A DNA stretch of 64,000 nt, taken from Roseomonas gilardii subsp. gilardii (GTDB lineage Bacteria; Pseudomonadota; Alphaproteobacteria; Acetobacterales; Acetobacteraceae). Numbering within the stretch: the stretch's first letter is position 1; the number at the start of each line of letters is the position of its first letter. The stretch spans positions 3,092,501 to 3,156,500 of the forward strand of contig NZ_CP095554.1 in the NCBI RefSeq assembly GCF_023078375.1, read 5' to 3'. The notes under the pieces were generated by a model, which saw nothing but the letters and a program-made list of their open reading frames with translations, was not told the DNA's origin and did not search any database. The translations under genes were made by a program, and so were the position numbers. Shown here piece by piece: positions 1 to 64,000 of the stretch.

Positions 1-89
1 CTCTCGCCCCACCCCACCATCCCGCCCGGCACATCCGCCGGCCCGGGATGCGCTCTATGTGCCCGGCTCCGGCAGGCCGCAACACCGGC

Positions 90-989
90 TCAGGCGGCGT
101 TGGACAGGCTCTGCAACTGCATCCGGAAGCTGTCGGAGATATGCCGCCCCAGACGCTCCGCCAGTGGCACGCTGTGCCGCACCCGCATCGCCACCTCGAA
201 ATCCGGCAGGCGCGGCAGCCCATCCTCCTCGCCCAGCACGCGCAGCCCGGCTGGCAGCATCCCCGATAGCCCCATGGTCACCGCGAGGCCCGCCAGGGCG
301 ATGGCATGCGTGCCGGTTTGCGAGGCCGAATGATAGGCCATGCGCCAGGGCAGGTCCGAATCATTCAGCGCCTTGACCGCCGCACGGCTCCAGGGGCAGT
401 CCTCGACGCATAGCGCCACCGGCAGGGGGCGCCGCAGATGCACGGGCAGGTCCGTCGCCCCCACCCAGTGCAGAGGCCCGCGCCAGAGGCGCTCGGACAG
501 CACGCCCGGCGCCTCGTTGCCGGCGGAGAAGAGGGTCAGGTCCAATTCTCCCGCGTCGAAGCAGCGCAGGAGGTCGGTGCTGGGCAGGCAGACGATCTCG
601 ATCTCCACCGCCGGATGCGACTGGGCGAAGCGTGACAGGATCTCCGGCAGCCAGATCAGCGCATAGTCGTCCGGTGAGCCCAGCCGCACTCGTCCCGCCA
701 GCTCCGGCGTGCGGAAGCCGGCCACGATCTCGTCATTCAGTTCCAGCAGACGCCGCGCCCGGTCCAGCAGCCAGGCACCATGCTGCGTCGGCAGGAAGCC
801 GCGCGGCCCGCGCGCCAGCAGGGGCTGCCCCAGCAGTTCCTCCAGCCGGCGCATCTGCATGGAGACGGCGGATTGCGTGCGGCCCACGGACTGGGCGGCA
901 CGTGTGACGCTGCCACCTTCGGCCACCAGCACGAAGGAGCGCAGCAGGTCGGGATCGATCCCGGGCGGCAGGCCGAACATGGACATCAA
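90..989 (-). CDS. LysR-family transcriptional regulator
   Basis: A 299-residue protein with the usual LysR layout: an N-terminal winged helix-turn-helix at about residues 12-70 (GSVTRAAQSVGRTQSAVS) and a substrate-binding domain from about residue 95. The length is normal for the family. It starts next to the divergently transcribed DUF1127 gene, the usual arrangement for a LysR protein that controls its neighbour, but no target can be named. The start is an ATG followed directly by a second ATG, so the exact start is uncertain by one codon. The family is clear; the ligand is unknown. Confidence 0.9.
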   Translation of the reverse strand: MMSMFGLPPGIDPDLLRSFVLVAEGGSVTRAAQSVGRTQSAVSMQMRRLEELLGQPLLARGPRGFLPTQHGAWLLDRARRLLELNDEIVAGFRTPELAGRVRLGSPDDYALIWLPEILSRFAQSHPAVEIEIVCLPSTDLLRCFDAGELDLTLFSAGNEAPGVLSERLWRGPLHWVGATDLPVHLRRPLPVALCVEDCPWSRAAVKALNDSDLPWRMAYHSASQTGTHAIALAGLAVTMGLSGMLPAGLRVLGEEDGLPRLPDFEVAMRVRHSVPLAERLGRHISDSFRMQLQSLSNAA

Positions 990-1047
990 TATCCTTGATG
1001 CGGAACGTCAAAACAACTCGTTTCCTTCAAGCGCCGGGATGGAACAT

Positions 1048-1080
1048 ATGGAGGTCGTCCAACACGGGAACGACCTCCAT
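1048..1080. promoter_or_regulatory. Perfect inverted repeat at the DUF1127 start
   Basis: Arms ATGGAGGTCGT (1048-1058) and ACGACCTCCAT (1070-1080) are exact reverse complements around an 11-base spacer. The second arm includes the first two bases of the likely DUF1127 start codon. In the mRNA this would hide the start codon in an 11-bp stem; in DNA it could be an operator for the divergent LysR protein. Function is inferred. Confidence 0.55.
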
Positions 1081-1348
1081 GTCCGCCCATCTCGCACGCA
1101 ACAGCTTCGCCACCGGTGCCTGCACGGCCGCCGCCCGCGGCCGGGGCTCCGTGCAACCGGGGGCGCGGCCAGGTGTCATCCGGAATGCCATGGCCTTCCT
1201 GGCACGCGCCTGCCATGCCATCGAAAGCCGCCGCTATCTGGCCGAGATGGATGATCGCATGCTGTCCGATATCGGCATCAGCCGTAGCGAGGCTCTGACC
1301 GAAGCCGCGCGTCCGGCCTGGGATCTGGAGCCGCGCCGCCGCGGCTGA
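1079..1348 (+). CDS. DUF1127 domain-containing small protein
   Basis: An 89-residue protein whose C-terminal half carries the DUF1127 signature (RRYLAEMDDRMLSDIGISR). Small DUF1127 proteins are common in alphaproteobacteria and have been linked to RNA turnover and stress or phosphate responses; nothing here shows the specific role. The start is set at the ATG at 1079. An upstream TTG at 995 in the same frame would add 28 poorly conserved residues. The start lies at the end of a perfect inverted repeat, so translation may be controlled by RNA structure. The LysR gene upstream is divergent. Confidence 0.75.
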   Translation: MSAHLARNSFATGACTAAARGRGSVQPGARPGVIRNAMAFLARACHAIESRRYLAEMDDRMLSDIGISRSEALTEAARPAWDLEPRRRG

Positions 1349-1437
1349 CCCACCCGGCGATCCCGCACCGGATCGGGATCGCCGCTTTCTGCCCCCCACC
1401 GATTCCGCCATGCTTGACCCGAATCTGCCGTTCAAGC

Positions 1438-1452
1438 GAACATAAAGGGAAC
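1438..1452. promoter_or_regulatory. LexA (SOS) box upstream of imuA
   Basis: GAAC-ATAAAGG-GAAC, a direct repeat with a 7-base spacer. This is the reverse complement of the alphaproteobacterial LexA site GTTC-N7-GTTC. It ends 22 bases before the imuA start, as expected for a damage-inducible promoter of an imuA-imuB-dnaE2 cassette. Confidence 0.85.
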
Positions 1453-1474
1453 AATAACCCCGGAGTCGGTACCC

Positions 1475-2239
1475 TTGTCCATGAGCCCCCCGATGGACAG
1501 GCCCACCCTCCTCGCCGCCCTGCGTGCCCGTGTGTCGCGCATGGAGCGCGCGGGGGCGGCCGAGGCCCTGGCCCGGCAGCAGGATCGCGGGAATGGCGCG
1601 GCCATCTCCTTGACCCCGGCAATCGATGCCGCCCTCCCTGGCAGTGCCGGCCTGCCCCGCGCCGCGCTGCACGAGATCCTGCAGAGCAGTTCGGGCGCCG
1701 CCACCGGCTTTGCCGCCCTGCTCCTGGCACGCAGCGGCGGCACGGTGTTCTGGATCGCCCCCTCCCCCGATGCCTGGCCGCCCGGCCTGTCCCGCTTCGG
1801 CCTGCCGCATGCGCGGCTGATCCTGGTGCGGGCGGAGCAGGCGGTGGATGCCCTCTGGGCCGCCGAGGAAGCGCTGCGCTGCCCGGCCGTCGGTGGCGTG
1901 CTGCTCGCCGGCCACCGGCCGGACGACACCGCCGCCCGCCGCCTGCAGCTCGCGGCCGAGACCGGCGGCGGCATCGGCCTGCTGCTGCACGAGGATACGG
2001 AGGAAGCGGGCCCCGGCATGGCCCTCACCCGCTGGCGCGTGTCCGGCCGGGCCGGCACCGGCCTGTCGCGGCATGACCTGGGCGACCCGCAATGGCGGCT
2101 GGAGCTGCTGCGTGCCCGGAACGCCCGCCCCGCCCGCTGGGATGTCGCCTGGCGCCCGGCCAGCGAAACGCTGATCCCCGAGAACCTTTCCGAGAAGGAT
2201 GCGGTATGCGACGACGTGCCTGCCGCCCGCCTTGCCTGA
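1475..2239 (+). CDS. imuA: ImuA-family SOS mutagenesis protein
   Basis: A 254-residue RecA/SulA-like protein of the ImuA family, the first gene of the imuA-imuB-dnaE2 translesion synthesis cassette. Family features include the motif SLPRAALHEIL-like segment near residues 55-70 (here GLPRAALHEILQSS) and a RecA-like core with FAALLLARSGG. A TTG start at 1475 is spaced 9 bases from a GGAG ribosome site; ATGs at 1481 and 1493 are alternatives. A LexA box sits just upstream. The 3' end overlaps the next reading frame by 34 bases, as is typical for imuA and imuB. Its usual partners are not intact here, because imuB and dnaE2 are reduced to a short fusion, so ImuA probably no longer supports a working mutasome. 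Confidence 0.85.
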   Translation: MSMSPPMDRPTLLAALRARVSRMERAGAAEALARQQDRGNGAAISLTPAIDAALPGSAGLPRAALHEILQSSSGAATGFAALLLARSGGTVFWIAPSPDAWPPGLSRFGLPHARLILVRAEQAVDALWAAEEALRCPAVGGVLLAGHRPDDTAARRLQLAAETGGGIGLLLHEDTEEAGPGMALTRWRVSGRAGTGLSRHDLGDPQWRLELLRARNARPARWDVAWRPASETLIPENLSEKDAVCDDVPAARLA

Positions 2240-2556
2240 AACCGGGGGCCACGGAACCGCCCAGCCTCGCCGCCGATGCGGCACAGGGAGAGGAGACGGA
2301 CTCCCTCCCCGCAACCCGGCGTTTCCTGGCGCCGCACCTGCCGCGCCTCGCCACCGAGCGGCTGGAGCGCGAGGACAGCGGCGCCGTCCCGATCCCGCAC
2401 CTGATCGTGCGGCGGCTGGAGGATCATTCCGCGATGCTGGACGGGCTGCACCGGCTCGACCTGCCCGGCGGGCGCGGCGATCCGCGGCTGCCCGCCCCGC
2501 CAGCATCCCTCCCCCGGGCCATCCCCCGTTTGGGCCGCTCGCGGGATTTCCACTGA
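2206..2556 (+). pseudogene. Deletion scar: imuB start fused in frame to dnaE2 end
   Basis: The 116-codon frame has two recognisable ends. Residues 38-53 (RRFLAPHLPRLATERL) match the N-terminus of ImuB, the Y-family polymerase-like partner. Residues from about 57 (VPIPHLIVRRLEDHSAML) to the terminal SRDFH match the C-terminus of DnaE2, the error-prone replicative-type polymerase. The roughly 500-residue ImuB and 1,100-residue DnaE2 normally found between these ends are missing, which corresponds to some 4.5 kb. The frame overlaps imuA and shares its LexA-controlled transcript. The product cannot polymerise DNA. The attribution is from recall of the family ends and should be checked by alignment; a collapsed assembly is the alternative. 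Confidence 0.75.
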
Positions 2557-2642
2557 AAAACCCGACCGCGAGACCCGAAAGCTGTTTGAGATCGGTTCTC
2601 ATCTGGCCCAAGCTGCCTCTCCGCGACGCGCAGGAGGCCGAG

Positions 2643-3119
2643 ATGGCGACTCAAGGACTGCCCAGCTGGCCCTGGCTCGGAATCGCGCCGGAGGAATTGC
2701 CGGAACCGGAGGCCGTGCTGCTGGACGCCATCCGGCGCTGGTCGGAGGCCGCCCGGCAAGGGGGGATGCCCGCCATGGCGATGCAGGCGCCGCTGGCGAC
2801 GCTCGGGATCGGCGCGGCACGGGACGATCTGGACAAGGCGCTGCGCCAGCTCGGCGCCCCGTCCGGGATGGGCTGCCTGCTCAGCCCCCGGGTCCTGCCG
2901 GGCGAGGCGACGCTGCTGCTGGCCCTTGCCCTGGCGCAGCGCGGCTCGCGGCGGGAGGCGCTGGCGATCTTCCTGCGCCTGGCACCCATGCCCCGGGCCG
3001 GCGCGGCCCTGGCCGCCGCCGTGGCGCTCGGGCAGATCCTGCGGCATGCCGGGCTGCGCCTGACGCATCCGATGCGGCGCGCGACAGCCGGCCCCGCCGG
3101 GCGGGGCCGGATGGGCTGA
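2643..3119 (+). CDS. Hypothetical protein, 158 residues
   Basis: Not recognised as a named family. The protein is leucine- and alanine-rich with helical segments (EAVLLDAIRRWSEAARQGG, TLLLALALAQRGSRREALAI) and looks like a small soluble alpha-helical protein. The ATG at 2643 follows an AGGAGG-like sequence (GCAGGAGGCCGAG), which supports this start. It lies downstream of the imu scar on the same strand and converges with the YcbK-like gene 6 bases away. The good ribosome site and lack of a better frame argue for a real gene; no function is proposed. Confidence 0.6.
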   Translation: MATQGLPSWPWLGIAPEELPEPEAVLLDAIRRWSEAARQGGMPAMAMQAPLATLGIGAARDDLDKALRQLGAPSGMGCLLSPRVLPGEATLLLALALAQRGSRREALAIFLRLAPMPRAGAALAAAVALGQILRHAGLRLTHPMRRATAGPAGRGRMG

Positions 3120-3125
3120 TCCCCG

Positions 3126-3722
3126 TCAGCCCCAGCGGCGCGGCTGGCCGCAATCCAGGTGCACGAAGCCGTCGCGGCGGTACAGGCCGACGCCGCCCAT
3201 CTGCATCTCCGCCGCCAGCCGCGCCATGGCATAGGAATCGCGGTCCGGCAGGCGCACATCCGCCGCCATGCCGGACATGTGCAGCGAGGCGGTGGACACG
3301 CGGCGCGACTGCCGCGCCAGGTTGGCGTTGCGCTCCGGCGCCCGGTAGCCGCTGATCACCTGGAAGGGCTCGCTGGAATCCATCTGCTGCGCCACCGCAT
3401 GCAGCACGTCGAAGAGGCGCGGGTCCATCGGCGTCACCTCCTCGGTCGGCAGGTCGCGCAGCACATAGTCCAGTTTCTGCAGTGCGGTGCGGACGTAGCG
3501 GCCATTCTCCCAGTACACGCCCTCGAACTGGTCGTCCGTCTCGGCATAGGCGCGCTGGATGCGCAGCACGCGCGGCGGGCCGGAATCGGCCAGCACGGGC
3601 GTGGCGACGGTGGCGCAGGCAAGGCCGCCCAGCGCGGCGCGGATCACCTCCCGCCGGCGGAAGGCGGGGCTGCGGGCCTCGTCCACGCAGCAGGGGCAGT
3701 CGAGGCGCGGGCGATGGCTCAT
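3126..3722 (-). CDS. YcbK-like (DUF882) exported murein peptidase
   Basis: A 198-residue protein with a Tat-type signal near residues 22-46 (RRREVIRAALGGLA, ending VLA) and a C-terminal DUF882/peptidase M15-like domain. The zinc ligand motifs are visible: SLHMSGMAADVRL and GVGLYRRDGFVHLDCG supply the His and Asp residues. The family includes E. coli MepK, which cleaves L,D cross-links in peptidoglycan. The start overlaps the stop of the L,D-transpeptidase gene by 4 bases, so the two are translationally coupled. An L,D-transpeptidase next to a YcbK protein is a recurring arrangement (ycbB-ycbK), pairing formation and hydrolysis of the same cross-link. Confidence 0.88.
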   Translation of the reverse strand: MSHRPRLDCPCCVDEARSPAFRRREVIRAALGGLACATVATPVLADSGPPRVLRIQRAYAETDDQFEGVYWENGRYVRTALQKLDYVLRDLPTEEVTPMDPRLFDVLHAVAQQMDSSEPFQVISGYRAPERNANLARQSRRVSTASLHMSGMAADVRLPDRDSYAMARLAAEMQMGGVGLYRRDGFVHLDCGQPRRWG

Positions 3723-5232
3723 CGGGCGGCCGCCACGCGCGGGGTGCTGCGGTCCATCTCCCGCGCATAGGCGGCGTCGAGGCCGTAGATGTCGGGGCGC
3801 AGTCGCAGACGCCCTTCCTCCACCACGGCGGTCGTATAGACCAGCCGCACCGGGATGGATCGCTTCAGGGGCACGTTGATCGTCTGCCGGGTGTCGAAGG
3901 TGCGCTGCATGCGCTCCCGGTCCCAGCCCATGCCATCCATGGCAAGGTCGAGAAGTTCCATGGGTCGCTCCAGTCGGATGCAGCCGGACGAGAAGGCGCG
4001 GTCGGGCCGGTTGAAGGCCCAGCGGTCCGGCGTGTCGTGCAGGTAGATGTCGTCGTTGTTGGGCATGATGAATTTCAGCCGTCCGAGCGCGCTGGAATCC
4101 CCGGCATCCTGGCGCACCGAATAGGGGAAGTTGTCGGGCCGGATATGGGCCCAGTCGACCGTGGTCGGATCGACCTCCACGCGCTCCCCGCCGATCGTGG
4201 TGAAGAGGCGGAAGCCCTTGGCCACCATCGCCTTGGGGTCGCGCCGGAACTTCGGCAGCAGGTCCTCGCGCGCGTTGCGCGCGGGCACGCCCCAGGGCGG
4301 GTTGAACTGCACCGTGGTCATCGAGACCCGCAGCAGCGGCGTGGCGCGGTCGGGGCGGCCGACCACCACATTCATCCGCGACAGGGTCCGGTTCCCCTCC
4401 AGCACGAAGAGCCGGAAATCGGGGATGTTCACCTCGATCCGGCGGCCCGCGGGCGGGCGCGGCGCGGCGCGGCGCATGTCCAGCGCGACGCGGAGCTGGT
4501 CCACCCGCTGCGAGGCCGGGCGGTTGAGCTGTGCCAGGGTGATCGGCCCGAGGCGGCCATCGGCCTCCAGCCCCTGTTCCTCCTGCCAGCGGCGCAGGGC
4601 GGCGGCCAGCGCCTCGTCATAGACCTCGCCCGTCCCTTCCACTGGCGCGGTGGCCAGCACCGGGTCCACCACGGCGAGCCGTGCCCGCAGCGCCGGTACG
4701 CGCTGCGCGTCGCTGGCGCCGGGATCGAGCGTGCCGCCGCCCGGGACGCGGGGCCAGCCACCTGCCGCGACGATGGCGCGCGCCTTGGCCAGTTCGGCCT
4801 TCAGGAGCGCAGCCTCGGGATGCACGAGGGCCGCCCGGTCGATCACCGAGGCCGGATCGGCGGCGCCCAGCAGGTCCAACTGCCAGCGCGGCATCGGGAT
4901 GACGGCGGGGTCGCGCAGGATGTCGGGGCGGTTGGTGGGCAGGCGCAGCCGCCCCAGCAGGAGATCGGACAGCGCGGCCGAGGCGGCGCGCATCAGCCCC
5001 GGCGCCTGGGCGGCGGGATCGGCGGCGACGGCAGCCTCGGTGGGAATGGCGTAGTCGGCGGGGTTGAGCCCGTCTTCCTCCAGCCGGTGCAGGCGCTCCG
5101 CCAGGCGCTGCAATGCGGCCGGCGCGGCATGGCTCACCGCGGCCGAGGCCGGATAGCCGCCCAGCCTTCCCCCGGCGCCAGCAACGGCATGGCACTGCCC
5201 ATGAGAGCCAGGGAGAAATCGCGTCGGCGCAT
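3719..5232 (-). CDS. L,D-transpeptidase, YcbB/LdtD type, with an N-terminal frameshift
   Basis: A murein L,D-transpeptidase. From the N-terminus: a scaffold region, a peptidoglycan-binding segment (ALRRWQEEQGLEADGRLGP), and a YkuD catalytic domain with the active-site stretch HDTPDRWAFNRPDRAFSSGC followed by IRL. It would make 3-3 cross-links in the periplasm. The in-frame ORF runs to 5302, but its first 45 or so residues look like noise. A convincing Tat-like signal (MRRRDFSLALMGSAMPLL) starts at 5232 in another frame and joins the mature sequence (YPASAAVSHAAP) only if one base is gained or lost at about 5158-5173, beside a C homopolymer. Either the gene has lost its signal peptide or the sequence has an indel error. 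It is coupled to the YcbK-like gene. Confidence 0.82.
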
Positions 5233-5371
5233 GTCCAGGGGATAGCCGGGCCGGGCCGGGCCTGCCAAGCCGGAGACTTCCGCGGCGACGCAGCGGAAAC
5301 ATGACGCAACATGGCGGGCCGCTGCCGGAGTCCTTTAGCCGCGCCCTCGCATCAGGCGGACCGGCCCGGCT

Positions 5372-5641
5372 TCATCCGACCCAGAGGAAGATCAGCCAGG
5401 TCAGGAAGGCCATCACCGCCAGCGCGTAAAGCAGGGCCCGGGCGATGCCGAACCACTCGCTGCGCGGGTCCGGCGCCCCTTCCTCGGGGTGATAGGACGG
5501 CCGCGGCGTGAGCGGGTCGGCCGGCCTGGGCAGGGCTTCCGGTGTCGCCATCCCATCGGTGGCATCGTCCGGATCAGGCTGGCCGAGCGGTGCCAGGCCG
5601 TCCTTGTGTGAGATCGCGTCGCTCACCGTCCTGATCCTCAA
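5372..5641 (-). CDS. Small membrane-anchored hypothetical protein
   Basis: An 89-residue protein with a polar, proline-rich N-terminal two thirds and a single C-terminal hydrophobic helix (ALLYALAVMAFLTWLIFLWV), the layout of a tail-anchored protein. No family is recognised. It lies on the minus strand upstream of the L,D-transpeptidase gene, separated by about 130 bases. The clear transmembrane segment supports a real product; the start could also be the internal ATG of MATPEAL. Confidence 0.55.
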   Translation of the reverse strand: MRIRTVSDAISHKDGLAPLGQPDPDDATDGMATPEALPRPADPLTPRPSYHPEEGAPDPRSEWFGIARALLYALAVMAFLTWLIFLWVG

Positions 5642-5916
5642 TCTGACCCCGATCCTCGTTCGGGAACGGGCCGTGGACGGGATGGTGCCACAAGTTTTTC
5701 ACGCCATCATCCTTTATCGGTCCAGCGGCTAAATTTCCGATGGCGGTCGAATAACTTGAATCAACCGTTCAGGGGGATCCGGCGCGTATTCATCCCATGC
5801 GCCGGAAATTTTCCCACGCCGTTCCCCCCGCCGGCGCTGGCGCGCCTCGGAGGAGACGGAATAGATTTCGCTGCGCTGCGGAAGGATTCTCCCTTCGCAG
5901 GGAACGAGATTGCGCC

Positions 5917-6636
5917 GTGACCTGGTCCATTGTCGCGCACGACCCGCATCGGAAGACCTTCGCCGTGGCCGTGACCACCTGCAATCTCGCCGTGGGGGCC
6001 TCCTGCCCTTTCGTGCGGGCGGGGGTCGGGGCGGTGTCCACGCAGTCCTTCACCAACCGCTATCTCGGCCCCGCCGTGCTGGACGGGATCCAGGCCGGGC
6101 TGCATCCGGCCGCCGCGATCGAGCAGGCGCTGGCCGGGGATGACGGGCGGGAGCTGCGCCAGATCCATGCTGTGGACCGCCAGGGTCGCGTGGCTGCCTG
6201 GACCGGGCGGCACTGCGTCGCCTGGGCAGGGCATAACGGGGCGCCGCACGTGTCCTTCGCCGGCAACATGCTGGCGGGACCGGCGGTGCTGCAGGACACC
6301 GAGGCCGCCTTCACCGTGCATGGCAGCCTGTCCCTGCCCCGCCGGCTGGTGCAGGCCCTGATGGCTGGCGAGGCTGCGGGCGGCGACCGGCGCGGCCGCC
6401 AGTCCGCCGCCCTGATGATGGTGTCCACCGAGGATTTCCCGGACCTGGACCTCCGGGTGGACGACCATGTGGAACCGCTGACGGAGTTGCGGCGGCTGCT
6501 CGGCCTCTGGGAGCGCCAGCGCGAGCCGCATCTCGCCGACGCGCCGCGCAAGGCCAATCCGGCCGGCCTGACTGATCTCGACACGATCGAGGCCCGCTGG
6601 ATCGAACGCGGCCTGGACCTGCGCTTTCCACGCTGA
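5917..6636 (+). CDS. DUF1028 domain-containing protein
   Basis: A 239-residue DUF1028 protein (Ntn-hydrolase-like fold in the family). It opens with the family's conserved N-terminus TWSIVAHDPHRKTFAVAVTT and holds GVGAVSTQSFTNRYLGP further in. A GTG start at 5917 is chosen because homologues begin at this TWSIVA segment; the longer frame back to 5797 adds 40 non-conserved residues. The enzymatic role of the family is not established. It stands alone between a divergent membrane protein gene and a methyltransferase on the same strand. Confidence 0.85.
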   Translation: MTWSIVAHDPHRKTFAVAVTTCNLAVGASCPFVRAGVGAVSTQSFTNRYLGPAVLDGIQAGLHPAAAIEQALAGDDGRELRQIHAVDRQGRVAAWTGRHCVAWAGHNGAPHVSFAGNMLAGPAVLQDTEAAFTVHGSLSLPRRLVQALMAGEAAGGDRRGRQSAALMMVSTEDFPDLDLRVDDHVEPLTELRRLLGLWERQREPHLADAPRKANPAGLTDLDTIEARWIERGLDLRFPR

Positions 6637-6823
6637 GCGGCACGGTCATTGCCGGCCGCCGCCTTCCGGTTGTAGCTTCGTTCCGCTCTGGCGGAGCTGA
6701 ACGGGTCCCGGACCCGGAAAACTACTTGCCCCGTGACGGGGCGGCTCCCTGCCATAAGGCACCGCGCAGGCCCGGCACCCGACGTCCCGGGATGCGCCTG
6801 CCCTTTCCTTCGGGGCAATCCAG

Positions 6824-7498
6824 ATGACGGAACGATCCTCCTTTCTTCCGGTGGCCGCGGCCTACGACCTCTGGGCCGGGACCTATGACACGCAGGACAA
6901 CCCGATGGTCTTCGGGGCCAGCCGGATCGTGGAAGGACTCGCCGGCGAGGTCCGGGGCCGCGACGTGGTGGAGTTCGGCTGCGGCACCGGCCGCAACCTG
7001 GCGCGGCTGCGGGCCGGGGGCGCGGCGGGGCTGACCGGGCTCGACCTGTCCGCCGGGATGCTGGAGCAGGCGCGCCAACGCAGCCCGGATGTCCACCTGC
7101 TGCGCCATGACATGAGCCAGCCGGTGGCGCTGCCGGATGCCTCGGCGGATCTGGCCCTGTTCTGCCTGTCGCTGGAACACATGGCCGATCTCCTGCCACC
7201 CTTGCGGGAAGCACGCCGCCTGCTGCGCCCGCGAGGGGAGATCCGGATCGTCGAGATCCATCCCTTCCTTTCGCTCGGCGGGACCAGCGCGCATTTCCAG
7301 GCTGGCGGGCGGGAGATCCACATGCCAACAGTGGCACATGGCTTCGCCGATTATCTGAACACCTTCACGGCGCTGGGCCTCCGCCCGCTGGCCTGCCGGG
7401 AATGGCGGCCGCGCGACTTCGGCGGAGCACTGCCGGAGCGGGTGCTCAAGCGAGGGCCGGATCACCCGCTGCTGGTGGAATTCCAGCTAGGCCACTGA
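6824..7498 (+). CDS. Class I SAM-dependent methyltransferase
   Basis: A 224-residue class I methyltransferase. Motif I is VVEFGCGTGRNLARL (about residues 48-62), followed by GLDLSAGMLEQAR as the acidic end of strand beta-2, and DMSQPVALPDASADLALF as motifs II/III. It resembles the UbiE/BioC-like group, but the substrate cannot be read from the sequence. The 3' end overlaps the end of the convergent oxyR-like gene by about 50 bases. It starts at an ATG at 6824. Confidence 0.85.
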   Translation: MTERSSFLPVAAAYDLWAGTYDTQDNPMVFGASRIVEGLAGEVRGRDVVEFGCGTGRNLARLRAGGAAGLTGLDLSAGMLEQARQRSPDVHLLRHDMSQPVALPDASADLALFCLSLEHMADLLPPLREARRLLRPRGEIRIVEIHPFLSLGGTSAHFQAGGREIHMPTVAHGFADYLNTFTALGLRPLACREWRPRDFGGALPERVLKRGPDHPLLVEFQLGH

Positions 7499-8410
7499 GC
7501 CCGCCACCCGTCTCCAGGGTTTCCCGGATCGTGGTGGCCAGGCCCTTGAACTCGCTGGCGCGCGGGGAGCGGGCCCGCCAGGCCAGGCCCAGCATCCGGC
7601 CTGGCGCATCCTCGACCGGGCGCAGTTCCACATTCGCCCCGGCCAGCACGCCGCCCTCCACCGCCAGCCGGGGCAGCAGCGTGACGCCGAGCCCGCCGGC
7701 CACCATCTGCACCAGCGTGTGCAGCGTGGTGGCGGCGAAGCTGTCGCCGCCGGTCGGTCCCGGCAGGTTGCAGGCGGCCAGGGCATGCTCCCGCAGGCAA
7801 TGGCCGTCCTCCAGCAACAGCAGCCTGTCGCCGGACAGGGCCGAGGCCGGCAGGGCGTTGCGCGTGGCCAGCCGATGCCCGGGTGGCAAGGCGGCCAGGA
7901 ACGGGTCCTCCGTCAGCGGCATCACGTCCAGCCGGTCGGCCGAGGCCACGGGCAGCGCCAGGAGCAGCAGGTCGAGTCGCCCCCCTCCAGATCGGCCACC
8001 AGATTCTGAGTCAGATCCTCCCGCAGCCAGAGTCGCAGGCGTGGGAAGGCCGCGCGCAGGGCCGGCATCAGCCGTGGCAGCAGGAAAGGCCCCACGGTGG
8101 GGATCAGGCCGAAGCGCAGCGGGCCGCTGAGCGGGTCATGCGCCGTGGCCGCGGTTTCCGCCACCGCCGAGAGCGCGGCCAGCGCGTCCCGCGCCCGCTG
8201 CACGATCTCGAGGCCCACCTGGGTGAAGGCGGGCCGCTTGGAGGAGCCACGGTCCAGGATCGCCGTGGCGAGCTGCCGCTCCAGGGCGATGATCCCGGCC
8301 GAAAGGGTGGACTGGCTGACAGCGCAGGCGGAGGCGGCGCGGCCGAAATGGCCATGATCCGCGAGGGCGGCGAGGTAGCGGAGCTGCTGTGGGCTGGGAT
8401 AGGCGGTCAT
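7446..8410 (-). pseudogene. oxyR: OxyR-like LysR regulator broken by a frameshift
   Basis: Two frames together make one OxyR-type LysR protein. The 5' part (8410 to about 7985) has the helix-turn-helix (FGRAASACAVSQSTLSAGI) and runs to LVADLEGG. The 3' part (about 7985 to 7446) continues LDLLLLALPVASADRLDV and holds SGDRLLLLEDGHCLREHALA with the cysteine typical of the redox loop, plus GDSFAATTLHTLVQMVAGG. The break lies in a run of six C's at 7980-7985; one more C would restore the frame. It is divergent from ahpC, the standard position for OxyR as peroxide sensor of ahpC-ahpD. Either the regulator is lost, or this is a homopolymer sequencing error. Confidence 0.8.
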
Positions 8411-8424
8411 CGGCGCAGTCGATC

Positions 8425-8441
8425 ATAAGGGCGAAAACTAT
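8425..8441. promoter_or_regulatory. LysR-type (OxyR) binding site between oxyR and ahpC
   Basis: ATA-N11-TAT dyad (ATAAGGGCGAAAACTAT), the T-N11-A pattern bound by LysR proteins. It lies 15 bases before the oxyR-like start and about 140 before ahpC. It is the best candidate for OxyR control of both directions; binding is inferred. Confidence 0.5.
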
Positions 8442-8583
8442 TCATTTGAACCCTTGCTGCACCTGCGTCATACCCAGGGCCGGCGCGGGGGCGGAATCAG
8501 CCTCCGGCCGGATGGACCGGGTGGGAATCGCCTTCCCGGCCCCCTCCGGACGCGACCGAAATCTTTGGGAAGAGGATCACTGC

Positions 8584-9138
8584 ATGCTGACCGTCGGCGA
8601 CAAGTTCCCGTCCTTCAAGCTGACCGCCGTGAAGGGTGGCCCCGAGGGGCTGAACATGAACACCGCCTTCACCGAGATCTCCGATGCCTCCGATGCCGGC
8701 AAGTGGAAGATCGTCTTCTTCTGGCCGAAGGACTTCACCTTCGTCTGCCCGACGGAGATCGTGGCCTTCGGCAAGCTGAACACGGATTTCAACGACCGTG
8801 ACGCCGTCGTCTATGGCGTGTCGATCGACAGCGAGTTCGTGCACATGAACTGGCGCACGCACCATGCCGACCTGAAGGATCTGCCCTTCGCCATGCTCGC
8901 CGACATCAAGCGCGAGCTGTCGACCGCCTGCGGCATCCTCGACAAGAACGCCGGCGTGGCCCTGCGCGCGACCTTCATCGTGGACCCGGAGGGGATCATT
9001 CGCTTCGCCTCCGTCAACGACCTGAATGTCGGCCGCAACCCGCAGGAAGTGCTTCGCGTCCTCGACGCGCTGCAGACGGACGAGCTGTGCCCCTGCAACT
9101 GGAAGCAGGGCGAAGAGGTCCTGAAGCCGGCCGCCTGA
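8584..9138 (+). CDS. ahpC: Alkyl hydroperoxide reductase AhpC (peroxiredoxin)
   Basis: A 184-residue 2-Cys peroxiredoxin that reduces hydrogen and organic peroxides in the cytoplasm. The peroxidatic cysteine is Cys55 in DFTFVCPTE, and the C-terminus has the double resolving pair LCPCNW (Cys169 and Cys171). That three-cysteine pattern is the one known from mycobacterial AhpC, which is reduced by AhpD rather than AhpF. This agrees with the ahpD gene 158 bases downstream. GAAGAGG just upstream of the ATG at 8584 is a good ribosome site. The divergent oxyR-like gene is its expected regulator. Confidence 0.95.
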   Translation: MLTVGDKFPSFKLTAVKGGPEGLNMNTAFTEISDASDAGKWKIVFFWPKDFTFVCPTEIVAFGKLNTDFNDRDAVVYGVSIDSEFVHMNWRTHHADLKDLPFAMLADIKRELSTACGILDKNAGVALRATFIVDPEGIIRFASVNDLNVGRNPQEVLRVLDALQTDELCPCNWKQGEEVLKPAA

Positions 9139-9296
9139 GGCCCGCTTCCACGGACTGACCGCACTCCGGGGGCTCGCGCCCCCGGGGACGGTGTGCCGAG
9201 CCGGCCGTTCCGCGAAACCCGCGGGAACCAGGTGCCTGAACGCCTCCATGAAGGCCGGTTCCGCCCACCGAACACGAACGGAGAGGAGTTCACAGG

Positions 9297-9827
9297 ATGT
9301 CGCTCGACGCCCTGCGCAACATGCTGCCCGAATACGCCAAGGACCTGAAGCTGAACCTCGGCTCGCTCGCCGCCGAGACGCTCCTGACGGAGCAGCAGCT
9401 GGCCGGTACCTTCATTGCCAGCGCGCTTGCCTCGCGCAACGCCGTGGTGACGAAGAACATCACCGACGAGTTCGGCCCGAAGCTGTCGCCCGAGGCGCTG
9501 AACGCGGCCAAGGCGGCGGCGGCGATCATGGGCATGAACAACGTCTATTATCGCTTCACGCATCTGGTGCATGGCGACTACGCCACCATGCCGGCCAAGC
9601 TGCGCATGAACGTCATGGCGCGGCCGGGCGTGGAAAAGGTGGATTTCGAGCTCTGGTCGCTCGCCGTCTCCGCCATCAACGGCTGCGGCATGTGCATGGA
9701 GAGCCATGAGAAGGTGGTGCGCCAGCACGGCATCACCCAGGAGCAGGTGCAGGCTTCCATCCGCATCGCCTCGGTGGTGCATGCGGTGGCGGCGGTGCTG
9801 GATGGCGAGGCCGCGCTGGCGGGCTGA
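9297..9827 (+). CDS. ahpD: Alkyl hydroperoxidase AhpD
   Basis: A 176-residue AhpD. The catalytic CxxC is Cys130 and Cys133 in [11 protein letters not shown], with Glu118 and His137 at the positions of the proton relay known for Mycobacterium tuberculosis AhpD. AhpD passes electrons from a lipoylated dehydrogenase system to AhpC. A strong ribosome site (GAGAGGAG) precedes the ATG. It forms an ahpC-ahpD operon that ends at the intrinsic terminator at 9875-9908. Confidence 0.95.
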
Positions 9828-9874
9828 CCACCCTTCCCGCCTTCCGGGCGGATCGTCGGGAAATGCCCATGGGG

Positions 9875-9908
9875 AAAGGCCGGTGCCGGGACCGGTGCCG
9901 GCCTTTTT
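9875..9908 (+). terminator. Rho-independent terminator of ahpC-ahpD
   Basis: Arms AAAGGCCGG (9875-9883) and CCGGCCTTT (9898-9906) form a 9-bp stem that runs directly into TT. It lies 48 bases after the ahpD stop. Confidence 0.8.
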
Positions 9909-9983
9909 CCGTTCCAGCCTGTCGCCCCGACTCCTTGCCGGGCCGTTTGACCGGGCCGCGCCGCCTCCCCTACACCGGGGGGC

Positions 9984-10145
9984 GATGGTTCCCTCGCGGA
10001 TTAAAACGGGAACATGGTGCGAAGCCATGGCTGCCCCCGCAACTGTCAGCGCCGAGCCACCGCCAGAGGCCACCGGGCTCGCCCCCGGGAAGGCGGCGGA
10101 TGGTGATGACGCGCGAGCCAGGAGACCTGCCATCGGTGACGTCAG
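9984..10145 (+). promoter_or_regulatory. Cobalamin (B12) riboswitch
   Basis: The conserved core elements are visible in order: GGGAACATGGTGCGAAGCCA, then CTGCCCCCGCAACTGT, and the B12 box GAGCCAGGAGACCTGCC at 10115-10131. Adenosyl- or methylcobalamin binding to such RNAs turns off the downstream gene. The next gene is a cobalamin-independent methionine synthase-like enzyme starting at 10264, a known target class: when B12 is plentiful the B12-independent enzyme is not needed. The borders are approximate. Confidence 0.93.
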
Positions 10146-10263
10146 CGCGACCACGCCGGACGGGGTGTTCCGGCGGAGAAGAAGGGACGAGGGCCTGCCC
10201 CGGGGACGGGATGCGGGCCGGAATGCCTGGCCGCGATGACAGAAGACGTCAGGAGAAGACCCC

Positions 10264-11418
10264 ATGTCCATCAGCGAAGCCACTTCCCGCACCGGGAGCG
10301 ATGGCCGGCCCTGCCAGCCCCCCGCCTTCCCCTCCTTCCGTGCCGATCATGTCGGCAGCCTGCTGCGCCCCGCCGCACTGCGTGAGGCCCGTCAGGCCCA
10401 CGCCGAGGGCAGGCTTTCCGCCGAGGCCCTGCGCGCCGTGGAGGACGAGCAGATCGCCCGGGTGGTGGCGAAGCAGGAATCGATCGGCCTGCGCGCCGCC
10501 ACGGATGGCGAGTACCGCCGTGCCTACTGGCATTACGACTTCCTCGGCGGGCTGGACGGGATCGAGATCTACGAGCCCGAGGACAAGGTCCAGTTCAAGG
10601 GCGCGACGCTCGGCCACAAGCTGCGGGTGAATGGCAGGATCGGCTGGAAGCCCAGCATGATCCAGGATTTCCGCTTCACCGCCGGCTGCACCTGCAACGC
10701 CATCGCCAAGCAGACCATCCCCTCCCCCAGCGTGGTGCATTTCCGCGGCGGGCGGGAGGCGATCGCGCGCGACGTCTATCCGGACATGGACGGGTTCTTC
10801 GACGATCTCGGCCGGACCTATGAGGAGGCGGTGAAGTCCTTCCACGCCGCCGGTTGCCGCTATCTCCAACTCGACGAGGTGAACATCGCCTATCTCTGCG
10901 ATCCGGAGCAGATCGAGGGGCTGAAGCGGCGTGGCGAGCATGTGGAAGGGCTGCTCGACATCTATGCCGGCATGATCAACCGCGCCACGCGCGCGCGGCC
11001 ACCCGGCATGGCGATGAGCATGCATCTCTGCCGGGGCAACTTCCAATCCACCTTCGTCGCCTCCGGCGGCTATGAGCCGGTGGCCGAGGTGCTGTTCAAC
11101 GCCATCGACATCGACGCCTATTTCATGGAGTTCGACGACGAGCGCTCGGGGGGCTTCGAGCCGCTGCGCTTCGTGCCGCGCGGGAAGAAGATCGTCGTGC
11201 TGGGAATCGTCACCAGCAAGAACGGCGCGCTGGAAAGCAAGGACGAGCTGAAGCGCCGCATCGACGAGGCCGCGAAGTTCCTGCCGCTGGAGCAGCTCGC
11301 CATCAGCCCGCAATGCGGCTTCGCCAGCACCCAGGAGGGGAACAAGCTCTCCGAGGAGCAGCAATGGGCCAAGCTGCGGCTCTGCGCCGAGCTGGCCGAG
11401 GAGGTCTGGGGCCGCTGA
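10264..11418 (+). CDS. MetE-like (cobalamin-independent methionine synthase C-terminal) enzyme
   Basis: A 384-residue protein of the MetE C-terminal-domain/UROD-like group (the YxjG/YxjH type), not full-length MetE. It opens with SFRADHVGSLLRP, typical of the group. Zinc-ligand candidates are His and Cys in SMHLCRGNF and Cys in SPQCGFAS near the C-terminus. Such enzymes move a methyl group to homocysteine or act on related thiols; the methyl donor is not certain for single-domain forms. A B12 riboswitch controls it, so it is expressed when cobalamin is scarce. AGGAGAAG lies 8 bases before the ATG. An intrinsic terminator follows. Confidence 0.88.
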   Translation: MSISEATSRTGSDGRPCQPPAFPSFRADHVGSLLRPAALREARQAHAEGRLSAEALRAVEDEQIARVVAKQESIGLRAATDGEYRRAYWHYDFLGGLDGIEIYEPEDKVQFKGATLGHKLRVNGRIGWKPSMIQDFRFTAGCTCNAIAKQTIPSPSVVHFRGGREAIARDVYPDMDGFFDDLGRTYEEAVKSFHAAGCRYLQLDEVNIAYLCDPEQIEGLKRRGEHVEGLLDIYAGMINRATRARPPGMAMSMHLCRGNFQSTFVASGGYEPVAEVLFNAIDIDAYFMEFDDERSGGFEPLRFVPRGKKIVVLGIVTSKNGALESKDELKRRIDEAAKFLPLEQLAISPQCGFASTQEGNKLSEEQQWAKLRLCAELAEEVWGR

Positions 11419-11431
11419 GGACGGAATAGGG

Positions 11432-11452
11432 GCGGGGCGTCCGCCCCGCTTT
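11432..11452 (+). terminator. Rho-independent terminator after the MetE-like gene
   Basis: Stem GCGGGGCG (11432-11439) with CGCCCCGC (11442-11449), a two-base loop and a short T run. It starts 13 bases after the stop codon. Confidence 0.75.
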
Positions 11453-11605
11453 CCTGGAGGCATGGCCGCGAGGGCAACGGTGGGACGCCGGTGGCCATGC
11501 CAGACCTGCGGCAAGCGCGGGGCAGCCGGAAACGGGCCAGAGCCGGGCCATGACGCGGCGCGGTGGCTATGTTCCGCTCAAAATTCATGCTTTTCAGGAA
11601 GTTCG

Positions 11606-11680
11606 TGGTGGGCGCGACAGGGATTGAACCTGTGACCTTCCCCGTGTCAGGGGGACGCTCTCCCGCTGAGCTACGCGCCC
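11606..11680 (-). tRNA. tRNA-Val(GAC)
   Basis: On the minus strand the sequence folds as a full cloverleaf: acceptor GGGCGCG with CGCGCCC, D arm GCTC with GAGC, anticodon loop CTGACAC (anticodon GAC, valine), and T loop GGTTCAATCC. The CCA end is encoded (11606-11608). Confidence 0.96.
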
Positions 11681-11772
11681 TCTCGCGGTGTGGCGCCCCT
11701 GTATCGCGGCCTGAGGGGTTTAGCAAGATGCCGCGCGTGACGTTCCGCATCGCGGCATGTAAGAAAGCCGGG

Positions 11773-12646
11773 ATGGATCTGCCGCCGCCTGAGAATGTCG
11801 CGCCGCTGACCGAGCCGCCCTTCATTCTCTCGCGGCCCGGGCACCAGGCCATTCCGCTGGTTTTCGCCTCGCCGCATTCCGGACGGAACTATCCGCCCGA
11901 CCTGCTGCGCAGCACGCGGCTGGACCCCCTGACGCTGCGGCGGTCGGAGGACAGCTTCGTGGACCAGATCTTCGCGGCGGCTCCGGATTTCGGTGCTCCG
12001 CTCCTCGCCGCGACCTTTCCCCGCGTCTATTGCGACGCGAATCGCGAGCCCTGGGAGCTGGACCCCGGCATGTTCGACGAGCCCCTGCCGGAATGGGTGA
12101 ACACCGCCTCCCCCCGGGTCGGGGCCGGGCTGGGCACCATCGCCCGCGTCACCGGCACGGGGGAGAATGTCTATGACCGCCGCCTGCGCTTCACCGAGGC
12201 GATGGACCGGGTGCAGAACCTGTGGGAGCCCTATCATGGCGCCCTGGCCTCGCTGATCGAGGAGACGCGGCACCGCTTCGGCTGCTGCCTGCTGATCGAC
12301 TGCCATTCCATGCCCTCCAGCGTTCCCGCCGCGGGGCGCACGGACATGATCCTGGGCGATGCGCATGGCACCGCCTGCTCCCCGCGCGACTCGCGCGGTG
12401 GAGGATGTGCTGCTGTCGCTGGGCTATCGCGTCCGGCGGAACGATCCCTATGCCGGCGGCTATGTGACCCGCCATTACGGCCGGCCCCGCCAGCATGTGC
12501 ATGCGCTGCAGATCGAGATCTCGCGCGGCCTGTACATGGATGAGCGGCGGATCGCCCCCCTGCCCGCCATGGAGACGCTGCGGCAGCGCATGACGACGCT
12601 GCTGCAAAGGCTTTCCGAGACGGACTGGAGCTTCCTGGGCCGCTGA
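11773..12646 (+). pseudogene. N-formylglutamate amidohydrolase-like gene with a frameshift
   Basis: The first frame (11773 to about 12380) carries the family's N-terminus: PLVFASPHSGRNYPPDLL, VDQIFAAAPDFGAPLLAATF, YCDANREPWELDP and LLIDCHSMPS, which hold the zinc-binding residues. The rest (EDVLLSLGYRVRRNDPYAGG, QIEISRGLYMDE) lies in the next frame and ends at 12646. Removing one C from the run at 12380-12383 joins them. The family hydrolyses N-formylglutamate in histidine breakdown or related amides. The gene is inactive as read unless the indel is a sequencing error. The start is the ATG at 11773; there is no neighbouring hut gene. Confidence 0.8.
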
Positions 12647-12687
12647 CCCCCGGCCCGCCCGAAGGGGCCTGCGGTGGTCCAGGCAAA

Positions 12688-12774
12688 AAGAAAGGCGGTG
12701 CCCGAAAGCACCGCCGAGTTTAGGGAGGAAACGTCCAAGAAAGGCAAACAACCGGGAATCACCGTGTTGCTGCA
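12688..12774 (-). ncRNA. Predicted small RNA with a CCUCC loop and an intrinsic terminator
   Basis: On the minus strand a promoter (TTGCGA, 17 bases, TAATTT) is followed by about 85 bases that end in a classic terminator: stem GGCGGTGC with GCACCGCC (12694-12715) and then TTTCTTTTT. Upstream of the terminator a hairpin GTTT-CCTCCCT-AAAC (12718-12732) exposes an anti-Shine-Dalgarno CCUCC loop. This layout matches the alphaproteobacterial small RNAs defined by CCUCC loops that block ribosome sites in trans. No protein frame explains it. The boundaries are inferred. Confidence 0.5.
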
Positions 12775-12780
12775 CGACGG

Positions 12781-12809
12781 AAATTAGCCTTCCAAACACC
12801 TGTTCGCAA
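12781..12809 (-). promoter_or_regulatory. Sigma-70-like promoter of the predicted small RNA
   Basis: Minus-strand -35 TTGCGA (12804-12809) and -10 TAATTT (12781-12786), 17 bases apart. Transcription would start near 12774 and run away from the lytic transglycosylase gene. Confidence 0.45.
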
Positions 12810-12935
12810 GCATTTTTGCGCGCCGCAGCATGAACCCTGGTCAGACCAGCCACCCGCGCAGCACAAAGCCGGAACGTTGGCCTGTTCCGGGCCTCTGGCG
12901 GAGGCTGGAAGTACTGGCACGGACCTCGCTTTTGG

Positions 12936-13811
12936 ATGGCCATGCTCCGCTGCCTGACCTTCCTCCTGATCTTTCTCGCCAGCATGGCGGGAGCCCGGGC
13001 CCAATCCCCCGGTCCGTCCCTTGGCCCGTCCCCCTCCACCCTTTGCCGGACCGCGATCGCCTCGGCGGAACGGGAATACGGCCTGCCAACGGGGCTCCTG
13101 GCCGCCATCGGGCGGGTGGAATCGGGGCGGCGGGACCAGGAAACCGGCGAGCGCGGCCCCTGGCCCTGGACGATGAATGCGGAAGGGCGCGGCAAGTTTT
13201 TCCGCACCAAGGCGGAAGCGGTTGCCGAGGTGCGGCAGCTTCGGGGCGATGGCATGCGGCTGATCGATGTGGGCTGCATGCAGATCAACCTGCACCACCA
13301 CCCCAATGCCTTCGCCAGCCTGGAGGAAGCCTTCGACCCCCTGGCCAATGCCCGCTACGCCGCCCGCTTCCTGAAGGACCTGAATGCCACGCGCGGGGAC
13401 TGGATGCGCTCGGCAGCGAACTACCACAGCAACACGCCGGACCGGGCCGCCGCCTATCTCGCGGCGGTGGAGGCACAACTCCCGGAAGCGCGGCGCGAGG
13501 CCGGGCTGGCCCCGGCCTGGAATCCCGGCTGGACTCCTTCTGGGCGAATGATGGCCGCCGCGACGCCGCGCCTCACGATGGGCCAACCCATGGGGGGCCA
13601 ACCCATGGGGGGCCAGCCCGTGGGACGCAGCCTGCCCTTCGGCGGCGTGCCCTATGCCGGGGCGCCGGCGGTGGTGAACCGCGCGCCCCTCGCCGGGGCA
13701 GGGCTGGGCGGCGCCACGCCGGGCGGGGCATCCGCTGGGCGCGGGCTGGCCGCCTATCGCGCCATCCCGATCCCGCTGGCCACCCGCATGCCCGCCGCGG
13801 GCCGGGGCTGA
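12936..13811 (+). CDS. Lytic transglycosylase with signal peptide
   Basis: A 291-residue exported protein. A signal peptide (MLRCLTFLLIFLASMAGARA) is followed by an SLT-like domain: AIASAEREYGLPTGLLAAIGRVESG holds the catalytic Glu, and DVGCMQINLHHHPNAF and AARFLKDL follow. It cleaves the glycan strand of murein in the periplasm. The C-terminal third is low-complexity, with three copies of a roughly 18-bp unit coding for MGGQP-type repeats at 13579-13624. The ATG at 12942 is an alternative start two codons on. The upstream gap of about 290 bases holds the predicted small RNA on the other strand. Confidence 0.85.
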   Translation: MAMLRCLTFLLIFLASMAGARAQSPGPSLGPSPSTLCRTAIASAEREYGLPTGLLAAIGRVESGRRDQETGERGPWPWTMNAEGRGKFFRTKAEAVAEVRQLRGDGMRLIDVGCMQINLHHHPNAFASLEEAFDPLANARYAARFLKDLNATRGDWMRSAANYHSNTPDRAAAYLAAVEAQLPEARREAGLAPAWNPGWTPSGRMMAAATPRLTMGQPMGGQPMGGQPVGRSLPFGGVPYAGAPAVVNRAPLAGAGLGGATPGGASAGRGLAAYRAIPIPLATRMPAAGRG

Positions 13812-13824
13812 GCCCGGCCCGGCG

Positions 13825-14790
13825 TCAGACCACCAGATCGAGCGGCGCAACCGGTTCGCCATGCTCGACGCTGGCGATGTTGCGGTACATGCGGCTGACC
13901 GTGGCGGCGAAGTTGTCGCGGGCGGCGGCGCCGATATGCGGCGTGACGATCACGTTCTCCATGTGCAGCAGCGGATGGTCCGCCGGCACCGGCTCGGTCT
14001 CGAAGACATCGACGCCCGCGGCCTGGATCTCGCCGGTGCGCAGGGCTTCGACCAGATCGGCTTCCACCACCACGCCGCCACGGGCGACATTGACCAGCAC
14101 GGCGGTCTTCTTCATCGCCCGGAACTGCGGCGCGGCGAACAGGCCGCGCGTCTGCGGCGTCAGCGCGCAATGCAGCGAGATGATGTCGGATTCCCGCAGC
14201 AGCGTCTCGAAGGGCACATGCTCGACGCCGAGTTCCGCCTCCTCCGCCGGGTCCAGCCGGTTCGGCTTGCTGTACAGGACGCGGCAGGAGAAGCCGCGCA
14301 GGATGCGCGCCAGGCTCTTGCCGATATAGCCCAGCCCGACGATGCCGACGGTCTTGCCGCTGAGCATGAAGCAGTGCTGCCCCACGGCGCCCTTGAGCCA
14401 TTCGCCGCGCTCCAGCCCCTTGTGCCCGGGCAGGAGGCCGCGGGCCGTGGCCATCATCATCGCCAGCGCCGTCTCGGCTACCGGCACCGCGTTGCTGCCG
14501 GTGGTGCGCATGATGCGGATGCCAAGCTCGCGCGCCGTGTCGAGGTCGAAATTGTCGATGCCGACACCCCATTTGTGGACGCCCTTGAGCTGCTTCGCGG
14601 CGCGCATCATCGCGCCGGTCACCGGCACGTCGCCGGAGATCGCATACTCGGCCTCGGCGATCGCGGCGGTCTGGGTCGCCTCGTCCCGCGCCGTGGTGGT
14701 GAAGATCGAGAAGCCGGGCGGCAGGAGCTCGTTCAGCGCCTCCATGCGCTGGGGGCTCAGAGGGTCGAGGAACACGATTCGGGCGACCAT
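13825..14790 (-). CDS. D-isomer specific 2-hydroxyacid dehydrogenase
   Basis: A 321-residue NAD-dependent dehydrogenase of the phosphoglycerate/D-2-hydroxyacid family. The Rossmann motif is TVGIVGLGYIGKSLARIL. The catalytic triad is present: Arg in NVARGGVV, Glu in DVFETEPVP and His in TPHIGAAARDN. The ATG at 14790 (MVARIVFLDPL) is preferred over 14835, which adds 15 non-conserved residues. The substrate (phosphoglycerate, glyoxylate or another 2-oxoacid) cannot be told. It converges with the lytic transglycosylase gene. A second, more distant paralogue is at 25763-26728. Confidence 0.87.
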   Translation of the reverse strand: MVARIVFLDPLSPQRMEALNELLPPGFSIFTTTARDEATQTAAIAEAEYAISGDVPVTGAMMRAAKQLKGVHKWGVGIDNFDLDTARELGIRIMRTTGSNAVPVAETALAMMMATARGLLPGHKGLERGEWLKGAVGQHCFMLSGKTVGIVGLGYIGKSLARILRGFSCRVLYSKPNRLDPAEEAELGVEHVPFETLLRESDIISLHCALTPQTRGLFAAPQFRAMKKTAVLVNVARGGVVVEADLVEALRTGEIQAAGVDVFETEPVPADHPLLHMENVIVTPHIGAAARDNFAATVSRMYRNIASVEHGEPVAPLDLVV

Positions 14791-14872
14791 CGGCAAGGCT
14801 CCTGCTCGGGCGGGGGAGCCGGCATTATGCGTCACATCGCCATCGCCGCCAGGGCCGCGCCGCGGATGCGGC

Positions 14873-15583
14873 CTAGTCGCGCCCGGCTCCGTGCAGCGCG
14901 CGCACCATCTCCACCGCGAAGCGCGCGATGTTGCGGCGGAGCTCTTCCTCCTCCTTCGGCTTAGGCTCCGTGATCAGGTGCAGCTTCAGCATGCGCCCCG
15001 CCACACCGCTCATGCACAGCGTCTGCTCCTGCCGCTTCTTGCCTGCCTGGAGGTCGAAGGCCTCGCAGGAAATCACCGGCGTGCCACCGGCCACGCCCAG
15101 ATCGGCATGGCGCTGGCCCAGCAGGCGAAGGCCGCCCTCGCCGCGCTGCAACTCGGCCCGCAGATAGGAGGCTTCGCTGGCGAGTTCCGTCACCAGCACG
15201 GCAGAGAAAGGCCCGTCCGGCACCGTCTCCGTGGGCTTGCCATAGAGATAGACGGTGGCGCGGCCGGAAGGCCCGGCATAGCGGGCGACCAGCCCCTCCA
15301 CCCCCTCGGGGCTGGGAGAGGGCTGCTCGACCTCCTTGCGGCGGAAACCGCCTGCCTCGGCCGGGAGCGCGTTCCAGAGCGTGGCCAGGGGCGGCAGCCG
15401 GGAAGGCGCACCCGGTCCGGTGGCGGGGGTCTGCGCGGAAGGGTCCTGGGTCGCCCCCGGGGCCTCGCCCGGCGCGGCATCGCCGGAGACGGCTGCGGGA
15501 GCATCCGGGGCCGGCGCCGCCAGGACCGAAGCCGGGGCGGACAGGCAGAGGATTCCCGTCAGCACCCGCGACCAGCCAAGCAT
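14873..15583 (-). CDS. Exported hypothetical protein
   Basis: A 236-residue protein with a signal peptide (LTGILCLSAPASVLA), then a disordered Ala/Pro/Gly-rich stretch to about residue 75 and a compact C-terminal domain (FSAVLVTELASEASYLRAEL, CMSGVAGRMLKLHL). No family is recognised. The ATG at 15583 has a strong ribosome site (ACGGAGG) 5 bases before it, better than the ATGs at 15607 and 15625. It is probably periplasmic. It lies on the same strand as the dehydrogenase gene that follows, so the two may be cotranscribed. Confidence 0.65.
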   Translation of the reverse strand: MLGWSRVLTGILCLSAPASVLAAPAPDAPAAVSGDAAPGEAPGATQDPSAQTPATGPGAPSRLPPLATLWNALPAEAGGFRRKEVEQPSPSPEGVEGLVARYAGPSGRATVYLYGKPTETVPDGPFSAVLVTELASEASYLRAELQRGEGGLRLLGQRHADLGVAGGTPVISCEAFDLQAGKKRQEQTLCMSGVAGRMLKLHLITEPKPKEEEELRRNIARFAVEMVRALHGAGRD

Positions 15584-15682
15584 GGAAACCTCCGTCACCC
15601 GTTTCATCGGGCGCGGAGGTCGCATGCGGGTCCGGTCAGGACAACCGGTTCCAGAGTGTCGTGCTGTAACAGGCCCGCGGAC

Positions 15683-16243
15683 TCAGGCCGCCTTGCGGGG
15701 TGCCGCCTGTTCCACCGCGCGCACCACGGCGGCGCAGAAGGCCGGCAGGTCCTTGGGATTGCGGGAGGTGATGAGGTTGCCATCCACCACGCAGGTCTCG
15801 TCCACCCATTCCGCCCCGGCATTGCGGAGATCGGTCTTCAGCGAGGGGTAGGAGGTCATCTTCCGCCCCTTCACCGCCCCGGCCTCCACCAGCGTCCAGG
15901 GGCCATGGCAGATCGCCGCGACCGGCTTGCCGGCCTGGACGACGCCCTTCACGAAGCTTACCGCCGCCTCGTCCTGGCGCAGCTTGTCGGGGTTGGTGGT
16001 GCCACCCGGCAGGACCAGGGCATCGAACCCCTCGGGCTTCGCCGCCGAGACCTCCAGATCCACCCGGATCTTCCCGGAGGGATTCACGTCCCCGTCCATG
16101 GCCTGGATTTCCCCGCCCTTCAGGGACACCACCACGACCTCGGCCCCGGCCTCGCGCAGGGCCTTCATGGGTTCGGTCAGCTCCACGCGCTCGACGCCAT
16201 CCGTCGCCAGGATGGCCACCTTGCGGTTCTTCGCATCCGCCAT
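15683..16243 (-). CDS. DJ-1/PfpI-family type 1 glutamine amidotransferase-like protein
   Basis: A 186-residue PfpI/YhbO-type protein. The nucleophile elbow is AAICHGPWTLVEAG with the reactive cysteine and the following His; DGVERVELTEPMKAL and LVLPGGTTNPDKLR are typical of the group. Members act in stress protection, with proposed protease or deglycase activity that is debated. GAGGAG before the ATG at 16243 supports the start. It stands alone, downstream of the DUF4139 gene on the same strand. Confidence 0.88.
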   Translation of the reverse strand: MADAKNRKVAILATDGVERVELTEPMKALREAGAEVVVVSLKGGEIQAMDGDVNPSGKIRVDLEVSAAKPEGFDALVLPGGTTNPDKLRQDEAAVSFVKGVVQAGKPVAAICHGPWTLVEAGAVKGRKMTSYPSLKTDLRNAGAEWVDETCVVDGNLITSRNPKDLPAFCAAVVRAVEQAAPRKAA

Positions 16244-16373
16244 GGGAATACTCCTCGTCGTTCCGTGGAACCGGAGGCGGGACACCCTGGCCCCATCCTC
16301 CGCCTGCCGGGAAAAACGAACGGCATGGCCCAGGGTTGTGGCCCCGGCCATGCCCGGTCCCATGGGTCCGGCC

Positions 16374-18415
16374 TCAGCCGGTGCGGGCCCGCAGCGCCTG
16401 GACGCCCTTCTGCCAGGCGGCCCAGGCCGCATCGGCGGCCTGCCCGGCACGCTCGGCCTCCTGCGAGGCGCGGTTCAACTGGGCACGCGCCTGTTCCCGG
16501 GCCTGACCGCTGCGGTCCTCCACCGCCGCGCGGGCACGGGTCAGGGCGGCCTCGGCCAGCCCGGCCTCCCGCGCCGCCGCCTGGAATACGCCCAGCAGGC
16601 GGCGCTGCTCCGCCAGGACCTCCACCAGCCCGGAGAGTTCCGCCCGGCCGCTGGCGCCTTCAGGCAGGTCAGCCAGGATCTCGCGCAGGCGTTCCAGCGA
16701 TCCCATCCCGTTCAGCGCCCCGCCCGGCAGGCGCGGCAGGTCGGCATTCAGGTCCAGGCTGCGCCAGGGCAGCAGCGTGGGATCGCGCCCAGGCCGGGGT
16801 CCCAGAGCGGGATGGGCTGGTGCCCGGGCTGGCGGAAGGCGAGGCGCAGGGTGGAGGCGCTCCCATCCAGCACCGCCTCGTGGCGCAGGCTGTCGGCGCC
16901 CACCGAGCTGGCCTCGAAAGCCGGTTCCATCTCCGGCCGCCGCCTCAGGTCGATCAGAATCCGGCCCTTGGCGCCATGCGGGTCGATGGCGAAGGCCACT
17001 TCCTCGATCCGGTCGAAATCGCGGATCACCCGGTTGCGCTCGAAGCGGATGCCGGTGGAGCGCTCGGTCCGGCTGATGCGGCTGGACAGTTGCACGTCGC
17101 GGTCGCGCCCGAAGGCGATGACCCGGCTTTCCCCGGATGGCAGCGTGGCGAGCTGGGCATCGCCCAGGAAGCTGCCCGCCTCCGGCCCAGAGGCCCCATA
17201 GATCGTTGCCAACCCGGCCGGCAGGGTGTGGCCGGTGTCGTTGCGCAGGCGCAGAGCCGCCAGCGGGAAGCGGGCCTCGGCATCCTGCACCCACCAGACC
17301 CGTTCCGCCGGAAGCCCCGCATCCAGGAAGGGGATGTTCGCCGTTTCGCCGCCACGCAGGCTGAAAGGCTCCGGCAGGGTGAAGGCGATCCGCCCCGGGG
17401 CGGGTTCCGCCGTGGCTTCCATCGCGGGAGGAGCCATGGGGGCGGCCTCGGCGGCATCGGCCCGCATGCGATAGGCCGGGTGCGCCGCCATGGCCGCCAC
17501 AGGAGGTGCCGGCGGCGCGGGCGGTGCCGGCCGGGCACCGGTATCCGGGTCCACCAGCACCGGCGTGGCCCTTGGCACGGGGATCTCCGGCCGGTCCACC
17601 AGGATGGGATCGTAGAGGTTCTGGCGATAGGACGCGGCCTCGCCCGAGAGCAGGGCCAGCCGCACGCCGTCCCAGTCGGCGCCGGAGTGGTTCTCCACCA
17701 CCGCCCAGCCCTGGAGCCGCGCCCTGGCGGCGTCGCCCGTACCGGTGGCCGGGGCCTCGATGCGCCAGGTGGGCTTCCACAGCGGCGCCCCGGCGACATA
17801 GCGCAGCGTCACGTCCCGCGCCCGGTCGGCCTGGAGCGCGATCTCGACCTGCCGCTCCTGACCCGTCCCGGCGGCGGCCAGGGCCTCGGCGGCGCGGCGG
17901 ATTCGGGCAGCCAGGGCGGCGTCGCGCAGCGTGACCTCCACCCCCTCCCCGACCGTGACACCGGCGATGCCCTTCTCCGTCATCAGCGAGACATGCAGGC
18001 CCCTCTCATCCTCGCTGGCCCCGGCGAGGCGACCGGCGAGTTCGCCCACCGTCACCTCCTGGCCGCGCAGGGCGTTCAGCAGCGACGCGCGCCCGGCGAA
18101 ATCCTCCGGCCGCAGCGGCAGGCCCCGCAGCGCCTCCTCCGCCATGTCACGCGCGGGCAGGCGGATGCCCACCACACGCCCGGCGGAGTCGGAGACGGTC
18201 AGGCTCTTGAGCAGGTCATCGACGGAATCGACCGGGATGCGGAAGGAGACCCCTTCCCCGGCCTCCAGCCGGCCGGCGCGCTCGTATTGCGCGATCCCGG
18301 CGGAGGAGAGCGTCACGGCGCGGACCGGCAGTTCCGCCGCATCCGCGCGCCCATGCTCCGTCGCTGCCAGGGCCAGCAGCGAGCAGGACAGAAGCAGCGG
18401 CAGTTTCCGTGGCAT
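16374..18415 (-). pseudogene. DUF4139 exported protein with a frameshift near its end
   Basis: A signal peptide (LPLLLSCSLLALAATEHGRA) leads into an N-terminal beta domain (VTLSSAGIAQYERAG) and a long DUF4139 domain (GAPLWKPTWRIEAP, GWAVVENHSGADWDGVRLAL). At about 16795 the frame breaks: after PLWDPGLG one base is missing, and the other frame continues DPTLLPWRSLDLNADLPRL with a coiled-coil tail rich in Ala, Glu and Arg up to 16374. With the base restored the protein is about 680 residues. The family's function is unknown; some members are annotated as mucoidy inhibitor A-like. As read, the coiled-coil C-terminus is lost. Confidence 0.75.
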
Positions 18416-18525
18416 GGGGTCCCGGCCTCCTCGAAATTCGCTTTCGGGAAGGCTTAGACTCCATCCTCCCGCCCGGACAGACTTGAAGAACGGCCTCGCC
18501 CTCCCTCCGGCCGGAGGGAGGGGCC

Positions 18526-18768
18526 TCAGAGATGCGGGCCGGAACGGGTCGGCAAATGCAGCAGCCGTGCCGCCAGTTCCGCGAAACGCGCGTCGCGGGC
18601 CGAAGCCTCCTTCAAGCGGGCCAGCAGAAGGTTGCGGAAGGCCGGTTCGAACCGGGCCGAGACCTCGGTCAGCCGCGCCCGCATGAAGCGCGTGCGCAGC
18701 AGCGCCTGGTCTTCCAGCAGCCGGGACCGGGCCGCTTGCGCCGGTGGAAGTTTCGCAGGGCTCCTCAT
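18526..18768 (-). CDS. Small hypothetical protein, 80 residues
   Basis: A short, Arg/Ala/Leu-rich, helical protein (EDQALLRTRFMRARLTEVSA) with no recognised family. AGGAAAG lies 7 bases before the ATG at 18768. It follows the MFS gene on the same strand by 50 bases and could be in its operon. The protein is small and compositionally biased, so a real gene is likely but not certain. Confidence 0.42.
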   Translation of the reverse strand: MRSPAKLPPAQAARSRLLEDQALLRTRFMRARLTEVSARFEPAFRNLLLARLKEASARDARFAELAARLLHLPTRSGPHL

Positions 18769-18818
18769 GGCGCTTTCCTGCCGGGCAGCGGGGCCGGGGG
18801 CAAGGGGGCCGGCCCCGC

Positions 18819-20054
18819 TCAGGACCCCGCGAGGGCCGGGCGCCGGCCCAGCCGCCAGCCGAGCAGCGCCGCCGACAGCAGGAGGAGGGCGGCGATCAGG
18901 AAGGACAGCCCCGGCCAGGGCAGCGGCGAGCCTTCCTCCACCGTGACGGCATAGATGCCACCGAAGAAGAGCGGCGCCACGATCCCGGCGATGCTGACCA
19001 CGCTCATCACCGCGCCCTGGAGCTGCCCCTGCTGCGACTCCGACACCTGCCGGGTCATCAGCGATTGCAGGGTCGGCATGGCCAGGGCCCAGAAGGCGTT
19101 GGGCAGGAGGGTCAGGGCGAAGAGCGTGCCCGTCGGCGCCAGCCCCATGCCCGCCACGCCCAGCGTGCCGCAGGACAGGCCGATCACCATGGTCCGGTGG
19201 TCGCCGAGGCGGCGGACCACCGGTCCCACCACCAGCCCTTGCACCACCATGTCCAGCGCGCCGACCACGGCCAGCAGCAGCCCGACCTGCCAGGGGCCCC
19301 AGCCATAGCGCTCCCCGGCATAGAGCACGAAGACCGCCAGGAAGACGGTGTGCCCGAAATGCAGGAGGAAGGTGACGCAGGCGAGGCCCGTCAGTTCCGC
19401 CTTCGAGCGCAGCAGGCGCAGCGCCCCGAAAGGATTGGCGCGGCGCCAGGAGAAGGCCATGCGCCGTTCGGGCGGCAGGGATTCCGGCAGGATCAGCAGG
19501 CCGTAGAGGAAGGCCACGCCGCTCAGCCCGCCCGCGACCCAGAAGGGCATGCGCGGCGAGATGTCGCCCAGCACCCCGCCCAGCAGCGGCCCGGCGACGA
19601 AACCGGCGCTGAAGGCGCTGCCGATCAGCCCATAGGCGCGCGCCCGCCCCTCCGGCGCGGTGACATCGGCCATATAGGCATAGACGGTGGTGAAGCTGGC
19701 CGAGGTGACGCCGGCGATGAGCCGCCCGAGGGCCAGCCACCAGAGATTGGGTGCCAGGGCCATCAGCACGTAGTCCGCCGCCAGCCCGGCCGCCGAGACC
19801 AGGATGGTGGGCCGCCGCCCGTAGCGGTCGGACAGCGAGCCGATCAGCGGCGAGGCCAGGAACTGCATCCCCGCCCAGAGCGTGACGAAGACGCCGTTGA
19901 CGATCCCGGCCCGCGCGTTGGAGCCGGAGAATTCCTCGATCAGCAGCGGCAGGACGGGAATGACGATGCCCATCGCCATGATGTCGAGCATAGCGGTGAC
20001 GAGAATAAAGCCGGTCGCGGCCTTCCGGCGTCCGGCGGAGAGTGTGGCCTGCAT
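18819..20054 (-). CDS. MFS transporter of the Tet/TCR efflux group
   Basis: A 411-residue transporter with about 12 hydrophobic helices. The MFS signature loop between helices 2 and 3 is SLSDRYGRRP, and the N-terminus MDIMAMGIVIPVLPLLIEEF-like segment (AMLDIMAMGIVIPVLPLL) is characteristic of the TetA/TCR drug:H+ antiporters. The substrate cannot be assigned; chromosomal members are often not tetracycline-specific. The ATG at 20054 is chosen because the longer frame adds 11 unconserved residues. No TetR gene is adjacent. Confidence 0.87.
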   Translation of the reverse strand: MQATLSAGRRKAATGFILVTAMLDIMAMGIVIPVLPLLIEEFSGSNARAGIVNGVFVTLWAGMQFLASPLIGSLSDRYGRRPTILVSAAGLAADYVLMALAPNLWWLALGRLIAGVTSASFTTVYAYMADVTAPEGRARAYGLIGSAFSAGFVAGPLLGGVLGDISPRMPFWVAGGLSGVAFLYGLLILPESLPPERRMAFSWRRANPFGALRLLRSKAELTGLACVTFLLHFGHTVFLAVFVLYAGERYGWGPWQVGLLLAVVGALDMVVQGLVVGPVVRRLGDHRTMVIGLSCGTLGVAGMGLAPTGTLFALTLLPNAFWALAMPTLQSLMTRQVSESQQGQLQGAVMSVVSIAGIVAPLFFGGIYAVTVEEGSPLPWPGLSFLIAALLLLSAALLGWRLGRRPALAGS

Positions 20055-20548
20055 GGCATGTCCTGTATGGCCGCCACCGCATGGCATGGCGGGAGCGGCG
20101 GGTCGGGTCGGATGAGGATCGGGGCCGGTCCGCCCGCGCCGGATTCGCGGCGGGGAGAACCGGCAGGGACCGGTCAGGCGAGGCCGCCGGTCAGCGGTGG
20201 GACATCATGGGGAGATGAACCGGGAGGGATGCATGCGGGGCGGCGATGCCGCGATCGGCATGGCCGGGAGAGAGCTGCCCAGGGACATGGCCTGGAGGTG
20301 CTCCGATCAGCGGGTTTCCGCGATCTCCGACATGGTCTCTTCCTTCCTGGGCCGCGATGGAGGCGTTACGGCGGGACGATGCCTAGGCCCGCGCGGGAAA
20401 GCCTGTCAACGAAAAGATCGGTGGCATGGATGCGGCACGGACCCCGCCCCTTGCCCCTTCCTCCGCCGACGTGTTTCCTGTGCCGCAGAAGCGCGAAGGC
20501 GCCGCGCCAATCCCGGGCCTGATCCCCAACGGTGGAGCTTCCCGAACC
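20055..20548. other. Intergenic region without a supported gene
   Basis: About 490 bases between the divergent MFS and solute-binding protein genes. All frames here look like shadows, with no family match and no good ribosome site linked to a plausible protein. It must hold both promoters, but I see no clear operator, hairpin or repeat. Confidence 0.5.
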
Positions 20549-22135
20549 ATGTACCGACGCACCCTGCTGGCCGGGGCCGCGGCCGCTGCCGTCATGCCGC
20601 GCCCGTCGCTGGCGCAGTCCGCCCGCTCCCGTGTCCTGACATACGTGCCGCAGGCGGATCTGACGGTGATCGATCCGGTCGTGACCACCGCCTACATCAC
20701 CCGCACGCATGGGCTGATGATCTGGGATCAGCTCTATGGCCTGGACGCGCAGCTCCGCCCGCAGCCGCAGATGGTCGAGGGCCACAGGGTCGAGAATGAC
20801 GGCAGGCTCTGGACCTTCCGCCTGCGCGAAGGGCTGAAGTTCCATGACGGCGAGCCGGTGCGGGCGCGCGACTGCATCGCCTCGATCCGGCGCTGGGCGC
20901 AGCGGGATTCGCTGGGCGCCGCGCTGCTGGCACGCACCGAGGAGATGACCGCGCCGGACGACCGCAGCTTCGTGATCCGTCTCAAGCGCCCCTTCGGCGC
21001 GATGCTGGACACGCTGGCCAAGGTCGGCCCACCCGCGCTGCTGATCATGCCCGAACGCCTGGCGCAGGCGGACCCGGCGGTGCAGATCAAGGAGGTGATC
21101 GGCTCCGGCCCCTTCCGCTGGAAACCCGATGAGCGCGTGGTCGGCGCCCGCGTGGTCTATGAGAAGAACCCGCACTACGTACCGCGCGCGGATGGCGCGG
21201 TGGAATGGGGCGCCGGGCCGAAGATCGCGCATTTCGACCGCGTGGAGTGGCATGTGATGCCCGATCCCGGCACCGCCACCGCCGCGCTGCAGAATGGCGA
21301 GGTGGACTGGTGGGAGAACCCGCCGAACGACCTGCTGCCGATCCTGGAGGGCAATCGCGGCATCCAGACCGAGGTCGCCACGCCGCTCGGCACGCTGGGC
21401 ACCGGCTGCTTCAACCACCTCCATCCGCCCTTCGACAAGCCGGCGGTCCGCCGCGTCGTCCTGCGCGCCATGTCGCAGGAGGATTTCATGACCGCCGCCG
21501 CGGGCACCGACCCGTCGCTGTGGAAGGCCGGGATCGGCATCTTCACGCCGGGCTCGCCGATGGCCAACGACACCGACCTGTCGGTGATCACCGGCAAGCG
21601 CGACATGGAGGCGCTGAAGCGCGAGCTGGCCGAGGCAGGCTACCAGGGCGAGCGCGTGGTGCTGATGGCGCCGAGCGACAACCCCGTCCTCGCCGCGCTG
21701 GGCGAGGTCTGCAACGACCTGCTGCGGCGCCTGGGGATGAATGTGGAGTATGTCGTCTCCGACTGGGGCACGCTGGTGCAGCGCCGCGCCAGCAAGGAGC
21801 CGCCGGAGAAGGGCGGCTGGAACATGTTCAACACCACCTGGGCCGGACTCGACATGGTGAACCCGGCGGTGACGCAGGTGCTGCGCAGCGGCGGCAGCAG
21901 GAGCGGCTTCTTCGGCTGGCCGGACATCCCGGAGATCGAGCGGCTGAAGGAAGCCTGGCTCGACGCGCCGGACCTGGAGACCCAGAAGAAGATCGCAAGC
22001 GACATCCAGCGCGTGGCCTTCCAGGAGGTGCCGTTCCTGCCCACCGGCCAGTATCTCTACAAGACAGCCTATCGCCGCGATCTCCGCGACGTGCCGAAGG
22101 GCCTCTTCGTCTTCTGGGGCATCAAGCGCGCCTGA
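20549..22135 (+). CDS. ABC transporter substrate-binding protein (peptide/opine type)
   Basis: A 528-residue SBP family 5 protein. A Tat-like signal (MYRRTLLAGAAAAAV) is followed by LTYVPQADLTVIDPV, and the family segment LRPQPQMVEGHRVENDGRLW leads to TFRLREGLKFHDGEPV. It binds oligopeptides or similar ligands in the periplasm and feeds a Dpp/Opp-type permease, which is not encoded here. The M20 peptidase gene starts 17 bases later, a frequent pairing that suggests an imported acyl-amino acid or peptide is hydrolysed inside the cell. The ATG at 20549 is preferred because it starts the signal peptide. Confidence 0.9.
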   Translation: MYRRTLLAGAAAAAVMPRPSLAQSARSRVLTYVPQADLTVIDPVVTTAYITRTHGLMIWDQLYGLDAQLRPQPQMVEGHRVENDGRLWTFRLREGLKFHDGEPVRARDCIASIRRWAQRDSLGAALLARTEEMTAPDDRSFVIRLKRPFGAMLDTLAKVGPPALLIMPERLAQADPAVQIKEVIGSGPFRWKPDERVVGARVVYEKNPHYVPRADGAVEWGAGPKIAHFDRVEWHVMPDPGTATAALQNGEVDWWENPPNDLLPILEGNRGIQTEVATPLGTLGTGCFNHLHPPFDKPAVRRVVLRAMSQEDFMTAAAGTDPSLWKAGIGIFTPGSPMANDTDLSVITGKRDMEALKRELAEAGYQGERVVLMAPSDNPVLAALGEVCNDLLRRLGMNVEYVVSDWGTLVQRRASKEPPEKGGWNMFNTTWAGLDMVNPAVTQVLRSGGSRSGFFGWPDIPEIERLKEAWLDAPDLETQKKIASDIQRVAFQEVPFLPTGQYLYKTAYRRDLRDVPKGLFVFWGIKRA

Positions 22136-22152
22136 AACCGGAAACAGACACG

Positions 22153-23324
22153 ATGACCGCGTTCGAGAGATCAAGACCTACCAGGACGAGCTGGAGGCGA
22201 TCCGCCACGACCTGCACATGCATCCCGAACTGGGGCTGGAGGAGCACCGCACCGCGGAGATCGTGGCGCGGAAGCTGGAAGAATGGGGGATCGAGGTGCA
22301 TCGCGGCGTCGGCGTGACCGGCGTCGTCGGCGTGCTGCGCTCCGGCAACGGGCAGCAGTCCATCGGCCTGCGCGCCGACATGGACGCGCTGCCGATGCAG
22401 GAGATGACGGACCTGCCCTATGCCTCCACCGTGCCGAACAAGATGCATGCCTGCGGCCATGACGGCCACACCACCATGCTGCTGGGCGCGGCGCGGTACC
22501 TGGCCGAGACGCGGAACTTCAACGGCACGGTGAACTTCATCTTCCAGCCGGGCGAGGAAGGTTGCGGCGGCGCGCTGGCGATGCTGGAGGACAAGCTCTT
22601 CGAACGCTTCCCCTGCGACCGCATCTTCGGCATGCACAACCACACCGGCATGGCGGTGGGCACCTTCGCCGTGCGCACCGGCCCGGCCATGGCGGGCGGC
22701 GCCTTCTTCGACATCACCGTGGGCGGCAAGGGCTCCCATGGCGCGCGGCCGGAGGGCAGCATCGACCCGGTGCTGACCGCCTGCCATATCGCGACCGCGC
22801 TGCAATCCATCGTCTCGCGCAACCTCTCGCCGCGCGAGCAGGCGGTGGTGAGCGTGACCAAGGTGCAGGGCGGCGATGCGTACAACGTCATCCCGCAGAC
22901 GGCCACGATCTCCGGCACGGCGCGCTTCTTCTCGCGCGAGGTGGGCACGCAGATCGAGGAGGCGATGCGCCGGTTGTCCGAGGGCATCGCCGCCGGCTTC
23001 GGCGCGACGGCGAGCCTGGACTGGCGCCTGATCTTCGCCCCCACGGTCAACACGGCGGAACATGTGGACAGCGTGATCGCCGCCGCGAAGGATCTGGTCG
23101 GCGAGGAGAAGCTGACCGTGGGCAAGCCGCCGGTGATGGGGTCGGAGGACTTCTCCTTCATGCTGGAGAAGGTGCCGGGCGCCTATCTGAACGTGGGCAA
23201 CGGGGAGGAAGGCTTCTCCCCGCACCACCCGGGCTACAAGTTCAACGACGCCTCGATCCCCTACGGCTCCGCCATGTACGCGCGGCTGGTCGAGATGGGG
23301 ATGCCGAAGGGCATCGCGGGCTGA
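22153..23324 (+). CDS. M20-family amidohydrolase/aminoacylase, possible N-terminal frameshift
   Basis: A metal-dependent M20D amidohydrolase. Metal ligands are seen in HACGHDGHTTMLLGAARYLA, in QPGEEGCGGALAMLEDKLF (Glu) and in the C-terminal SEDFSFMLEKVPGAYLNVG. The uninterrupted frame starts at an ATG at 22218, inside the conserved IRHDLHMHPELGLEEHRT. The preceding codons in that frame (REIKTYQDELEAIRHDLH) are clearly family sequence but have no start. An ATG at 22153 fits if one base is missing shortly after it. So there is either another 1-base indel or a shortened protein. It is linked to the solute-binding protein gene upstream and removes acyl groups from amino acids or related amides. 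Confidence 0.85.
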
Positions 23325-23340
23325 CGCGAAGGCGGTGGGC

Positions 23341-24207
23341 TCAGCCCGCCGCCACCCCCTCCGTGACACCGGCCGCCTGCCGGTCCAGATGCGCCACCAG
23401 CCCTTCCGGCAGCTTCAGCCGGTGGGCGAGCGCCTCCAGGTAGGCGCGTTCCGCCGGCTGGTCCGGATCGACCGTGAGGCGGGAGGCCAGGTAGAGCTCC
23501 GCCGCCTGTTCCGGCGTGCCGGCGAGGGACGCGACCTCCGGGATGCCGACCGGCGCGGCCAGCGCGTCGAAGACGAAGCCCTTGGCCTCGGCATCGAGTC
23601 CGGCCTCCTCCACCTTCGCGAAGATCCGGCGCTGCTCCCCGGCGTCGATATGCCCGTCCGCCTTGGCGGCGGCGATCATGGCGCGGATGAGGGCCAGTTC
23701 GAAAGGCTGCCCGTCCGGGGCCGGCTTCGCGGCGGGGAGGAAACGCTCCTCCACCCCCTCCACCTCCTGCGGCGTGGCCACCGGGGCCTGGGCGGGCGGC
23801 TGGCCCTTCTGCCAGTTCTCATAGGCCCGGCTGGCCAGGGCCCCGAGCAAGGCGGCACCGCCATGGGTGAGCGCCCGGTTCAACCCGCCCTTCTTCTTGC
23901 CGCCGACCAGCAGGCCGAGCAGCCCGCCCGCCACGCCACCAGCGGCGAGCCCGCCCTTGCCGGACTGGCCCATCGCCTGCCGCGCGGCATCGGCCAGCCC
24001 GCCCAGGGAACCACCGGAGAAACCACCGGGAAGGTTCAGGCCGGAACCGCCTGTGGAAGTGCCGCCAGGATGGGTCCAGGGCGAGTTCCCGTCCCGGCCC
24101 GGTTCAGCGCCGCGCGCAGCCGTGGAGCCCCCAGCCATCTGGCGCAGCACCCCGGCGGCGCCACCCTGGCCGAGAAAACGGTCGAGAAGGTTCTTGGCGT
24201 CGATCAT
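23341..24207 (-). CDS. TerB-like/DUF533 protein
   Basis: A 288-residue protein. The N-terminal half is Gly-rich with a hydrophobic glycine-zipper-like stretch (GGLAAGGVAGGLLGLLVGGK). The C-terminal half is a helical DUF533/TerB-like domain (LIRAMIAAAKADGHIDAGEQ). DUF533 proteins (YebE type) are often inner-membrane-associated with unknown function. The ATG at 24207 (MIDAKNLLDRFL) matches the typical start. It converges with the M20 gene. Confidence 0.82.
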   Translation of the reverse strand: MIDAKNLLDRFLGQGGAAGVLRQMAGGSTAARGAEPGRDGNSPWTHPGGTSTGGSGLNLPGGFSGGSLGGLADAARQAMGQSGKGGLAAGGVAGGLLGLLVGGKKKGGLNRALTHGGAALLGALASRAYENWQKGQPPAQAPVATPQEVEGVEERFLPAAKPAPDGQPFELALIRAMIAAAKADGHIDAGEQRRIFAKVEEAGLDAEAKGFVFDALAAPVGIPEVASLAGTPEQAAELYLASRLTVDPDQPAERAYLEALAHRLKLPEGLVAHLDRQAAGVTEGVAAG

Positions 24208-24288
24208 GCACCCCATGTCGGGACCGGGTGGGGCAGCCGCAAGATGGACATTCGTTCATGTGATCGCCCGCGCCCGGCAGCGGCACCC

Positions 24289-24801
24289 TCAGGCGAAGAA
24301 ATCCGGCCAGGAGGCCGGCTTCGGCGCCGCGCCGCGCAAACTGGCCTGGATCTCGGCATCCAGCGCCTGCAGGAAACGGGAACGCTGCTTCGCGCCGAAG
24401 CTCCCGTGTCCCCGCGTTTCCACGCCGAGCTCCCGGAGGTGGCGCGACACCTCCCGCCCCGCCAGGGCCTGGCCGATATTGTCCTCGCTCCAGACCGTGC
24501 CGCTGGGCGCTACCGCCCGCGCCCCCGCCTTCAGGCAGCGGGAAGCGAGCGGGATGTCGGCGGTGACGCAGACATCGCCGGGGCGGATATGCTCCGCGAT
24601 CCAGTCATCCGCGGCATCCGCGCCGGCCTCCACGATCACGCGGCGGATGTCGGGCGACTCTGGCAGCCGCACCCCGCGCGCGCCGTTGGAGACGACATGC
24701 GTCACCAGCCCGAGGCGCGCGGCCGTGCGGAAGACCTCGTCGCGCACCGGGCAGGCATCCCCGTCCACGAAGATCTCGGGCCGCCCGCCTTCTCCGTTCA
24801 T
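24289..24801 (-). CDS. YaiI/YqxD family (DUF188) protein
   Basis: A 170-residue DUF188 protein with the conserved IFVDGDACPVRDEVFRTA start and the PIN-like acidic segment VCVTADIPLASRCLKAGA, plus GSFGAKQRSRFLQALD near the end. The PIN-like fold suggests a nuclease, but no activity is established for the family. It begins 16 bases after the SDR gene and is probably in its operon. Confidence 0.9.
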   Translation of the reverse strand: MNGEGGRPEIFVDGDACPVRDEVFRTAARLGLVTHVVSNGARGVRLPESPDIRRVIVEAGADAADDWIAEHIRPGDVCVTADIPLASRCLKAGARAVAPSGTVWSEDNIGQALAGREVSRHLRELGVETRGHGSFGAKQRSRFLQALDAEIQASLRGAAPKPASWPDFFA

Positions 24802-24817
24802 GCCCGGGCGCCCCTCC

Positions 24818-25606
24818 TCAGGTGCTCAGCGTCGCGCCGCCATCGACGCGGAGGATGCAGCCGGTGAGATAGGCGGCCTTGTCCGAGGCCAGGAAGGCCG
24901 CCATCGGCCCGTACTCGTCGGGCTCGCCCATGCGGCCGGCGGGGATGCTCTTCGCCCGGTCGGCGATCACATCCTCCAGGCTGCGGCCGCTCTTCTTCGC
25001 CGCCGCCGCCGCCGTCTCGGCGGTGCGGTCGGTGCGGAAGGCGCCGGGGGCCAGGATGTTGCAAGTGATTCCTTCCTTCGCCACCTCGGCCGAAAGGGTC
25101 TTGTTCCAGCCCGCCAGCGCGGCGCGGAGCGTGTTGGAGATGGCGAGGTTGGCGATCGGCTGCTCGATGCCGATGCTGCCCACCGAGATGATCCGGCCCC
25201 AGCGGCGCTCCCGCATCCCCGGCAGGAGGCGGTTGGCGACCTGGATCGGCGAGAGCACGGCGGGGCGGAACCAGGTCTCCAGCATCTCCGGCGTCAGCCC
25301 CAGCGCCGTGCTGGGCGGCGGGCCGCCATGGTTCAGGAAGAGGATGTCCACCCCGCCCAGCGCCGCCAGCGCGCCATCGGCCAGGGCATCCATCTCCGCC
25401 GCCTTCGCGACATCGGCGGGAATGCCCACGGCCTTCGGCGCGCCGAGGGAGCGCAGCGAATCGCAGACCTTGTCCAGGCTCGCCTGCTCGCGCCCGGAAA
25501 TGGCGAGCGCCACGCCTTCCGCCGCCAGGGCCTCCGCCACCGAGCGGCCGAGACCCTTGGAGGCGCCCATCACCAGAGCCCGCTTGCCCCGCAGACCGAG
25601 ATCCAT
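24818..25606 (-). CDS. Atypical SDR-family oxidoreductase
   Basis: A 262-residue short-chain dehydrogenase/reductase. The cofactor motif is VMGASKGLGRSVAEAL (TGxxxGxG-like), with LNHGG in place of NNAG and a C-terminal FLASDKAAYLTGCILRVDGG. The catalytic Tyr-x-x-x-Lys is absent: counting from the active-site Ser in SVGSIG, the Tyr and Lys places hold Ser and Arg (ISNTLRAAL). The protein may therefore use a different mechanism or not be a classical oxidoreductase; similar Ser/Arg forms exist in the superfamily. It is in an operon with the DUF188 gene and divergent from the dehydrogenase at 25763. Confidence 0.85.
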   Translation of the reverse strand: MDLGLRGKRALVMGASKGLGRSVAEALAAEGVALAISGREQASLDKVCDSLRSLGAPKAVGIPADVAKAAEMDALADGALAALGGVDILFLNHGGPPPSTALGLTPEMLETWFRPAVLSPIQVANRLLPGMRERRWGRIISVGSIGIEQPIANLAISNTLRAALAGWNKTLSAEVAKEGITCNILAPGAFRTDRTAETAAAAAKKSGRSLEDVIADRAKSIPAGRMGEPDEYGPMAAFLASDKAAYLTGCILRVDGGATLST

Positions 25607-25762
25607 CGGCTTCTTCCTTCCGCCAAGATTCGCCGGGAAGCTGGACCGCCGCCCGGTCCAAGGCAAGCTGCCGCCGCCCCGCCTGCCCCCCTGGAGCCCG
25701 CCTGGAACTGGGCGCCCCCTGAGTCCATGCTGCGCGCCGGACCTTTCAGGAGAGAACCGGCC

Positions 25763-26728
25763 ATGGCGAAGCCCAGCATCCTGCTCACCCGTCACTATCC
25801 CCCGGCCGTGATGGCACGTGCCGCGCGGGACTATGCCTGCGTGACGCGGGCGGAGGATGGCGGGCTGACGGGGGCGGAACTGGTCCGCCTCGCGGCGGGC
25901 GTGGAGGGCATCCTCTGTGCCGCGGGCGACCCGATGGACGGCGCCACCATCGCGGCCCTGCCCGACAGCGTGCGGGTCCTGGCCACCTTCAGCGTCGGCA
26001 CCGACCATATCGACCTGGAGGCCGCGCGGCGCCGGGGGATCGTGGTGACGAACACCCCCGATGTGCTGAGCGTGGCCACGGCGGAGATCGCCATGCTGCT
26101 GATCCTGATGTGCGCCCGCCGCGCCGGAGAGGCGGAGCGGATGGTGCGGGCGCGGGAATGGGTCGGCTGGTCGCCCACGCAGCTCCTCGGCGTGACGCTG
26201 GAGGGCAAGCGGCTCGGCATCCTGGGCATGGGGCGCATCGGCCAGGCCCTGGCGCGGATGGCGCGCGGCTTCGGGATGGAGGTCCACTACCGCAACCGCG
26301 GCCGCCTCGCGCCGGAGCAGGAGGCCGGCGCGATCTTTCATGGCGGGGACGAGGAGTTCCTGGGCGCGGTGGATGTGCTGTCCATGCATATTCCGGGCGG
26401 CGAAGGCACGCGGAACTGGCTCGATGCCAGGCGTATCGCGCAGCTCCGCAAGGGCGCCATCGTGGTGAACACGGGCCGGGGCAGCACGGTGGACGATGCC
26501 GCCCTCTGCGCCGCCCTGCATTCCGGGCATCTGCGCGCCGCCGGGCTGGATGTCTTCGCCGGCGAGCCCCGGATCTTCGAGGGCTATCACACCGCGCCCA
26601 ACGTCACCCTGCTGCCGCATCTGGGCAGCGCCACCGAGGAGACGCGGGACGCCATGGGCTTCCGCTGCCTCGACAATCTCGACGCGCTGCTGCGGCGGGG
26701 CGAGGAACCGCCGCACCGGGTGGCCTGA
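25763..26728 (+). CDS. D-2-hydroxyacid dehydrogenase (glyoxylate/hydroxypyruvate reductase type)
   Basis: A 321-residue NAD(P)-dependent 2-hydroxyacid dehydrogenase. The Rossmann motif is LGILGMGRIGQALARMA, and the following YRNRGR suggests NADP use. The catalytic residues are Arg in NTGRGSTV, Glu in VFAGEPRIF and His in LLPHLGSAT. It reduces 2-oxoacids such as glyoxylate. AGGAGAG lies upstream of the ATG at 25763. It is the last chromosomal protein gene before the tRNA-Ser and the ICE. Confidence 0.88.
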   Translation: MAKPSILLTRHYPPAVMARAARDYACVTRAEDGGLTGAELVRLAAGVEGILCAAGDPMDGATIAALPDSVRVLATFSVGTDHIDLEAARRRGIVVTNTPDVLSVATAEIAMLLILMCARRAGEAERMVRAREWVGWSPTQLLGVTLEGKRLGILGMGRIGQALARMARGFGMEVHYRNRGRLAPEQEAGAIFHGGDEEFLGAVDVLSMHIPGGEGTRNWLDARRIAQLRKGAIVVNTGRGSTVDDAALCAALHSGHLRAAGLDVFAGEPRIFEGYHTAPNVTLLPHLGSATEETRDAMGFRCLDNLDALLRRGEEPPHRVA

Positions 26729-26832
26729 GCGGAGGGCCGTGGTGGGGCGGGCGGGACGTTCATGACAAATCCGCTGCATGAATCCGCCGCCTGGGGGCTT
26801 GCCCTGCCTTCCGGGCTCGGCTATCCGCGCCG

Positions 26833-28548
26833 TCATTGGACAGGTGGCCGAGTGGTCGAAGGCGCGCGCCTGGAAAGTGCGTATACGTCAAAAGCGTATC
26901 GTGGGTTCGAATCCCACCCTGTCCGCCATTTCAGTCCGCTTCTGGGCACGCCAATCGCCGCCGATTGCCGCCCTTGGCCGGCGATAAGCGTCCTGAGCAG
27001 TTCCGTTTTCGATCCCATGATGCGGATTGCGTCGTCCGCGACCTCGACACGCTGGGCGAGCGCGCGCAGGTGATCCCGCCGATAGCCCCCTTCGCTGCCC
27101 CGGATACGCTGGCGTGCGCGGTCGGCGAAACCTTCGATCATTGCCGGGCTGATGGCGTTGTGGGTCGGGCTGTCGAGCAGCGCCTGTGCCCGGTCAGCAT
27201 CGGCCCTCGCCTGATCGCGGATGACCTTGAGGCCGGCGATACGCTCCTTGAGCGCCGGGTCGTCCAGATCGGCCACGCCCGCCTCGATAGCGTCGTAGAG
27301 CCGCTTGAGGCGTGATTCCGATTCGGTCGCCTGCCGCTGCAAAGAGGCGATATGTTCGCGGCGGCGTTCGGCCTGATCCTCGCGGCGACCAAGGATGCTG
27401 CCCAACAGCTTTTCCAGCCGGTCGGGATCGAGCAAGCGATCCTCGATATGGCTGACCACCATAGTATCGAGCTTGTCCATCGGGATCGCGCGGCCCTTGC
27501 AGCCGGTCTCGCCCTGCCGTGCCTTGATCGAGCAGGCGTAATAGCGATAGCGCCCGCTCTTGCCGGTGCGGATGGTCATCGCTCCGCCGCAGTTGCCGCA
27601 ATAGCAGATGCCCGTCAGCAGCGTCGGGCCGATCACGACGCGGGCGGGCAGCTCTGTTTTGGGATTGCGAGCCTGCAAAAGAGACTGAACGGCGTCGAAG
27701 GTCTCCCGCTCGATGATGGCGGGCACCGGGACGATGACGATCTCGCCGGGAGAGCGTGGGTCGTTGTGCTTGCTGCGCTTCCCCCACTCATGTTCGCCGA
27801 TATAGGTGCGGCGGGTCAGGACGCGATGGACCTGGCCAATGCCCCAGCGGCCGCCATCGCGGGTGAAGATGCCCTTGGCGTTCAGATGCTTGACGATAGC
27901 CTTGACGCCCATCTGGCCGCTGTCGCCCTGACCTTCCAGAGCGAGCCGATAGATCAGCCGGATCGTGTCGGCGTGCAGCGGGTCGATCTCCAGCTTCTTC
28001 TTGGTCTTGGCTCCGCGCTGCTCGGCGGCGGCGATCCGGTAGCCGATCGGCGGCAACGCGCCATTCCAGAAGCCCTGACGGGCGTTCTCCTTCAGTGCGC
28101 GCGTGACGTGCTTGCCGTTCTCCTTCGACTGGTATTCGTCGAACAATGACATGATCCGCCGCATCATGTCGTGGATCGGGTCGTCCCCCAGTTCCTGCGT
28201 GATCGAAATGAGGCGCACGTCATTCTTGGCGAGCTTGCGATAGTAATACTCCATATCGAAAGCATCGCGGAAGAAACGCGAGAAGCTATGAACCAGCACC
28301 ACGTCGAACGGCGCGGGCTTCGACGTGCCCGCCTCGATCATCCGCTGGAACTCCGGGCGGCGGTCGTTGGTGGCCGTGTTGCCCGGCTCCACGAAGATTT
28401 CGACAAGCTGGTAGCCGCGCGCGGCGCAATACGCCTCGCCCTGCTTGCGCTGATCGGGGATCGACACGTCATGCTCGGCCTGCCGGGCGGTCGAGACGCG
28501 CAGGTAAAGAGCGGCGCGCAATGCAACGGTGGGAGACTGGACGTTCAT
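26833..28548 (-). CDS. Serine recombinase (ICE integrase)
   Basis: A 571-residue large serine recombinase. The resolvase domain starts with ALYLRVSTARQ (nucleophile Ser19) and includes VVLVHSFSRFFRDAFD. A recombinase domain follows (about 170-280), then a zinc ribbon (CYCGNCGGAM and later CSIKARQGETGCKG) and a coiled coil. The last 35 or so codons, from WRTGWDSNPRYAFD, are the antisense of the tRNA-Ser gene, and the stop lies just past the tRNA's 5' end. Its C-terminus is therefore supplied by the integration site. The start overlaps the stop of the HTH gene upstream by 4 bases. It should catalyse integration and excision; excision probably needs the AlpA-like factor. Confidence 0.93.
   Translation of the reverse strand: MNVQSPTVALRAALYLRVSTARQAEHDVSIPDQRKQGEAYCAARGYQLVEIFVEPGNTATNDRRPEFQRMIEAGTSKPAPFDVVLVHSFSRFFRDAFDMEYYYRKLAKNDVRLISITQELGDDPIHDMMRRIMSLFDEYQSKENGKHVTRALKENARQGFWNGALPPIGYRIAAAEQRGAKTKKKLEIDPLHADTIRLIYRLALEGQGDSGQMGVKAIVKHLNAKGIFTRDGGRWGIGQVHRVLTRRTYIGEHEWGKRSKHNDPRSPGEIVIVPVPAIIERETFDAVQSLLQARNPKTELPARVVIGPTLLTGICYCGNCGGAMTIRTGKSGRYRYYACSIKARQGETGCKGRAIPMDKLDTMVVSHIEDRLLDPDRLEKLLGSILGRREDQAERRREHIASLQRQATESESRLKRLYDAIEAGVADLDDPALKERIAGLKVIRDQARADADRAQALLDSPTHNAISPAMIEGFADRARQRIRGSEGGYRRDHLRALAQRVEVADDAIRIMGSKTELLRTLIAGQGRQSAAIGVPRSGLKWRTGWDSNPRYAFDVYALSRRAPSTTRPPVQ
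26838..26928 (+). tRNA. tRNA-Ser(GGA), ICE insertion target
   Basis: A class II tRNA with acceptor GGACAGG and CCTGTCC, anticodon loop CTGGAAA (anticodon GGA), a long variable arm, and T loop GGTTCGAATCC. CCA is encoded at 26926-26928. A serine recombinase gene starts beyond it on the other strand and reads back through the whole tRNA, so the element is inserted at or next to its 3' end. Confidence 0.95.
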
Positions 28549-28931
28549 ATGCGTCCTCCTTTCTTGCGGCGTTCGATCAGGGGCAGCACCAGCTCCACAC
28601 GGTCATGGACCACTTTCGGCACCAGCTTGAGACCCTTGCCCTTCTCCATGCGGACAAGGCCGAAACTCTCCATCTTCTTGAGCGTGCGCGAGACATTCGG
28701 TGTCGCGCGGCCCGTAAGCTGCGCCAGTTCCTCCAGCGAGCCGGGTTCCTGCTCATAGATGACGCGGAGCAATTCGCGATTGCCCGCCGACAACAGCCGG
28801 GCGAAGGACTCGGTGGAAGCGAACCAAACGGTCGGATCGCCCTGCGCGGGCCTTTCCTCGCCGCGCGCGATCCGCATGGTGCGGGCTTTCATTTCCTCCG
28901 GGTCGGCGATCCCGACTTTCAGCGTTGTCAT
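28545..28931 (-). CDS. HTH transcriptional regulator (MarR-like/HVO_A0114 type)
   Basis: A 128-residue protein with a winged helix-turn-helix (SLEELAQLTGRATPNVSRTL) and a basic C-terminal wing. Similar proteins are often regulators or antitoxin-like partners in mobile elements. It lies between a 104-residue gene and the recombinase gene and overlaps the latter by 4 bases, so it is coexpressed with the integrase and may regulate it. No toxin partner of a known family is recognised. Confidence 0.8.
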   Translation of the reverse strand: MTTLKVGIADPEEMKARTMRIARGEERPAQGDPTVWFASTESFARLLSAGNRELLRVIYEQEPGSLEELAQLTGRATPNVSRTLKKMESFGLVRMEKGKGLKLVPKVVHDRVELVLPLIERRKKGGRI

Positions 28932-28952
28932 GGCAAGTCCCGATGTTCCAGA

Positions 28953-29267
28953 TCAGGGCTTTTCCTTATCATCACGAGATAACATCTTCAAGCCATCGGG
29001 CAGATCGAGCGATCCGAACATCTCGTCGAACACGTCGCCGAACCAGCGCTCGAACACCGCGATCTCGGCTTCGGTGATCGGCACTTCATCGGGCCAGTCG
29101 TCGATGACGGGCAGCTTCTCGATGTCAAAGACATGGGGCGGACTGACGCGCGGCGAGCTGATGCGCGGCACGGGGTCGCAGTCATAATCATAAAGGTCGT
29201 CGGGGAGCGTTCGGGGAACCGGTTGGCGTGGGCGGCCCCTCTTTGCGCTACGGCGTGCTGCGCACAT
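28953..29267 (-). CDS. ICE-associated hypothetical protein, 104 residues
   Basis: A basic N-terminus (RRSAKRGRPRQPVPR) is followed by an acidic C-terminal half (DIEKLPVIDDWPDEVP, ERWFGDVFDEMFGSLD). No family is recognised. GGAGG lies 7 bases before the ATG at 29267; the longer frame to 29384 runs through a conserved dyad element and is unlikely. It is the first gene of the operon that ends in the serine recombinase, and its promoter region carries the same 50-bp element as the excisionase operon. Confidence 0.68.
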   Translation of the reverse strand: MCAARRSAKRGRPRQPVPRTLPDDLYDYDCDPVPRISSPRVSPPHVFDIEKLPVIDDWPDEVPITEAEIAVFERWFGDVFDEMFGSLDLPDGLKMLSRDDKEKP

Positions 29268-29352
29268 GAAATCCTCCGTGGTTCGCTGGATTCCGGCCGG
29301 CTGGAAGCCCCGGAATAAGACGAAGCATGGAGGGGGATCGGCGGCCCGTAGC

Positions 29353-29384
29353 GTGCCGTATTCGCGCCTGTGCGCTGACGGCAC
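29353..29384. promoter_or_regulatory. Dyad element copy A, upstream of the recombinase operon
   Basis: Outer arms GTGCCGT (29353-29359) and ACGGCAC (29378-29384), inner arms GCGC (29364-29367) and GCGC (29372-29375). It lies 86 bases before the start of the 104-residue gene. It sits in a 50-base stretch that matches 42 of 50 bases around copy B (55906-55937), and the outer arms differ between copies by a paired change. Confidence 0.6.
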
Positions 29385-29409
29385 CCTTCGCAGGGATGCC
29401 GGCAGCGGG

Positions 29410-29631
29410 TCAGCCAGGTGCGCGCCGCGCCTTGGCGAAACCCCGATCCGTGGCGATGAACCGCTCCAGCATCGGCACGATCAGCCGGACGGGATCGGCG
29501 GCGGGCTGGCCGCTTTCGCGGGCCAGCACTTGTGCATAGGCGGTCAGGTCGCGGTGAAGCTGCGCCGGCAGATCCACCGTGATCTTGACGGGCTTGTCGT
29601 CGGCGACGGGGCCGAGTTTGAGCTTGGTCAT
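29410..29631 (-). CDS. DUF2274 domain-containing protein
   Basis: A 73-residue DUF2274 protein (LGPVADDKPVKITVDLPAQL, YAQVLARESGQPAADPVRLI). It resembles a ribbon-helix-helix DNA-binding fold. In trb-type ICEs it is regularly the last gene after trbI, as here, where it follows trbI by 2 bases. Its role in transfer is unknown. Confidence 0.87.
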   Translation of the reverse strand: MTKLKLGPVADDKPVKITVDLPAQLHRDLTAYAQVLARESGQPAADPVRLIVPMLERFIATDRGFAKARRAPG

Positions 29632-29633
29632 GG

Positions 29634-30767
29634 TCAGCCTCCTGTCGGGGCAAATACAAGGTCGCGGGTGACGATCACGCGGACGGGGAAGCCCGGCCGG
29701 ATGGTGAGCGTGGGCGCAACCTGCAACTGGCGCTGGACGATCTGCTGGCCCGCCTGATTGACGGTATCCTGCGCCCCGTCGCGGATGGCGCGGATCAGGC
29801 GATCGTCGTCGCTGGTCGCCAGTTCGGTGCCGACCGCGAGCAGCGTGGAGAGACCGGCCGCCTTCATCAGATCCCACCAGTGATAATCGACGCCATCCTC
29901 CAGCCCGGCATAGCCGCTGGCGTCTGCGCCCGGCAGGCGCTCAAGGACGATGGAGCGACCGCCGGGAAGGATCAGGCGGTTCCACACCAGCAGGACGCGG
30001 CGCTGGCCGAAGGTCACGCCATCATCGTATTGGCCGACGATGCGCGTCCCCTGCGGAATCAGGAGCAGGCTTCCGGTCGGGCTGTCATAGACGTTTTCCG
30101 TCACCTGCGCGGTGATCTGGCCGGGAAGGTCCGACCGGATGCCGGTGATGAGCGCGGCCGGGATGACGGCCCCAGCCTGAAGGATGTAGGGCGATGCGGG
30201 CGGCATGACGCGATCGGGCGAGACGGTCTGCCGGTTGACCGGCCCATTCAGAAACGCCGTGTGGCGGTTCTGCCCTGTCGTGCCGTCCTGCGCGCCGAGA
30301 CCGGCGAGGCCGGCCACGGTTCCGGTCGGCGCTGCGGTGCGCGGGCCGGACTGGAAGAACACGGTGCTCAGTCGCGCAGCTTCTTCCTCGGCGCGGCGGC
30401 GTTCCTCTGCGGGATCGACGGCGGGCGTCGCCATGGCCGGGGTGGCGACGGGCTGGCCCCGGTTCTGCGCGTCGAGGATCGGACGGCCGAGATCGCCCGG
30501 CAGGGCCGGTCCCAGCACCGGGCCGGTATAGTCGCGCGGCAGCCCGGCGAGGCCGTCCGCCGTGGGGCGGTTTTCGGTCGAATAAAGTTCGCCGCCGCCC
30601 TGTCCCGCGTCGCGGCTCTGGAGCGCATAGATCAGCGCGCCGCCGATGCCGACCAGGGCGACCGCGCCGACGCCGGCCAGCATCTTGCGGGACAGGCGGG
30701 TGACGCGCGGCGGCTCGGCGCGCAGCCGCATCGGGGCGGCGGTTTCGGTGACGGTGTTCTCGGTCAT
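29634..30767 (-). CDS. trbI: Conjugal transfer protein TrbI (VirB10-like)
   Basis: A 377-residue VirB10/TrbI protein that bridges both membranes in the type IV secretion channel. One N-terminal transmembrane helix (MLAGVGAVALVGIGGALIYA) is followed by a Pro/Ala-rich periplasmic linker and the conserved C-terminal domain (LQAGAVIPAALITGIRSDLP, LLLIPQGTRIVGQYDDGVTF). The start overlaps the trbG stop by 4 bases. It is part of the trbB-C-D-E-J-K-L-F-G-I operon. Confidence 0.95.
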   Translation of the reverse strand: MTENTVTETAAPMRLRAEPPRVTRLSRKMLAGVGAVALVGIGGALIYALQSRDAGQGGGELYSTENRPTADGLAGLPRDYTGPVLGPALPGDLGRPILDAQNRGQPVATPAMATPAVDPAEERRRAEEEAARLSTVFFQSGPRTAAPTGTVAGLAGLGAQDGTTGQNRHTAFLNGPVNRQTVSPDRVMPPASPYILQAGAVIPAALITGIRSDLPGQITAQVTENVYDSPTGSLLLIPQGTRIVGQYDDGVTFGQRRVLLVWNRLILPGGRSIVLERLPGADASGYAGLEDGVDYHWWDLMKAAGLSTLLAVGTELATSDDDRLIRAIRDGAQDTVNQAGQQIVQRQLQVAPTLTIRPGFPVRVIVTRDLVFAPTGG

Positions 30768-31753
30768 GACGGGGAGTCTCCGGTGGTGGCGGGTCGGGTG
30801 GCGGCCTGCCGCTGCTCGACGCGGACGATGCGAACCGTCTGCTGACGCTCGCCGCTGCCAAGGCGTAGTTCGGCCGCGCCGAACAGCCGGTCCACGATCA
30901 GGATGTTCTGGTGGATGCGGGAGTTGACGATCTGCGGCTCGCCATCCGTGCCGAGCACGAAGATCGGCGGCATCTCGCCCTGCGCGATCCCGCGCGGGAA
31001 GATGACATAGACGCGCCGGCCATCGTCGAAGATCGAGATCGGCCGCCATGGCGGGCTGTCGCCGGTCAGGCCATAGCGATAGTTGCGGGCGGCCTCGACG
31101 GGAATGACCGGCGCGGTCGGCACCGTCTGGCGCGTGCCGACAGGCGGCGCGGGATAGGCCCAGGCCACGGAGGGCATGTAGAGGGCTTCACGCGCGCGCA
31201 GCTCGATCATGTAGGTGCGCCGGTCGGTGGTCACCACCAGATTGGTGGCGATGTCCGGGCGCGTTGGCTTCACGAGGATATGGACGCGGCGGTTCGCGCC
31301 CGAACCGGATTCGGTGTCGCCGATGATCCAGCGGGCGGTGTCGCCCGCCGCGATCGGTCCCGCGCCAGTCAGGCTCTCGCCGGGTTCGAGCGCGATATTG
31401 GTGATCTGGCCGGGCGAGGCATAGACCTGATAGAGCGCGCCTTCCGACCACGGATAAATCTGGATGGCGTTGTAATAGCCTTCCCGTCGCGGTTCCACGC
31501 GGGCGGCGGCATTGGCGTTCTCGACGCGTCCCGCCGGCGTGCCGGCGGCGGTGCCGCCCCGCGCCACGGTCCAGCCCGGCGGGGTGTGCAGCGGCCGGGG
31601 CCGATCGTCGGTGATGGTGGCCGGCACGGTCGGCAGCGGCGGCACGTCGGCGTCATAGCTGAACTGCGGCGTGCGGTTGGTGGCGCAGCCCGCCAGCATG
31701 GTCGCCGACAAAAGCAAGGCGGCGGCGGTCGATCTGTGGATGGCGCGGGTCAT
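30764..31753 (-). CDS. trbG: Conjugal transfer protein TrbG (VirB9-like)
   Basis: A 329-residue outer-membrane-associated component of the transfer channel. The lipobox LSATMLAGCATNR marks it as a lipoprotein, with Cys near residue 23. The VirB9 C-terminal region appears as NYRYGLTGDSPPWRPISIFD and GRRVYVIFPRGI. The start at 31753 overlaps the trbF stop by 4 bases. Confidence 0.94.
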   Translation of the reverse strand: MTRAIHRSTAAALLLSATMLAGCATNRTPQFSYDADVPPLPTVPATITDDRPRPLHTPPGWTVARGGTAAGTPAGRVENANAAARVEPRREGYYNAIQIYPWSEGALYQVYASPGQITNIALEPGESLTGAGPIAAGDTARWIIGDTESGSGANRRVHILVKPTRPDIATNLVVTTDRRTYMIELRAREALYMPSVAWAYPAPPVGTRQTVPTAPVIPVEAARNYRYGLTGDSPPWRPISIFDDGRRVYVIFPRGIAQGEMPPIFVLGTDGEPQIVNSRIHQNILIVDRLFGAAELRLGSGERQQTVRIVRVEQRQAATRPATTGDSPS

Positions 31754-32439
31754 TGGCTCATCTCCCGCGACCATGAGATTGCGTTGACGTAGATGCCAAG
31801 CGGATTGGCGCGCAGCCGTCCGGCGTCGCGCGGCGGCTGGAGTACGACGGTCAGGATCGCGGTCCATCGCTCGGTGCTGCCGAGCTGGCCATTCTCGTAA
31901 TGGCGCTCCGTCCAGGCCACGCGGAAACTGTCCGGCGAGGCGCGGATGACGCTCGACACCTCGACGGCGATCTGCTGCCGGCCGACACGGGTGAACGGAT
32001 CGTTGGCGCGGGCATAGTCGTTGAGCGCCGCCGCGCCACGATCGGTGGTGAACTCATAGGCGCGAAGCCAGTTCTGCCGGACGATGATCGGATCGGCCGG
32101 GATCGCGCGGACCTGCTCGATGAAGCGGCCGAGATGGAAGGCGATCTGCGGATCGGTCGGGCGATAATCGGCGGTCGCGGGCGCGACGGTCTGCGCCTGC
32201 CCGAGATTATCCACCTGCACGACCCACGGCACGACAGTCCCGCGCGCCGATTGCCAGACAAGGGCGGACGCGAAGCCGGCCGACAGGATCAGCGATCCGA
32301 AGGCCATGAGCCGCCAGTTCTTCGCCTGCACGCGGGCCGAGCCGATGCGCTCGTCCCAGACCTGCGCGGCCTTCTGATAGGGTGTCTCGGGTTCCGGCGT
32401 CTTGCCGTAATGGGTCGATGGTCGTTTGAAGATGCTCAT
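31750..32439 (-). CDS. trbF: Conjugal transfer protein TrbF (VirB8-like)
   Basis: A 229-residue VirB8-type inner-membrane protein. One N-terminal helix (LMAFGSLILSAGFASALVWQ) is followed by a periplasmic NTF2-like domain (NWLRAYEFTTDRGAAALNDY, GSTERWTAILTVVLQ). It nucleates assembly of the channel. It overlaps both trbL and trbG by 4 bases. Confidence 0.94.
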   Translation of the reverse strand: MSIFKRPSTHYGKTPEPETPYQKAAQVWDERIGSARVQAKNWRLMAFGSLILSAGFASALVWQSARGTVVPWVVQVDNLGQAQTVAPATADYRPTDPQIAFHLGRFIEQVRAIPADPIIVRQNWLRAYEFTTDRGAAALNDYARANDPFTRVGRQQIAVEVSSVIRASPDSFRVAWTERHYENGQLGSTERWTAILTVVLQPPRDAGRLRANPLGIYVNAISWSREMSQ

Positions 32440-33809
32440 GAGCGGTCACTTTCGGAGAGGTTGACGGAAGAGCCGCCGCCATGGCTATCGCCGGAGCGGA
32501 CGGCGTGCGCGGCCATGGTGGTGCCGTGGTTTATCGACTGGCGGCGCTGCATCCGCTGCGCCCAGGCGGGCGGCGAGCCAGCGGCGGGGGCGGACGCGGA
32601 TGCGGCGGATGCCGCCCCGCCGCCGACCGTTCCCATGCTCGACGTGCCCCCGCTCGCGCCGAAGCCGGCCTTCGCGCCTTCGGAGAAGCTGGATTTGACG
32701 GATCGAGAGGCGCGGGACGCGGCGCGCTTGAGCGGCGAGACGGCGGCGGAACCTGCGGCACGCGCCACACCGCCGACGCCCGATGCGACACCGGCCGCGC
32801 CGGACTGGCCGAGCGAGCCGAGGCTATAGGCGGCGGATGCCGCGCCTGCGGTGGCCGCTCCGCCACGAACCGCGGCGGCTCCGCCGGAAAGGGCTGCGGC
32901 CCCGCCCTTTGCGGCGAGCATCGCGCCGCCGGTCGCGGCCGCCCCGCCCGCCAGCACCATGCCGCCTGCGGCAAGGCCCGTGCCGACCGCAGCGCCCGCG
33001 CCAAGCTGGGGACCGCCGGAGACGAGGCCAGTGGCGATGCCGGGACCGAAGATGCCGAGGCCGAGCAGCGACAGCGCGGCGAGCACGATCGCCATGGCTT
33101 CGTCGATGGAGGGCGTCGCCCCGCCGAAGCCGGCGGTGAACTGCGAAAACAGCGTCGAGCCGATGCCGATGATGACGGCGAGCACCAGAACCTTGATGCC
33201 GCTGGAGATCACATTGCCCAGCACGCGCTCCGCCATGAAGGCGGTCTTGCCGAACAGGCCGAAGGGGATCAGCACGAAGCCGGCGAGCGTCGTCAGCTTG
33301 AACTCGATCAGCGTAACGAAGAGCTGGATGGCGAGGATGAAGAAGGCGAGGATCACCAGCGCCCAGGCGAACAGCAGGCAGGCGATCTGGATGAAGTTCT
33401 CGAAGAAGGACCAATAGCCCATCAGGTCGGAGATGGAATCGAGCAGCGGCCGCCCGGCATCAAGGCCGGTCTGCGCAACGCGGCCGGGCCGCATCAGGTC
33501 GGCGGTGCTGAACCCGGTGCCGGACGCCATGAGGCCGAGACCGGCGAAGCTCTCGAAGACGATCCGGGCGAGGTTGTTCCAGTTGCCGATGATGTAGGCG
33601 AAGACGCCGACGAACAGGGTCTTCCTGACCAGACGCGCGATGATGTCGTCATCCGCCCCCCAGGCCCAGAAGAGCGCGGCAAGCGTCACGTCGATGACGA
33701 TCAGCGTCGTGGCGATGAAGGCGACCTCGCCGCCGAGCAGGCCGAAGCCTGAGTCGATATAGCTGGTGAAGACCCCAAGGAAATTGTCGATGACGCCGGT
33801 GCCGCCCAT
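32436..33809 (-). CDS. trbL: Conjugal transfer protein TrbL (VirB6-like)
   Basis: A 457-residue polytopic membrane protein. Several helices in the first 270 residues (VAFIATTLIVIDVTLAALFW, IACLLFAWALVILAFFILAI) are followed by a Gly/Ala/Ser-rich soluble tail. It forms part of the inner-membrane pore. The Gly/Ala-rich tail is normal for TrbL. It starts 4 bases after the trbK-like gene and overlaps trbF. Confidence 0.94.
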   Translation of the reverse strand: MGGTGVIDNFLGVFTSYIDSGFGLLGGEVAFIATTLIVIDVTLAALFWAWGADDDIIARLVRKTLFVGVFAYIIGNWNNLARIVFESFAGLGLMASGTGFSTADLMRPGRVAQTGLDAGRPLLDSISDLMGYWSFFENFIQIACLLFAWALVILAFFILAIQLFVTLIEFKLTTLAGFVLIPFGLFGKTAFMAERVLGNVISSGIKVLVLAVIIGIGSTLFSQFTAGFGGATPSIDEAMAIVLAALSLLGLGIFGPGIATGLVSGGPQLGAGAAVGTGLAAGGMVLAGGAAATGGAMLAAKGGAAALSGGAAAVRGGAATAGAASAAYSLGSLGQSGAAGVASGVGGVARAAGSAAVSPLKRAASRASRSVKSSFSEGAKAGFGASGGTSSMGTVGGGAASAASASAPAAGSPPAWAQRMQRRQSINHGTTMAAHAVRSGDSHGGGSSVNLSESDRS

Positions 33810-33812
33810 GGA

Positions 33813-34100
33813 TCACTGCCCCTCGGTCTGAGGTGGGGCGGCCGGCGCGGGCGTGCGGCCAAGGAAGCGGTCGCGCGACTCCGCCCATGCGGCGAGGCAG
33901 GACGGATCACCCGTCGCCGCCTCGCCGAGCCGCTGGCAACGGCGAAGCGTCGCGCGCAGCGGATCGGCGGGCGATTGCAACGCCGGCGCGGTGCTGGCGG
34001 GCGCGGGATCGTCCTTGCGGGTCATCTCGATCACCGTGGCGGTGATGGCGATGGCGACGAATACAACGGCCGCAATCCGGGCCAGCATCTTGCCGTCCAT
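33813..34100 (-). CDS. Putative entry-exclusion protein TrbK (TrbK-alt type)
   Basis: A 95-residue protein with one N-terminal membrane helix (IAAVVFVAIAITATVIEM) and a small C-terminal region with two cysteines (LRRCQRLG, SCLAAWAESRDRF). Position between trbJ and trbL matches TrbK, which blocks entry of a second copy of the element into the cell. Sequence conservation in this family is low, so the call rests on position and layout. Confidence 0.8.
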   Translation of the reverse strand: MDGKMLARIAAVVFVAIAITATVIEMTRKDDPAPASTAPALQSPADPLRATLRRCQRLGEAATGDPSCLAAWAESRDRFLGRTPAPAAPPQTEGQ

Positions 34101-34119
34101 GGGCGGCCCCTCCCTTGGG

Positions 34120-34893
34120 TCAGTTGTTGCCGTTGCCAAACATGCGGGCATTGCCCGGCTGGTAGCCGGCGCCCGGCGTGAGGAAGCGGCGGCGCTGTTC
34201 GCGGCCCTGCTCGGCGGCGGTCGCGCGTTCGGCCCCGGTCAAGGCGTCGGAGCGGCCATTGGCGGCGAGCATGGCGATCAGGTCGGAAAGCTGCTGCGAC
34301 TGGAGCGCAAGGATCTGATTGCCGGCCTGCGTTGCCTGCAAGGCGCCGGTCGCGCCCTGGCTCCGGCCGATCAGCGCGGCCATTTCGGTGCGGTTGGTGT
34401 CGATATTGCCGACGACGCCGGCCTGCACCTTCATCGCGTCCTGCAAGCCGCCCACGGTATTTTGCCAGCGCGTGCGCGCGTCGCTGACGAGCTGCTGGTC
34501 GGTCGCGGACAGCGAGACGTTGCCATATTGGCGCTGAAACGCCTGGTCGATCTGCCCGACATCGAAGGCGATGTTCTGTGCCTGTTGAAGCAGGCTCTGC
34601 GTGCGCTGGACGGACTGCTGAAGCTGCTGGAGCGAGGAATATGGCAGGCTCGCGAGATTGCGGGCCTGATTGATGAGCATCGTCGCCTCGTTCTGAAGGC
34701 TCTGAATCTGGTTGTTGATCTGCTCCAGCGTGCGCGCGGCGGTGAGCACGTTCTGCACATAGTTGGAGGGGTCATAGACGACCCATTGCGCATGGGCCGG
34801 GCTGGTCAGCATCGGCGACAGCGAGACCGGCGCGGCCAGCGCGAGGGCGAGCAGCGACGCGCCCGCGATACGGGGAAGACGAATATGGATCAT
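34120..34893 (-). CDS. trbJ: Conjugal transfer protein TrbJ (VirB5-like)
   Basis: A 257-residue exported protein. The signal peptide ends at SPAHA-QW, and the mature part is helical with Gln-rich coiled coils (ARTLEQINNQIQSLQNEATM, LQQLQQSVQRTQSLLQQAQN). TrbJ/VirB5 proteins are minor pilus components needed for mating pair formation. The start at 34893 overlaps the trbE stop by 4 bases. Confidence 0.93.
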   Translation of the reverse strand: MIHIRLPRIAGASLLALALAAPVSLSPMLTSPAHAQWVVYDPSNYVQNVLTAARTLEQINNQIQSLQNEATMLINQARNLASLPYSSLQQLQQSVQRTQSLLQQAQNIAFDVGQIDQAFQRQYGNVSLSATDQQLVSDARTRWQNTVGGLQDAMKVQAGVVGNIDTNRTEMAALIGRSQGATGALQATQAGNQILALQSQQLSDLIAMLAANGRSDALTGAERATAAEQGREQRRRFLTPGAGYQPGNARMFGNGNN

Positions 34894-37382
34894 GGAAGGG
34901 ATTCCTCTGCTGTGGGTGTGTCGAGCCGGGCCGGCGCGGCGGACTCCGCCCGGTCGGCAAGGTTGATGAGATCGGGGATCAGGTCGGCCGCCCAATCGAC
35001 GCCGCGCAGGCGCAGCCATGCGGCGAGGAAGCCGTCGCGGCCGTGCTCGGCGAGAAGATCGGCGATCAGGGTCTGGTCGGATTTGGCGGATGCGGCGCAG
35101 AGCGCGAGGCCGACTTCGGACAGGCCCAGCTCGAACAGACGATTGCCGCGCCGCGACTGGCAGTAATAGTCCCGCTTGGGCGTCGCCCGCGCGAGGATTT
35201 CAATCTGGCGGTCATTGAGGCCGAAGCGGCGATAGATCGCCGTGATCTGTGGCTCGATCGCCCGCTCGTTCGGCAGCAGGAGCCGCGTCGGACAGCTCTC
35301 GATAATCGCGGGCGCGATGTTGCTGCCGTCGATGTCGGAAAGCGACTGCGTGGCGAAGATGACGGATGCGTTCTTCTTGCGCAGCGTCTTCAGCCATTCG
35401 CGGAGCTGGTTCGCGAACCCCTCGTCGTCCAGCGCCAGCCAGCCCTCGTCGATGATGAGCAGCGTGGGCCGCCCGTCGAGCCGATCACCGATCCGATGGA
35501 ACAGATAGGCCAGCACGGCCGGAGCCGCGCCGGTCCCGACCAGCCCCTCGATCTCGAACGCCTGCACGTCCGCCGATCCGAGATATTCGGTCTCTGCGTC
35601 GAGCAGCCGGCCATAGGCACCGCCGACGCAGAACGGTCGGAGCGCCTGCTTCAGATCGTTGGATTGCAGCAGCACCGCGAGGCCGGTGATGGTGCGCTCG
35701 CCGACAGGCGCGGAGGCGAGAGAGGTCAACGCGGTCCAGAGATGTTCCTTCACCTCCGGCGTGATGGTGATGCCCTCACGCATGAGGATGGAGGCGATCC
35801 AGTCCGCCGCCCAGGCACGTTCATAGGTGTCGTGGATGCGGGCGAGCGGCTGGAGGGAGACGGACGCCTCGTCGCCTTCGGTCAGCCCGCCGCCCAGATC
35901 ATGCCAGTCGCCGCCCATGGCGAGCGCGGCGGCACGGATCGAGCCGCCGAAGTCGAAGGCGAACACTTGGCTGGCCGCATAGCGGCGGAACTGCAAGGCC
36001 ATCAGGGCCAGCAGCACGGATTTGCCCGCGCCGGTCGGGCCGACGACAAGGGTGTGGCCCACGTCGCCGACATGAAGGGATAACCGGAACGGGGTGCTTC
36101 CCTCGGTCTTGCCATAGAGCAAGGGGGGCGACCCGAAGTGCTCATCCCGTTCCGGCCCCGCCCACACCGCCGAAAGCGGGATCATGTGGGCGAGATTCAA
36201 GGTGCTGATCGGCGGCTGGCGGACATTGGCGTAGGCGTGGCCCGGAACGCTGCCGAGCCAGGCATCGACCGCGTTGACGGTTTCCGGCATGGCGGTGAAG
36301 TCGCGACCCTGAATGATCTTCTCGACCAGGCGCAACTTCTCGTCAGCCATGCGGGGATCGGCGTCCCACACCGTCACGGTCGCGGTGACATAGGCCATGC
36401 CCGCCACGTCCGCGCCGAGTTCCTGCAACGCCATGTCGGCGTCGAGCGCCTTGTTGGACGCGTCGGTATCGACGAGCGCCGACGCCTCGTTGGTCATCAC
36501 CTCCTTGACGATGGCCGCGATCGACTTGCGCTTGGCGAACCATTGCCGCCTGATTTTGGTCAGCAGCTTCGTGGCGTCGGTCTTGTCGAGCAGGATCGCG
36601 CGGGTGCTCCACCGATAGGGGAACGGGAGCCGGTTCATCTCGTCGAGCAGGCCGGGCGTCGTCGCGGTCGGGAAGCCGATAATGGTGAGGACGCGCAGAT
36701 GCGCGTCGCCAAGACGCGGCTCCAGCCCGCCGGTCAGCGGCTGGTCGGCCAGTAGCGCGTCCAGATACATCGGCACTTCCGGCACGCGGACGCGATGCCG
36801 GTTCGTGGATACCGTCGAATGGAGATAGGTCAGCGTGCCGGCGTCATCGAGCCAGCGGCATTCCGGCATGAAGCCGTCGAGCAGCGCCAGCACGCGGTGG
36901 GTGCGGTCGATGAAGCTGCGCAGTAATTCGTGGGGGTTCACGCCCGATTGCTCGCGGCCCTCATAGAGCCAGCTTTCCGCGCGGGCGGCTTCCTCGGCGG
37001 GCGGCAACCAGAGGAAGGTCAGGAAATAGCCCGACACGAAATGCGTCCCGGCTTCCTCGAAATCGGCCTTGCGCTCGGCGTCGAGCAAGGCCGATGCGGG
37101 ATCGGGGAACAGGCTGTCGGGATAGGTCGCGGCTTCGCTGCGCTGCGCCTCGACGAAGATGCTCCAGCCGGAGCCGAGACGGCGCACGGCGTTGTTGATA
37201 CGTCCGGCGACGGCGACCAGCTCGGCCGCGACGGCGGAATCCAGATCAGGGCCGCGAAACTTCGCGGTGCGTTGGAACGAGCCGTCCTTGTTCAAGACGA
37301 CGCCGGAGCCGGCCAGCGCGACCCAGGGCAGATAGTCGGCCAGCCGCGTGGCGGTGCGGCGATATTCGGCGAGATTCATCAT
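34890..37382 (-). CDS. trbE: Conjugal transfer ATPase TrbE (VirB4-like)
   Basis: An 830-residue VirB4-family ATPase that powers pilus assembly and substrate transfer at the inner membrane. Walker A is VVGPTGAGKSVLLAL (about residues 444-458), and Walker B is LLIIDEGWLALDD (about 640). The sensor-like QSLSDIDGSNIAPAIIES follows. The length is normal. The start has two adjacent ATG codons. It overlaps trbJ by 4 bases and lies 14 bases after trbD. Confidence 0.96.
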   Translation of the reverse strand: MMNLAEYRRTATRLADYLPWVALAGSGVVLNKDGSFQRTAKFRGPDLDSAVAAELVAVAGRINNAVRRLGSGWSIFVEAQRSEAATYPDSLFPDPASALLDAERKADFEEAGTHFVSGYFLTFLWLPPAEEAARAESWLYEGREQSGVNPHELLRSFIDRTHRVLALLDGFMPECRWLDDAGTLTYLHSTVSTNRHRVRVPEVPMYLDALLADQPLTGGLEPRLGDAHLRVLTIIGFPTATTPGLLDEMNRLPFPYRWSTRAILLDKTDATKLLTKIRRQWFAKRKSIAAIVKEVMTNEASALVDTDASNKALDADMALQELGADVAGMAYVTATVTVWDADPRMADEKLRLVEKIIQGRDFTAMPETVNAVDAWLGSVPGHAYANVRQPPISTLNLAHMIPLSAVWAGPERDEHFGSPPLLYGKTEGSTPFRLSLHVGDVGHTLVVGPTGAGKSVLLALMALQFRRYAASQVFAFDFGGSIRAAALAMGGDWHDLGGGLTEGDEASVSLQPLARIHDTYERAWAADWIASILMREGITITPEVKEHLWTALTSLASAPVGERTITGLAVLLQSNDLKQALRPFCVGGAYGRLLDAETEYLGSADVQAFEIEGLVGTGAAPAVLAYLFHRIGDRLDGRPTLLIIDEGWLALDDEGFANQLREWLKTLRKKNASVIFATQSLSDIDGSNIAPAIIESCPTRLLLPNERAIEPQITAIYRRFGLNDRQIEILARATPKRDYYCQSRRGNRLFELGLSEVGLALCAASAKSDQTLIADLLAEHGRDGFLAAWLRLRGVDWAADLIPDLINLADRAESAAPARLDTPTAEESLP

Positions 37383-37396
37383 GGTGGCGCTCCCCG

Positions 37397-37678
37397 TCAG
37401 ACCGCCAGATGACCGGGGATGCGGAGATGCCGCCGCCCGACCTCGACGAATTGGGGATCGCGCTTGGCCGCCCAGACCGCCGCGACATGGCCGATGGCCC
37501 AGATGGCGATGCCGACCAGCCAGAGGCGCAGGCCGAGGCCGACAGCCCCGGCCAGCGTTCCGTTGAGGATCGCGAGCGAGCGCGGCGCGCCGCCGAGCAG
37601 GATATGCTCGGTCAGCGCCCGGTGGACCGGGACGGTGAAGCCCGGCACCGCGTCCAGTTGTTCGAGGCCGCCCGCCAT
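37397..37678 (-). CDS. trbD: Conjugal transfer protein TrbD (VirB3-like)
   Basis: A 93-residue VirB3-type membrane protein: VPVHRALTEHILLGGAPR at the N-terminus is typical, and two adjacent helices follow (LNGTLAGAVGLGLRLWLVGI, AIWAIGHVAAVWAA). Its start codon shares one base with the trbC stop (TGATG), so it is translationally coupled. Confidence 0.92.
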   Translation of the reverse strand: MAGGLEQLDAVPGFTVPVHRALTEHILLGGAPRSLAILNGTLAGAVGLGLRLWLVGIAIWAIGHVAAVWAAKRDPQFVEVGRRHLRIPGHLAV

Positions 37679-38010
37679 CAGATGAGCGCCCCGCCGCCGA
37701 ACGAGAAGAACGACAGGAAGAAGCTCGACGCTGCGAAGGCGATGCTGAGGCCGAACACGATCTGGATCAGGCGACGAAAGCCGCCCGACGTGTCGCCGAA
37801 GGCCAGCGTCAGGCCGGTGGCGATGATGATGATGACGGCGACGATCTTGGCGACCGGCCCCTCGATCGACTGGAGGATGGATTGCAGCGGCGCTTCCCAC
37901 GGCATCGACGATCCCGACGCATGGGCGGCCGGAGCGATCATGAAGCTGATGACGAGGGTGGAAGCGGCGGTCGCGGCGACGCGATAGCCGCGCGAGAGGG
38001 TGCGGATCAT
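37678..38010 (-). CDS. trbC: Conjugal transfer pilin TrbC (VirB2-like)
   Basis: A 110-residue pilin precursor. A long signal (VAATAASTLVISFMIAPAAHA) is followed by two hydrophobic helices (VAKIVAVIIIIATGLTLAFG, LIQIVFGLSIAFAASSFFLS). The TraF peptidase in this ICE would mature and possibly cyclise it, as in RP4. It overlaps trbB by 4 bases. Confidence 0.93.
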   Translation of the reverse strand: MIRTLSRGYRVAATAASTLVISFMIAPAAHASGSSMPWEAPLQSILQSIEGPVAKIVAVIIIIATGLTLAFGDTSGGFRRLIQIVFGLSIAFAASSFFLSFFSFGGGALI

Positions 38011-38990
38011 GAAAGTTCTCCTGTGCTGGTGAGGGTTGCGGGGGTGGTTCGGTAGTCGCCGTCGGGTCCCAGCCCTTCGACGCGGGCGAGTTCGGCCAGC
38101 CGGCGGGCGGAACCGCGACCGGCGAGGACGGCAACAAGGTCGATCGTCTCGGCGATCAGCGCGCGCGGGACGGTGACGACGGCTTCCTGAATGAGCTGTT
38201 CGAGACGGCGCAGCGCGCCGATGCCGGTTCCGGCGTGGATGGTGCCGATCCCGCCGGGATGGCCGGTGCCCCAGGCTTTGAGCAGGTCGAGGGCTTCCGC
38301 GCCGCGCACCTCGCCGATGGGGATGCGATCGGGACGCAGGCGCAGCGAGGAACGGACCAGATCGGAAAGCGTCGCCACACCGTCCTTGGTTCGCATGGCG
38401 ACGAGGTTGGGCGCGGCGCATTGCAGCTCGCGCGTGTCCTCGATGATGACGACGCGTTCCTGCGTCTTCGCCACCTCGGCCAGCAGCGCATTGGTGAGCG
38501 TCGTCTTGCCGGTGCTGGTGCCGCCCGCGACAAGGATGTTGGCGCGGGACGCGACGGCTTCGCGGAGTGTCGCGGCCTGATCGGCGGACATGATGCCGGC
38601 GGCCACATAGTCATCGAGCGTGAACACTGCGACGGCGGGCTTGCGGATGGCGAAGGCTGGCGCGGCAACCACGGGAGGCAGCAGCCCCTCGAACCGCTCG
38701 CCGGATTCAGGCAGTTCAGCCGAGACGCGCGGGCTGCGGGCGTGAACCTCCGCGCCGACATGATGGGCGACCAGACGCACGATGCGCTCGCCATCGGCGG
38801 GTGACAGGGTTTCGCCGGTGTCGGACAGCCCTTCTGACAGGCGGTCGATCCACAACCGCCCGTCCGGGTTCAGCATCACCTCGACCACGGCCGGGTCTTC
38901 CAGAAAGCGGGAGATCGCCGGCCCCAATGCTGTGCGCAGCATCCGCGCGCCGCGTGCGATGGCTTCGGGTCTATGGTGGCTGGCAGTCAT
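38007..38990 (-). CDS. trbB: Conjugal transfer ATPase TrbB (VirB11-like)
   Basis: A 327-residue VirB11/TrbB secretion ATPase. Walker A is [20 protein letters not shown] (about residue 154), the Asp box is [11 protein letters not shown], and Walker B/His boxes include [19 protein letters not shown] and [12 protein letters not shown]. It is the first gene of the trb operon. Its upstream region (38991-39135) holds a 23-base element also found upstream of traG. Confidence 0.95.
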
Positions 38991-39105
38991 ATCGGCCCCG
39001 TTTCCTGACGGGGCGTGACAGATGGTCCCCGGATCGGGGTCGATTAAAAGAGCCTGAAATCAGGCCGGTTCAACACCTATCGAAGTGCGTGCGGGGAACG
39101 GCGGC

Positions 39106-39128
39106 CATCGGCGGTGAATAGGACGGGT
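39106..39128. promoter_or_regulatory. Shared 23-base element, copy upstream of trbB
   Basis: The bases CATCGGCGGTGAATAGGACG plus GGT match 21 of 23 bases at 41687-41709, upstream of traG. Both lie 80-140 bases before a transfer-operon start, in the same orientation. It is a candidate promoter or regulator site. Confidence 0.5.
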
Positions 39129-39135
39129 CGGATAT

Positions 39136-39597
39136 TCAGCCGGGATCGCCATTCGTCTCGGACCCGTCTGGAGCAAGACCATCGGGTGCCGACTCCACGT
39201 CGCGCGAAAGCTCTTTCAGGAACCTGTCTCCACTCGCGAGCCGTTTGCCGAGCGTCTGCATGAAACGCTCGAACCGTTCGGCTCCCTTGGCGCGGGCGCT
39301 GGCCTGCGCGCTTTCCGGCAGCGGCGGCGTGGAAGCCAGCCAGATGTTGACGAACAGCGAGACGGTCTCGCCGAGCACGGCGAGATCTTCGTCGAGCGTC
39401 CCGATCTGGCGGCCGAGCCGGTCGAGCCGACGCGACATGGCCGCTTCCAGCTTCTCGCTGGTGTCGCCGGACAGGAAGGACGCGACGGCCGCTTCGACGA
39501 TGGCGGATTTCGAGATGTTCCGACGCAGCGCCAGCGCCTCCACCTGTTTGAGCAAGGCCGGGTCGAAATAGACGTTCATGCGGGTGCGGGTCGTCAT
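39136..39597 (-). CDS. CopG/ribbon-helix-helix family protein
   Basis: A 153-residue protein with an N-terminal ribbon-helix-helix (MNVYFDPALLKQVEALALRR, NISKSAIVEAAVASFLSG) and a helical C-terminal part. In trb-type ICEs a CopG protein sits between traG and trbB, as here. It may regulate transfer genes or assist relaxosome contact. It follows traG by 10 bases, so the two are in one operon. Confidence 0.88.
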   Translation of the reverse strand: MTTRTRMNVYFDPALLKQVEALALRRNISKSAIVEAAVASFLSGDTSEKLEAAMSRRLDRLGRQIGTLDEDLAVLGETVSLFVNIWLASTPPLPESAQASARAKGAERFERFMQTLGKRLASGDRFLKELSRDVESAPDGLAPDGSETNGDPG

Positions 39598-39607
39598 GGC
39601 GCGGTCC

Positions 39608-41590
39608 TCAAAGCTCGATGCCGTCGCCGGGATCGAGGGACGCCTGCCGGGCGACCATCCGCATCCGGGCGCGCATCGCATTGGCCTTGGCGGCGTCCAC
39701 ATCGGGTTCCTCGTCCAGCGGCTCGAACTCCTGAGTGGGCGATGGTGGAGGCGGGATGATTTCTTCATGTTCGGGCAATTCCGGCTCGCGGCGGATACCG
39801 GCATTGGCGGGATCGCCATCGCCGTCGCTTGCGGTGCCGCCGATGGACGGTTCCGCCGCCGCGACGATGCGTGCGGACCAGTCGTCCGACGATGCGGCCA
39901 CCGCGACCGTCGCGAGTGTCGGCGGGGTCAGGATGCGCTCCTGCAATCGCCTGTCCTCGAAATAGCGGGCCTTGGTCGCGCGGATCGGCGGCGTTCCCGC
40001 TACCATGACGATTTCCTCTGAGGGCGGGAGCTGCATGATCTCGCCGGGGGTGAGCAGCGGCCGCGCCGTCTCCTGGCGCGACACCATCAGGTGCCCCAGC
40101 CAGGGCGCGAGCCGGTGGCCGGCATAGTTGGTGGAATCGCGCATCTCGGTCGCGGTGCCGAGCGAGTCCGACACGCGCTTGGCGGTGCGCTCATCATTGG
40201 TGGCGAAGGCGACGCGCACATGGCAGTTGTCGAGAATGCTGTTGTTCGGCCCATAGGCGCGCTCGATCTGGTTGAGCGATTGGGCGATCAGGAAGCTCTT
40301 GAGGCCGTAGCCTGCCATGAAGGCGAGCGCGGACTCGAAGAAGTCGAGCCGGCCGAGCGCCGGAAATTCGTCCAGCATCAACAGCAGCCGATGGCGCTTG
40401 CCGGAGGTGGTCAGTTCCTCGGTCAGCCGCCGGCCGATCTGGTTGAGGATCAGGCGGATCAGCGGCTTGGTGCGGTTGATGTCGGATGGCGGCACGACAA
40501 GGTAGAGGCTGACCGCGCGTTTGCTCCCGACCAGATCGGCAATGCGCCAGTCGCAGCGCGCGGTGACGCGCGCCACGACGGGATCGCGATAGAGGCCGAG
40601 AAACGACATGGCGGTGGACAGCACACCCGACCGTTCGTTCTCGCTCTTGTTCAGCAGCTCACGCGCCGATGATGCGATGACCGGATGAACGCCAGCTTCG
40701 CCGAGATGCGGCGTGTCCATCATCGCGCGCAAGGTCGCCTCGACCGGGCGGCGCGGATCGGACAGGAAGTTGGCGACGCCCGCCAGCGTCTTGTCCTTCT
40801 CGGCATAGAGAACATGCAGGATCGCGCCGACCAGCAGCGAATGCGAAGTCTTTTCCCAATGGTTGCGCTTGTCGAGACTGCCTTCGGGATCGACCAAAAT
40901 ATCCGCGATGTTCTGCACGTCGCGGACCTCCCATTCGCCCTGCCGCACCTCCAGCAGCGGATTGTAGGCTGACGATTTCACATTGGTCGGATCGAACAGC
41001 AGGACGCGGCCATGCTGCGCGCGGAAGCCCGCCGTCAGCGTCCAGTTCTCGCCCTTGATGTCGTGGATGATGCAGCTTCCCGGCCAGGTGAGCAGCGTCG
41101 GGACGACGAGGCCGACGCCCTTGCCGCTGCGGGTGGGTGCGAAGCACAACACATGCTCCGGCCCGTCATGGCGCAGATAGTCCCGGTCGAATTTGCCGAG
41201 CACCACGCCATCGGGACCGAGTAGGCCGGCGGCGCGGATTTCCCTGTCCTCTGCCCATCGCGCAGAACCGTAGGTCGCGACATTGCGCGCCTCCCGCGCG
41301 CGGATGATCGACATGAGGATGGCGGCGGCGATGGCGACAAGCCCTCCGGACGCGGCGATGATCGCGCCTTCGGTGAAGATCGCGGGCGCATAGGCGTCGA
41401 AGGAAAACCACCACCAGAAGAAGGCCGGCGGATAATACAACGGCAGGCCGGCCGCCTCGAACCATGGTGCGCCAAGCTGGGGCTGGAAGCCGAGCCGCCA
41501 GGCCGTCCATTGCGTCGCCGCCCATGTCATCACCACAACGATGGTCAGGACGACGGTGATCTGACCCCAGAGGATTCGGCCTCCACGCAT
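39608..41590 (-). CDS. traG: Conjugal transfer coupling protein TraG (VirD4-like)
   Basis: A 660-residue type IV coupling protein that brings the relaxase-DNA complex to the channel. Two N-terminal membrane helices (VVLTIVVVMTWAATQW, GLVAIAAAILMSIIRA) precede the ATPase. Walker A is CFAPTRSGKGVGLVVPTLLT (about residue 150), and Walker B is LLMLDEFPALGRLDFFESAL (about residue 400). The ATG at 41590 is the common family start (MRGGRILWGQ); 41608 adds six residues. Its upstream region carries the 23-base element shared with trbB. Confidence 0.95.
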   Translation of the reverse strand: MRGGRILWGQITVVLTIVVVMTWAATQWTAWRLGFQPQLGAPWFEAAGLPLYYPPAFFWWWFSFDAYAPAIFTEGAIIAASGGLVAIAAAILMSIIRAREARNVATYGSARWAEDREIRAAGLLGPDGVVLGKFDRDYLRHDGPEHVLCFAPTRSGKGVGLVVPTLLTWPGSCIIHDIKGENWTLTAGFRAQHGRVLLFDPTNVKSSAYNPLLEVRQGEWEVRDVQNIADILVDPEGSLDKRNHWEKTSHSLLVGAILHVLYAEKDKTLAGVANFLSDPRRPVEATLRAMMDTPHLGEAGVHPVIASSARELLNKSENERSGVLSTAMSFLGLYRDPVVARVTARCDWRIADLVGSKRAVSLYLVVPPSDINRTKPLIRLILNQIGRRLTEELTTSGKRHRLLLMLDEFPALGRLDFFESALAFMAGYGLKSFLIAQSLNQIERAYGPNNSILDNCHVRVAFATNDERTAKRVSDSLGTATEMRDSTNYAGHRLAPWLGHLMVSRQETARPLLTPGEIMQLPPSEEIVMVAGTPPIRATKARYFEDRRLQERILTPPTLATVAVAASSDDWSARIVAAAEPSIGGTASDGDGDPANAGIRREPELPEHEEIIPPPPSPTQEFEPLDEEPDVDAAKANAMRARMRMVARQASLDPGDGIEL

Positions 41591-41686
41591 ACAGGCTCCA
41601 ATCGGCAAAAATGTCGGAGCCGATCAGAGAATGGCGGTTTTCGGAAGGTGCAACAGGCGAAACGTGGACGGAGGGGTGCCGGATAG

Positions 41687-41709
41687 TATCGGCGGCGAAT
41701 AGGACGGGT
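41687..41709. promoter_or_regulatory. Shared 23-base element, copy upstream of traG
   Basis: TATCGGCGGCGAATAGGACG plus GGT, 97 bases before the traG start. It matches the trbB copy at 39106-39128 in 21 of 23 bases. A common promoter or regulator site would coexpress the coupling protein and the mating channel. Confidence 0.5.
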
Positions 41710-41719
41710 TCACACGCGC

Positions 41720-42661
41720 CTATCGGGCGCGGACCAGGCCGTTCATGTCTTTGGCGAGGTCGAGGAGATTGTGAAGGGCCGCATCCCGATTGGATGGCAG
41801 CCAGATCGCGGAGAAGGCGATCGGCTCCAGCTCGTCGGCGATGGGCAGGAACACGACGCCGTTGGACGGCAAGAGGGATGTGGCTGCCCCAGCTATGGTG
41901 ACGCCGAAGCCCTGTCCGACCATGGACAAGAGCGTGCTTCGGCCCACATCGAAGCGCAGGATCGATGGCGCGGACCAGCGCCCGGCAAGGCGCAGCAGGA
42001 TATGGTCATGGACCTGTGGGCCGGTGCCGCCATGGCGGACAAGGAAAGCTTCGCTCGCCAAATCGTCCCAGGTGACGGCCGGTTGCGCAGCGAGTGGGTG
42101 CTGTTCCGGCAGCAATGCTAACAGCGGTTCGGTCCAGATCGGACGGCTATGGCAATCGGGAAGATCGGGGGTGCCCGCTACGAACACCACGTCCAGCCGG
42201 TCGGCGCGAAGCTGCATAACCGTATCGCGGGCTGTGCCTTCGGCGATCTCGACTTCGATGCCGGGATGATCGGCCCGATACTGGCAGATCAGTTTGGCGA
42301 GGAAGCTGTGTGGGATCAGAGCGTGGATACCGATCCGCAGACGGCCGCGTTCGCCCGAGGCGGCCAGTCCAGCGCTCTTCACCGCGTGGTCAAGCTGATC
42401 GACGCCGGCCGACACCCGTTCGACGAAAAGGCGTCCGGCTTCGGTGAGCCGGACGCCGCGTGTGTTCCGTTCGAACAGGAGGATGCCGAGTTCTTCCTCC
42501 AGCGCCTTGATCCGCGCGCTCACGCTGGATTGTGTCGTGCCGAGCGCCACCGCTGCACGACAGAAGCTGAGATGTTCCGCGACGGCGAGTGTCTGGACTA
42601 GGGAGGCGAGTGGGATGCGGGAGCCGAGAGCGGTAGGCAACCCACTTTGCCGATCCGTCAT
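41720..42661 (-). CDS. LysR-family transcriptional regulator (ICE cargo)
   Basis: A 313-residue LysR protein: helix-turn-helix at LSFCRAAVALGTTQSSVSAR, then a substrate-binding domain (LRIGIHALIPHSFLAKLICQ, GVVFLPIADELEPIAFSAIW). The ATG at 42661 is preferred over 42682. It follows the molybdenum hydroxylase gene on the same strand but is separated from it by about 200 bases. Similar LysR genes are common next to traG in such ICEs, so it may belong to the backbone rather than control the cargo enzymes. Confidence 0.85.
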   Translation of the reverse strand: MTDRQSGLPTALGSRIPLASLVQTLAVAEHLSFCRAAVALGTTQSSVSARIKALEEELGILLFERNTRGVRLTEAGRLFVERVSAGVDQLDHAVKSAGLAASGERGRLRIGIHALIPHSFLAKLICQYRADHPGIEVEIAEGTARDTVMQLRADRLDVVFVAGTPDLPDCHSRPIWTEPLLALLPEQHPLAAQPAVTWDDLASEAFLVRHGGTGPQVHDHILLRLAGRWSAPSILRFDVGRSTLLSMVGQGFGVTIAGAATSLLPSNGVVFLPIADELEPIAFSAIWLPSNRDAALHNLLDLAKDMNGLVRAR

Positions 42662-42868
42662 TGATGTCGAACGCCGCCGCATCGCTATGTGCCTCCTTGA
42701 AATGGAGACGGCTGCTGTCGCGCTGGTCCCTGTTTATGGACTGGCTGATGCGAATTGCATCGCGAGGAGTCGACGAAATCGCCAAGGACACGCTCGGTCA
42801 GGGCGATGAAATCCGCACTATCAGCACTATGAACAACGATGCGAAGCATCGAACACGTCAGCCTCGCC

Positions 42869-45009
42869 CTATCCATCGGGCTGCACCAATGGCAGTTTGC
42901 GAAGCCGCCTGCCGATTAGGTTGGCGACAGCATTTGCAACCGCAGCTCCAGCAGGCCCTGAGCCGCTTCACCGACGCCAAGATAGTTATCGCCGTTGCGG
43001 TTGATTAGATGAACGTCGATTTCCGGCGCTTCGGTGATGCGCAGGATCGGGTAGTTGTCCCAATCGGCGCTCCTAACCCTCATGCGGTCGAAGGCGACGG
43101 CTTCCATCAATGTCCAGCTTGCTGCCTGCACGATGCCGCCCTCGATCTGATTGCGCACGCCATCGGGATTGATGAGTTCTCCGCAATCGACCGTGGCGAC
43201 GATGCGCGTGATGTGGATCGCACCACTTTCGCCCGCCAGAGCCTCGGCCGCGAGGGCGACATAGGCTCCGTAATTGTTGAGTCGGGCAAAGCCGAAGCCC
43301 TTTCCGCGACCCGGCGAGACGAAGCCGGCCCAGCCGAAACGCTCCGCCGTGGTCTCAATGACGGCGCGGGCGCGGGCGTCCGTCAGGTGGTCGAGACGGA
43401 AGGCGACGGGATCTTTGCCCGTCATCTCCGCCAACTCGTCCATGAAGCCTTCTATGGCGACGACATTGGCGAAGGCTCCGAGGCTGCGCAGCGCCGACGA
43501 CCGTAGCGGGCCGCGCCGGACGAAGCGCGCGTCCACCCGAGCCGGGATGTCGTAATAGGGATCGGCATTGTAGCTGCCGCCGCCCGCCCATTGCGTGAAG
43601 CCGTCGAGGAAGGACGGCGCGATGGGCGGATCGATATGACGTGCCGCCAGAAGGCGGGCCGCGCCGCCGGGGCGCGAGGAATGCGGCGGGCTGGCGATGC
43701 GGCTCGACCATTCGGCAATGCGCCCGTTGGCGTCGAGCGCACCGGACATCTGCACCACCATCGCCGGGCCGTAAGGCGACCAGAGATGTTCGTCCTCGCG
43801 CATCCATTGCAGCCGGATCGGGCGGCCGGGGACGGCCATCGCGATCAGCGCCGCATCAGCTGCCGCGTCATCGGCGCCGTTGTGGCCGTAGCACCCCGCA
43901 CCTTCCATATGGATGCAGCGGATGCGGTTTTGTGGCAGACCGACCAGACCGGAAAGCGAGGAGCGCAGCGGATACATGCCCTGCGCATGGCTCCAGACCG
44001 TCAGGCGCTCGTCCGCGAACTGCGCCACCGCACAGCTCGGGCCGATTGACCCGTGCATGCGGTAGGGAACCTCATAGGTCGATGCGAGGCGTCGGCCGGA
44101 ACGACTATCAGGCTGTTCTCTCAGTCCGGCTTCCCGGCGGAGATAGGAAAACAGCGTGTCGTCGCCCGGCAAGGTTTCGCTTTCGCGCCATTCGGCGGCG
44201 GCTCGCAGATGCTCGGCCGCGCGGATCGCCTGTTCCTCGCGTTCGGCCATCACGGCAAGGAAACTTCCATTGCGCACGACCTGAACAACGCCGGGCAAAG
44301 AGGACACGCCCTCTGCACCCAACGCGGTGAGTGACGCGCTGTAGCTCGGTGGCCGCACGACACGGGCATGGAGCATGTCCGGCAGCCGAAGATCCTGCAC
44401 GAAGGCCGCGCCACCGGTGACTTTGGCCGGAAGGTCGGTGCGAGGCGTGGCCGTGCCCAGCAGCCGATAACCGGTCGGCTGTTTCAGCGTAACCGATCCA
44501 ATCGCAGGAATGGACATCTCGCCGGAGGCGATGATTTGCCAATAGGTGAGGTTTTCGGTGCCGCCATGGATGTTGCCATCCTGAACCGACAGGACCGATG
44601 CGCTGGTGCCCATGCGGCGGGCGGCCATAGCCAGCAGCATGGTGCGGGCTTCCGCCGCAGCCTGACGAACCGACATGCCGGTTCCGCGCATCGATGCGCT
44701 GGAATCGGTGAAGCCCTCGTTCGGGGCAAAGGCGGTATCGACCGGCGGGATGACGATGCGGGACATTTCCACGTCCAGCTCTTCCGCCGCGAGTTGGGCG
44801 ATAGCCGAGTTGAGACCCTGGCCCATCTCGATCCGGCCGATCAGGACATGCACCGTGCCATCGGCGTGGATTTCGATGCGGTCGTTGAAGCGGTTCGCGG
44901 TCGAGGTCGCTTGCGTCTGCGCCCTACCGCAGCCCGGCAAAGCGATCGACACTGCGAGCGCGCCACCGGCGGTCAGGAAAGCACGGCGGGATAGGCTATT
45001 CTCGCTCAT
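42869..45009 (-). CDS. Xanthine dehydrogenase-family molybdopterin-binding subunit, frameshifted near its end
   Basis: A periplasmic molybdenum hydroxylase large subunit of the isoquinoline oxidoreductase/aldehyde dehydrogenase type. A Tat signal (SRRAFLTAGGALAVSIALPG) leads into substrate and Moco domains (GRIEMGQGLNSAIAQLAAEE, GAGCYGHNGADDAAADAALI). The catalytic Glu lies in YLGVGEAAQG near residue 677. As read, the frame then ends at 42916 with unrelated residues. One more G at about 42957 would restore the normal tail (PAGAAVANAVANLIGRRLRK), which ends at 42869. The start overlaps the 2Fe-2S subunit stop by 4 bases. There is no FAD subunit, so electrons probably pass to a cytochrome. The substrate is unknown. 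Confidence 0.88.
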
Positions 45010-45470
45010 CGCGCCATCTCCCGCGCCGCCCGGCGGACAGCCTTCATGATGCGCGGGTAGGTGCCGCAGCGGCAGAGATTGCGCTCGAGCGCTTGCCGGA
45101 TGTCGTCATCGGTCGGGTCGGGATTGGCGTCCAGCAAAGCCTTGGCGGCCATGATGATCCCGGCCGTGCAAAAGCCGCATTGCGCGGCCTGTTGAGTGAG
45201 GAAGGCTTGCTGGAGCGGATGGAGTTTTTCGGCCGATCCGATGCCTTCAAGCGTTTCGACATCGGCCCCCGCCACATCGGCAAGCGGCACGACACAGGAC
45301 GGCACGGCTTTGCCGCCGACGATGACCCGGCAGGAGCCGCATTGCGCCTTGCCGCAGCCGAATTTCGGGCTGTTCAGCCCGAAATCGTTGCGCAGCACAT
45401 AGAGAAGCGGCGTGTCGCCATCCGCAGCAGCGGTCACCATTTCCCCGTTGAGGCGGAAGCGGGTCGCCAT
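45006..45470 (-). CDS. 2Fe-2S subunit of the molybdenum hydroxylase
   Basis: A 154-residue iron-sulfur subunit with two clusters: a plant-type ferredoxin fold with KFGCGKAQCGSCRVIVGG and a later Cys (AVPSC), and the helical domain with QCGFCTAGIIMAAKALL and RNLCRCGTYPRIMKAV. It has no signal peptide and would be exported with the Tat-tagged large subunit as a pre-formed complex. It lies 5 bases after the metallo-hydrolase gene. Confidence 0.94.
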   Translation of the reverse strand: MATRFRLNGEMVTAAADGDTPLLYVLRNDFGLNSPKFGCGKAQCGSCRVIVGGKAVPSCVVPLADVAGADVETLEGIGSAEKLHPLQQAFLTQQAAQCGFCTAGIIMAAKALLDANPDPTDDDIRQALERNLCRCGTYPRIMKAVRRAAREMAR

Positions 45471-45475
45471 CGCGC

Positions 45476-46474
45476 CTATCCGAACTGCGGAATCCAGGGC
45501 GCGGGAACGAAGGCGAAGCCGTCGCCCTCGCGGCGGATGTAACCATGGGCCGGGAATGGGAAGTGATAGCCGGCGATATGCAGCCGATCGGCGGCAGCAC
45601 GGTCGAGCAGTCGTCGGCGCGTCTCGGCCGCCATGGCACGATCCATATCGAAGACGGGTTGCCAATCGGGGTGGCGCACGAAGAGCGCCGGGTTGTTAGC
45701 CACGTCGCCGATCACCAGCAGACCGTCATTGCCCGAGGCGATCTGATAGACGGTATGGCCCGGCGCGTGGCCATGGGCCGGAATCGCGGTGATGCCAGGA
45801 ATGATCTCCTGTTCGCCGGCGATGCGCACGATGTCATTGGAGACGGGACCAAGCACACGAACGGCATTGGAGAAGAAGGGTTTTGCTCCGTCCGGCGCAC
45901 GGCCAGCCGTCGCCTCGTCGAGCCAATAGTTCAGCTCGCCCGCCGGCGCGTGGATGGTCGCGTTCGGGAACAGCAGATCGCCGGAGGCGGTGCGCAGCCC
46001 GGTGATGTGATCGGGATGCAGATGGGTCAGCAGCACGACATCGACGGATGCCGGGTCGATGCCGGCGGCGGCCAGGCCCGCAGGCAGGCGTCCGGCGGTC
46101 GGGCCGAAGAAACCGGCTGCGCCTGCGTCGATGGAGACCGTATGCCGCCCGGTCTCGACGATCAGCGTTGTGAAGGTGATCGGGAAGCGGTCGGTTGGCT
46201 GGAAGGTGTGGGACAGTGCCGCCTGCACATCGGACAATTCGGCATTGGTGACGACACGCTCCAGCGGCGGCCCGGCGAAGCCGCCATCCTGAATGGCCGT
46301 GAGGGTGAAATCGCCAACCCGGTAGCGATAGACACCAAGATTGACGAGGCGGTCTGCTGGCGAGGTTGCTTCCTGCGCCACGGCAACCCCACCTGACAGG
46401 AGGTCGCCGGTTATGGTGGCGGCAGCCATCAAGCCTGCCAGCTTGAGATGTTTGCGTTTCAACAGATCGGTCAT
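45476..46474 (-). CDS. MBL-fold metallo-hydrolase, exported
   Basis: A 332-residue metallo-beta-lactamase-fold hydrolase. The N-terminus is signal-like (HLKLAGLMAAATITGDLL, ending VAVAQ). The zinc motif is LLTHLHPDHITGL, with later His in IPAHGHAPGHTVY and Asp in LLVIGDVANNP. This group includes lactonases and similar esterases; the substrate is not predictable. The start overlaps the isochorismatase-fold gene stop by 4 bases. Confidence 0.88.
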   Translation of the reverse strand: MTDLLKRKHLKLAGLMAAATITGDLLSGGVAVAQEATSPADRLVNLGVYRYRVGDFTLTAIQDGGFAGPPLERVVTNAELSDVQAALSHTFQPTDRFPITFTTLIVETGRHTVSIDAGAAGFFGPTAGRLPAGLAAAGIDPASVDVVLLTHLHPDHITGLRTASGDLLFPNATIHAPAGELNYWLDEATAGRAPDGAKPFFSNAVRVLGPVSNDIVRIAGEQEIIPGITAIPAHGHAPGHTVYQIASGNDGLLVIGDVANNPALFVRHPDWQPVFDMDRAMAAETRRRLLDRAAADRLHIAGYHFPFPAHGYIRREGDGFAFVPAPWIPQFG

Positions 46475-47181
46475 GCGCTACTCCAATCTCTGAGGAATTG
46501 TTCAGTGGTGATGTGATGTCCGAAGTGATGGACAACGTCGGTGAGGACGTGATCGCGCTGCGCGGCCGTAAAGGCGGGAGCGGCGTCGCTTATGACTGTC
46601 GCTTCGTATCCAAGGTCATGTGCATGGCGAAGCGTGGACTCCACGCAGACATGTAACGCGAAGCCCAGAAGGTAGATTTGATCTATCCGGTTGTTGCGAA
46701 GATAGGCGTCCAAGTTTGAATTGGTGAGAACGCTCGCCCCCGAACGTCCCGCGACAACGAACTCGCCTTTTGCGGGGGTGAAGGGTTCGGGAAACGCGAC
46801 CCGCTGGGGGTCACGCCACGTCCCGGCTCGTGGGATCGCTCCCCGAAGCCCGGCCTTGTTCTTACCGCCTCCGAAAATTTCATAGGTGGGGTCATCAACA
46901 AGTGAGAGACCGGCATGAACGACAGGAAATCCGCCATGTCTTGCCCTCTCGATGAGCCGCGCTGCATTGCGAACCGCTTCGTCGAGTTGGGGCCGATCCT
47001 CCATTAGTCGATTGAGGGGGGCCGTTGGCTCCAACCATTCATTCTGAAACTCGATGAAAATTAGCGCGCTTCGGGAGCGGTCAATGGCAGAACCAGTCGG
47101 TTCGGCGCGCGCCAAGGTGGACGGTAAAGCTGTCGCGGCCAGTGCCGCGCCAGCAAGTTTGAGGTGTTCTCTTCGGTTCAC
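46471..47181 (-). CDS. Isochorismatase-family cysteine hydrolase, exported
   Basis: A 236-residue protein with a Tat-like signal (MNRREHLKLAGAALAATALP) and an isochorismatase-like domain. The catalytic triad candidates are Asp/Glu in ALIFIEFQNEWLEP (Glu where Asp is usual), Lys in the central region, and Cys in GFALHVCVESTLRHAHDLGY. Members hydrolyse amides, ureas or vinyl ethers. The change of the usual Asp in the DxQ motif to Glu-Phe-Gln is notable. It is coupled to the metallo-hydrolase gene. Confidence 0.85.
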   Translation of the reverse strand: MNRREHLKLAGAALAATALPSTLARAEPTGSAIDRSRSALIFIEFQNEWLEPTAPLNRLMEDRPQLDEAVRNAARLIERARHGGFPVVHAGLSLVDDPTYEIFGGGKNKAGLRGAIPRAGTWRDPQRVAFPEPFTPAKGEFVVAGRSGASVLTNSNLDAYLRNNRIDQIYLLGFALHVCVESTLRHAHDLGYEATVISDAAPAFTAAQRDHVLTDVVHHFGHHITTEQFLRDWSSA

Positions 47182-47231
47182 GCCGGTTCCTTGAAATCAA
47201 CGGTATGGGGAAATCGGTTGTCGGCTGATCG

Positions 47232-47921
47232 TTACGAAGCGCGCAGCGAGTGACCGCTTTCGACGAGCCAGGAATCGTGCAGCCATTTCTCCGTGCCGCG
47301 ACGGCCTGGGAAGGTGATCCAGTTGATGTCGCGCTCGAACACCATGACCTTACGGTCGGCTCCGACGATGACCCACATCCAGAGGCCATCGGCGCTGTTG
47401 CGCATCTTCACCTTCATACCGGTCAGCGTCAGATCTTCCGTGCGGCCATCGCGGGTGACGCTCAGCGGCTCGTCATGCGGCTCGATCCAACTAATCTTCA
47501 TTCCCGGCAGCAGGTCCGGCGCGGCGTTGCGCAGGAAATCCATGGCAATGGCCTGGGTTTCCTCGCGTGACGGCAGTTGACCGCCGACCAGATCGAGGTC
47601 GATCCGCGCGAAGCCTTTGAGGCGGCCGCCATTGCCGATCACCGTGCTGAAATGCTCGCCGCCGAGCGCGGCGTTGCGCCCGTCGACCCGCTCATAGCGG
47701 ACAAGTTCCGCCCCTTGCCGGTCGACGGTGACGGCGCGGCGGGCGACCTCGTGATAGCCGTCCGGCATGAACGTGTTGGCGATCGTAGCGGCAGGCTGCG
47801 TTGCGGTGACGGATGCGGTCATGGCTCTTCCTTTCGTTGTGTCTGCGAGCGCGATGGTGGCGGCGCTGCCCGCGACAAGGGCGAATGCAGCAAGCAAGGT
47901 GGCAGGACGGATGCGGGGCAT
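47232..47921 (-). CDS. Exported hypothetical protein of the cargo operon
   Basis: A 229-residue protein with a signal peptide (LLAAFALVAGSAATIALA). The mature part has mixed beta-rich sequence (GYHEVARRAVTVDRQGAELV, GLWMWVIVGADRKVMVFERD). No family is recognised, though the fold could be PepSY- or lipoprotein-like. It lies 13 bases after the MFS gene and 50 before the isochorismatase-fold gene, all on one strand, so it belongs to the same cargo operon and is likely periplasmic. Confidence 0.68.
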   Translation of the reverse strand: MPRIRPATLLAAFALVAGSAATIALADTTKGRAMTASVTATQPAATIANTFMPDGYHEVARRAVTVDRQGAELVRYERVDGRNAALGGEHFSTVIGNGGRLKGFARIDLDLVGGQLPSREETQAIAMDFLRNAAPDLLPGMKISWIEPHDEPLSVTRDGRTEDLTLTGMKVKMRNSADGLWMWVIVGADRKVMVFERDINWITFPGRRGTEKWLHDSWLVESGHSLRAS

Positions 47922-47934
47922 GGCGAGGTCTCCT

Positions 47935-49137
47935 TCAGCTAGGGCGAGAGGGGTGAGGCGGGCGGATGCCAATGGTGAGAATGATGATGGCCGTGAGCAG
48001 CAGCACGGCAGGCAACAGCAGGAGCGGGACGATGCCGATCCCGGCGAGGGCCTGGGCGATGGGTGGTGCGAAGCTAGCCCCGAGGAACAGCGCGAAACTG
48101 TAGATGGCAAGCGCAAGGCCGCGATTGGCGTTGGTTGCGCGTCCGGCGACGGTCGCGATCAAGCCGGGCACGGCGAAGGCGACGCCTGCCGAGAGGATGG
48201 CGCTGGCCACCATGATCGCGGCGGGTGAAGCAAAGGCCCCGATGCCGATCGCCAACGCCGCGAGCGCAAGGCCGAGACGGGCCGTGACCGGAGCGCCGAA
48301 GCGTCGCGTCACCGGCGCCGCCGCGAAGGTGAGCAGCAGCGGCGGCAGGCCGATCAGCCGCACAGTCTGAAGATCGACCCCGATGCCCGGCCCGAACGCC
48401 TGCATCCCGCTGTAGAAGGAGACGAAGCCGAACAGCACGGTGACGGCCGCCGCCCATGCCGCGACGATGCATCGATCGCCCAAGAGCGATGTAAGACGAT
48501 TGCCGTCTGCGGTATTTCCGGCGGAGGTCGCGGCGTTCTTCGACGCGACGACGAGATAGAGACCCGCCGCGCCGAGCAGATAAAGCGGCGCAAGCTCGAA
48601 CATGATGACGGACAGGCTGCTGCCAGTCTGGACCGCGAAGAGTTGGGACAACGGGGCGGCCCCGAGGAAGGCGAAGCTCATCAGCGACACGCCGATGGGG
48701 CGTTGGGCTGGCGGTAATTCTTCCGTGACGAGCGAAAGGGCGACGGGCGGGAAAATCGAGGCCGCAAGCCCTTGAGCCGCCCGACCAGCCAGAAGAAGCC
48801 CGAAGCTGCTGGCGATGCCAACCAGCGCCGTTGCAACCGCCGTTACCACGAGACCGATCAGCACCATGCGCTTCCGGCCATAGCGATCAGAGAGAGGGCC
48901 GAGAGCCAGAAAGCCGACGGCATAGGCTACGCCGAAGGCCGTGCCGATCAGTGCCGCGTTCCCAGGCTCGATGTTGAAGCTGGCAGCGATCCCGGCGACC
49001 ATCGGGATCGTCACATAGAGCTGCCCCACCACGATGAAGCCGCAGGCCATCAGCAGCGCCAGCAGCACGATATGGCGGCCGGTCAGCGGGCTTGGTTCAG
49101 ACTGTAACATTACGTTAGCTGTAGATTGAGATGACAT
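47935..49137 (-). CDS. MFS transporter of the cargo block
   Basis: A 400-residue, 12-helix major facilitator. The loop 2-3 motif is GPLSDRYGRKRMVLIG, and helix 1 begins IVLLALLMACGFIVVGQLYV. It resembles the YgaY/AraJ-like drug or metabolite efflux group. It is preceded by the MerR gene 20 bases upstream and followed by exported enzymes, so it may import the substrate or export the product of the periplasmic reactions. Confidence 0.88.
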   Translation of the reverse strand: MSSQSTANVMLQSEPSPLTGRHIVLLALLMACGFIVVGQLYVTIPMVAGIAASFNIEPGNAALIGTAFGVAYAVGFLALGPLSDRYGRKRMVLIGLVVTAVATALVGIASSFGLLLAGRAAQGLAASIFPPVALSLVTEELPPAQRPIGVSLMSFAFLGAAPLSQLFAVQTGSSLSVIMFELAPLYLLGAAGLYLVVASKNAATSAGNTADGNRLTSLLGDRCIVAAWAAAVTVLFGFVSFYSGMQAFGPGIGVDLQTVRLIGLPPLLLTFAAAPVTRRFGAPVTARLGLALAALAIGIGAFASPAAIMVASAILSAGVAFAVPGLIATVAGRATNANRGLALAIYSFALFLGASFAPPIAQALAGIGIVPLLLLPAVLLLTAIIILTIGIRPPHPSRPS

Positions 49138-49157
49138 TTGTTCCTGTCCTCAGCCCT

Positions 49158-49535
49158 TTATCCCTGCTTCGCTTCCGCGATCAGGTCTTGCATACGGGCA
49201 ATGTTGGTTTCGACGTCGCGCTTGAATGCGGTCAGTTCAGATAGCTGGGCATCGGCCTTGGTGAGCTGGGTCTGAAGAATCTCCAGCACCTTTTCCTTGC
49301 CCTTGATGCCGCTCGCATCCTCGAAATAGAGGTCGATGACGGCAGCGATCTCGTCGAGGCTGAGGCCAAGACGCTTCAGGGCGGCGATCTTCTCCAGCCG
49401 CTTGACCGAGACCTCATCGTAATAGCGATAGCCCACGCCCTCACGCTCGGCTGGTTTCACCAGTCCGAGGCGCTCGTAGTAATGGATCGTGCGATGGCTG
49501 ACCTTCGCGCGCTCCGATAGCTCTCCGATCTGCAT
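49158..49535 (-). CDS. MerR-family transcriptional regulator
   Basis: A 125-residue MerR protein. The N-terminal winged helix is MQIGELSERAKVSHRTIHYY followed by ERLGLVKPAER; a dimerisation coiled coil follows (LEILQTQLTKADAQLSELTA). No cysteine cluster for metal binding is present, so it probably senses an organic ligand. It is the first gene of the cargo operon and likely controls the MFS gene and enzymes after it. The ATG at 49535 is the family start. Confidence 0.88.
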   Translation of the reverse strand: MQIGELSERAKVSHRTIHYYERLGLVKPAEREGVGYRYYDEVSVKRLEKIAALKRLGLSLDEIAAVIDLYFEDASGIKGKEKVLEILQTQLTKADAQLSELTAFKRDVETNIARMQDLIAEAKQG

Positions 49536-49553
49536 AAGGGATGACAAAAGCAC

Positions 49554-49590
49554 ACCTACATAAACCTGACGTTGGGTGTAGATTTATGTC
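49554..49590. promoter_or_regulatory. Putative MerR operator/promoter of the cargo operon
   Basis: The 100-base gap before merR has an AT-rich stretch with CTACA (49556-49560) and TGTAG (49577-49581) flanking the near-dyad ACCTGACGTTGGGT (49564-49577). MerR proteins bind dyads placed between the -35 and -10 elements. The assignment rests on position and symmetry only. Confidence 0.4.
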
Positions 49591-49638
49591 GTAAAGGCCG
49601 AAAAGTCAATCGTGGCACTTAGAACGGTCGAGTGACCC

Positions 49639-51693
49639 CTAAATCCCCAGTCCCCTCTGCCGCCCCAACTGCCACGACACCGATCCACCCTGCACGACGC
49701 CCATGACCTCACGGCCGAGCTGACGGTCGATGACGGGCCGCCACGGAACGAGCGTGAACTCGTGGCTCTGCTCGACCATGGCGAACTTGCCGCTGGAGAG
49801 CTGCACCGTGCCGGTGAACTTGCCGCTGACCGTCTCGCCGTCCTTTGTCGCGCGGAACGGCAGCCCCTTGGTCGCAGCGATCTCTCCGCCGACGCGGGCG
49901 ACCTCGCGCTCGCGCAGGGTGGCAAGAAGGTTGCGGCGATAGGCGATGCTGCCATTGGGCTGGCGGGCCGCATCTCCACGGTCGATGTGGTGCTCGCGGC
50001 GGCGGTCCATCGCGTCGCGGACCTGCTGACCGAAGCCGGAGGGCGCGAGATCCGATGTCTCGGCCGAGACCATCCGCCGATCGAGCCAGGTCGCACCATC
50101 CGCGCCGATCTGCTGTTCGAGGCGGGGGACCGAGAGGATGCGGATATTGGCCTGCCGGTTGCGGCCGGCGTCATAGGCGGCGGCGCGGCTCTCGAAGTCT
50201 TGCGGGATACGCCATTGGTCGGCGTCGATCCGCTCGACGATGCCGGCGCGGCGCAAGGCCTCCAGCCGGCGAACATGAGCATCGACATAGCCCTGATAGT
50301 CGCCGCCCGGAACGCGCCCCTCAAATTTGGCCTGCTCCAGATGGCGGCTCGGCCGATAGGCGCCGCCCTCGGCGATGGCGGCAATCGCGCGGTCGGAGGG
50401 ACGGCTTGCCGTATCGGGCGGCCCGATCTCGACGACGCTGCCGATCCGCGCGTCCGCGACGCGGGCGGGGTCGATCCCGGCGACATGGTGGGTGCGGCCG
50501 TCGATCCCGTCCACCACGAGGGTCAGGTTCTCGCCCAGCTCGTCGGTCAGATATTTGTCCACCACGCGGCCGGTGATCGGGATTTCGGGCGCGGCGTCGT
50601 GAATCTGGAAGGTCATCGGATCGCGCTCCAGGCCATCGGCTTTCAGCGCCTTGTGCATGGTGCGGATGATGTCGCCGCGCTCGCCCATTTCGCGCAGGGT
50701 CGGTTCCATCCGCGCGCTCATTTCCCAGACACCAGGCGCGTGCTCGGTGGCGAGGCCCATCTTCTCCAGCCTGGCGAGACGGCGGAGGCGGAGCGTCCGG
50801 TTGAACTGCCGCTGCGCGTCGGCCGGCTCATGGCGTAGATCGAGGAAGCGGTCTTCGGCTTCTTCGGTCATGGCGCGGTCGATGCGGGTGAAGCGGTCCT
50901 GGCCGATCTCGGCGGACAGCTTGCGGCTCTGCTCTATCTCGGTGACGGGGCCAAGCTCCAGCGTCGTCAACTCACTCGCCCGCTCGCGGATACCGTTGGC
51001 GAGATAGTCGCCGTTGATGACAAGGTTCTCGCCCATGTCGTCCTTGCCGCGCACGATGACATGGACATGGGGATGGCCGGTATTGTGGTGATTGACCGCG
51101 ACCCAATCGAGCTTCGTGCCGAGGTCGGCTTCGACCCGGCTCATCAGGTCGCGGGTGTGTTCGGTCAGGTCGGTCAGGTCCGCGCCGTCCTCCGGCGAGA
51201 CGATGAACCGGAACTGGTGGCGATCGTCCGCGCCGCGCTCGACGAAGGCTGCGCCATCCGCGCGATCCTCGGTCGCGGAATAGAGCTGGCCGCGCTCGCC
51301 GTCGCGCGAGGTGCCGTTGCGCTGGATATAGCGCAGATGGGCGGCGGATTTCCCGTTCCGGCCCGCGCCCTGAACATAACGGGTCTTGACGACGACGCGG
51401 CGCATTCCCGGCGCGCTGTGTTTCCAACCGCCCGACAGCGCGCGGGCGCGCACGAAGGTCGCGCCGCGCCCGCGCTTGAGGCCCGGCCCGCCGCTCGTTC
51501 GCGCGGCCTTGCCGCCCTTGGCGGTTGCCGACGATCTGGGGCGCGGCGTGGATGACCGTGACGGGCTGTTGCTATGCTGGCGGGCGAGCTTCTTCGCCTG
51601 CGTGAGAAAGCTCTTCGCCTTGCCGAGCCTGGGGGCATCGGCGCGGATGCGGCCGGGTCTGGGACGAAAGCGGTTCTCGTCGTCGGCGCTCAC
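49639..51693 (-). CDS. Relaxase/mobilisation nuclease with DUF3363 domain (RlxS-like)
   Basis: A 684-residue VirD2/RlxS-type relaxase. A basic, Ser/Pro-rich N-terminus is followed by the relaxase core with the three-His metal site: VNHHNTGHPHVHVIVRG (about residues 195-212). The DUF3363 C-terminal region includes DLAPSGFGQQVRDAMDRRRE. It nicks oriT, stays bound to the 5' end and pilots the strand through TraG. The start is a GTG at 51693. It is the last gene of the excisionase-to-relaxase operon. The 313-base gap upstream of it holds the candidate oriT. Confidence 0.93.
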   Translation of the reverse strand: MSADDENRFRPRPGRIRADAPRLGKAKSFLTQAKKLARQHSNSPSRSSTPRPRSSATAKGGKAARTSGGPGLKRGRGATFVRARALSGGWKHSAPGMRRVVVKTRYVQGAGRNGKSAAHLRYIQRNGTSRDGERGQLYSATEDRADGAAFVERGADDRHQFRFIVSPEDGADLTDLTEHTRDLMSRVEADLGTKLDWVAVNHHNTGHPHVHVIVRGKDDMGENLVINGDYLANGIRERASELTTLELGPVTEIEQSRKLSAEIGQDRFTRIDRAMTEEAEDRFLDLRHEPADAQRQFNRTLRLRRLARLEKMGLATEHAPGVWEMSARMEPTLREMGERGDIIRTMHKALKADGLERDPMTFQIHDAAPEIPITGRVVDKYLTDELGENLTLVVDGIDGRTHHVAGIDPARVADARIGSVVEIGPPDTASRPSDRAIAAIAEGGAYRPSRHLEQAKFEGRVPGGDYQGYVDAHVRRLEALRRAGIVERIDADQWRIPQDFESRAAAYDAGRNRQANIRILSVPRLEQQIGADGATWLDRRMVSAETSDLAPSGFGQQVRDAMDRRREHHIDRGDAARQPNGSIAYRRNLLATLREREVARVGGEIAATKGLPFRATKDGETVSGKFTGTVQLSSGKFAMVEQSHEFTLVPWRPVIDRQLGREVMGVVQGGSVSWQLGRQRGLGI

Positions 51694-51860
51694 GGATGCG
51701 CCTCCGGCCGGAAACGACGGAAACAGGCCGATTTCGGCCTATGGTGCCACTTCAAACCCAGCAAAGCCAAGGTGTTGCGCCGATCAGCGGCACGCCGCAT
51801 CCAAAACCACGGTGCCGGAAACCGCGCCCCGAAACAGTGTGCAGACAAGGGCTTGCCCTG

Positions 51861-51900
51861 AAACCGGCCCGACAGGGTGCCGGTTTCCTTTATCTTGCCC
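51861..51900. other. Candidate origin of transfer (oriT)
   Basis: An 8-bp perfect inverted repeat, AAACCGGC (51861-51868) and GCCGGTTT (51879-51886), is followed after 4 bases by TATCTTGCCC (51891-51900). The RP4/Ti nic core is TATCCTGCC, and in RP4 it also lies a few bases after an inverted repeat. The site is between the relaxase gene and its operon partners, the usual place. Beyond this, the 51694-52006 gap shows no gene. Confidence 0.55.
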
Positions 51901-52006
51901 TCCGCCCTTTCTGACCTTCCTGCGCTTCCTGCCAGCAATACAGCCAGGCGCGACCCTGCCTGACAGGACACCGGACCAGACGCAAGCGAACGCGATAACG
52001 TCATGC

Positions 52007-52930
52007 TCATGGCGCTCTCGGATCGTCCGCGCGCGCCACGAAGATGCTGCCGTCCTGCGGCTCCGTATCACGCCGCTCGCGCGCCGGCACGGTTGCGCGG
52101 GCGTCGTCGGATTGCACGCCCGACGGCTGCACGGCGGCAGACCGGGGGTCGCTTGCCCGCATGACGAAGAGTGGTGCATCGCGCCAGTCGGGCGGCGGTG
52201 ACGGCGGCGATACCATCGGATCGGGTGCTGCCGCGCCGCCAAGGATCGGCGCGAGCGCGGCGACATAGGCGCGGGTCTCGGCAGGCAACGCACGGCCGGT
52301 CGCACGATGATCGTCATAGCGGCCGGGACCGGCATTGTAGGCGGCGAGCATAGCCGCGACATTGCGGTAGCGATCCCACATCTCGCGCAGATAGGCGGTC
52401 CCGGCGAGGATATTGTCGCGCGGCTGGTACGGATCGCGCCCGAGCCGGTGACGAACGCGCAGCCCCGCCCAGGTGTCGGGCATGACCTGCATCAATCCCA
52501 TTGCACCGGCCGACGACACCGCGCGCACGTCGCCTGCGCTTTCGGCGCGCAGCACGGCCCGTATCCAGAGTTCGGGAATGCCGAAGCGCTGCGACGCCTC
52601 GGCGATATGAGCGCCATGAGAATCGCCGGGAACCGTGCGCGCGACGGGCGATGACTGCGCCAGCGTCGCGGTGGGCGTCATGCCGACCAACAGCACGCCC
52701 GCGAGCATCATAACGGCATAGCGCCGGGCCGACCTTTCTCCGCCGAACCACCAGCCTGCCAGCGTGCTCGCTGCGGTCGAGGGTGCGCGCGAAGCGCCGG
52801 CCGGAGGCCGCCCCTGACCTGCACTGCGCGCGCCGGCCGACTTGTGGTCGAGCGGGACGAAGGAATGAGACGGCTTTCCCGCGAACAAAGGAATGCGGGT
52901 TTTGAGCGCGATGATGACAGAAGATCGCAT
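52007..52930 (-). CDS. Conjugation-associated lytic transglycosylase
   Basis: A 307-residue SLT-domain protein. A membrane/signal segment (YAVMMLAGVLLVGMTPTATL) precedes the catalytic domain: ELWIRAVLRAESAGDVRAVS holds the catalytic Glu, then GAMGLMQVMPDTWAGLR and AAYNAGPGRYDDH. It opens the murein layer for the transfer channel, like VirB1/TrbN. The start at 52930 gives a long N-terminus; an inner start near the hydrophobic segment is possible. It lies 4 bases after the DUF736 gene. Confidence 0.88.
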   Translation of the reverse strand: MRSSVIIALKTRIPLFAGKPSHSFVPLDHKSAGARSAGQGRPPAGASRAPSTAASTLAGWWFGGERSARRYAVMMLAGVLLVGMTPTATLAQSSPVARTVPGDSHGAHIAEASQRFGIPELWIRAVLRAESAGDVRAVSSAGAMGLMQVMPDTWAGLRVRHRLGRDPYQPRDNILAGTAYLREMWDRYRNVAAMLAAYNAGPGRYDDHRATGRALPAETRAYVAALAPILGGAAAPDPMVSPPSPPPDWRDAPLFVMRASDPRSAAVQPSGVQSDDARATVPARERRDTEPQDGSIFVARADDPRAP

Positions 52931-52934
52931 GGCC

Positions 52935-53270
52935 TTAATCCCGCTCCTCGCGCGGCTTCGGGCGTGACCAGTGCAGCGACCATGACGCGCCGGCATCGTC
53001 GTCGCGGAAAAGGTTGGCGCGGATCGGCTGCGGCAAGGCGGGATCGTCGAGCAGCACCGACAGATATTCGCCGGCCTTCTCGCCGGTGCGCTTCCACGCC
53101 GCACCGATCTCCGGCCCGTCATCGGCTCCGTGATGGACGCGGTAGTGCGGCGCGTTCTCGGCGTCCGAAGGATCGGCGGGAACGATGCTGATCTCGCGGT
53201 AGAGGGTGAAAGTGTGAACGCGCCCGGTGAAGCCGGATTCCTCGCGCGTGAATTGACCGATCTGCGGCAT
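52935..53270 (-). CDS. DUF736 family protein
   Basis: A 111-residue DUF736 protein (IGQFTREESGFTGRVHTFTL, GPEIGAAWKRTGEKAGEYLS). The family is almost confined to alphaproteobacterial plasmids and ICEs and its role is unknown; single-strand or RNA-binding-like folds have been suggested. A second copy is at 58996-59313. It lies in the operon between traF and the transglycosylase gene. Confidence 0.9.
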   Translation of the reverse strand: MPQIGQFTREESGFTGRVHTFTLYREISIVPADPSDAENAPHYRVHHGADDGPEIGAAWKRTGEKAGEYLSVLLDDPALPQPIRANLFRDDDAGASWSLHWSRPKPREERD

Positions 53271-53337
53271 GGATGATCTCCGTGCGGTGGTGTTGGGAAA
53301 GCCATCGGCGGACACCGCTTCCGCCGATGGGAAGCGG

Positions 53338-53895
53338 TCAGCGTGGCGTGGTGCCGGTGGGTGCGCGCCACTCGTAGCGGCCGTCGCTTTCCTCATCGGT
53401 CCAGAGCGGGATGGCCCGGCCGATGACGGAAGCGGCCGGGACAGGACCGAAATAGCGGCCGTCGAGACTGTCGCGGACCTGCCAGTTCATCAGGAAAAGC
53501 TCGCCCTCGGCGATGATGCGGCAGCCCTGCCAGACGGGCAGATCGCGGCCGCTTCGATCGCGGTCGAGCGCCTCGCCCAGCTCGACGCCATCGACCGTGA
53601 TCGTGGCGCGCAGGCGGCACACCCGCTGCCCCGGCAGGCCGGCGACGCGCTTCAGCAGCGGCACGCCGCGCCCGATATAGCCGCGCTCGACCATGAAGGC
53701 GGCGAGCGGTTCGGGCGGCATGATGGCGACCAGCTCCGGCACGTCGATCCGCTCGGCCGGCTCGATCGTGTAGAAGCCGATGGGCGCGCTGGCGGTGGCG
53801 TTCCAGACCAGTTTCGTGGGCGTCGGGATCAGCGCGGCGACGCCGATGCCCATCGCGGTGAAATACGTCACCATGACGTAGCCGAAGCGCGTCAT
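53338..53895 (-). CDS. traF: S26-family signal peptidase TraF
   Basis: A 185-residue TraF-type peptidase. One N-terminal membrane helix (VMVTYFTAMGIGVAALIP) is followed by the catalytic Ser in WNATASAPIGFYTIEP and the Lys in VPLLKRVAGLPGQRVC. In RP4, TraF processes the TrbC pilin. The ATG at 53895 overlaps the DUF2840 stop by 4 bases. Confidence 0.93.
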   Translation of the reverse strand: MTRFGYVMVTYFTAMGIGVAALIPTPTKLVWNATASAPIGFYTIEPAERIDVPELVAIMPPEPLAAFMVERGYIGRGVPLLKRVAGLPGQRVCRLRATITVDGVELGEALDRDRSGRDLPVWQGCRIIAEGELFLMNWQVRDSLDGRYFGPVPAASVIGRAIPLWTDEESDGRYEWRAPTGTTPR

Positions 53896-54410
53896 GGCTC
53901 GATCCTCCGGCGGCCGATCCACGCGGCATGGCGCGCCGGCGTGTAGGTGTTCGGTTCCAGCCCGGCGACAAGCCGGTTGTGGACGTGCCGCCAGTAATCG
54001 GGCGAGGCGTCGGCCGGATCGAGGCCGAGCGCTTCCACGGCGTCGATGGCGGCAAGCGCGCGGTGCACCTTCGCCCAGCTATCGAGACGCAGCAGAATGT
54101 CGCCGCCCGGACGGACGAAGGGCAGCGTCTGGAACGGCTCGCCGCGACCGATGGCGCGCACGATGTCGATGCGCGAGATGATCGTGCCGTGCTCGCCGGC
54201 CGCCCAGCGGACGAAGGCGAATATGCTGTCCGGCGCGAAGCCGACGACGCTGCGGCGACGGTCGAGGATCTGTTCGTAGCTCTTGCGGCCGAACCTGATC
54301 CAGTGCTCGATCTTCTGCTTCTGGAAGGTCAGCTCGACCAGGGTGGTGAAGGGCGCGGGTCCGTTCGGCTGCGGCCGGCCGTGCGCGCGGCGGGGGGCTT
54401 TGCCGCTCAT
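53892..54410 (-). CDS. DUF2840 domain-containing protein
   Basis: A 172-residue DUF2840 protein (TLVELTFQKQKIEHWIRFGR, RRRSVVGFAPDSIFAFVRWA). It is found only in this ICE/plasmid context, between repA and traF, and its function is unknown. It overlaps repA by 4 bases and traF by 4 bases, so it is tightly coexpressed. Confidence 0.9.
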   Translation of the reverse strand: MSGKAPRRAHGRPQPNGPAPFTTLVELTFQKQKIEHWIRFGRKSYEQILDRRRSVVGFAPDSIFAFVRWAAGEHGTIISRIDIVRAIGRGEPFQTLPFVRPGGDILLRLDSWAKVHRALAAIDAVEALGLDPADASPDYWRHVHNRLVAGLEPNTYTPARHAAWIGRRRIEP

Positions 54411-55543
54411 GGCCGCTTCCCCCAATCGCCGGCATCGTCACCGCGAGCCATGTCGCGCAGCACCTCGGCGACGGACCTTGCGGCACTGGCACCACGTTTC
54501 GCGCGCGCGTGCGCCTCAGAAGAAAAGTTAGAGTCTCTGTTAGACTCTAAGTTAGCAGTCGGATTCTGCGTTTCGTTCCAGAGGCTTAACTGCGGTTCGT
54601 GCGCCCGAAATCCCGATAGGGCTGCGCCCGAAGTCCCGATACCCTTTGCGCCCGAAGTCACGAGCGTTTCCACAGGGTTTTCCACAGGCACTGTGGATAG
54701 ATTTCCGGGCCGGATTTGCAGCAGTTCGCGCCGCCCGTCGCGGTGAATATCGAGGCGGTAGCCGAGCAGGGATTGCCGGGCGGCGATGCGGCGCAGGTCG
54801 AGCGCGAAATCGGAAATCCGCGCCATGCTGCCGGATTTCGCGTGCAGGTGGGCGATCTCGAACAGCCAGCCATGCGGCTGGTGTCCAGCGTGTTTGCGGG
54901 CGACGCGATACAGCCAGCGTTCGATGCCCCCGGTCAGCCGGAAATAGGCCGGGTCGATCGCCAGCACGAGCGAGCGATCGGTGACGCCGCGATAGAACCA
55001 GTCGGGCAGGACGAACTCCATGCCCCCGACGCGGCCGTCACGGGTGGTCAGTTCCTCCCATTCGTTGATCCATGAGAACTGGTGCCGCCGCCAATGCTCG
55101 CCCTGCCGGATCGTGGTGCGGATCGAGGTGGATTGCAGCCGGATCAGCGCGTTCTTCAGCAGGCGGTATTCGCGCGCGCCGGTGGCGCGGCCGATCGCCA
55201 TGAGAAGCTGATAGGGCGTGAAGCGGAAGAACCGCGACGTGCGCAGGCCCTCGTTCTCGGCCGCGACGATCTGCGAGGCGGCCCAGATCAGCACATCAGC
55301 ATCCCAGATGGTCGCCATGCCGTAATCGGCCATGCCGAAGACCTCGACGCGGACGCCGCCGGATTCGTAGAGGATCGGCGCGGTGCGCTTCGCCTTGGCG
55401 AGCGAGAAGAACGGGCGCTCCATCAGGTCGCGTTGATCGCGTGGGCTGGCGTCGCCGGTCGCGACCACGAAAGGCGCGAGACGGCTGCGCTCGCTGGCGT
55501 CGGACGGCTGCGCGGCGGGGCGATGATCGTCATCGTGCAGCAT
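54407..55543 (-). CDS. repA: Replication initiator protein RepA
   Basis: A 378-residue replication initiator of the RepA (initiator protein A) family: FFSLAKAKRTAPILYESGGV near the N-terminus, MATIWDADVLIWAASQIVAA, and the winged-helix region (FTPYQLLMAIGRATGAREYR, ALIRLQSTSIRTTIRQ). Many ICEs replicate briefly after excision, and this protein would start that. Its 3' third holds three direct repeats and DnaA-box-like sequences, a possible origin. It starts directly after the AlpA-like gene. Confidence 0.9.
   Translation of the reverse strand: MLHDDDHRPAAQPSDASERSRLAPFVVATGDASPRDQRDLMERPFFSLAKAKRTAPILYESGGVRVEVFGMADYGMATIWDADVLIWAASQIVAAENEGLRTSRFFRFTPYQLLMAIGRATGAREYRLLKNALIRLQSTSIRTTIRQGEHWRRHQFSWINEWEELTTRDGRVGGMEFVLPDWFYRGVTDRSLVLAIDPAYFRLTGGIERWLYRVARKHAGHQPHGWLFEIAHLHAKSGSMARISDFALDLRRIAARQSLLGYRLDIHRDGRRELLQIRPGNLSTVPVENPVETLVTSGAKGIGTSGAALSGFRAHEPQLSLWNETQNPTANLESNRDSNFSSEAHARAKRGASAARSVAEVLRDMARGDDAGDWGKRP
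54528..54550. repeat. Perfect palindrome inside repA
   Basis: TTAGAGTCT (54528-54536) and AGACTCTAA (54542-54550) with a 5-base loop. It is unusually AT-rich for its surroundings and lies about 50 bases from the iteron-like repeats. Confidence 0.5.
54601..54700. other. Candidate replication origin: iteron-like repeats and DnaA boxes
   Basis: Three direct repeats with the core GCGCCCGAARTC begin at 54601, 54624 and 54648 (spacing 23 and 24 bases). Directly after them come TTTTCCACA (54678-54686) and, inverted, TGTGGATAG (54692-54700), each one base from the DnaA box TTATCCACA. The repeats also code for a TSGA-type peptide repeat in RepA, so a coding origin is the alternative. Confidence 0.5.
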
Positions 55544-55816
55544 TCAGCACTCGCCCCGCTCTTGCGGCGTCAACGGGCGGGCGGGAAAGACCGTGCCGGC
55601 GTCGGGATCGCGGGTGGATTTGCGGGTGCCGATGTCGGACCAGGCTTCCAGATCGCGGATGGCGTAGAGGACACGGCCGCCGATCTTCTTGTAGGTCGGG
55701 CCGGTGCCGTAGGTGCGGTGCTTCTCAAGGGTGCGGATCGAAATGCCGAGGAAGCGTGCGGCTTCCTGAGTGCGCAGCAGGCGCGGCGGCATATCCGCGT
55801 TGGGGCGGATGGCCAT
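55544..55816 (-). CDS. AlpA-like helix-turn-helix protein, probable excisionase (RdfS-like)
   Basis: A 90-residue protein with a MerR/AlpA-type helix-turn-helix (LLRTQEAARFLGISIRTLEK, RTYGTGPTYKKIGGRVLYAI). Such proteins act as recombination directionality factors. In ICEMlSymR7A the equivalent, RdfS, heads the same operon (…traF…rlxS) and drives excision. GGAGG precedes the ATG. It is 1 base upstream of repA. Its own upstream region holds dyad element copy B. Confidence 0.85.
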   Translation of the reverse strand: MAIRPNADMPPRLLRTQEAARFLGISIRTLEKHRTYGTGPTYKKIGGRVLYAIRDLEAWSDIGTRKSTRDPDAGTVFPARPLTPQERGEC

Positions 55817-55905
55817 GGATCACCTCCAGGTTCGTCGGTTGATGCGGCTGCCGGTGACGGCAGCGCGCTACGGCGAACCATGGCGAGCGATCGGCGAGCG
55901 GTAGC

Positions 55906-55937
55906 GTGCCGCATTTGCGCCTACGCGCTGGCGGCAC
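55906..55937. promoter_or_regulatory. Dyad element copy B, upstream of the excisionase operon
   Basis: Outer arms GTGCCGC (55906-55912) and GCGGCAC (55931-55937), inner GCGC at 55917-55920 and 55925-55928. It lies 90 bases before the AlpA-like start. Copy A (29353-29384) has GTGCCGT and ACGGCAC with the same 18-base spacing, so the one base that differs in the arm is compensated on the other side. Confidence 0.6.
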
Positions 55938-56014
55938 CCCGGCCGTTTGGAAGGGAATGCTGGTGTGATGGGGTGGCGTGATCGGCCGCGCGGCCGAGGG
56001 GCGAAGCGCGCCGA

Positions 56015-56236
56015 CTATTTCGGCGCGATCGTCTTTTTCAACAGATCGCCCGGCTCGATCTCCAGGGCATCGGCGATCTGGCCGAGAACCGTGACGCTGG
56101 CGGACACGTCACCACGCTCGATGGCCCCGACATAACGCATGCTGAGGCCCGCCCGATCGGCGAGTTCTTCTTGCGTCAGTTGTTTGTCATGACGTGCCCG
56201 ACGCAGATTCCTCGCCATGATCTCCTTGAGATCCAT
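56015..56236 (-). CDS. XRE-family repressor (QseC-like)
   Basis: A 73-residue Cro/C1-type protein: the helix-turn-helix is KQLTQEELADRAGLSMRYVG, followed by AIERGDVSASVTVLGQIADA. It is divergent from a small DUF2285-type gene and separated from it by 133 bases that hold two dyad operators. In ICEMlSymR7A, QseC is a small repressor divergent from qseM that sets an on/off switch for transfer. The similarity in layout suggests the same role here. Confidence 0.85.
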   Translation of the reverse strand: MDLKEIMARNLRRARHDKQLTQEELADRAGLSMRYVGAIERGDVSASVTVLGQIADALEIEPGDLLKKTIAPK

Positions 56237-56254
56237 GGTGCGAGGGGAACCAGC

Positions 56255-56289
56255 ATAGGAACGATCCTTCTAGGAATGATCGTTCCTAT
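56255..56289. promoter_or_regulatory. Two adjacent operators between the XRE and DUF2285 genes
   Basis: ATAGGAACGATC (56255-56266) and GATCGTTCCTAT (56278-56289) form a 12-bp dyad. It also reads as two overlapping-spaced sites of the form AGGAAYGATC(G)TTCCT, centred on GATC at 56263-56266 and 56278-56281, 15 bases apart; the second is the better dyad. A strong and a weak operator is the arrangement reported for QseC. Confidence 0.6.
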
Positions 56290-56369
56290 TCGTGTCGCGA
56301 CATGTTATTGATCGGGTTTGCCGGACTTGCTTCATTGCGTCCGCGTCTTCGATGATGAGGGCAAGATTC

Positions 56370-56672
56370 ATGCGTGGGCGACCGCCGCTCGATCCAGATG
56401 TGGAAGATGAAGCGCCGGGCGGCTCCAGCATCAGCGCCTATGACGAAGAGCATTACGTCACCTATCTGCGCCTTCTCGACGCGTGTCGCGACGGCGCGGA
56501 CTGGCGCGAGGTGGCGCGTATCGTCCTGCACCGTGATCCTGTCGCGGACGAAGCACGCAGCCGGCGATGCTGGGAAAGCCATCTGGCGCGCGCACAATGG
56601 CTGTCGAGCGCGGGTTACAGGCAGATTCTCGAACAGGCGGTGGCGACCGCGACTACGGGCAACCGGGCCTAG
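56370..56672 (+). CDS. Small DUF2285-type protein (QseM-like antiactivator)
   Basis: A 100-residue protein with the sequence YDEEHYVTYLRLLDACRDGA and ADWREVARIVLHRDP, then HLARAQWLSSAGYRQIL, as in the C-terminal part of DUF2285 proteins. In ICEMlSymR7A a protein of this kind, QseM, binds and blocks the activators TraR and FseA. GAGGG lies 9 bases before the ATG at 56370; the frame is open back to 56292. It is divergent from the XRE repressor gene and converges with the DUF2285 activator gene, overlapping it by 4 bases. Confidence 0.72.
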   Translation: MRGRPPLDPDVEDEAPGGSSISAYDEEHYVTYLRLLDACRDGADWREVARIVLHRDPVADEARSRRCWESHLARAQWLSSAGYRQILEQAVATATTGNRA

Positions 56673-57265
56673 GAATCCTTGTCAGGCGGCTTGATCGGAT
56701 AGTGCAGCAGCAGCCGATAGCCGCCGCGCATCATCCTGATGCCATGGGCAACCAAGCGACGGGCCTTGTTCTTGCTGGGATCGACCTCGAAATCCTCTTT
56801 CGTGCCTTGGAAGCCGAGTAGGACCTGGGCGATGGCGCGATAGCTCTCGCCGCGCAGGCGTGCATCGAGCGCGCGCAGGGAGAGGATGTGCCATTGCCGG
56901 AGTTGGGCGGGCAGCGCGCGGAAATCTGGTCCGGCCGGGCGTCCGGTGAGCGCGCGCCAGAGTCGGCGCGTGGCATGGGCGCGCAGTTCGAGAAAGGCAT
57001 CCATTGGCAGCGACGCGGCATAGAAGGCCGCAGCGTCGGGGACGGCATGCGGCAGCCAGAATTGATGCACTACGCCGTCCGCCTGCCAGATACCGTGCCA
57101 GCCATCCGCTGCGCTGCGCAGGTCGAGACCGCCCAGATGAGCGAGCGTGACGACCGGCTGCGCGCCGTCGTCACCATGCTCCACAAGGGAGAGCATGATC
57201 GCCTGCGGTTGGAGGCTCGGCGTCCAGAACAGCGACTGCCGATCGGAAGGGGTGTCGGGGTCAGT
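56669..57265 (-). CDS. DUF2285 domain, 3' part of a frameshifted FseA-like activator
   Basis: This frame codes for a DUF2285 region: DPDTPSDRQSLFWTPSLQPQ, then LPMDAFLELRAHATRRLWRA, QLRQWHILSLRALDARLRGE and VLLGFQGTKEDFEVDPSKNK. It has no convincing start of its own near its beginning; the first internal ATG is at 57196. It continues the DUF6499 frame if the ribosome moves +1 at TTT-CCC-GAC-TGA (57261-57272). The joined protein would be 262 residues (64 from the first frame, 198 from this one). FseA of ICEMlSymR7A is made this way and activates the excisionase gene. Confidence 0.82.
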   Translation of the reverse strand, partial: TDPDTPSDRQSLFWTPSLQPQAIMLSLVEHGDDGAQPVVTLAHLGGLDLRSAADGWHGIWQADGVVHQFWLPHAVPDAAAFYAASLPMDAFLELRAHATRRLWRALTGRPAGPDFRALPAQLRQWHILSLRALDARLRGESYRAIAQVLLGFQGTKEDFEVDPSKNKARRLVAHGIRMMRGGYRLLLHYPIKPPDKDS

Positions 57266-57272
57266 CGGGAAA
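57261..57272 (-). other. Candidate +1 programmed ribosomal frameshift site
   Basis: Coding strand TTT-CCC-GAC-TGA. A proline tRNA slipping from CCC to CCG, with the stop two codons on, moves the ribosome into ACT-GAC-CCC of the DUF2285 frame. The two domains are always partners, and the frames meet exactly at the expected domain joint. An indel error is the alternative. Confidence 0.6.
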
Positions 57273-57458
57273 TCGCAGCCCCCAGCGTTGCACGAAGGCG
57301 TCGAGGCGTTCCGGGTTTGGATCGTGCGCCGTCGTGATGGCCCGATATTCGCGGCGATACTCGTCGTCGCGGCGGAGATATTCCCAGGCGAAGCCGGCAG
57401 CAGGGATGCCCTTGGCAAATTTGTATGCCGCCGGAGAACGCCAGTCGATGCTCAGCAT
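57261..57458 (-). CDS. DUF6499 (transcriptional-regulator-like) domain, 5' part of the FseA-like activator
   Basis: A 65-codon frame with the typical DUF6499 sequence: DWRSPAAYKFAKGIPAAGFA, WEYLRRDDEYRREYRA, and VQRWGLRFP before the stop. Alone it makes a short protein; with a +1 shift just before the TGA it continues into the DUF2285 frame. Single-frame homologues that run RWGLRFP straight into a DPD segment are what I would expect in related elements. The AT-rich stretch at 57570-57610 may hold the promoter. Confidence 0.85.
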   Translation of the reverse strand: MLSIDWRSPAAYKFAKGIPAAGFAWEYLRRDDEYRREYRAITTAHDPNPERLDAFVQRWGLRFPD

Positions 57459-57765
57459 GGCGTTACCTCTCTATGCGGGCACCTGCAAAGCAACGCCCGG
57501 ATAGAGAGCTTCGAATATCTGCGGAAGTGGCTGTAGTCGCTGTGTCGCGATAAGTGAAGCGGCTAACACGATCAATGTATTGGTTATTTTAGTTTTAACA
57601 GTGTTTGTATCGATTCGCGAGCCGGGCGCAGCGCGGCGAGCGGCGGCAGTGATTTTCGGGCATGGCCGCGCCGCCGATCCGCATCGCCGGATCGGCGCGA
57701 TTTTTCTGACGGTGTTTCTGGCGGTGCAAGACAGGGCCGCCGTGGCGGCCCTGTCGCGTTCGGGA
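57459..57765. other. Intergenic region upstream of the FseA-like gene
   Basis: About 300 bases with no supported gene. It includes an AT-rich block (57570-57610, such as GGTTATTTTAGTTTTAACAG) in an otherwise GC-rich region, the most likely promoter area for the minus-strand activator gene. I found no clear LuxR-type tra box. Confidence 0.45.
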
Positions 57766-58608
57766 TCAATTCCCCTTCAAGCGATGCATTCCCTCGGCCA
57801 GCGTCCACAGGGCGCGATTGAGGCCGACATTCTGGTCTATGCCGTTAATGGCGCGGGTCCGGCTGCGGCGGATACGCCCGTCCGAAGTCTGGCGGCGTCC
57901 GTCGACTCCGCCCCGGATGAGGTTTTCCTGAATGACGTTGAAGGTCTGCCACAGGCTTTGTCCGACATCCTCGCGGCGGCGCGGGGCAATGATCTGGTCC
58001 GGGCGAACCGGGCTTTCGTCCTCGCCATAGCGGGCGACAAGGCTCGCCTCGGCCAACACACGCTGCTCGTCGGACGAAAGCCGCGTATCCTTCATGCCTT
58101 CCGTGGCATCGATCAGGCGCGGGAAATCTTCTGCGACGGTATAGACGCCCTCAATGATCTGATCCTGTATCCCGCCCTTATGGGGAACGCGGACTTCCTC
58201 GAAACGCTCGCCCGCAATCATGCTGTTGGTGCAGACGAAACGCAGCACGCCCACAAACATCTGATAGGCGCTCGTCCCGTCATGCGAATTGACGATGATG
58301 ACTTCTGCCGCCTCCGCCTTGCCGATGCCGCCATCCCGGCGAAGGCGCAGCATGTGCTTGGCATGGCCCATCCGCTCGCCATCGCGCGGAACCGCCTGCA
58401 CGGCGAAGAACGGGAACCATCCTTCCCGGCGCAGCCCCTCCACGATCTCGATGGTGGGGACGTAGACATAACGCTCCGAACGGCTGTCATGGGCTTCGCG
58501 GGCGAAGATGGACGGGACGTGACGATAAAGGGTTTCGTTGTCGAGGGCTTCACGCCCGCTGATCTGGTGAGAGTTGCGGCCGAACCGGGTAGCGAGACGG
58601 TAGGTCAT
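57766..58608 (-). CDS. DUF932 domain-containing protein
   Basis: A 280-residue DUF932 protein: GREALDNETLYRHVPSIFAR, VYVPTIEIVEGLRREGWFPF, EVIIVNSHDGTSAYQMFVGV and LRFVCTNSMIAGERFEEVRV. The family is found on plasmids, phages and ICEs with no established function. The ATG at 58608 follows AGGATCAAGACT, nearly identical to the leader of the ParB-like gene at 62641, and both are preceded by a roughly 200-base repeat. Confidence 0.9.
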   Translation of the reverse strand: MTYRLATRFGRNSHQISGREALDNETLYRHVPSIFAREAHDSRSERYVYVPTIEIVEGLRREGWFPFFAVQAVPRDGERMGHAKHMLRLRRDGGIGKAEAAEVIIVNSHDGTSAYQMFVGVLRFVCTNSMIAGERFEEVRVPHKGGIQDQIIEGVYTVAEDFPRLIDATEGMKDTRLSSDEQRVLAEASLVARYGEDESPVRPDQIIAPRRREDVGQSLWQTFNVIQENLIRGGVDGRRQTSDGRIRRSRTRAINGIDQNVGLNRALWTLAEGMHRLKGN

Positions 58609-58619
58609 AGTCTTGATCC

Positions 58620-58830
58620 TCATGGGCTTGGGTTGGAGCGCAGCGCTGCGCTGCAACCCTGGCCGTCGCCGAGACCGGGGGGTGCAAGGAGCAAGGGCGA
58701 ACGAGCCGGAGGGGAATCACCCGGCCTGCACGGGACGGAGGAACGACGTGGAGGAAGGCCGGGGAAACCGGCTCGGTCGAGCGTCAGCGATCCCTTGCGC
58801 CGCGCCGGGGGCGGCGCCCCCAAGCAACCG
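58620..58830. repeat. Leader repeat, copy upstream of DUF932
   Basis: Two conserved blocks (about 58622-58733 and 58754-58830) are shared with 62652-62892 upstream of the ParB-like gene. Identical stretches include GAGACCGGGGGGTGCAAGGA and GTCGAGCGTCAGCGATCCCT. Each copy ends in a GC hairpin (GGGGGC and GCCCCC). It probably includes the promoter and untranslated leader. Confidence 0.75.
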
Positions 58831-58954
58831 GCCCGGCTGGAGCACGGCGAAGGCCGGAGAGAAGATCCGATCGGGATGCGCCAGCCCTGCAACATAAATC
58901 CGTTTATCCCGATCTCCTTGTTCCTTAAGCGGCCGCGGCGATGAGCAAAAAGAA

Positions 58955-58978
58955 AGCCCCGCTCGGCCGAGCGGGGCT
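58955..58978 (-). terminator. Rho-independent terminator of the DUF736 gene
   Basis: A 24-base perfect palindrome, AGCCCCGCTC-GGCC-GAGCGGGGCT, followed on the minus strand by TTCTTTTTG. It lies 17 bases after the stop of the DUF736 gene at 58996. Confidence 0.85.
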
Positions 58979-58995
58979 GTCGAGGGGAGCCGGTC

Positions 58996-59313
58996 CTAGT
59001 CGCCGTTGCGGCGGGACCAGATCAGGTTGTGGCCGCTGCCGTCCTCGGCTTCGACCAGGCTGGCGTAGATCGGCGCCGGGAAGCTCGGATCGTCCAGCTT
59101 GACGCTAAGATATTCGCGCTGCGTCTCGCGGGCGACTTTCTTCCAGGCCGCGCCGAACTCGGTGGTTCCTGCGAAAATGCGGAAGTCGGGACCGCGCTCG
59201 CTGTCGCCCTCGGTGGCGGTGAACTTGGCCTTGACGTTGAGGGTCAGGGTCTTGACCGCGCCGGTGAAGCCCGCGCCGTTCTCGTTCTTGGTGAAGGTGC
59301 CGATGGTCGCCAT
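58996..59313 (-). CDS. DUF736 family protein (second copy)
   Basis: A 105-residue DUF736 protein ([40 protein letters not shown]). It is a divergent paralogue of 52935-53270; the order of motifs is the same. It is monocistronic, with an intrinsic terminator directly downstream. Function is unknown. The ATG at 59313 is preceded by AGGAAC. Confidence 0.9.
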
Positions 59314-60061
59314 TGTCGTGTTCCTTTTCCTGTCGGGCCGCACCATTGCGACCTCGATGGTGGTCGTGAGACCGGAGACGATCGACCCCGCACCCTTGGG
59401 CTGAAACGAAGTGGAAGGCGTCCGGCGACGGCTTTTTTGCTTCGCGATGCAAAGCCGTAGGCGGCGGAAAAAAGCGGGCGACGGACGTTGCGGGAAGGCG
59501 AGCGAGACGCCGCTATGCGGCGGCGGTCTTCGGTCAGACCGTGCCAATCGAGGACGCGGATGGAGCGCCCGTCTCAGGAAATCGGGGGAATCCGGCGGCA
59601 ATGGCGGCCGTCCCTGCGCCTCGCCAGGATCGGGATTGGTGCTGAAGGGGCTGCGTGGGTGCGGTGAGTCTGATCCCACCGGGGGATGTGTTCGCCTATT
59701 GCCAGCGGGTCGATAGCGAATGCGGGTTTGTCGGCCCTTCGCCGGTGCTGCCATGTTTGTCGTGGCCGGAACGCGCCTGCGGTTGCCGCACGATGTTTCG
59801 GCCAAGCGGATGGTCGCAGCCTCCGGCGCTGATCCATCTGCCGGTCGACGCGGACACAAGGCCTAACCGCGTCATGGTGCTGCCGTGGCGACTTGGGTTG
59901 ACTCACCTGCTCCCTGCCAAACCGCGCGGGGCGTATCGCGAAATCGCCGCCACCCTTGCGTTAGCGATCGAAGCCGGATGGCGGAAACGCGCCTGTGGGC
60001 GTGGTTCCGGCGCAGCCGAGAGCGCGGCCCGAAGGGCAACGCCATTGCCAAAATCACACGT
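59314..60061. other. Region without a supported gene
   Basis: About 750 bases with only Arg/Pro/Gly-rich shadow frames on both strands and no family match, tRNA or clear repeat. It holds the promoter of the DUF736 gene. It may be the remains of a lost gene. Confidence 0.5.
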
Positions 60062-60478
60062 TTATCTGTCGCTTCCGACAACATCCGCAGCCAGCCGCAT
60101 CAGCGCCGACAGGCCGGTGACACCACCGCCAATCAGGCAGAAAATCACACGCCAGATATCGGACGGCACGGCATCGCGCGTGATGCCATGGACCAGCGCA
60201 AAACCGGCGATGGCAGCGGGGGCGGCAAAGACCAGCGCCACGGCGAGGCGCAGGATCGGTGTCCTCACCACCATGAACAGGGCCACCAGCAGACCATAAG
60301 CGGCGGCTCCTGCGGTCAGCCCGACCAGCCCCGCACCGATCAGGCCGGAGCCGGAGGCGTAGGCCAAACGCGCCGCTTCGATGCCGAGCATGAAGGGCAG
60401 CGCATAGATAGCCAGCGTATAGGCCAGAACACACAGACCGGCGATCAGCGCAACGGCCATCAACATGAGCACGATCAT
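60062..60478 (-). CDS. Hypothetical integral membrane protein
   Basis: A 138-residue protein made of about four hydrophobic helices (LMLMAVALIAGLCVLAYTLA, GLVGLTAGAAAYGLLVALFM, LAVALVFAAPAAIAGFALVH). No family is recognised. AGGAGGATT lies before the ATG at 60478. It follows the ParB-like gene on the same strand by about 135 bases and may be part of its transcript. Confidence 0.72.
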   Translation of the reverse strand: MIVLMLMAVALIAGLCVLAYTLAIYALPFMLGIEAARLAYASGSGLIGAGLVGLTAGAAAYGLLVALFMVVRTPILRLAVALVFAAPAAIAGFALVHGITRDAVPSDIWRVIFCLIGGGVTGLSALMRLAADVVGSDR

Positions 60479-60613
60479 GGCGGAATCCTCCTGTGCCGAT
60501 GACCGCAACGGACATCGGATCGGTCGCGCGGGGTCGATCCCCGCGCGACCGCGATTTTTGGGATGGTTGGAAACAGGAAGGCCGGGACCGCTCACGCGAT
60601 CCCGGCCCGGTCC

Positions 60614-62641
60614 TCACTCGGCGGCTTGCAGATAGGCGTCCACTTCCGGCGCAGCGTCCAGCCACGCGGGCCGCGCGGTGCGTAGCAGGGACGGCAACCA
60701 GCCGGTTCCGGCCAGAAGCTGTTCGGCAGCCTCCGCCATGTCAGGCTTCTTCAAGCCTGTGATCTGCTCGGCGGCTTCGTCGCTGACACCTTCACAAACG
60801 GCAGCGAGGATATGCGCCTTGGTCACGCGACCGAGATAGGTCCGGGTCGTCGGAGTCCAGTGCGCCGTCATGTCCAGCGCCACCGCGCTCGCCAGCTTCT
60901 CCGTGGTCGCGCGGGCGTTCGGCTTCTGCTCCCACGGTATCCTGACCGCATTGACGGTCAGCGATGCGCAATGGGCGAGCAAGGCCATGAGGCTCGCCTG
61001 ATCCAGCCCGGCGACGAACGACCACAGGTCCGCCACGTCGCGGGGCATGTCCGATGCCCATCCGGCATGACGATCCGCCAGCGCCTGCGCGGCGGGCGTG
61101 TCCTCGATCCCGTCCGCGTGGGACGCGAGATACGCGCTGGTCAGCCTGATTTCGAGGCAGGAGGCTTCCCCGCCGCGATAGAAGGTCTGCGCCGCGAGCG
61201 CATGAACAACCGCCACAAGCGCCATGTCCGGTTGCTCGCCAAGGGCGAGACGCAGGCCAAGGGTGCGATGCGCGGTCAGGTCGCGGACAAGGGCATCCGA
61301 CAGCGGCTTTCCCGCATCACCGGCATCCTCGTCTTCCGGGTTCGGTTCGGCGTCCTCGCCATCGTCCTCGTCCCATATGATTTCCCCATCCTCGGTGATG
61401 GTGACGGTTTTACCATCTTCGCCTTCCTCCATTTCCGGTGCCTCGTCCTCGGCGCGGATAAAGCCGCGTTCGATGCGGGCGGTGCCGTCATGGTTCAGGA
61501 TGACGAACACCCCACCGCGCCCGATCTCGTCGGCATCATAGGCGTGGCGCTTGGCGTCGATCCGCTCGATCTCCATTTCCAACTCCCCGAACCGCTGATC
61601 CGCTTCGTCGGGCAATTCGTCATAACCCTCATATTCAGCGGTCAGACGGTCGTATTCTTCCTGCGCGGCATCATAGGCGGCGGCGTCTTCCGCCGACAGG
61701 TCCACCGGATGCGGATAGGTGCGGCGCATCCCGTGGGCATGGGGGAAGTCGATGTGAACGGTGGTCCACTTCCATCCCTCTGATACCTGCACTTCGGCGG
61801 CGATGGTTCCCAGCTTGTCGATGACCAGCCGGTCCAGCAGCGCGGCGTCCTCGAAAAAGCCGCCCCGGTCCTCGGTGAAGAGGTCGCGGATGATGGTGCC
61901 GCCCGCTTCGGCATAGGCGTCCGCCCCGACGAAACGCGCGCGCCGGTCGGTCGCCTCCACGTTCATCTTGGTCAGGTCGCGCCGGATGATCCACGGCTCG
62001 CGGTTATAGGACAGGTTGTCGAACACCTGCTCCTGCCGGTCGTGATCCTTGGTGATGGCGAAGGCCATCAACTGGTCCAGCGACAAGCCGCCCTGGCGAT
62101 AGACCTGCATCAGCTTCGGGCTGACCGCGCCGAGACGCATCCGCTGGCGGACGACATGCGGAGTCACGCCGAACCGGGCGGCAATCTCTTCCGCGCCCCA
62201 TCCACGATTGTCCGCCAACTCCCGGAACCGCTCATACTGGTCGGCGGGATGCATCGCCTCGCGGGTGACGTTCTCGTCAAGCGAGATTTCTGCCGCATCG
62301 TTCTCGGTATCCAGAACACAACGGATCGGTTCGGATTTCTTGATCTGCTTGCGCTTCACGCGCAGCATTTGCGCCAGCCTCCGGCCTTCGCCGATGGTCA
62401 CGAAGTAGCTTCCGGTCGGTTCGCCGTCCGTGTTCGTCTCCGGCTCCACCACCAGATTTTGCAGCATCCCCTTGGCGGCGATGCTGGCTGCCAGCGCCTC
62501 GATATGGGCTTCGCTGTGCGGGGTCTTGCGGGCATTGCGGGGCGACTTCTTGAGTTTCGACAGCGGCAAGGACAGCACCGCGCCGTTTTCTGCGGCGGGG
62601 ACGTCGGAAACCGTGGCGGTCGTTTCGATAGTGTCGGTCAT
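60614..62641 (-). CDS. ParB/RepB/Spo0J-family protein, large form
   Basis: A 675-residue protein. The N-terminal ParB nuclease-like/CTPase domain has LPLSKLKKSPRNARKTPHSE, NLVVEPETNTDGEPTGSYFV and GEGRRLAQMLRVKRK; a helix-turn-helix follows (WGAEEIAARFGVTPHVVRQR). The long C-terminal extension has a very acidic segment (about residues 430-470) and a further helical domain. Its size is well above that of a plain ParB (about 300 residues). Such large forms are typical of ICEs and plasmids of this group, often without a ParA; a role in maintenance or gene control is inferred. It shares its leader with DUF932. Confidence 0.9.
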   Translation of the reverse strand: MTDTIETTATVSDVPAAENGAVLSLPLSKLKKSPRNARKTPHSEAHIEALAASIAAKGMLQNLVVEPETNTDGEPTGSYFVTIGEGRRLAQMLRVKRKQIKKSEPIRCVLDTENDAAEISLDENVTREAMHPADQYERFRELADNRGWGAEEIAARFGVTPHVVRQRMRLGAVSPKLMQVYRQGGLSLDQLMAFAITKDHDRQEQVFDNLSYNREPWIIRRDLTKMNVEATDRRARFVGADAYAEAGGTIIRDLFTEDRGGFFEDAALLDRLVIDKLGTIAAEVQVSEGWKWTTVHIDFPHAHGMRRTYPHPVDLSAEDAAAYDAAQEEYDRLTAEYEGYDELPDEADQRFGELEMEIERIDAKRHAYDADEIGRGGVFVILNHDGTARIERGFIRAEDEAPEMEEGEDGKTVTITEDGEIIWDEDDGEDAEPNPEDEDAGDAGKPLSDALVRDLTAHRTLGLRLALGEQPDMALVAVVHALAAQTFYRGGEASCLEIRLTSAYLASHADGIEDTPAAQALADRHAGWASDMPRDVADLWSFVAGLDQASLMALLAHCASLTVNAVRIPWEQKPNARATTEKLASAVALDMTAHWTPTTRTYLGRVTKAHILAAVCEGVSDEAAEQITGLKKPDMAEAAEQLLAGTGWLPSLLRTARPAWLDAAPEVDAYLQAAE

Positions 62642-62651
62642 GGTCTTGATC

Positions 62652-62892
62652 CTTTGGCTTGGGTTTCGCGCAGCGAAGCGCCGCGCTGAAACCCTGCCCG
62701 TCGGCGAGACCGGGGGGTGCAAGGAGCAAGGGCGGCCGGGACGGAGGGGGATCACCCGGCCTGCACAAGCGGATCGAAATCATGACTGAGAGTGTGAAAC
62801 ACGCATCCGCGCGGAAGGCTGGGGAGACCGTCCCGGTCGAGCGTCAGCGATCCCTTGCGCCGCGCCAGGGGGCAGCGCCCCCAAGCAATTAG
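62652..62892. repeat. Leader repeat, copy upstream of the ParB-like gene
   Basis: The homologue of 58620-58830. The two conserved blocks are separated here by about 45 extra bases. The identical run GGTCGAGCGTCAGCGATCCC starts at 62835 here and at 58775 in the other copy. The block abuts the start of the gene. Confidence 0.75.
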
Positions 62893-62990
62893 CCCGGCAT
62901 GAGCGCGAGCAGGCGCCGGGCACGAGGACCGGATCAGGATGGATAAAGATCAAAACCTGAAAGCCATGCAGCCTGATCGCCGCGCCGCCT

Positions 62991-63617
62991 CTATACTTTC
63001 GGGTCAGCGTGACCCAGTTCAACCGCCTTGCGACGTTGGGCGGTCGTCAACGCACTCCAAAACCGATGAACGCGCGCAGTCGGCATTTGTCTGAGATCGT
63101 CGATATGTTGGGCGCGGCGAAGCTCGATCTGGAAGAACGACGGGTGATGATCGATGTTGAAGGCCTGAAGCTTCCAAAGCACGACGGCGGCGTATTTCGG
63201 CGTGAGCTTCTTGTTCTTGCGATAGTAATCCAGAGCCCCCGACAGGATGGGATTGTTCTCTTTCGCGGCAAGCTGTTCGAGTGTGCGGATGCAGGATTCC
63301 AACTGCATCTGTTGGGTCAGCTTGGTGAGGTGACGCTTCGCCTCGGCTGGCGACAGGCGCCGCCCTTTCTCCATGACCGCCACGTCGAATTGAAGTATGC
63401 AGTGGGAGCCGACCCAAAGCGTCGCATCGGTATAGTGATTGGCGATCTCGAAGTGGTAGCGAAGGTCTTGCTGGCCGCAGAGTTCACAGGTTTCGACGGG
63501 TTGCTCGTGATCGACTGTGTTGTCGGTGAAGGACCACTCGTCGAACGCAGCCGGCAGGTTTCCCGCCACTGAAAGCGGAAGAATACTGTCACGAACCCGT
63601 TGCGTGTATCCGCCCAT
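62991..63617 (-). CDS. Hypothetical protein with a zinc-finger-like N-terminus
   Basis: A 208-residue protein. ETCELCGQQDLRYHFEIANH and LWVGSHCILQF suggest a CxxC...C zinc site; the remainder is helical (KRHLTKLTQQMQLESCIRTL, LRRAQHIDDLRQMPTARVHR). No family is recognised. It is divergent from the Fic gene, with a 99-base gap that carries repeated AT-rich motifs, so the two may be regulated together. Confidence 0.72.
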   Translation of the reverse strand: MGGYTQRVRDSILPLSVAGNLPAAFDEWSFTDNTVDHEQPVETCELCGQQDLRYHFEIANHYTDATLWVGSHCILQFDVAVMEKGRRLSPAEAKRHLTKLTQQMQLESCIRTLEQLAAKENNPILSGALDYYRKNKKLTPKYAAVVLWKLQAFNIDHHPSFFQIELRRAQHIDDLRQMPTARVHRFWSALTTAQRRKAVELGHADPKV

Positions 63618-63630
63618 GATGGTGCCGCCC

Positions 63631-63695
63631 GTTATTTAAGACCGCTTAACTTAGCCCAACCTCTATTTAAGCCAAGTGGCAATTGCTTAAATAAC
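63631..63695. promoter_or_regulatory. Repeated AT-rich motifs between the zinc-finger gene and the Fic gene
   Basis: GTTATTTAAG (63631-63640) and CTTAAATAAC (63686-63695) are perfect inverted repeats; TATTTAAG recurs at 63664-63671. The three sites are spaced about 20-30 bases in a divergent promoter, which fits a repressor-controlled operator set. Confidence 0.55.
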
Positions 63696-63716
63696 GCTGC
63701 ACCCACATAATGGGGC

Positions 63717-64000
63717 ATGTCCGAATCAGCTTCCAACCTCCGGCTAGGCCGCTTTGTCGAGACCTCGATTGCGGGCGAAATGGTGCGCGCCTTCGTGCCG
63801 CCTCCGCTGCCGCCGAAACCGCCGATCGACGTGCTGGATCTTCTGGAGCGGCTCAGTCTGGCGGAACGTGCCTTGGGGCGACTGGACGGCATCACCATGC
63901 TGCTGCCGCGTCAGGAACTGTTCCTCTACATGTATGTGAGGAAAGAAGCGGTGCTTTCATCCCAGATCGAGGGCACGCAATCGACTCTTTCGGATTTGCT
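63717..64000 (+). CDS. Fic family protein, N-terminal part (runs off the window)
   Basis: The first 94 codons are in the window. The sequence GRFVETSIAGEMVRAFVPPP, then ALGRLDGITMLLPRQELFLY and VRKEAVLSSQIEGTQSTLSD is the N-terminal Fic domain; the SSQIEGT segment is the inhibitory helix motif (S/T)xxxE(G/N)-like. Fic proteins transfer AMP to target proteins, and many are in toxin-antitoxin or defence loci. The active-site HxFxDGNGR motif is beyond the window. Confidence 0.85.
   Translation, partial: MSESASNLRLGRFVETSIAGEMVRAFVPPPLPPKPPIDVLDLLERLSLAERALGRLDGITMLLPRQELFLYMYVRKEAVLSSQIEGTQSTLSDL

Follow-up and report, generated by a model that had tools for sequence, protein, structure and literature searches.

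Genes of the switch

At 55544–57458 of the window (the whole 64,000-nucleotide stretch of DNA that was analysed) lie four genes of kinds known together from ICEMlSymR7A of Mesorhizobium japonicum R7A, namely those for an RdfS/AlpA-like winged-helix (wHTH) protein, an XRE repressor, a QseM-like DUF2285 protein and an FseA-like activator (Table 1). A sequence-only reading of the window had named these four parts, and profile searches found all of them where it had put them, with 56015–56236, 56370–56672 and 56669–57458 falling inside the claimed families (HTH_3, PF10074, and PF20109 plus PF10074, respectively). The activator is spread over two frames: in Pfam profile searches the DUF6499 frame (57261–57458, minus strand) matches PF20109 with E 4.4e-24, and the DUF2285 frame, which ends at 56669 on the same strand, matches PF10074 with E 2.1e-29.

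Several finer properties agree with these assignments. The N-terminal DUF6499 part of the FseA-like protein contains AWEYLRRD, the counterpart of an AWEFLRRN-like motif, and the last 110 residues of its DUF2285 part have a net charge of +10, whereas the QseM-like protein, a lone DUF2285 domain without DUF6499 as expected of the antiactivator, has a net charge of −4 and a pI of 5.29; in R7A, likewise, QseM is described as negative and the FseA C-terminus as positive (PMC10359603, in the passages available). The XRE gene is divergent from the qseM-like gene with an inverted repeat between them, which is a QseC-type layout, and this repeat is probably the operator of the intergenic region. The RdfS-like gene heads a run of rep, DUF2840, traF and relaxase genes, in agreement with the earlier proposal that an AlpA-type excisionase leads a traF-to-relaxase operon, and its product resembles the solved RdfS chain. 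When 20 FseA stretches were set beside the window, every one had an AlpA gene, and 19 had a RepA-like gene as well. Where the two FseA frames overlap, the arrangement TGG GGN ... TTT C is kept in 19/19 further FseA loci, and at locus L132 the overlap departs from TTT C; the site suggests that FseA is made by +1 frameshifting in the cell.

Table 1 Features of the element within the window, in order of position.
Feature	Position	Strand	Remarks
Large serine integrase (int)	26833–28548	−	Resolvase, Recombinase and Zn-ribbon domains
tRNA-Ser (GGA), integration target	26838–26928	+	int reads antisense through the tRNA
Left att core CCGCCA, 6 bp	26923–26928		Empty site in relative G003
Winged-HTH gene (PF25212)	28545–28931	−	Stop overlaps int start by 4 bp
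Gene for acidic 104-aa protein, integrase-linked	28953–29267	−	Heads integrase gene run
Second FseA-box-like inverted repeat, GTGCCG-N20-CGGCAC	29353–29384		85 bp before acidic gene
trb/T4SS run: TrbI, CagX, VirB8, TrbL, TrbE, VirB3, TrbC, TrbB, coupling protein	29634–41608	−	
Relaxase (DUF3363/Relaxase)	49639–51693	−	
TraF-type signal peptidase	53338–53922	−	PF10502; TraF_Ti model below cut-off
DUF2840 protein gene	53892–54425	−	
RepA-like replication initiator gene	54407–55543	−	
RdfS/AlpA-like wHTH gene	55544–55816	−	HTH_17 E 9e-9; phmmer against solved RdfS chain 8dgl, E ~9e-9
First FseA-box-like inverted repeat	55906–55937		89 bp before RdfS-like gene
XRE repressor gene, QseC-like by position	56015–56236	−	HTH_3 E 1.4e-12
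Inverted repeat, 16-bp arms	56255–56289		Between XRE and QseM genes
QseM-like DUF2285 gene	56370–56672	+	PF10074 E 8e-7; phmmer against solved QseM chain 7uqt, E 6.5e-18
FseA-like activator (DUF6499 + DUF2285)	56669–57458	−	Two frames, +1 register
Frameshift site TGG GGG CTG CGA TTT C	57269–57284	−	In the +1 overlap of the FseA frames

To call the switch "complete", as the sequence-only reading did, is right as regards the four parts but not as regards the input or the constancy of the XRE gene. The traR and traI genes of R7A-type quorum sensing were not found on the element: the sole match among LuxR-type proteins genome-wide lies 2 Mb away from it, and a search for an AHL synthase, run without a positive control, found none. 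The XRE protein, compared by tblastn with 20 other FseA loci, had a match in L159 only, and no XRE-like frame was seen by eye in the QseM-to-AlpA gap of nine sibling elements; in addition, no QseM gene was found in stretches of ~6 kb from four sister-lineage elements.

The element and its integrase

The integrase has the three domains and the short att core that characterise large serine integrases, and its frame runs antisense through the tRNA-Ser (GGA) gene, bearing out the proposal of a serine recombinase at tRNA-Ser. Among 80 related integrase loci, a script found an antisense tRNA-Ser at the integrase end in 58, and the integrase frame enters the tRNA in all 58. In the integrated state the protein has 571 residues, the last 31 of them encoded by the tRNA region, and in the circular form 22 other residues would replace these 31, giving 562 aa.

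The right copy of CCGCCA is at 72464–72469 in window numbering, i.e. beyond the window end (8464–8469 of L006). In G003, a relative of the same genus, the sequence left of the tRNA runs straight into that found from 72464 on, and this empty site sets both ends, so that switch and integrase lie inside one element of 45,541 bp; the claim that the control circuit has been joined to an unrelated class of recombinase thus holds for a single, delimited element. A longer att site formed by a repeat of the tRNA end was tried and rejected: a search of 124 kb of joined sequence with the final 12 to 91 bases of the tRNA turned up no further copy. No tRNA lies within L093, the locus of the match at G000:C1:4124936.

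At the right end of the element HamB, a defence helicase gene, is broken up into two frames, and the genome has a second trb element which carries insertion sequences and looks decayed. Both observations would suit a view of the present element as a decaying relic whose switch no longer works, but all the frames examined are open, those of the switch and relaxase as well as those of the integrase and T4SS proteins, and the two promoters discussed below match their counterparts in sibling elements, which makes such a view very unlikely.

Pairing of the serine integrase with FseA in other genomes

A single scan for relatives of the integrase yielded 399, of which the 80 loci mentioned above (1,487,445 bases) were kept, and 27 genomes were sampled from these 80, chosen mostly for long contigs. 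In 17 of the 27 a co-oriented DUF6499 gene is present on the integrase contig at a distance of 20.6–46.2 kb, while in one (G052) such a gene lies 7.6 kb from the integrase on the opposite strand; in six DUF6499 is on a different contig or at a distance above 100 kb, and three (L047, L048 and L088) have no DUF6499 match. Approached from the other side, 50 FseA loci from 15 of these genomes had, within 60 kb, a serine recombinase only in 14 cases, a tyrosine recombinase only in 10, both in four and neither in 22 (tyrosine matches being taken at E of at most 1e-12, with contig ends included).

In a tree of 31 FseA rows (rooted for drawing only, and with long-branch warnings, above all for L134), the 17 serine-linked rows, made up of the window itself plus 16 linked genes out of 17, are set apart together with four others by a branch with 98/98 support; a tyrosine recombinase lies 8.7 kb from one of these four. 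A test of the serine label on this tree needed two changes, a value equalled or bettered in 63 of 500 shuffles, with just three rows bearing a tyrosine label, and monophyly of the serine-type FseA was not adopted.

The pairing of this kind of integrase with FseA is therefore not a one-off. Nor is the joining itself new, as the sequence-only reading had implied: the pairing that it described is real, but among 56 Mesorhizobium ICEs with fseA and rdfS surveyed by Colombi in 2021 one is already counted with a serine recombinase (PMC8627217, in the part of that survey available).

A second FseA-box-like promoter

What that reading missed is a second FseA-box-like promoter, an acidic protein linked to the integrase, and the question of which protein serves as directionality factor. 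The repeat GTGCCG-N20-CGGCAC is equivalent to a pair of inverted hexamers with a central CG, spaced 16 bp apart, which is the shape given for the FseA box in R7A (PMC10359603, in the available passages), the comparison being one of shape only and not of letters. In R7A the box hexamer stands 62–67 before the rdfS start (same source and extent), nearer than here, where 89 bp separate the gene from the end of the repeat. When the window was scanned allowing up to two mismatches there were 28 fits against 14.65 expected, but only the two repeats of Table 1 are perfect, and no further perfect repeat was found between the window end and the right end of the element.

The 80 integrase loci (1.49 Mb) contain 33 perfect repeats, where ~0.55 would be expected from base composition and 20 shuffled loci gave none, and all 33 stand 30–120 bp upstream of the acidic-gene start (starts being picked by nearness to the alignment). 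The perfect repeat is found at both the rdfS and the acidic-gene promoters in 14 of 18 elements, with 12–18 of the next 20 bases also alike; in four linked elements of a sister lineage, the rdfS repeat is perfect in three and the acidic-gene copy present in none. The second copy occurs in 13/13 loci with a linked FseA of the main lineage, as against 0/7 without such a link, a grouping that was made after the data had been seen and in which the seven were drawn from ten: L040 was omitted as having no acidic match, L023 and L029 because their FseA lies on other contigs, although the second copy is present in both. In a grouping by TrbI, the second copy is present in 28 of the 35 loci with TrbI in reach (absent in seven), compared with 5 of 42 other acidic-gene loci, one of these five (L015) having a linked FseA. 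Because the loci are related, none of these counts are independent. A search for co-adaptation of the two boxes of each element gave no sign of it (27.36 of 32 positions alike within elements, 27.44 between, p 0.69).

The presence of an rdfS-promoter-like repeat before the acidic gene that heads the integrase run is new; in the literature searched, for which coverage was partial, the available passages of the two papers that mention the FseA box place it before rdfS. An alternative would be that the second repeat is the site of some other regulator, such as the RdfS-like protein, the wHTH protein or an autoregulating integrase, and that FseA reaches the integrase only via RdfS. RdfS of R7A is indeed reported to bind its own promoter and to activate intS (PMC11963761, in the passages available), and the bases common to the two promoters extend past the repeat. 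However, the arrangement of hexamers, spacer and central CG is that published for the FseA box, and the same passages of PMC11963761 report RdfS as having no clear binding motif, so that this alternative seems unlikely, and FseA is the better candidate for binding both repeats.

The acidic protein and the directionality factor

Of the 80 loci, 77 have an acidic gene upstream of the integrase, as compared with 47 for the wHTH gene and 35 for TrbI, and the acidic gene precedes the integrase with or without conjugation genes. Its product matches nothing in Pfam or PHROGs. Aligned over 38 rows, the family has seven invariant positions and a consensus core VTDDWPExVPVTEAEIxVFERWFGDxFDELFG; the predicted fold is of low confidence and mostly unstructured (pLDDT 66.5, pTM 0.26), having one helix at 66–84, over the core, and another of four residues. 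In 26 loci the correlation of distances with those of the integrase was 0.89 for the acidic protein, 0.78 for the wHTH protein and 0.45–0.70 for Trb proteins and DUF2274, though the first figure may be due in part to the nearness of the two genes.

A sample of 142 genomes of the class, taken regardless of integrase content and including the window's own genome, had the acidic gene in four and the integrase in five. Three of the four acidic matches are just upstream of an integrase (two of three without the window's own genome), the remaining genome having the acidic gene but no integrase, and the two most distant integrases (43–45% identity) have no acidic neighbour. Among plasmids, 10 of 12 records with the acidic gene also have the integrase, several of these records being near copies of each other.

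The wHTH protein at 28545–28931 was considered as the main directionality candidate and set aside on the counts given above; it is likely to be an antitoxin. The annotation of pBH3a gives it a neighbouring DUF6516 partner, which would make the two a TumE/TumA pair and the wHTH protein TumA-like.

A more serious contender is the RdfS-like protein, which might act as directionality factor for the serine integrase and leave the acidic protein some other task, e.g. regulating integrase expression. It is clearly similar to RdfS, the directionality factor of the ICEMlSymR7A tyrosine integrase, and its gene accompanies FseA in every stretch compared. A precedent exists in phage phiRv1, where a wHTH excisionase acts with a serine integrase. 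Against this, the integrase and acidic gene occur together in elements without a linked FseA, and also in the three genomes without DUF6499, while RdfS has been retained on conjugative plasmids according to surveys that propose a regulatory function for it (PMC8627217, PMC11963761, in the passages available of each). The preference given here to the acidic protein comes from the company that each protein keeps: the acidic protein accompanies the integrase also where the switch is missing, and the RdfS-like protein accompanies transfer genes, including those on plasmids. A directionality role for the RdfS-like protein is regarded as improbable.

Comparison with known systems

The element shares with ICEMlSymR7A an FseA with a +1 frameshift, QseM, a QseC or QseC-like gene beside qseM, RdfS before traF and relaxase, and a trb-type T4SS. 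It differs in having a serine integrase at tRNA-Ser rather than a tyrosine integrase at tRNA-Phe, in that the TraR input of ICEMlSymR7A was not found, and in the RepA and DUF2840 genes that separate rdfS from traF. In ICEMlSymR7A, moreover, FseA activates rdfS and RdfS activates intS (PMC11963761, available passages), whereas here an FseA-box-like promoter stands before the integrase run as well. According to the available part of PMC8627217, non-symbiosis Mesorhizobium ICEs share fseA, rdfS and trb, with Rep and DUF2840 between rdfS and traF outside the ICESym group; the serine ICE of that survey is counted rather than analysed, its promoters and directionality factor going unmentioned in the passages concerned.

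ICEAc of Azorhizobium caulinodans has an FseA homologue with a nearby XRE gene and no traR, as here, but each FseA part has its own start and stop codons, and its XRE protein RihR activates intC (PMC9601964, in the passages available). Streptococcal ICEs at rumA likewise have a serine integrase in which integration exchanges the C-terminal end, but they target a protein gene, and the passages available describe no FseA-type switch (PMC4701971).

A possible mechanism and its meaning

Taken together, these features suggest the following scheme. FseA would be produced at a low level through +1 frameshifting and restrained by QseM, with the XRE protein setting qseM. Once free to act, it would bind the inverted repeat before rdfS and turn on the rep-DUF2840-traF-relaxase operon, and would bind the second promoter copy to turn on the acidic-wHTH-integrase operon directly, so that excision and conjugation operons would be started in parallel. 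The acidic protein would be the recombination directionality factor, turning the integrase from integration to excision, and the RdfS-like protein would have been retained as a regulator of transfer genes. FseA binding at both repeats, the operons and the roles of the acidic and RdfS-like proteins are all things that we infer from sequence; for the model as a whole, an FseA/QseM switch wired to a serine module through two FseA promoters, with an acidic directionality factor and RdfS as regulator, our confidence is slightly better than even. It falls just short of even for the historical extension of this, in which ICEs with FseA would have acquired the serine module and only later copied the rdfS promoter before it, the acidic family being a new class of directionality factor.

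Directionality factors of serine integrases are difficult to recognise from sequence, and there is a demand for them in genome engineering. The acidic family offers candidates for the family of serine integrases that targets tRNA-Ser, mostly in Alphaproteobacteria. More generally, the findings suggest that a transfer switch could have its recombinase exchanged without losing its logic, and that it is the copying of a promoter that seems to do the rewiring.

Cargo, related elements and the integrase region

The genome carries a further trb element (locus L107, G000:C1:352001-372000), which looks decayed; insertion-sequence-like genes sit between its lone QseM-like gene and its serine recombinase. 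In the sibling elements L142, L143, L147, L148, L150 and L156 the gap from fseA to qseM is wide, and in the five that were inspected (L142, L143, L147, L150 and L156) it contains unrelated reading frames.

In the main element itself a cargo block is flanked by the coupling protein and relaxase genes, and the right end, in the adjoining stretch L006, carries defence cargo, where the gene for Hachiman HamB is split into two overlapping frames.

Location and content of the features discussed
Feature	Position	Content
Further trb element	L107 8700-17050	
QseM-like gene	L107 12305-12607	stands alone
Serine recombinase	L107 15321-17018	reads into tRNA-Met
Cargo block	41720-49553	LysR, molybdopterin oxidase, metallo-hydrolase fold, isochorismatase, MFS, MerR
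Defence cargo	L006 53-8328 (window numbering 64053-72328)	Fic protein; SIR2 and short Argonaute pair; Hachiman HamA; HamB

The HTH gene beside the integrase (28545-28931), which we take to be TumA-like, lacks a DUF6516 partner; plasmid pBH3a has the gene run hypothetical (acidic)-DUF6516-HTH-recombinase. As for the integrase, its predicted C-terminus (region 26833-26928) would not be the same in the integrated as in the circular state.
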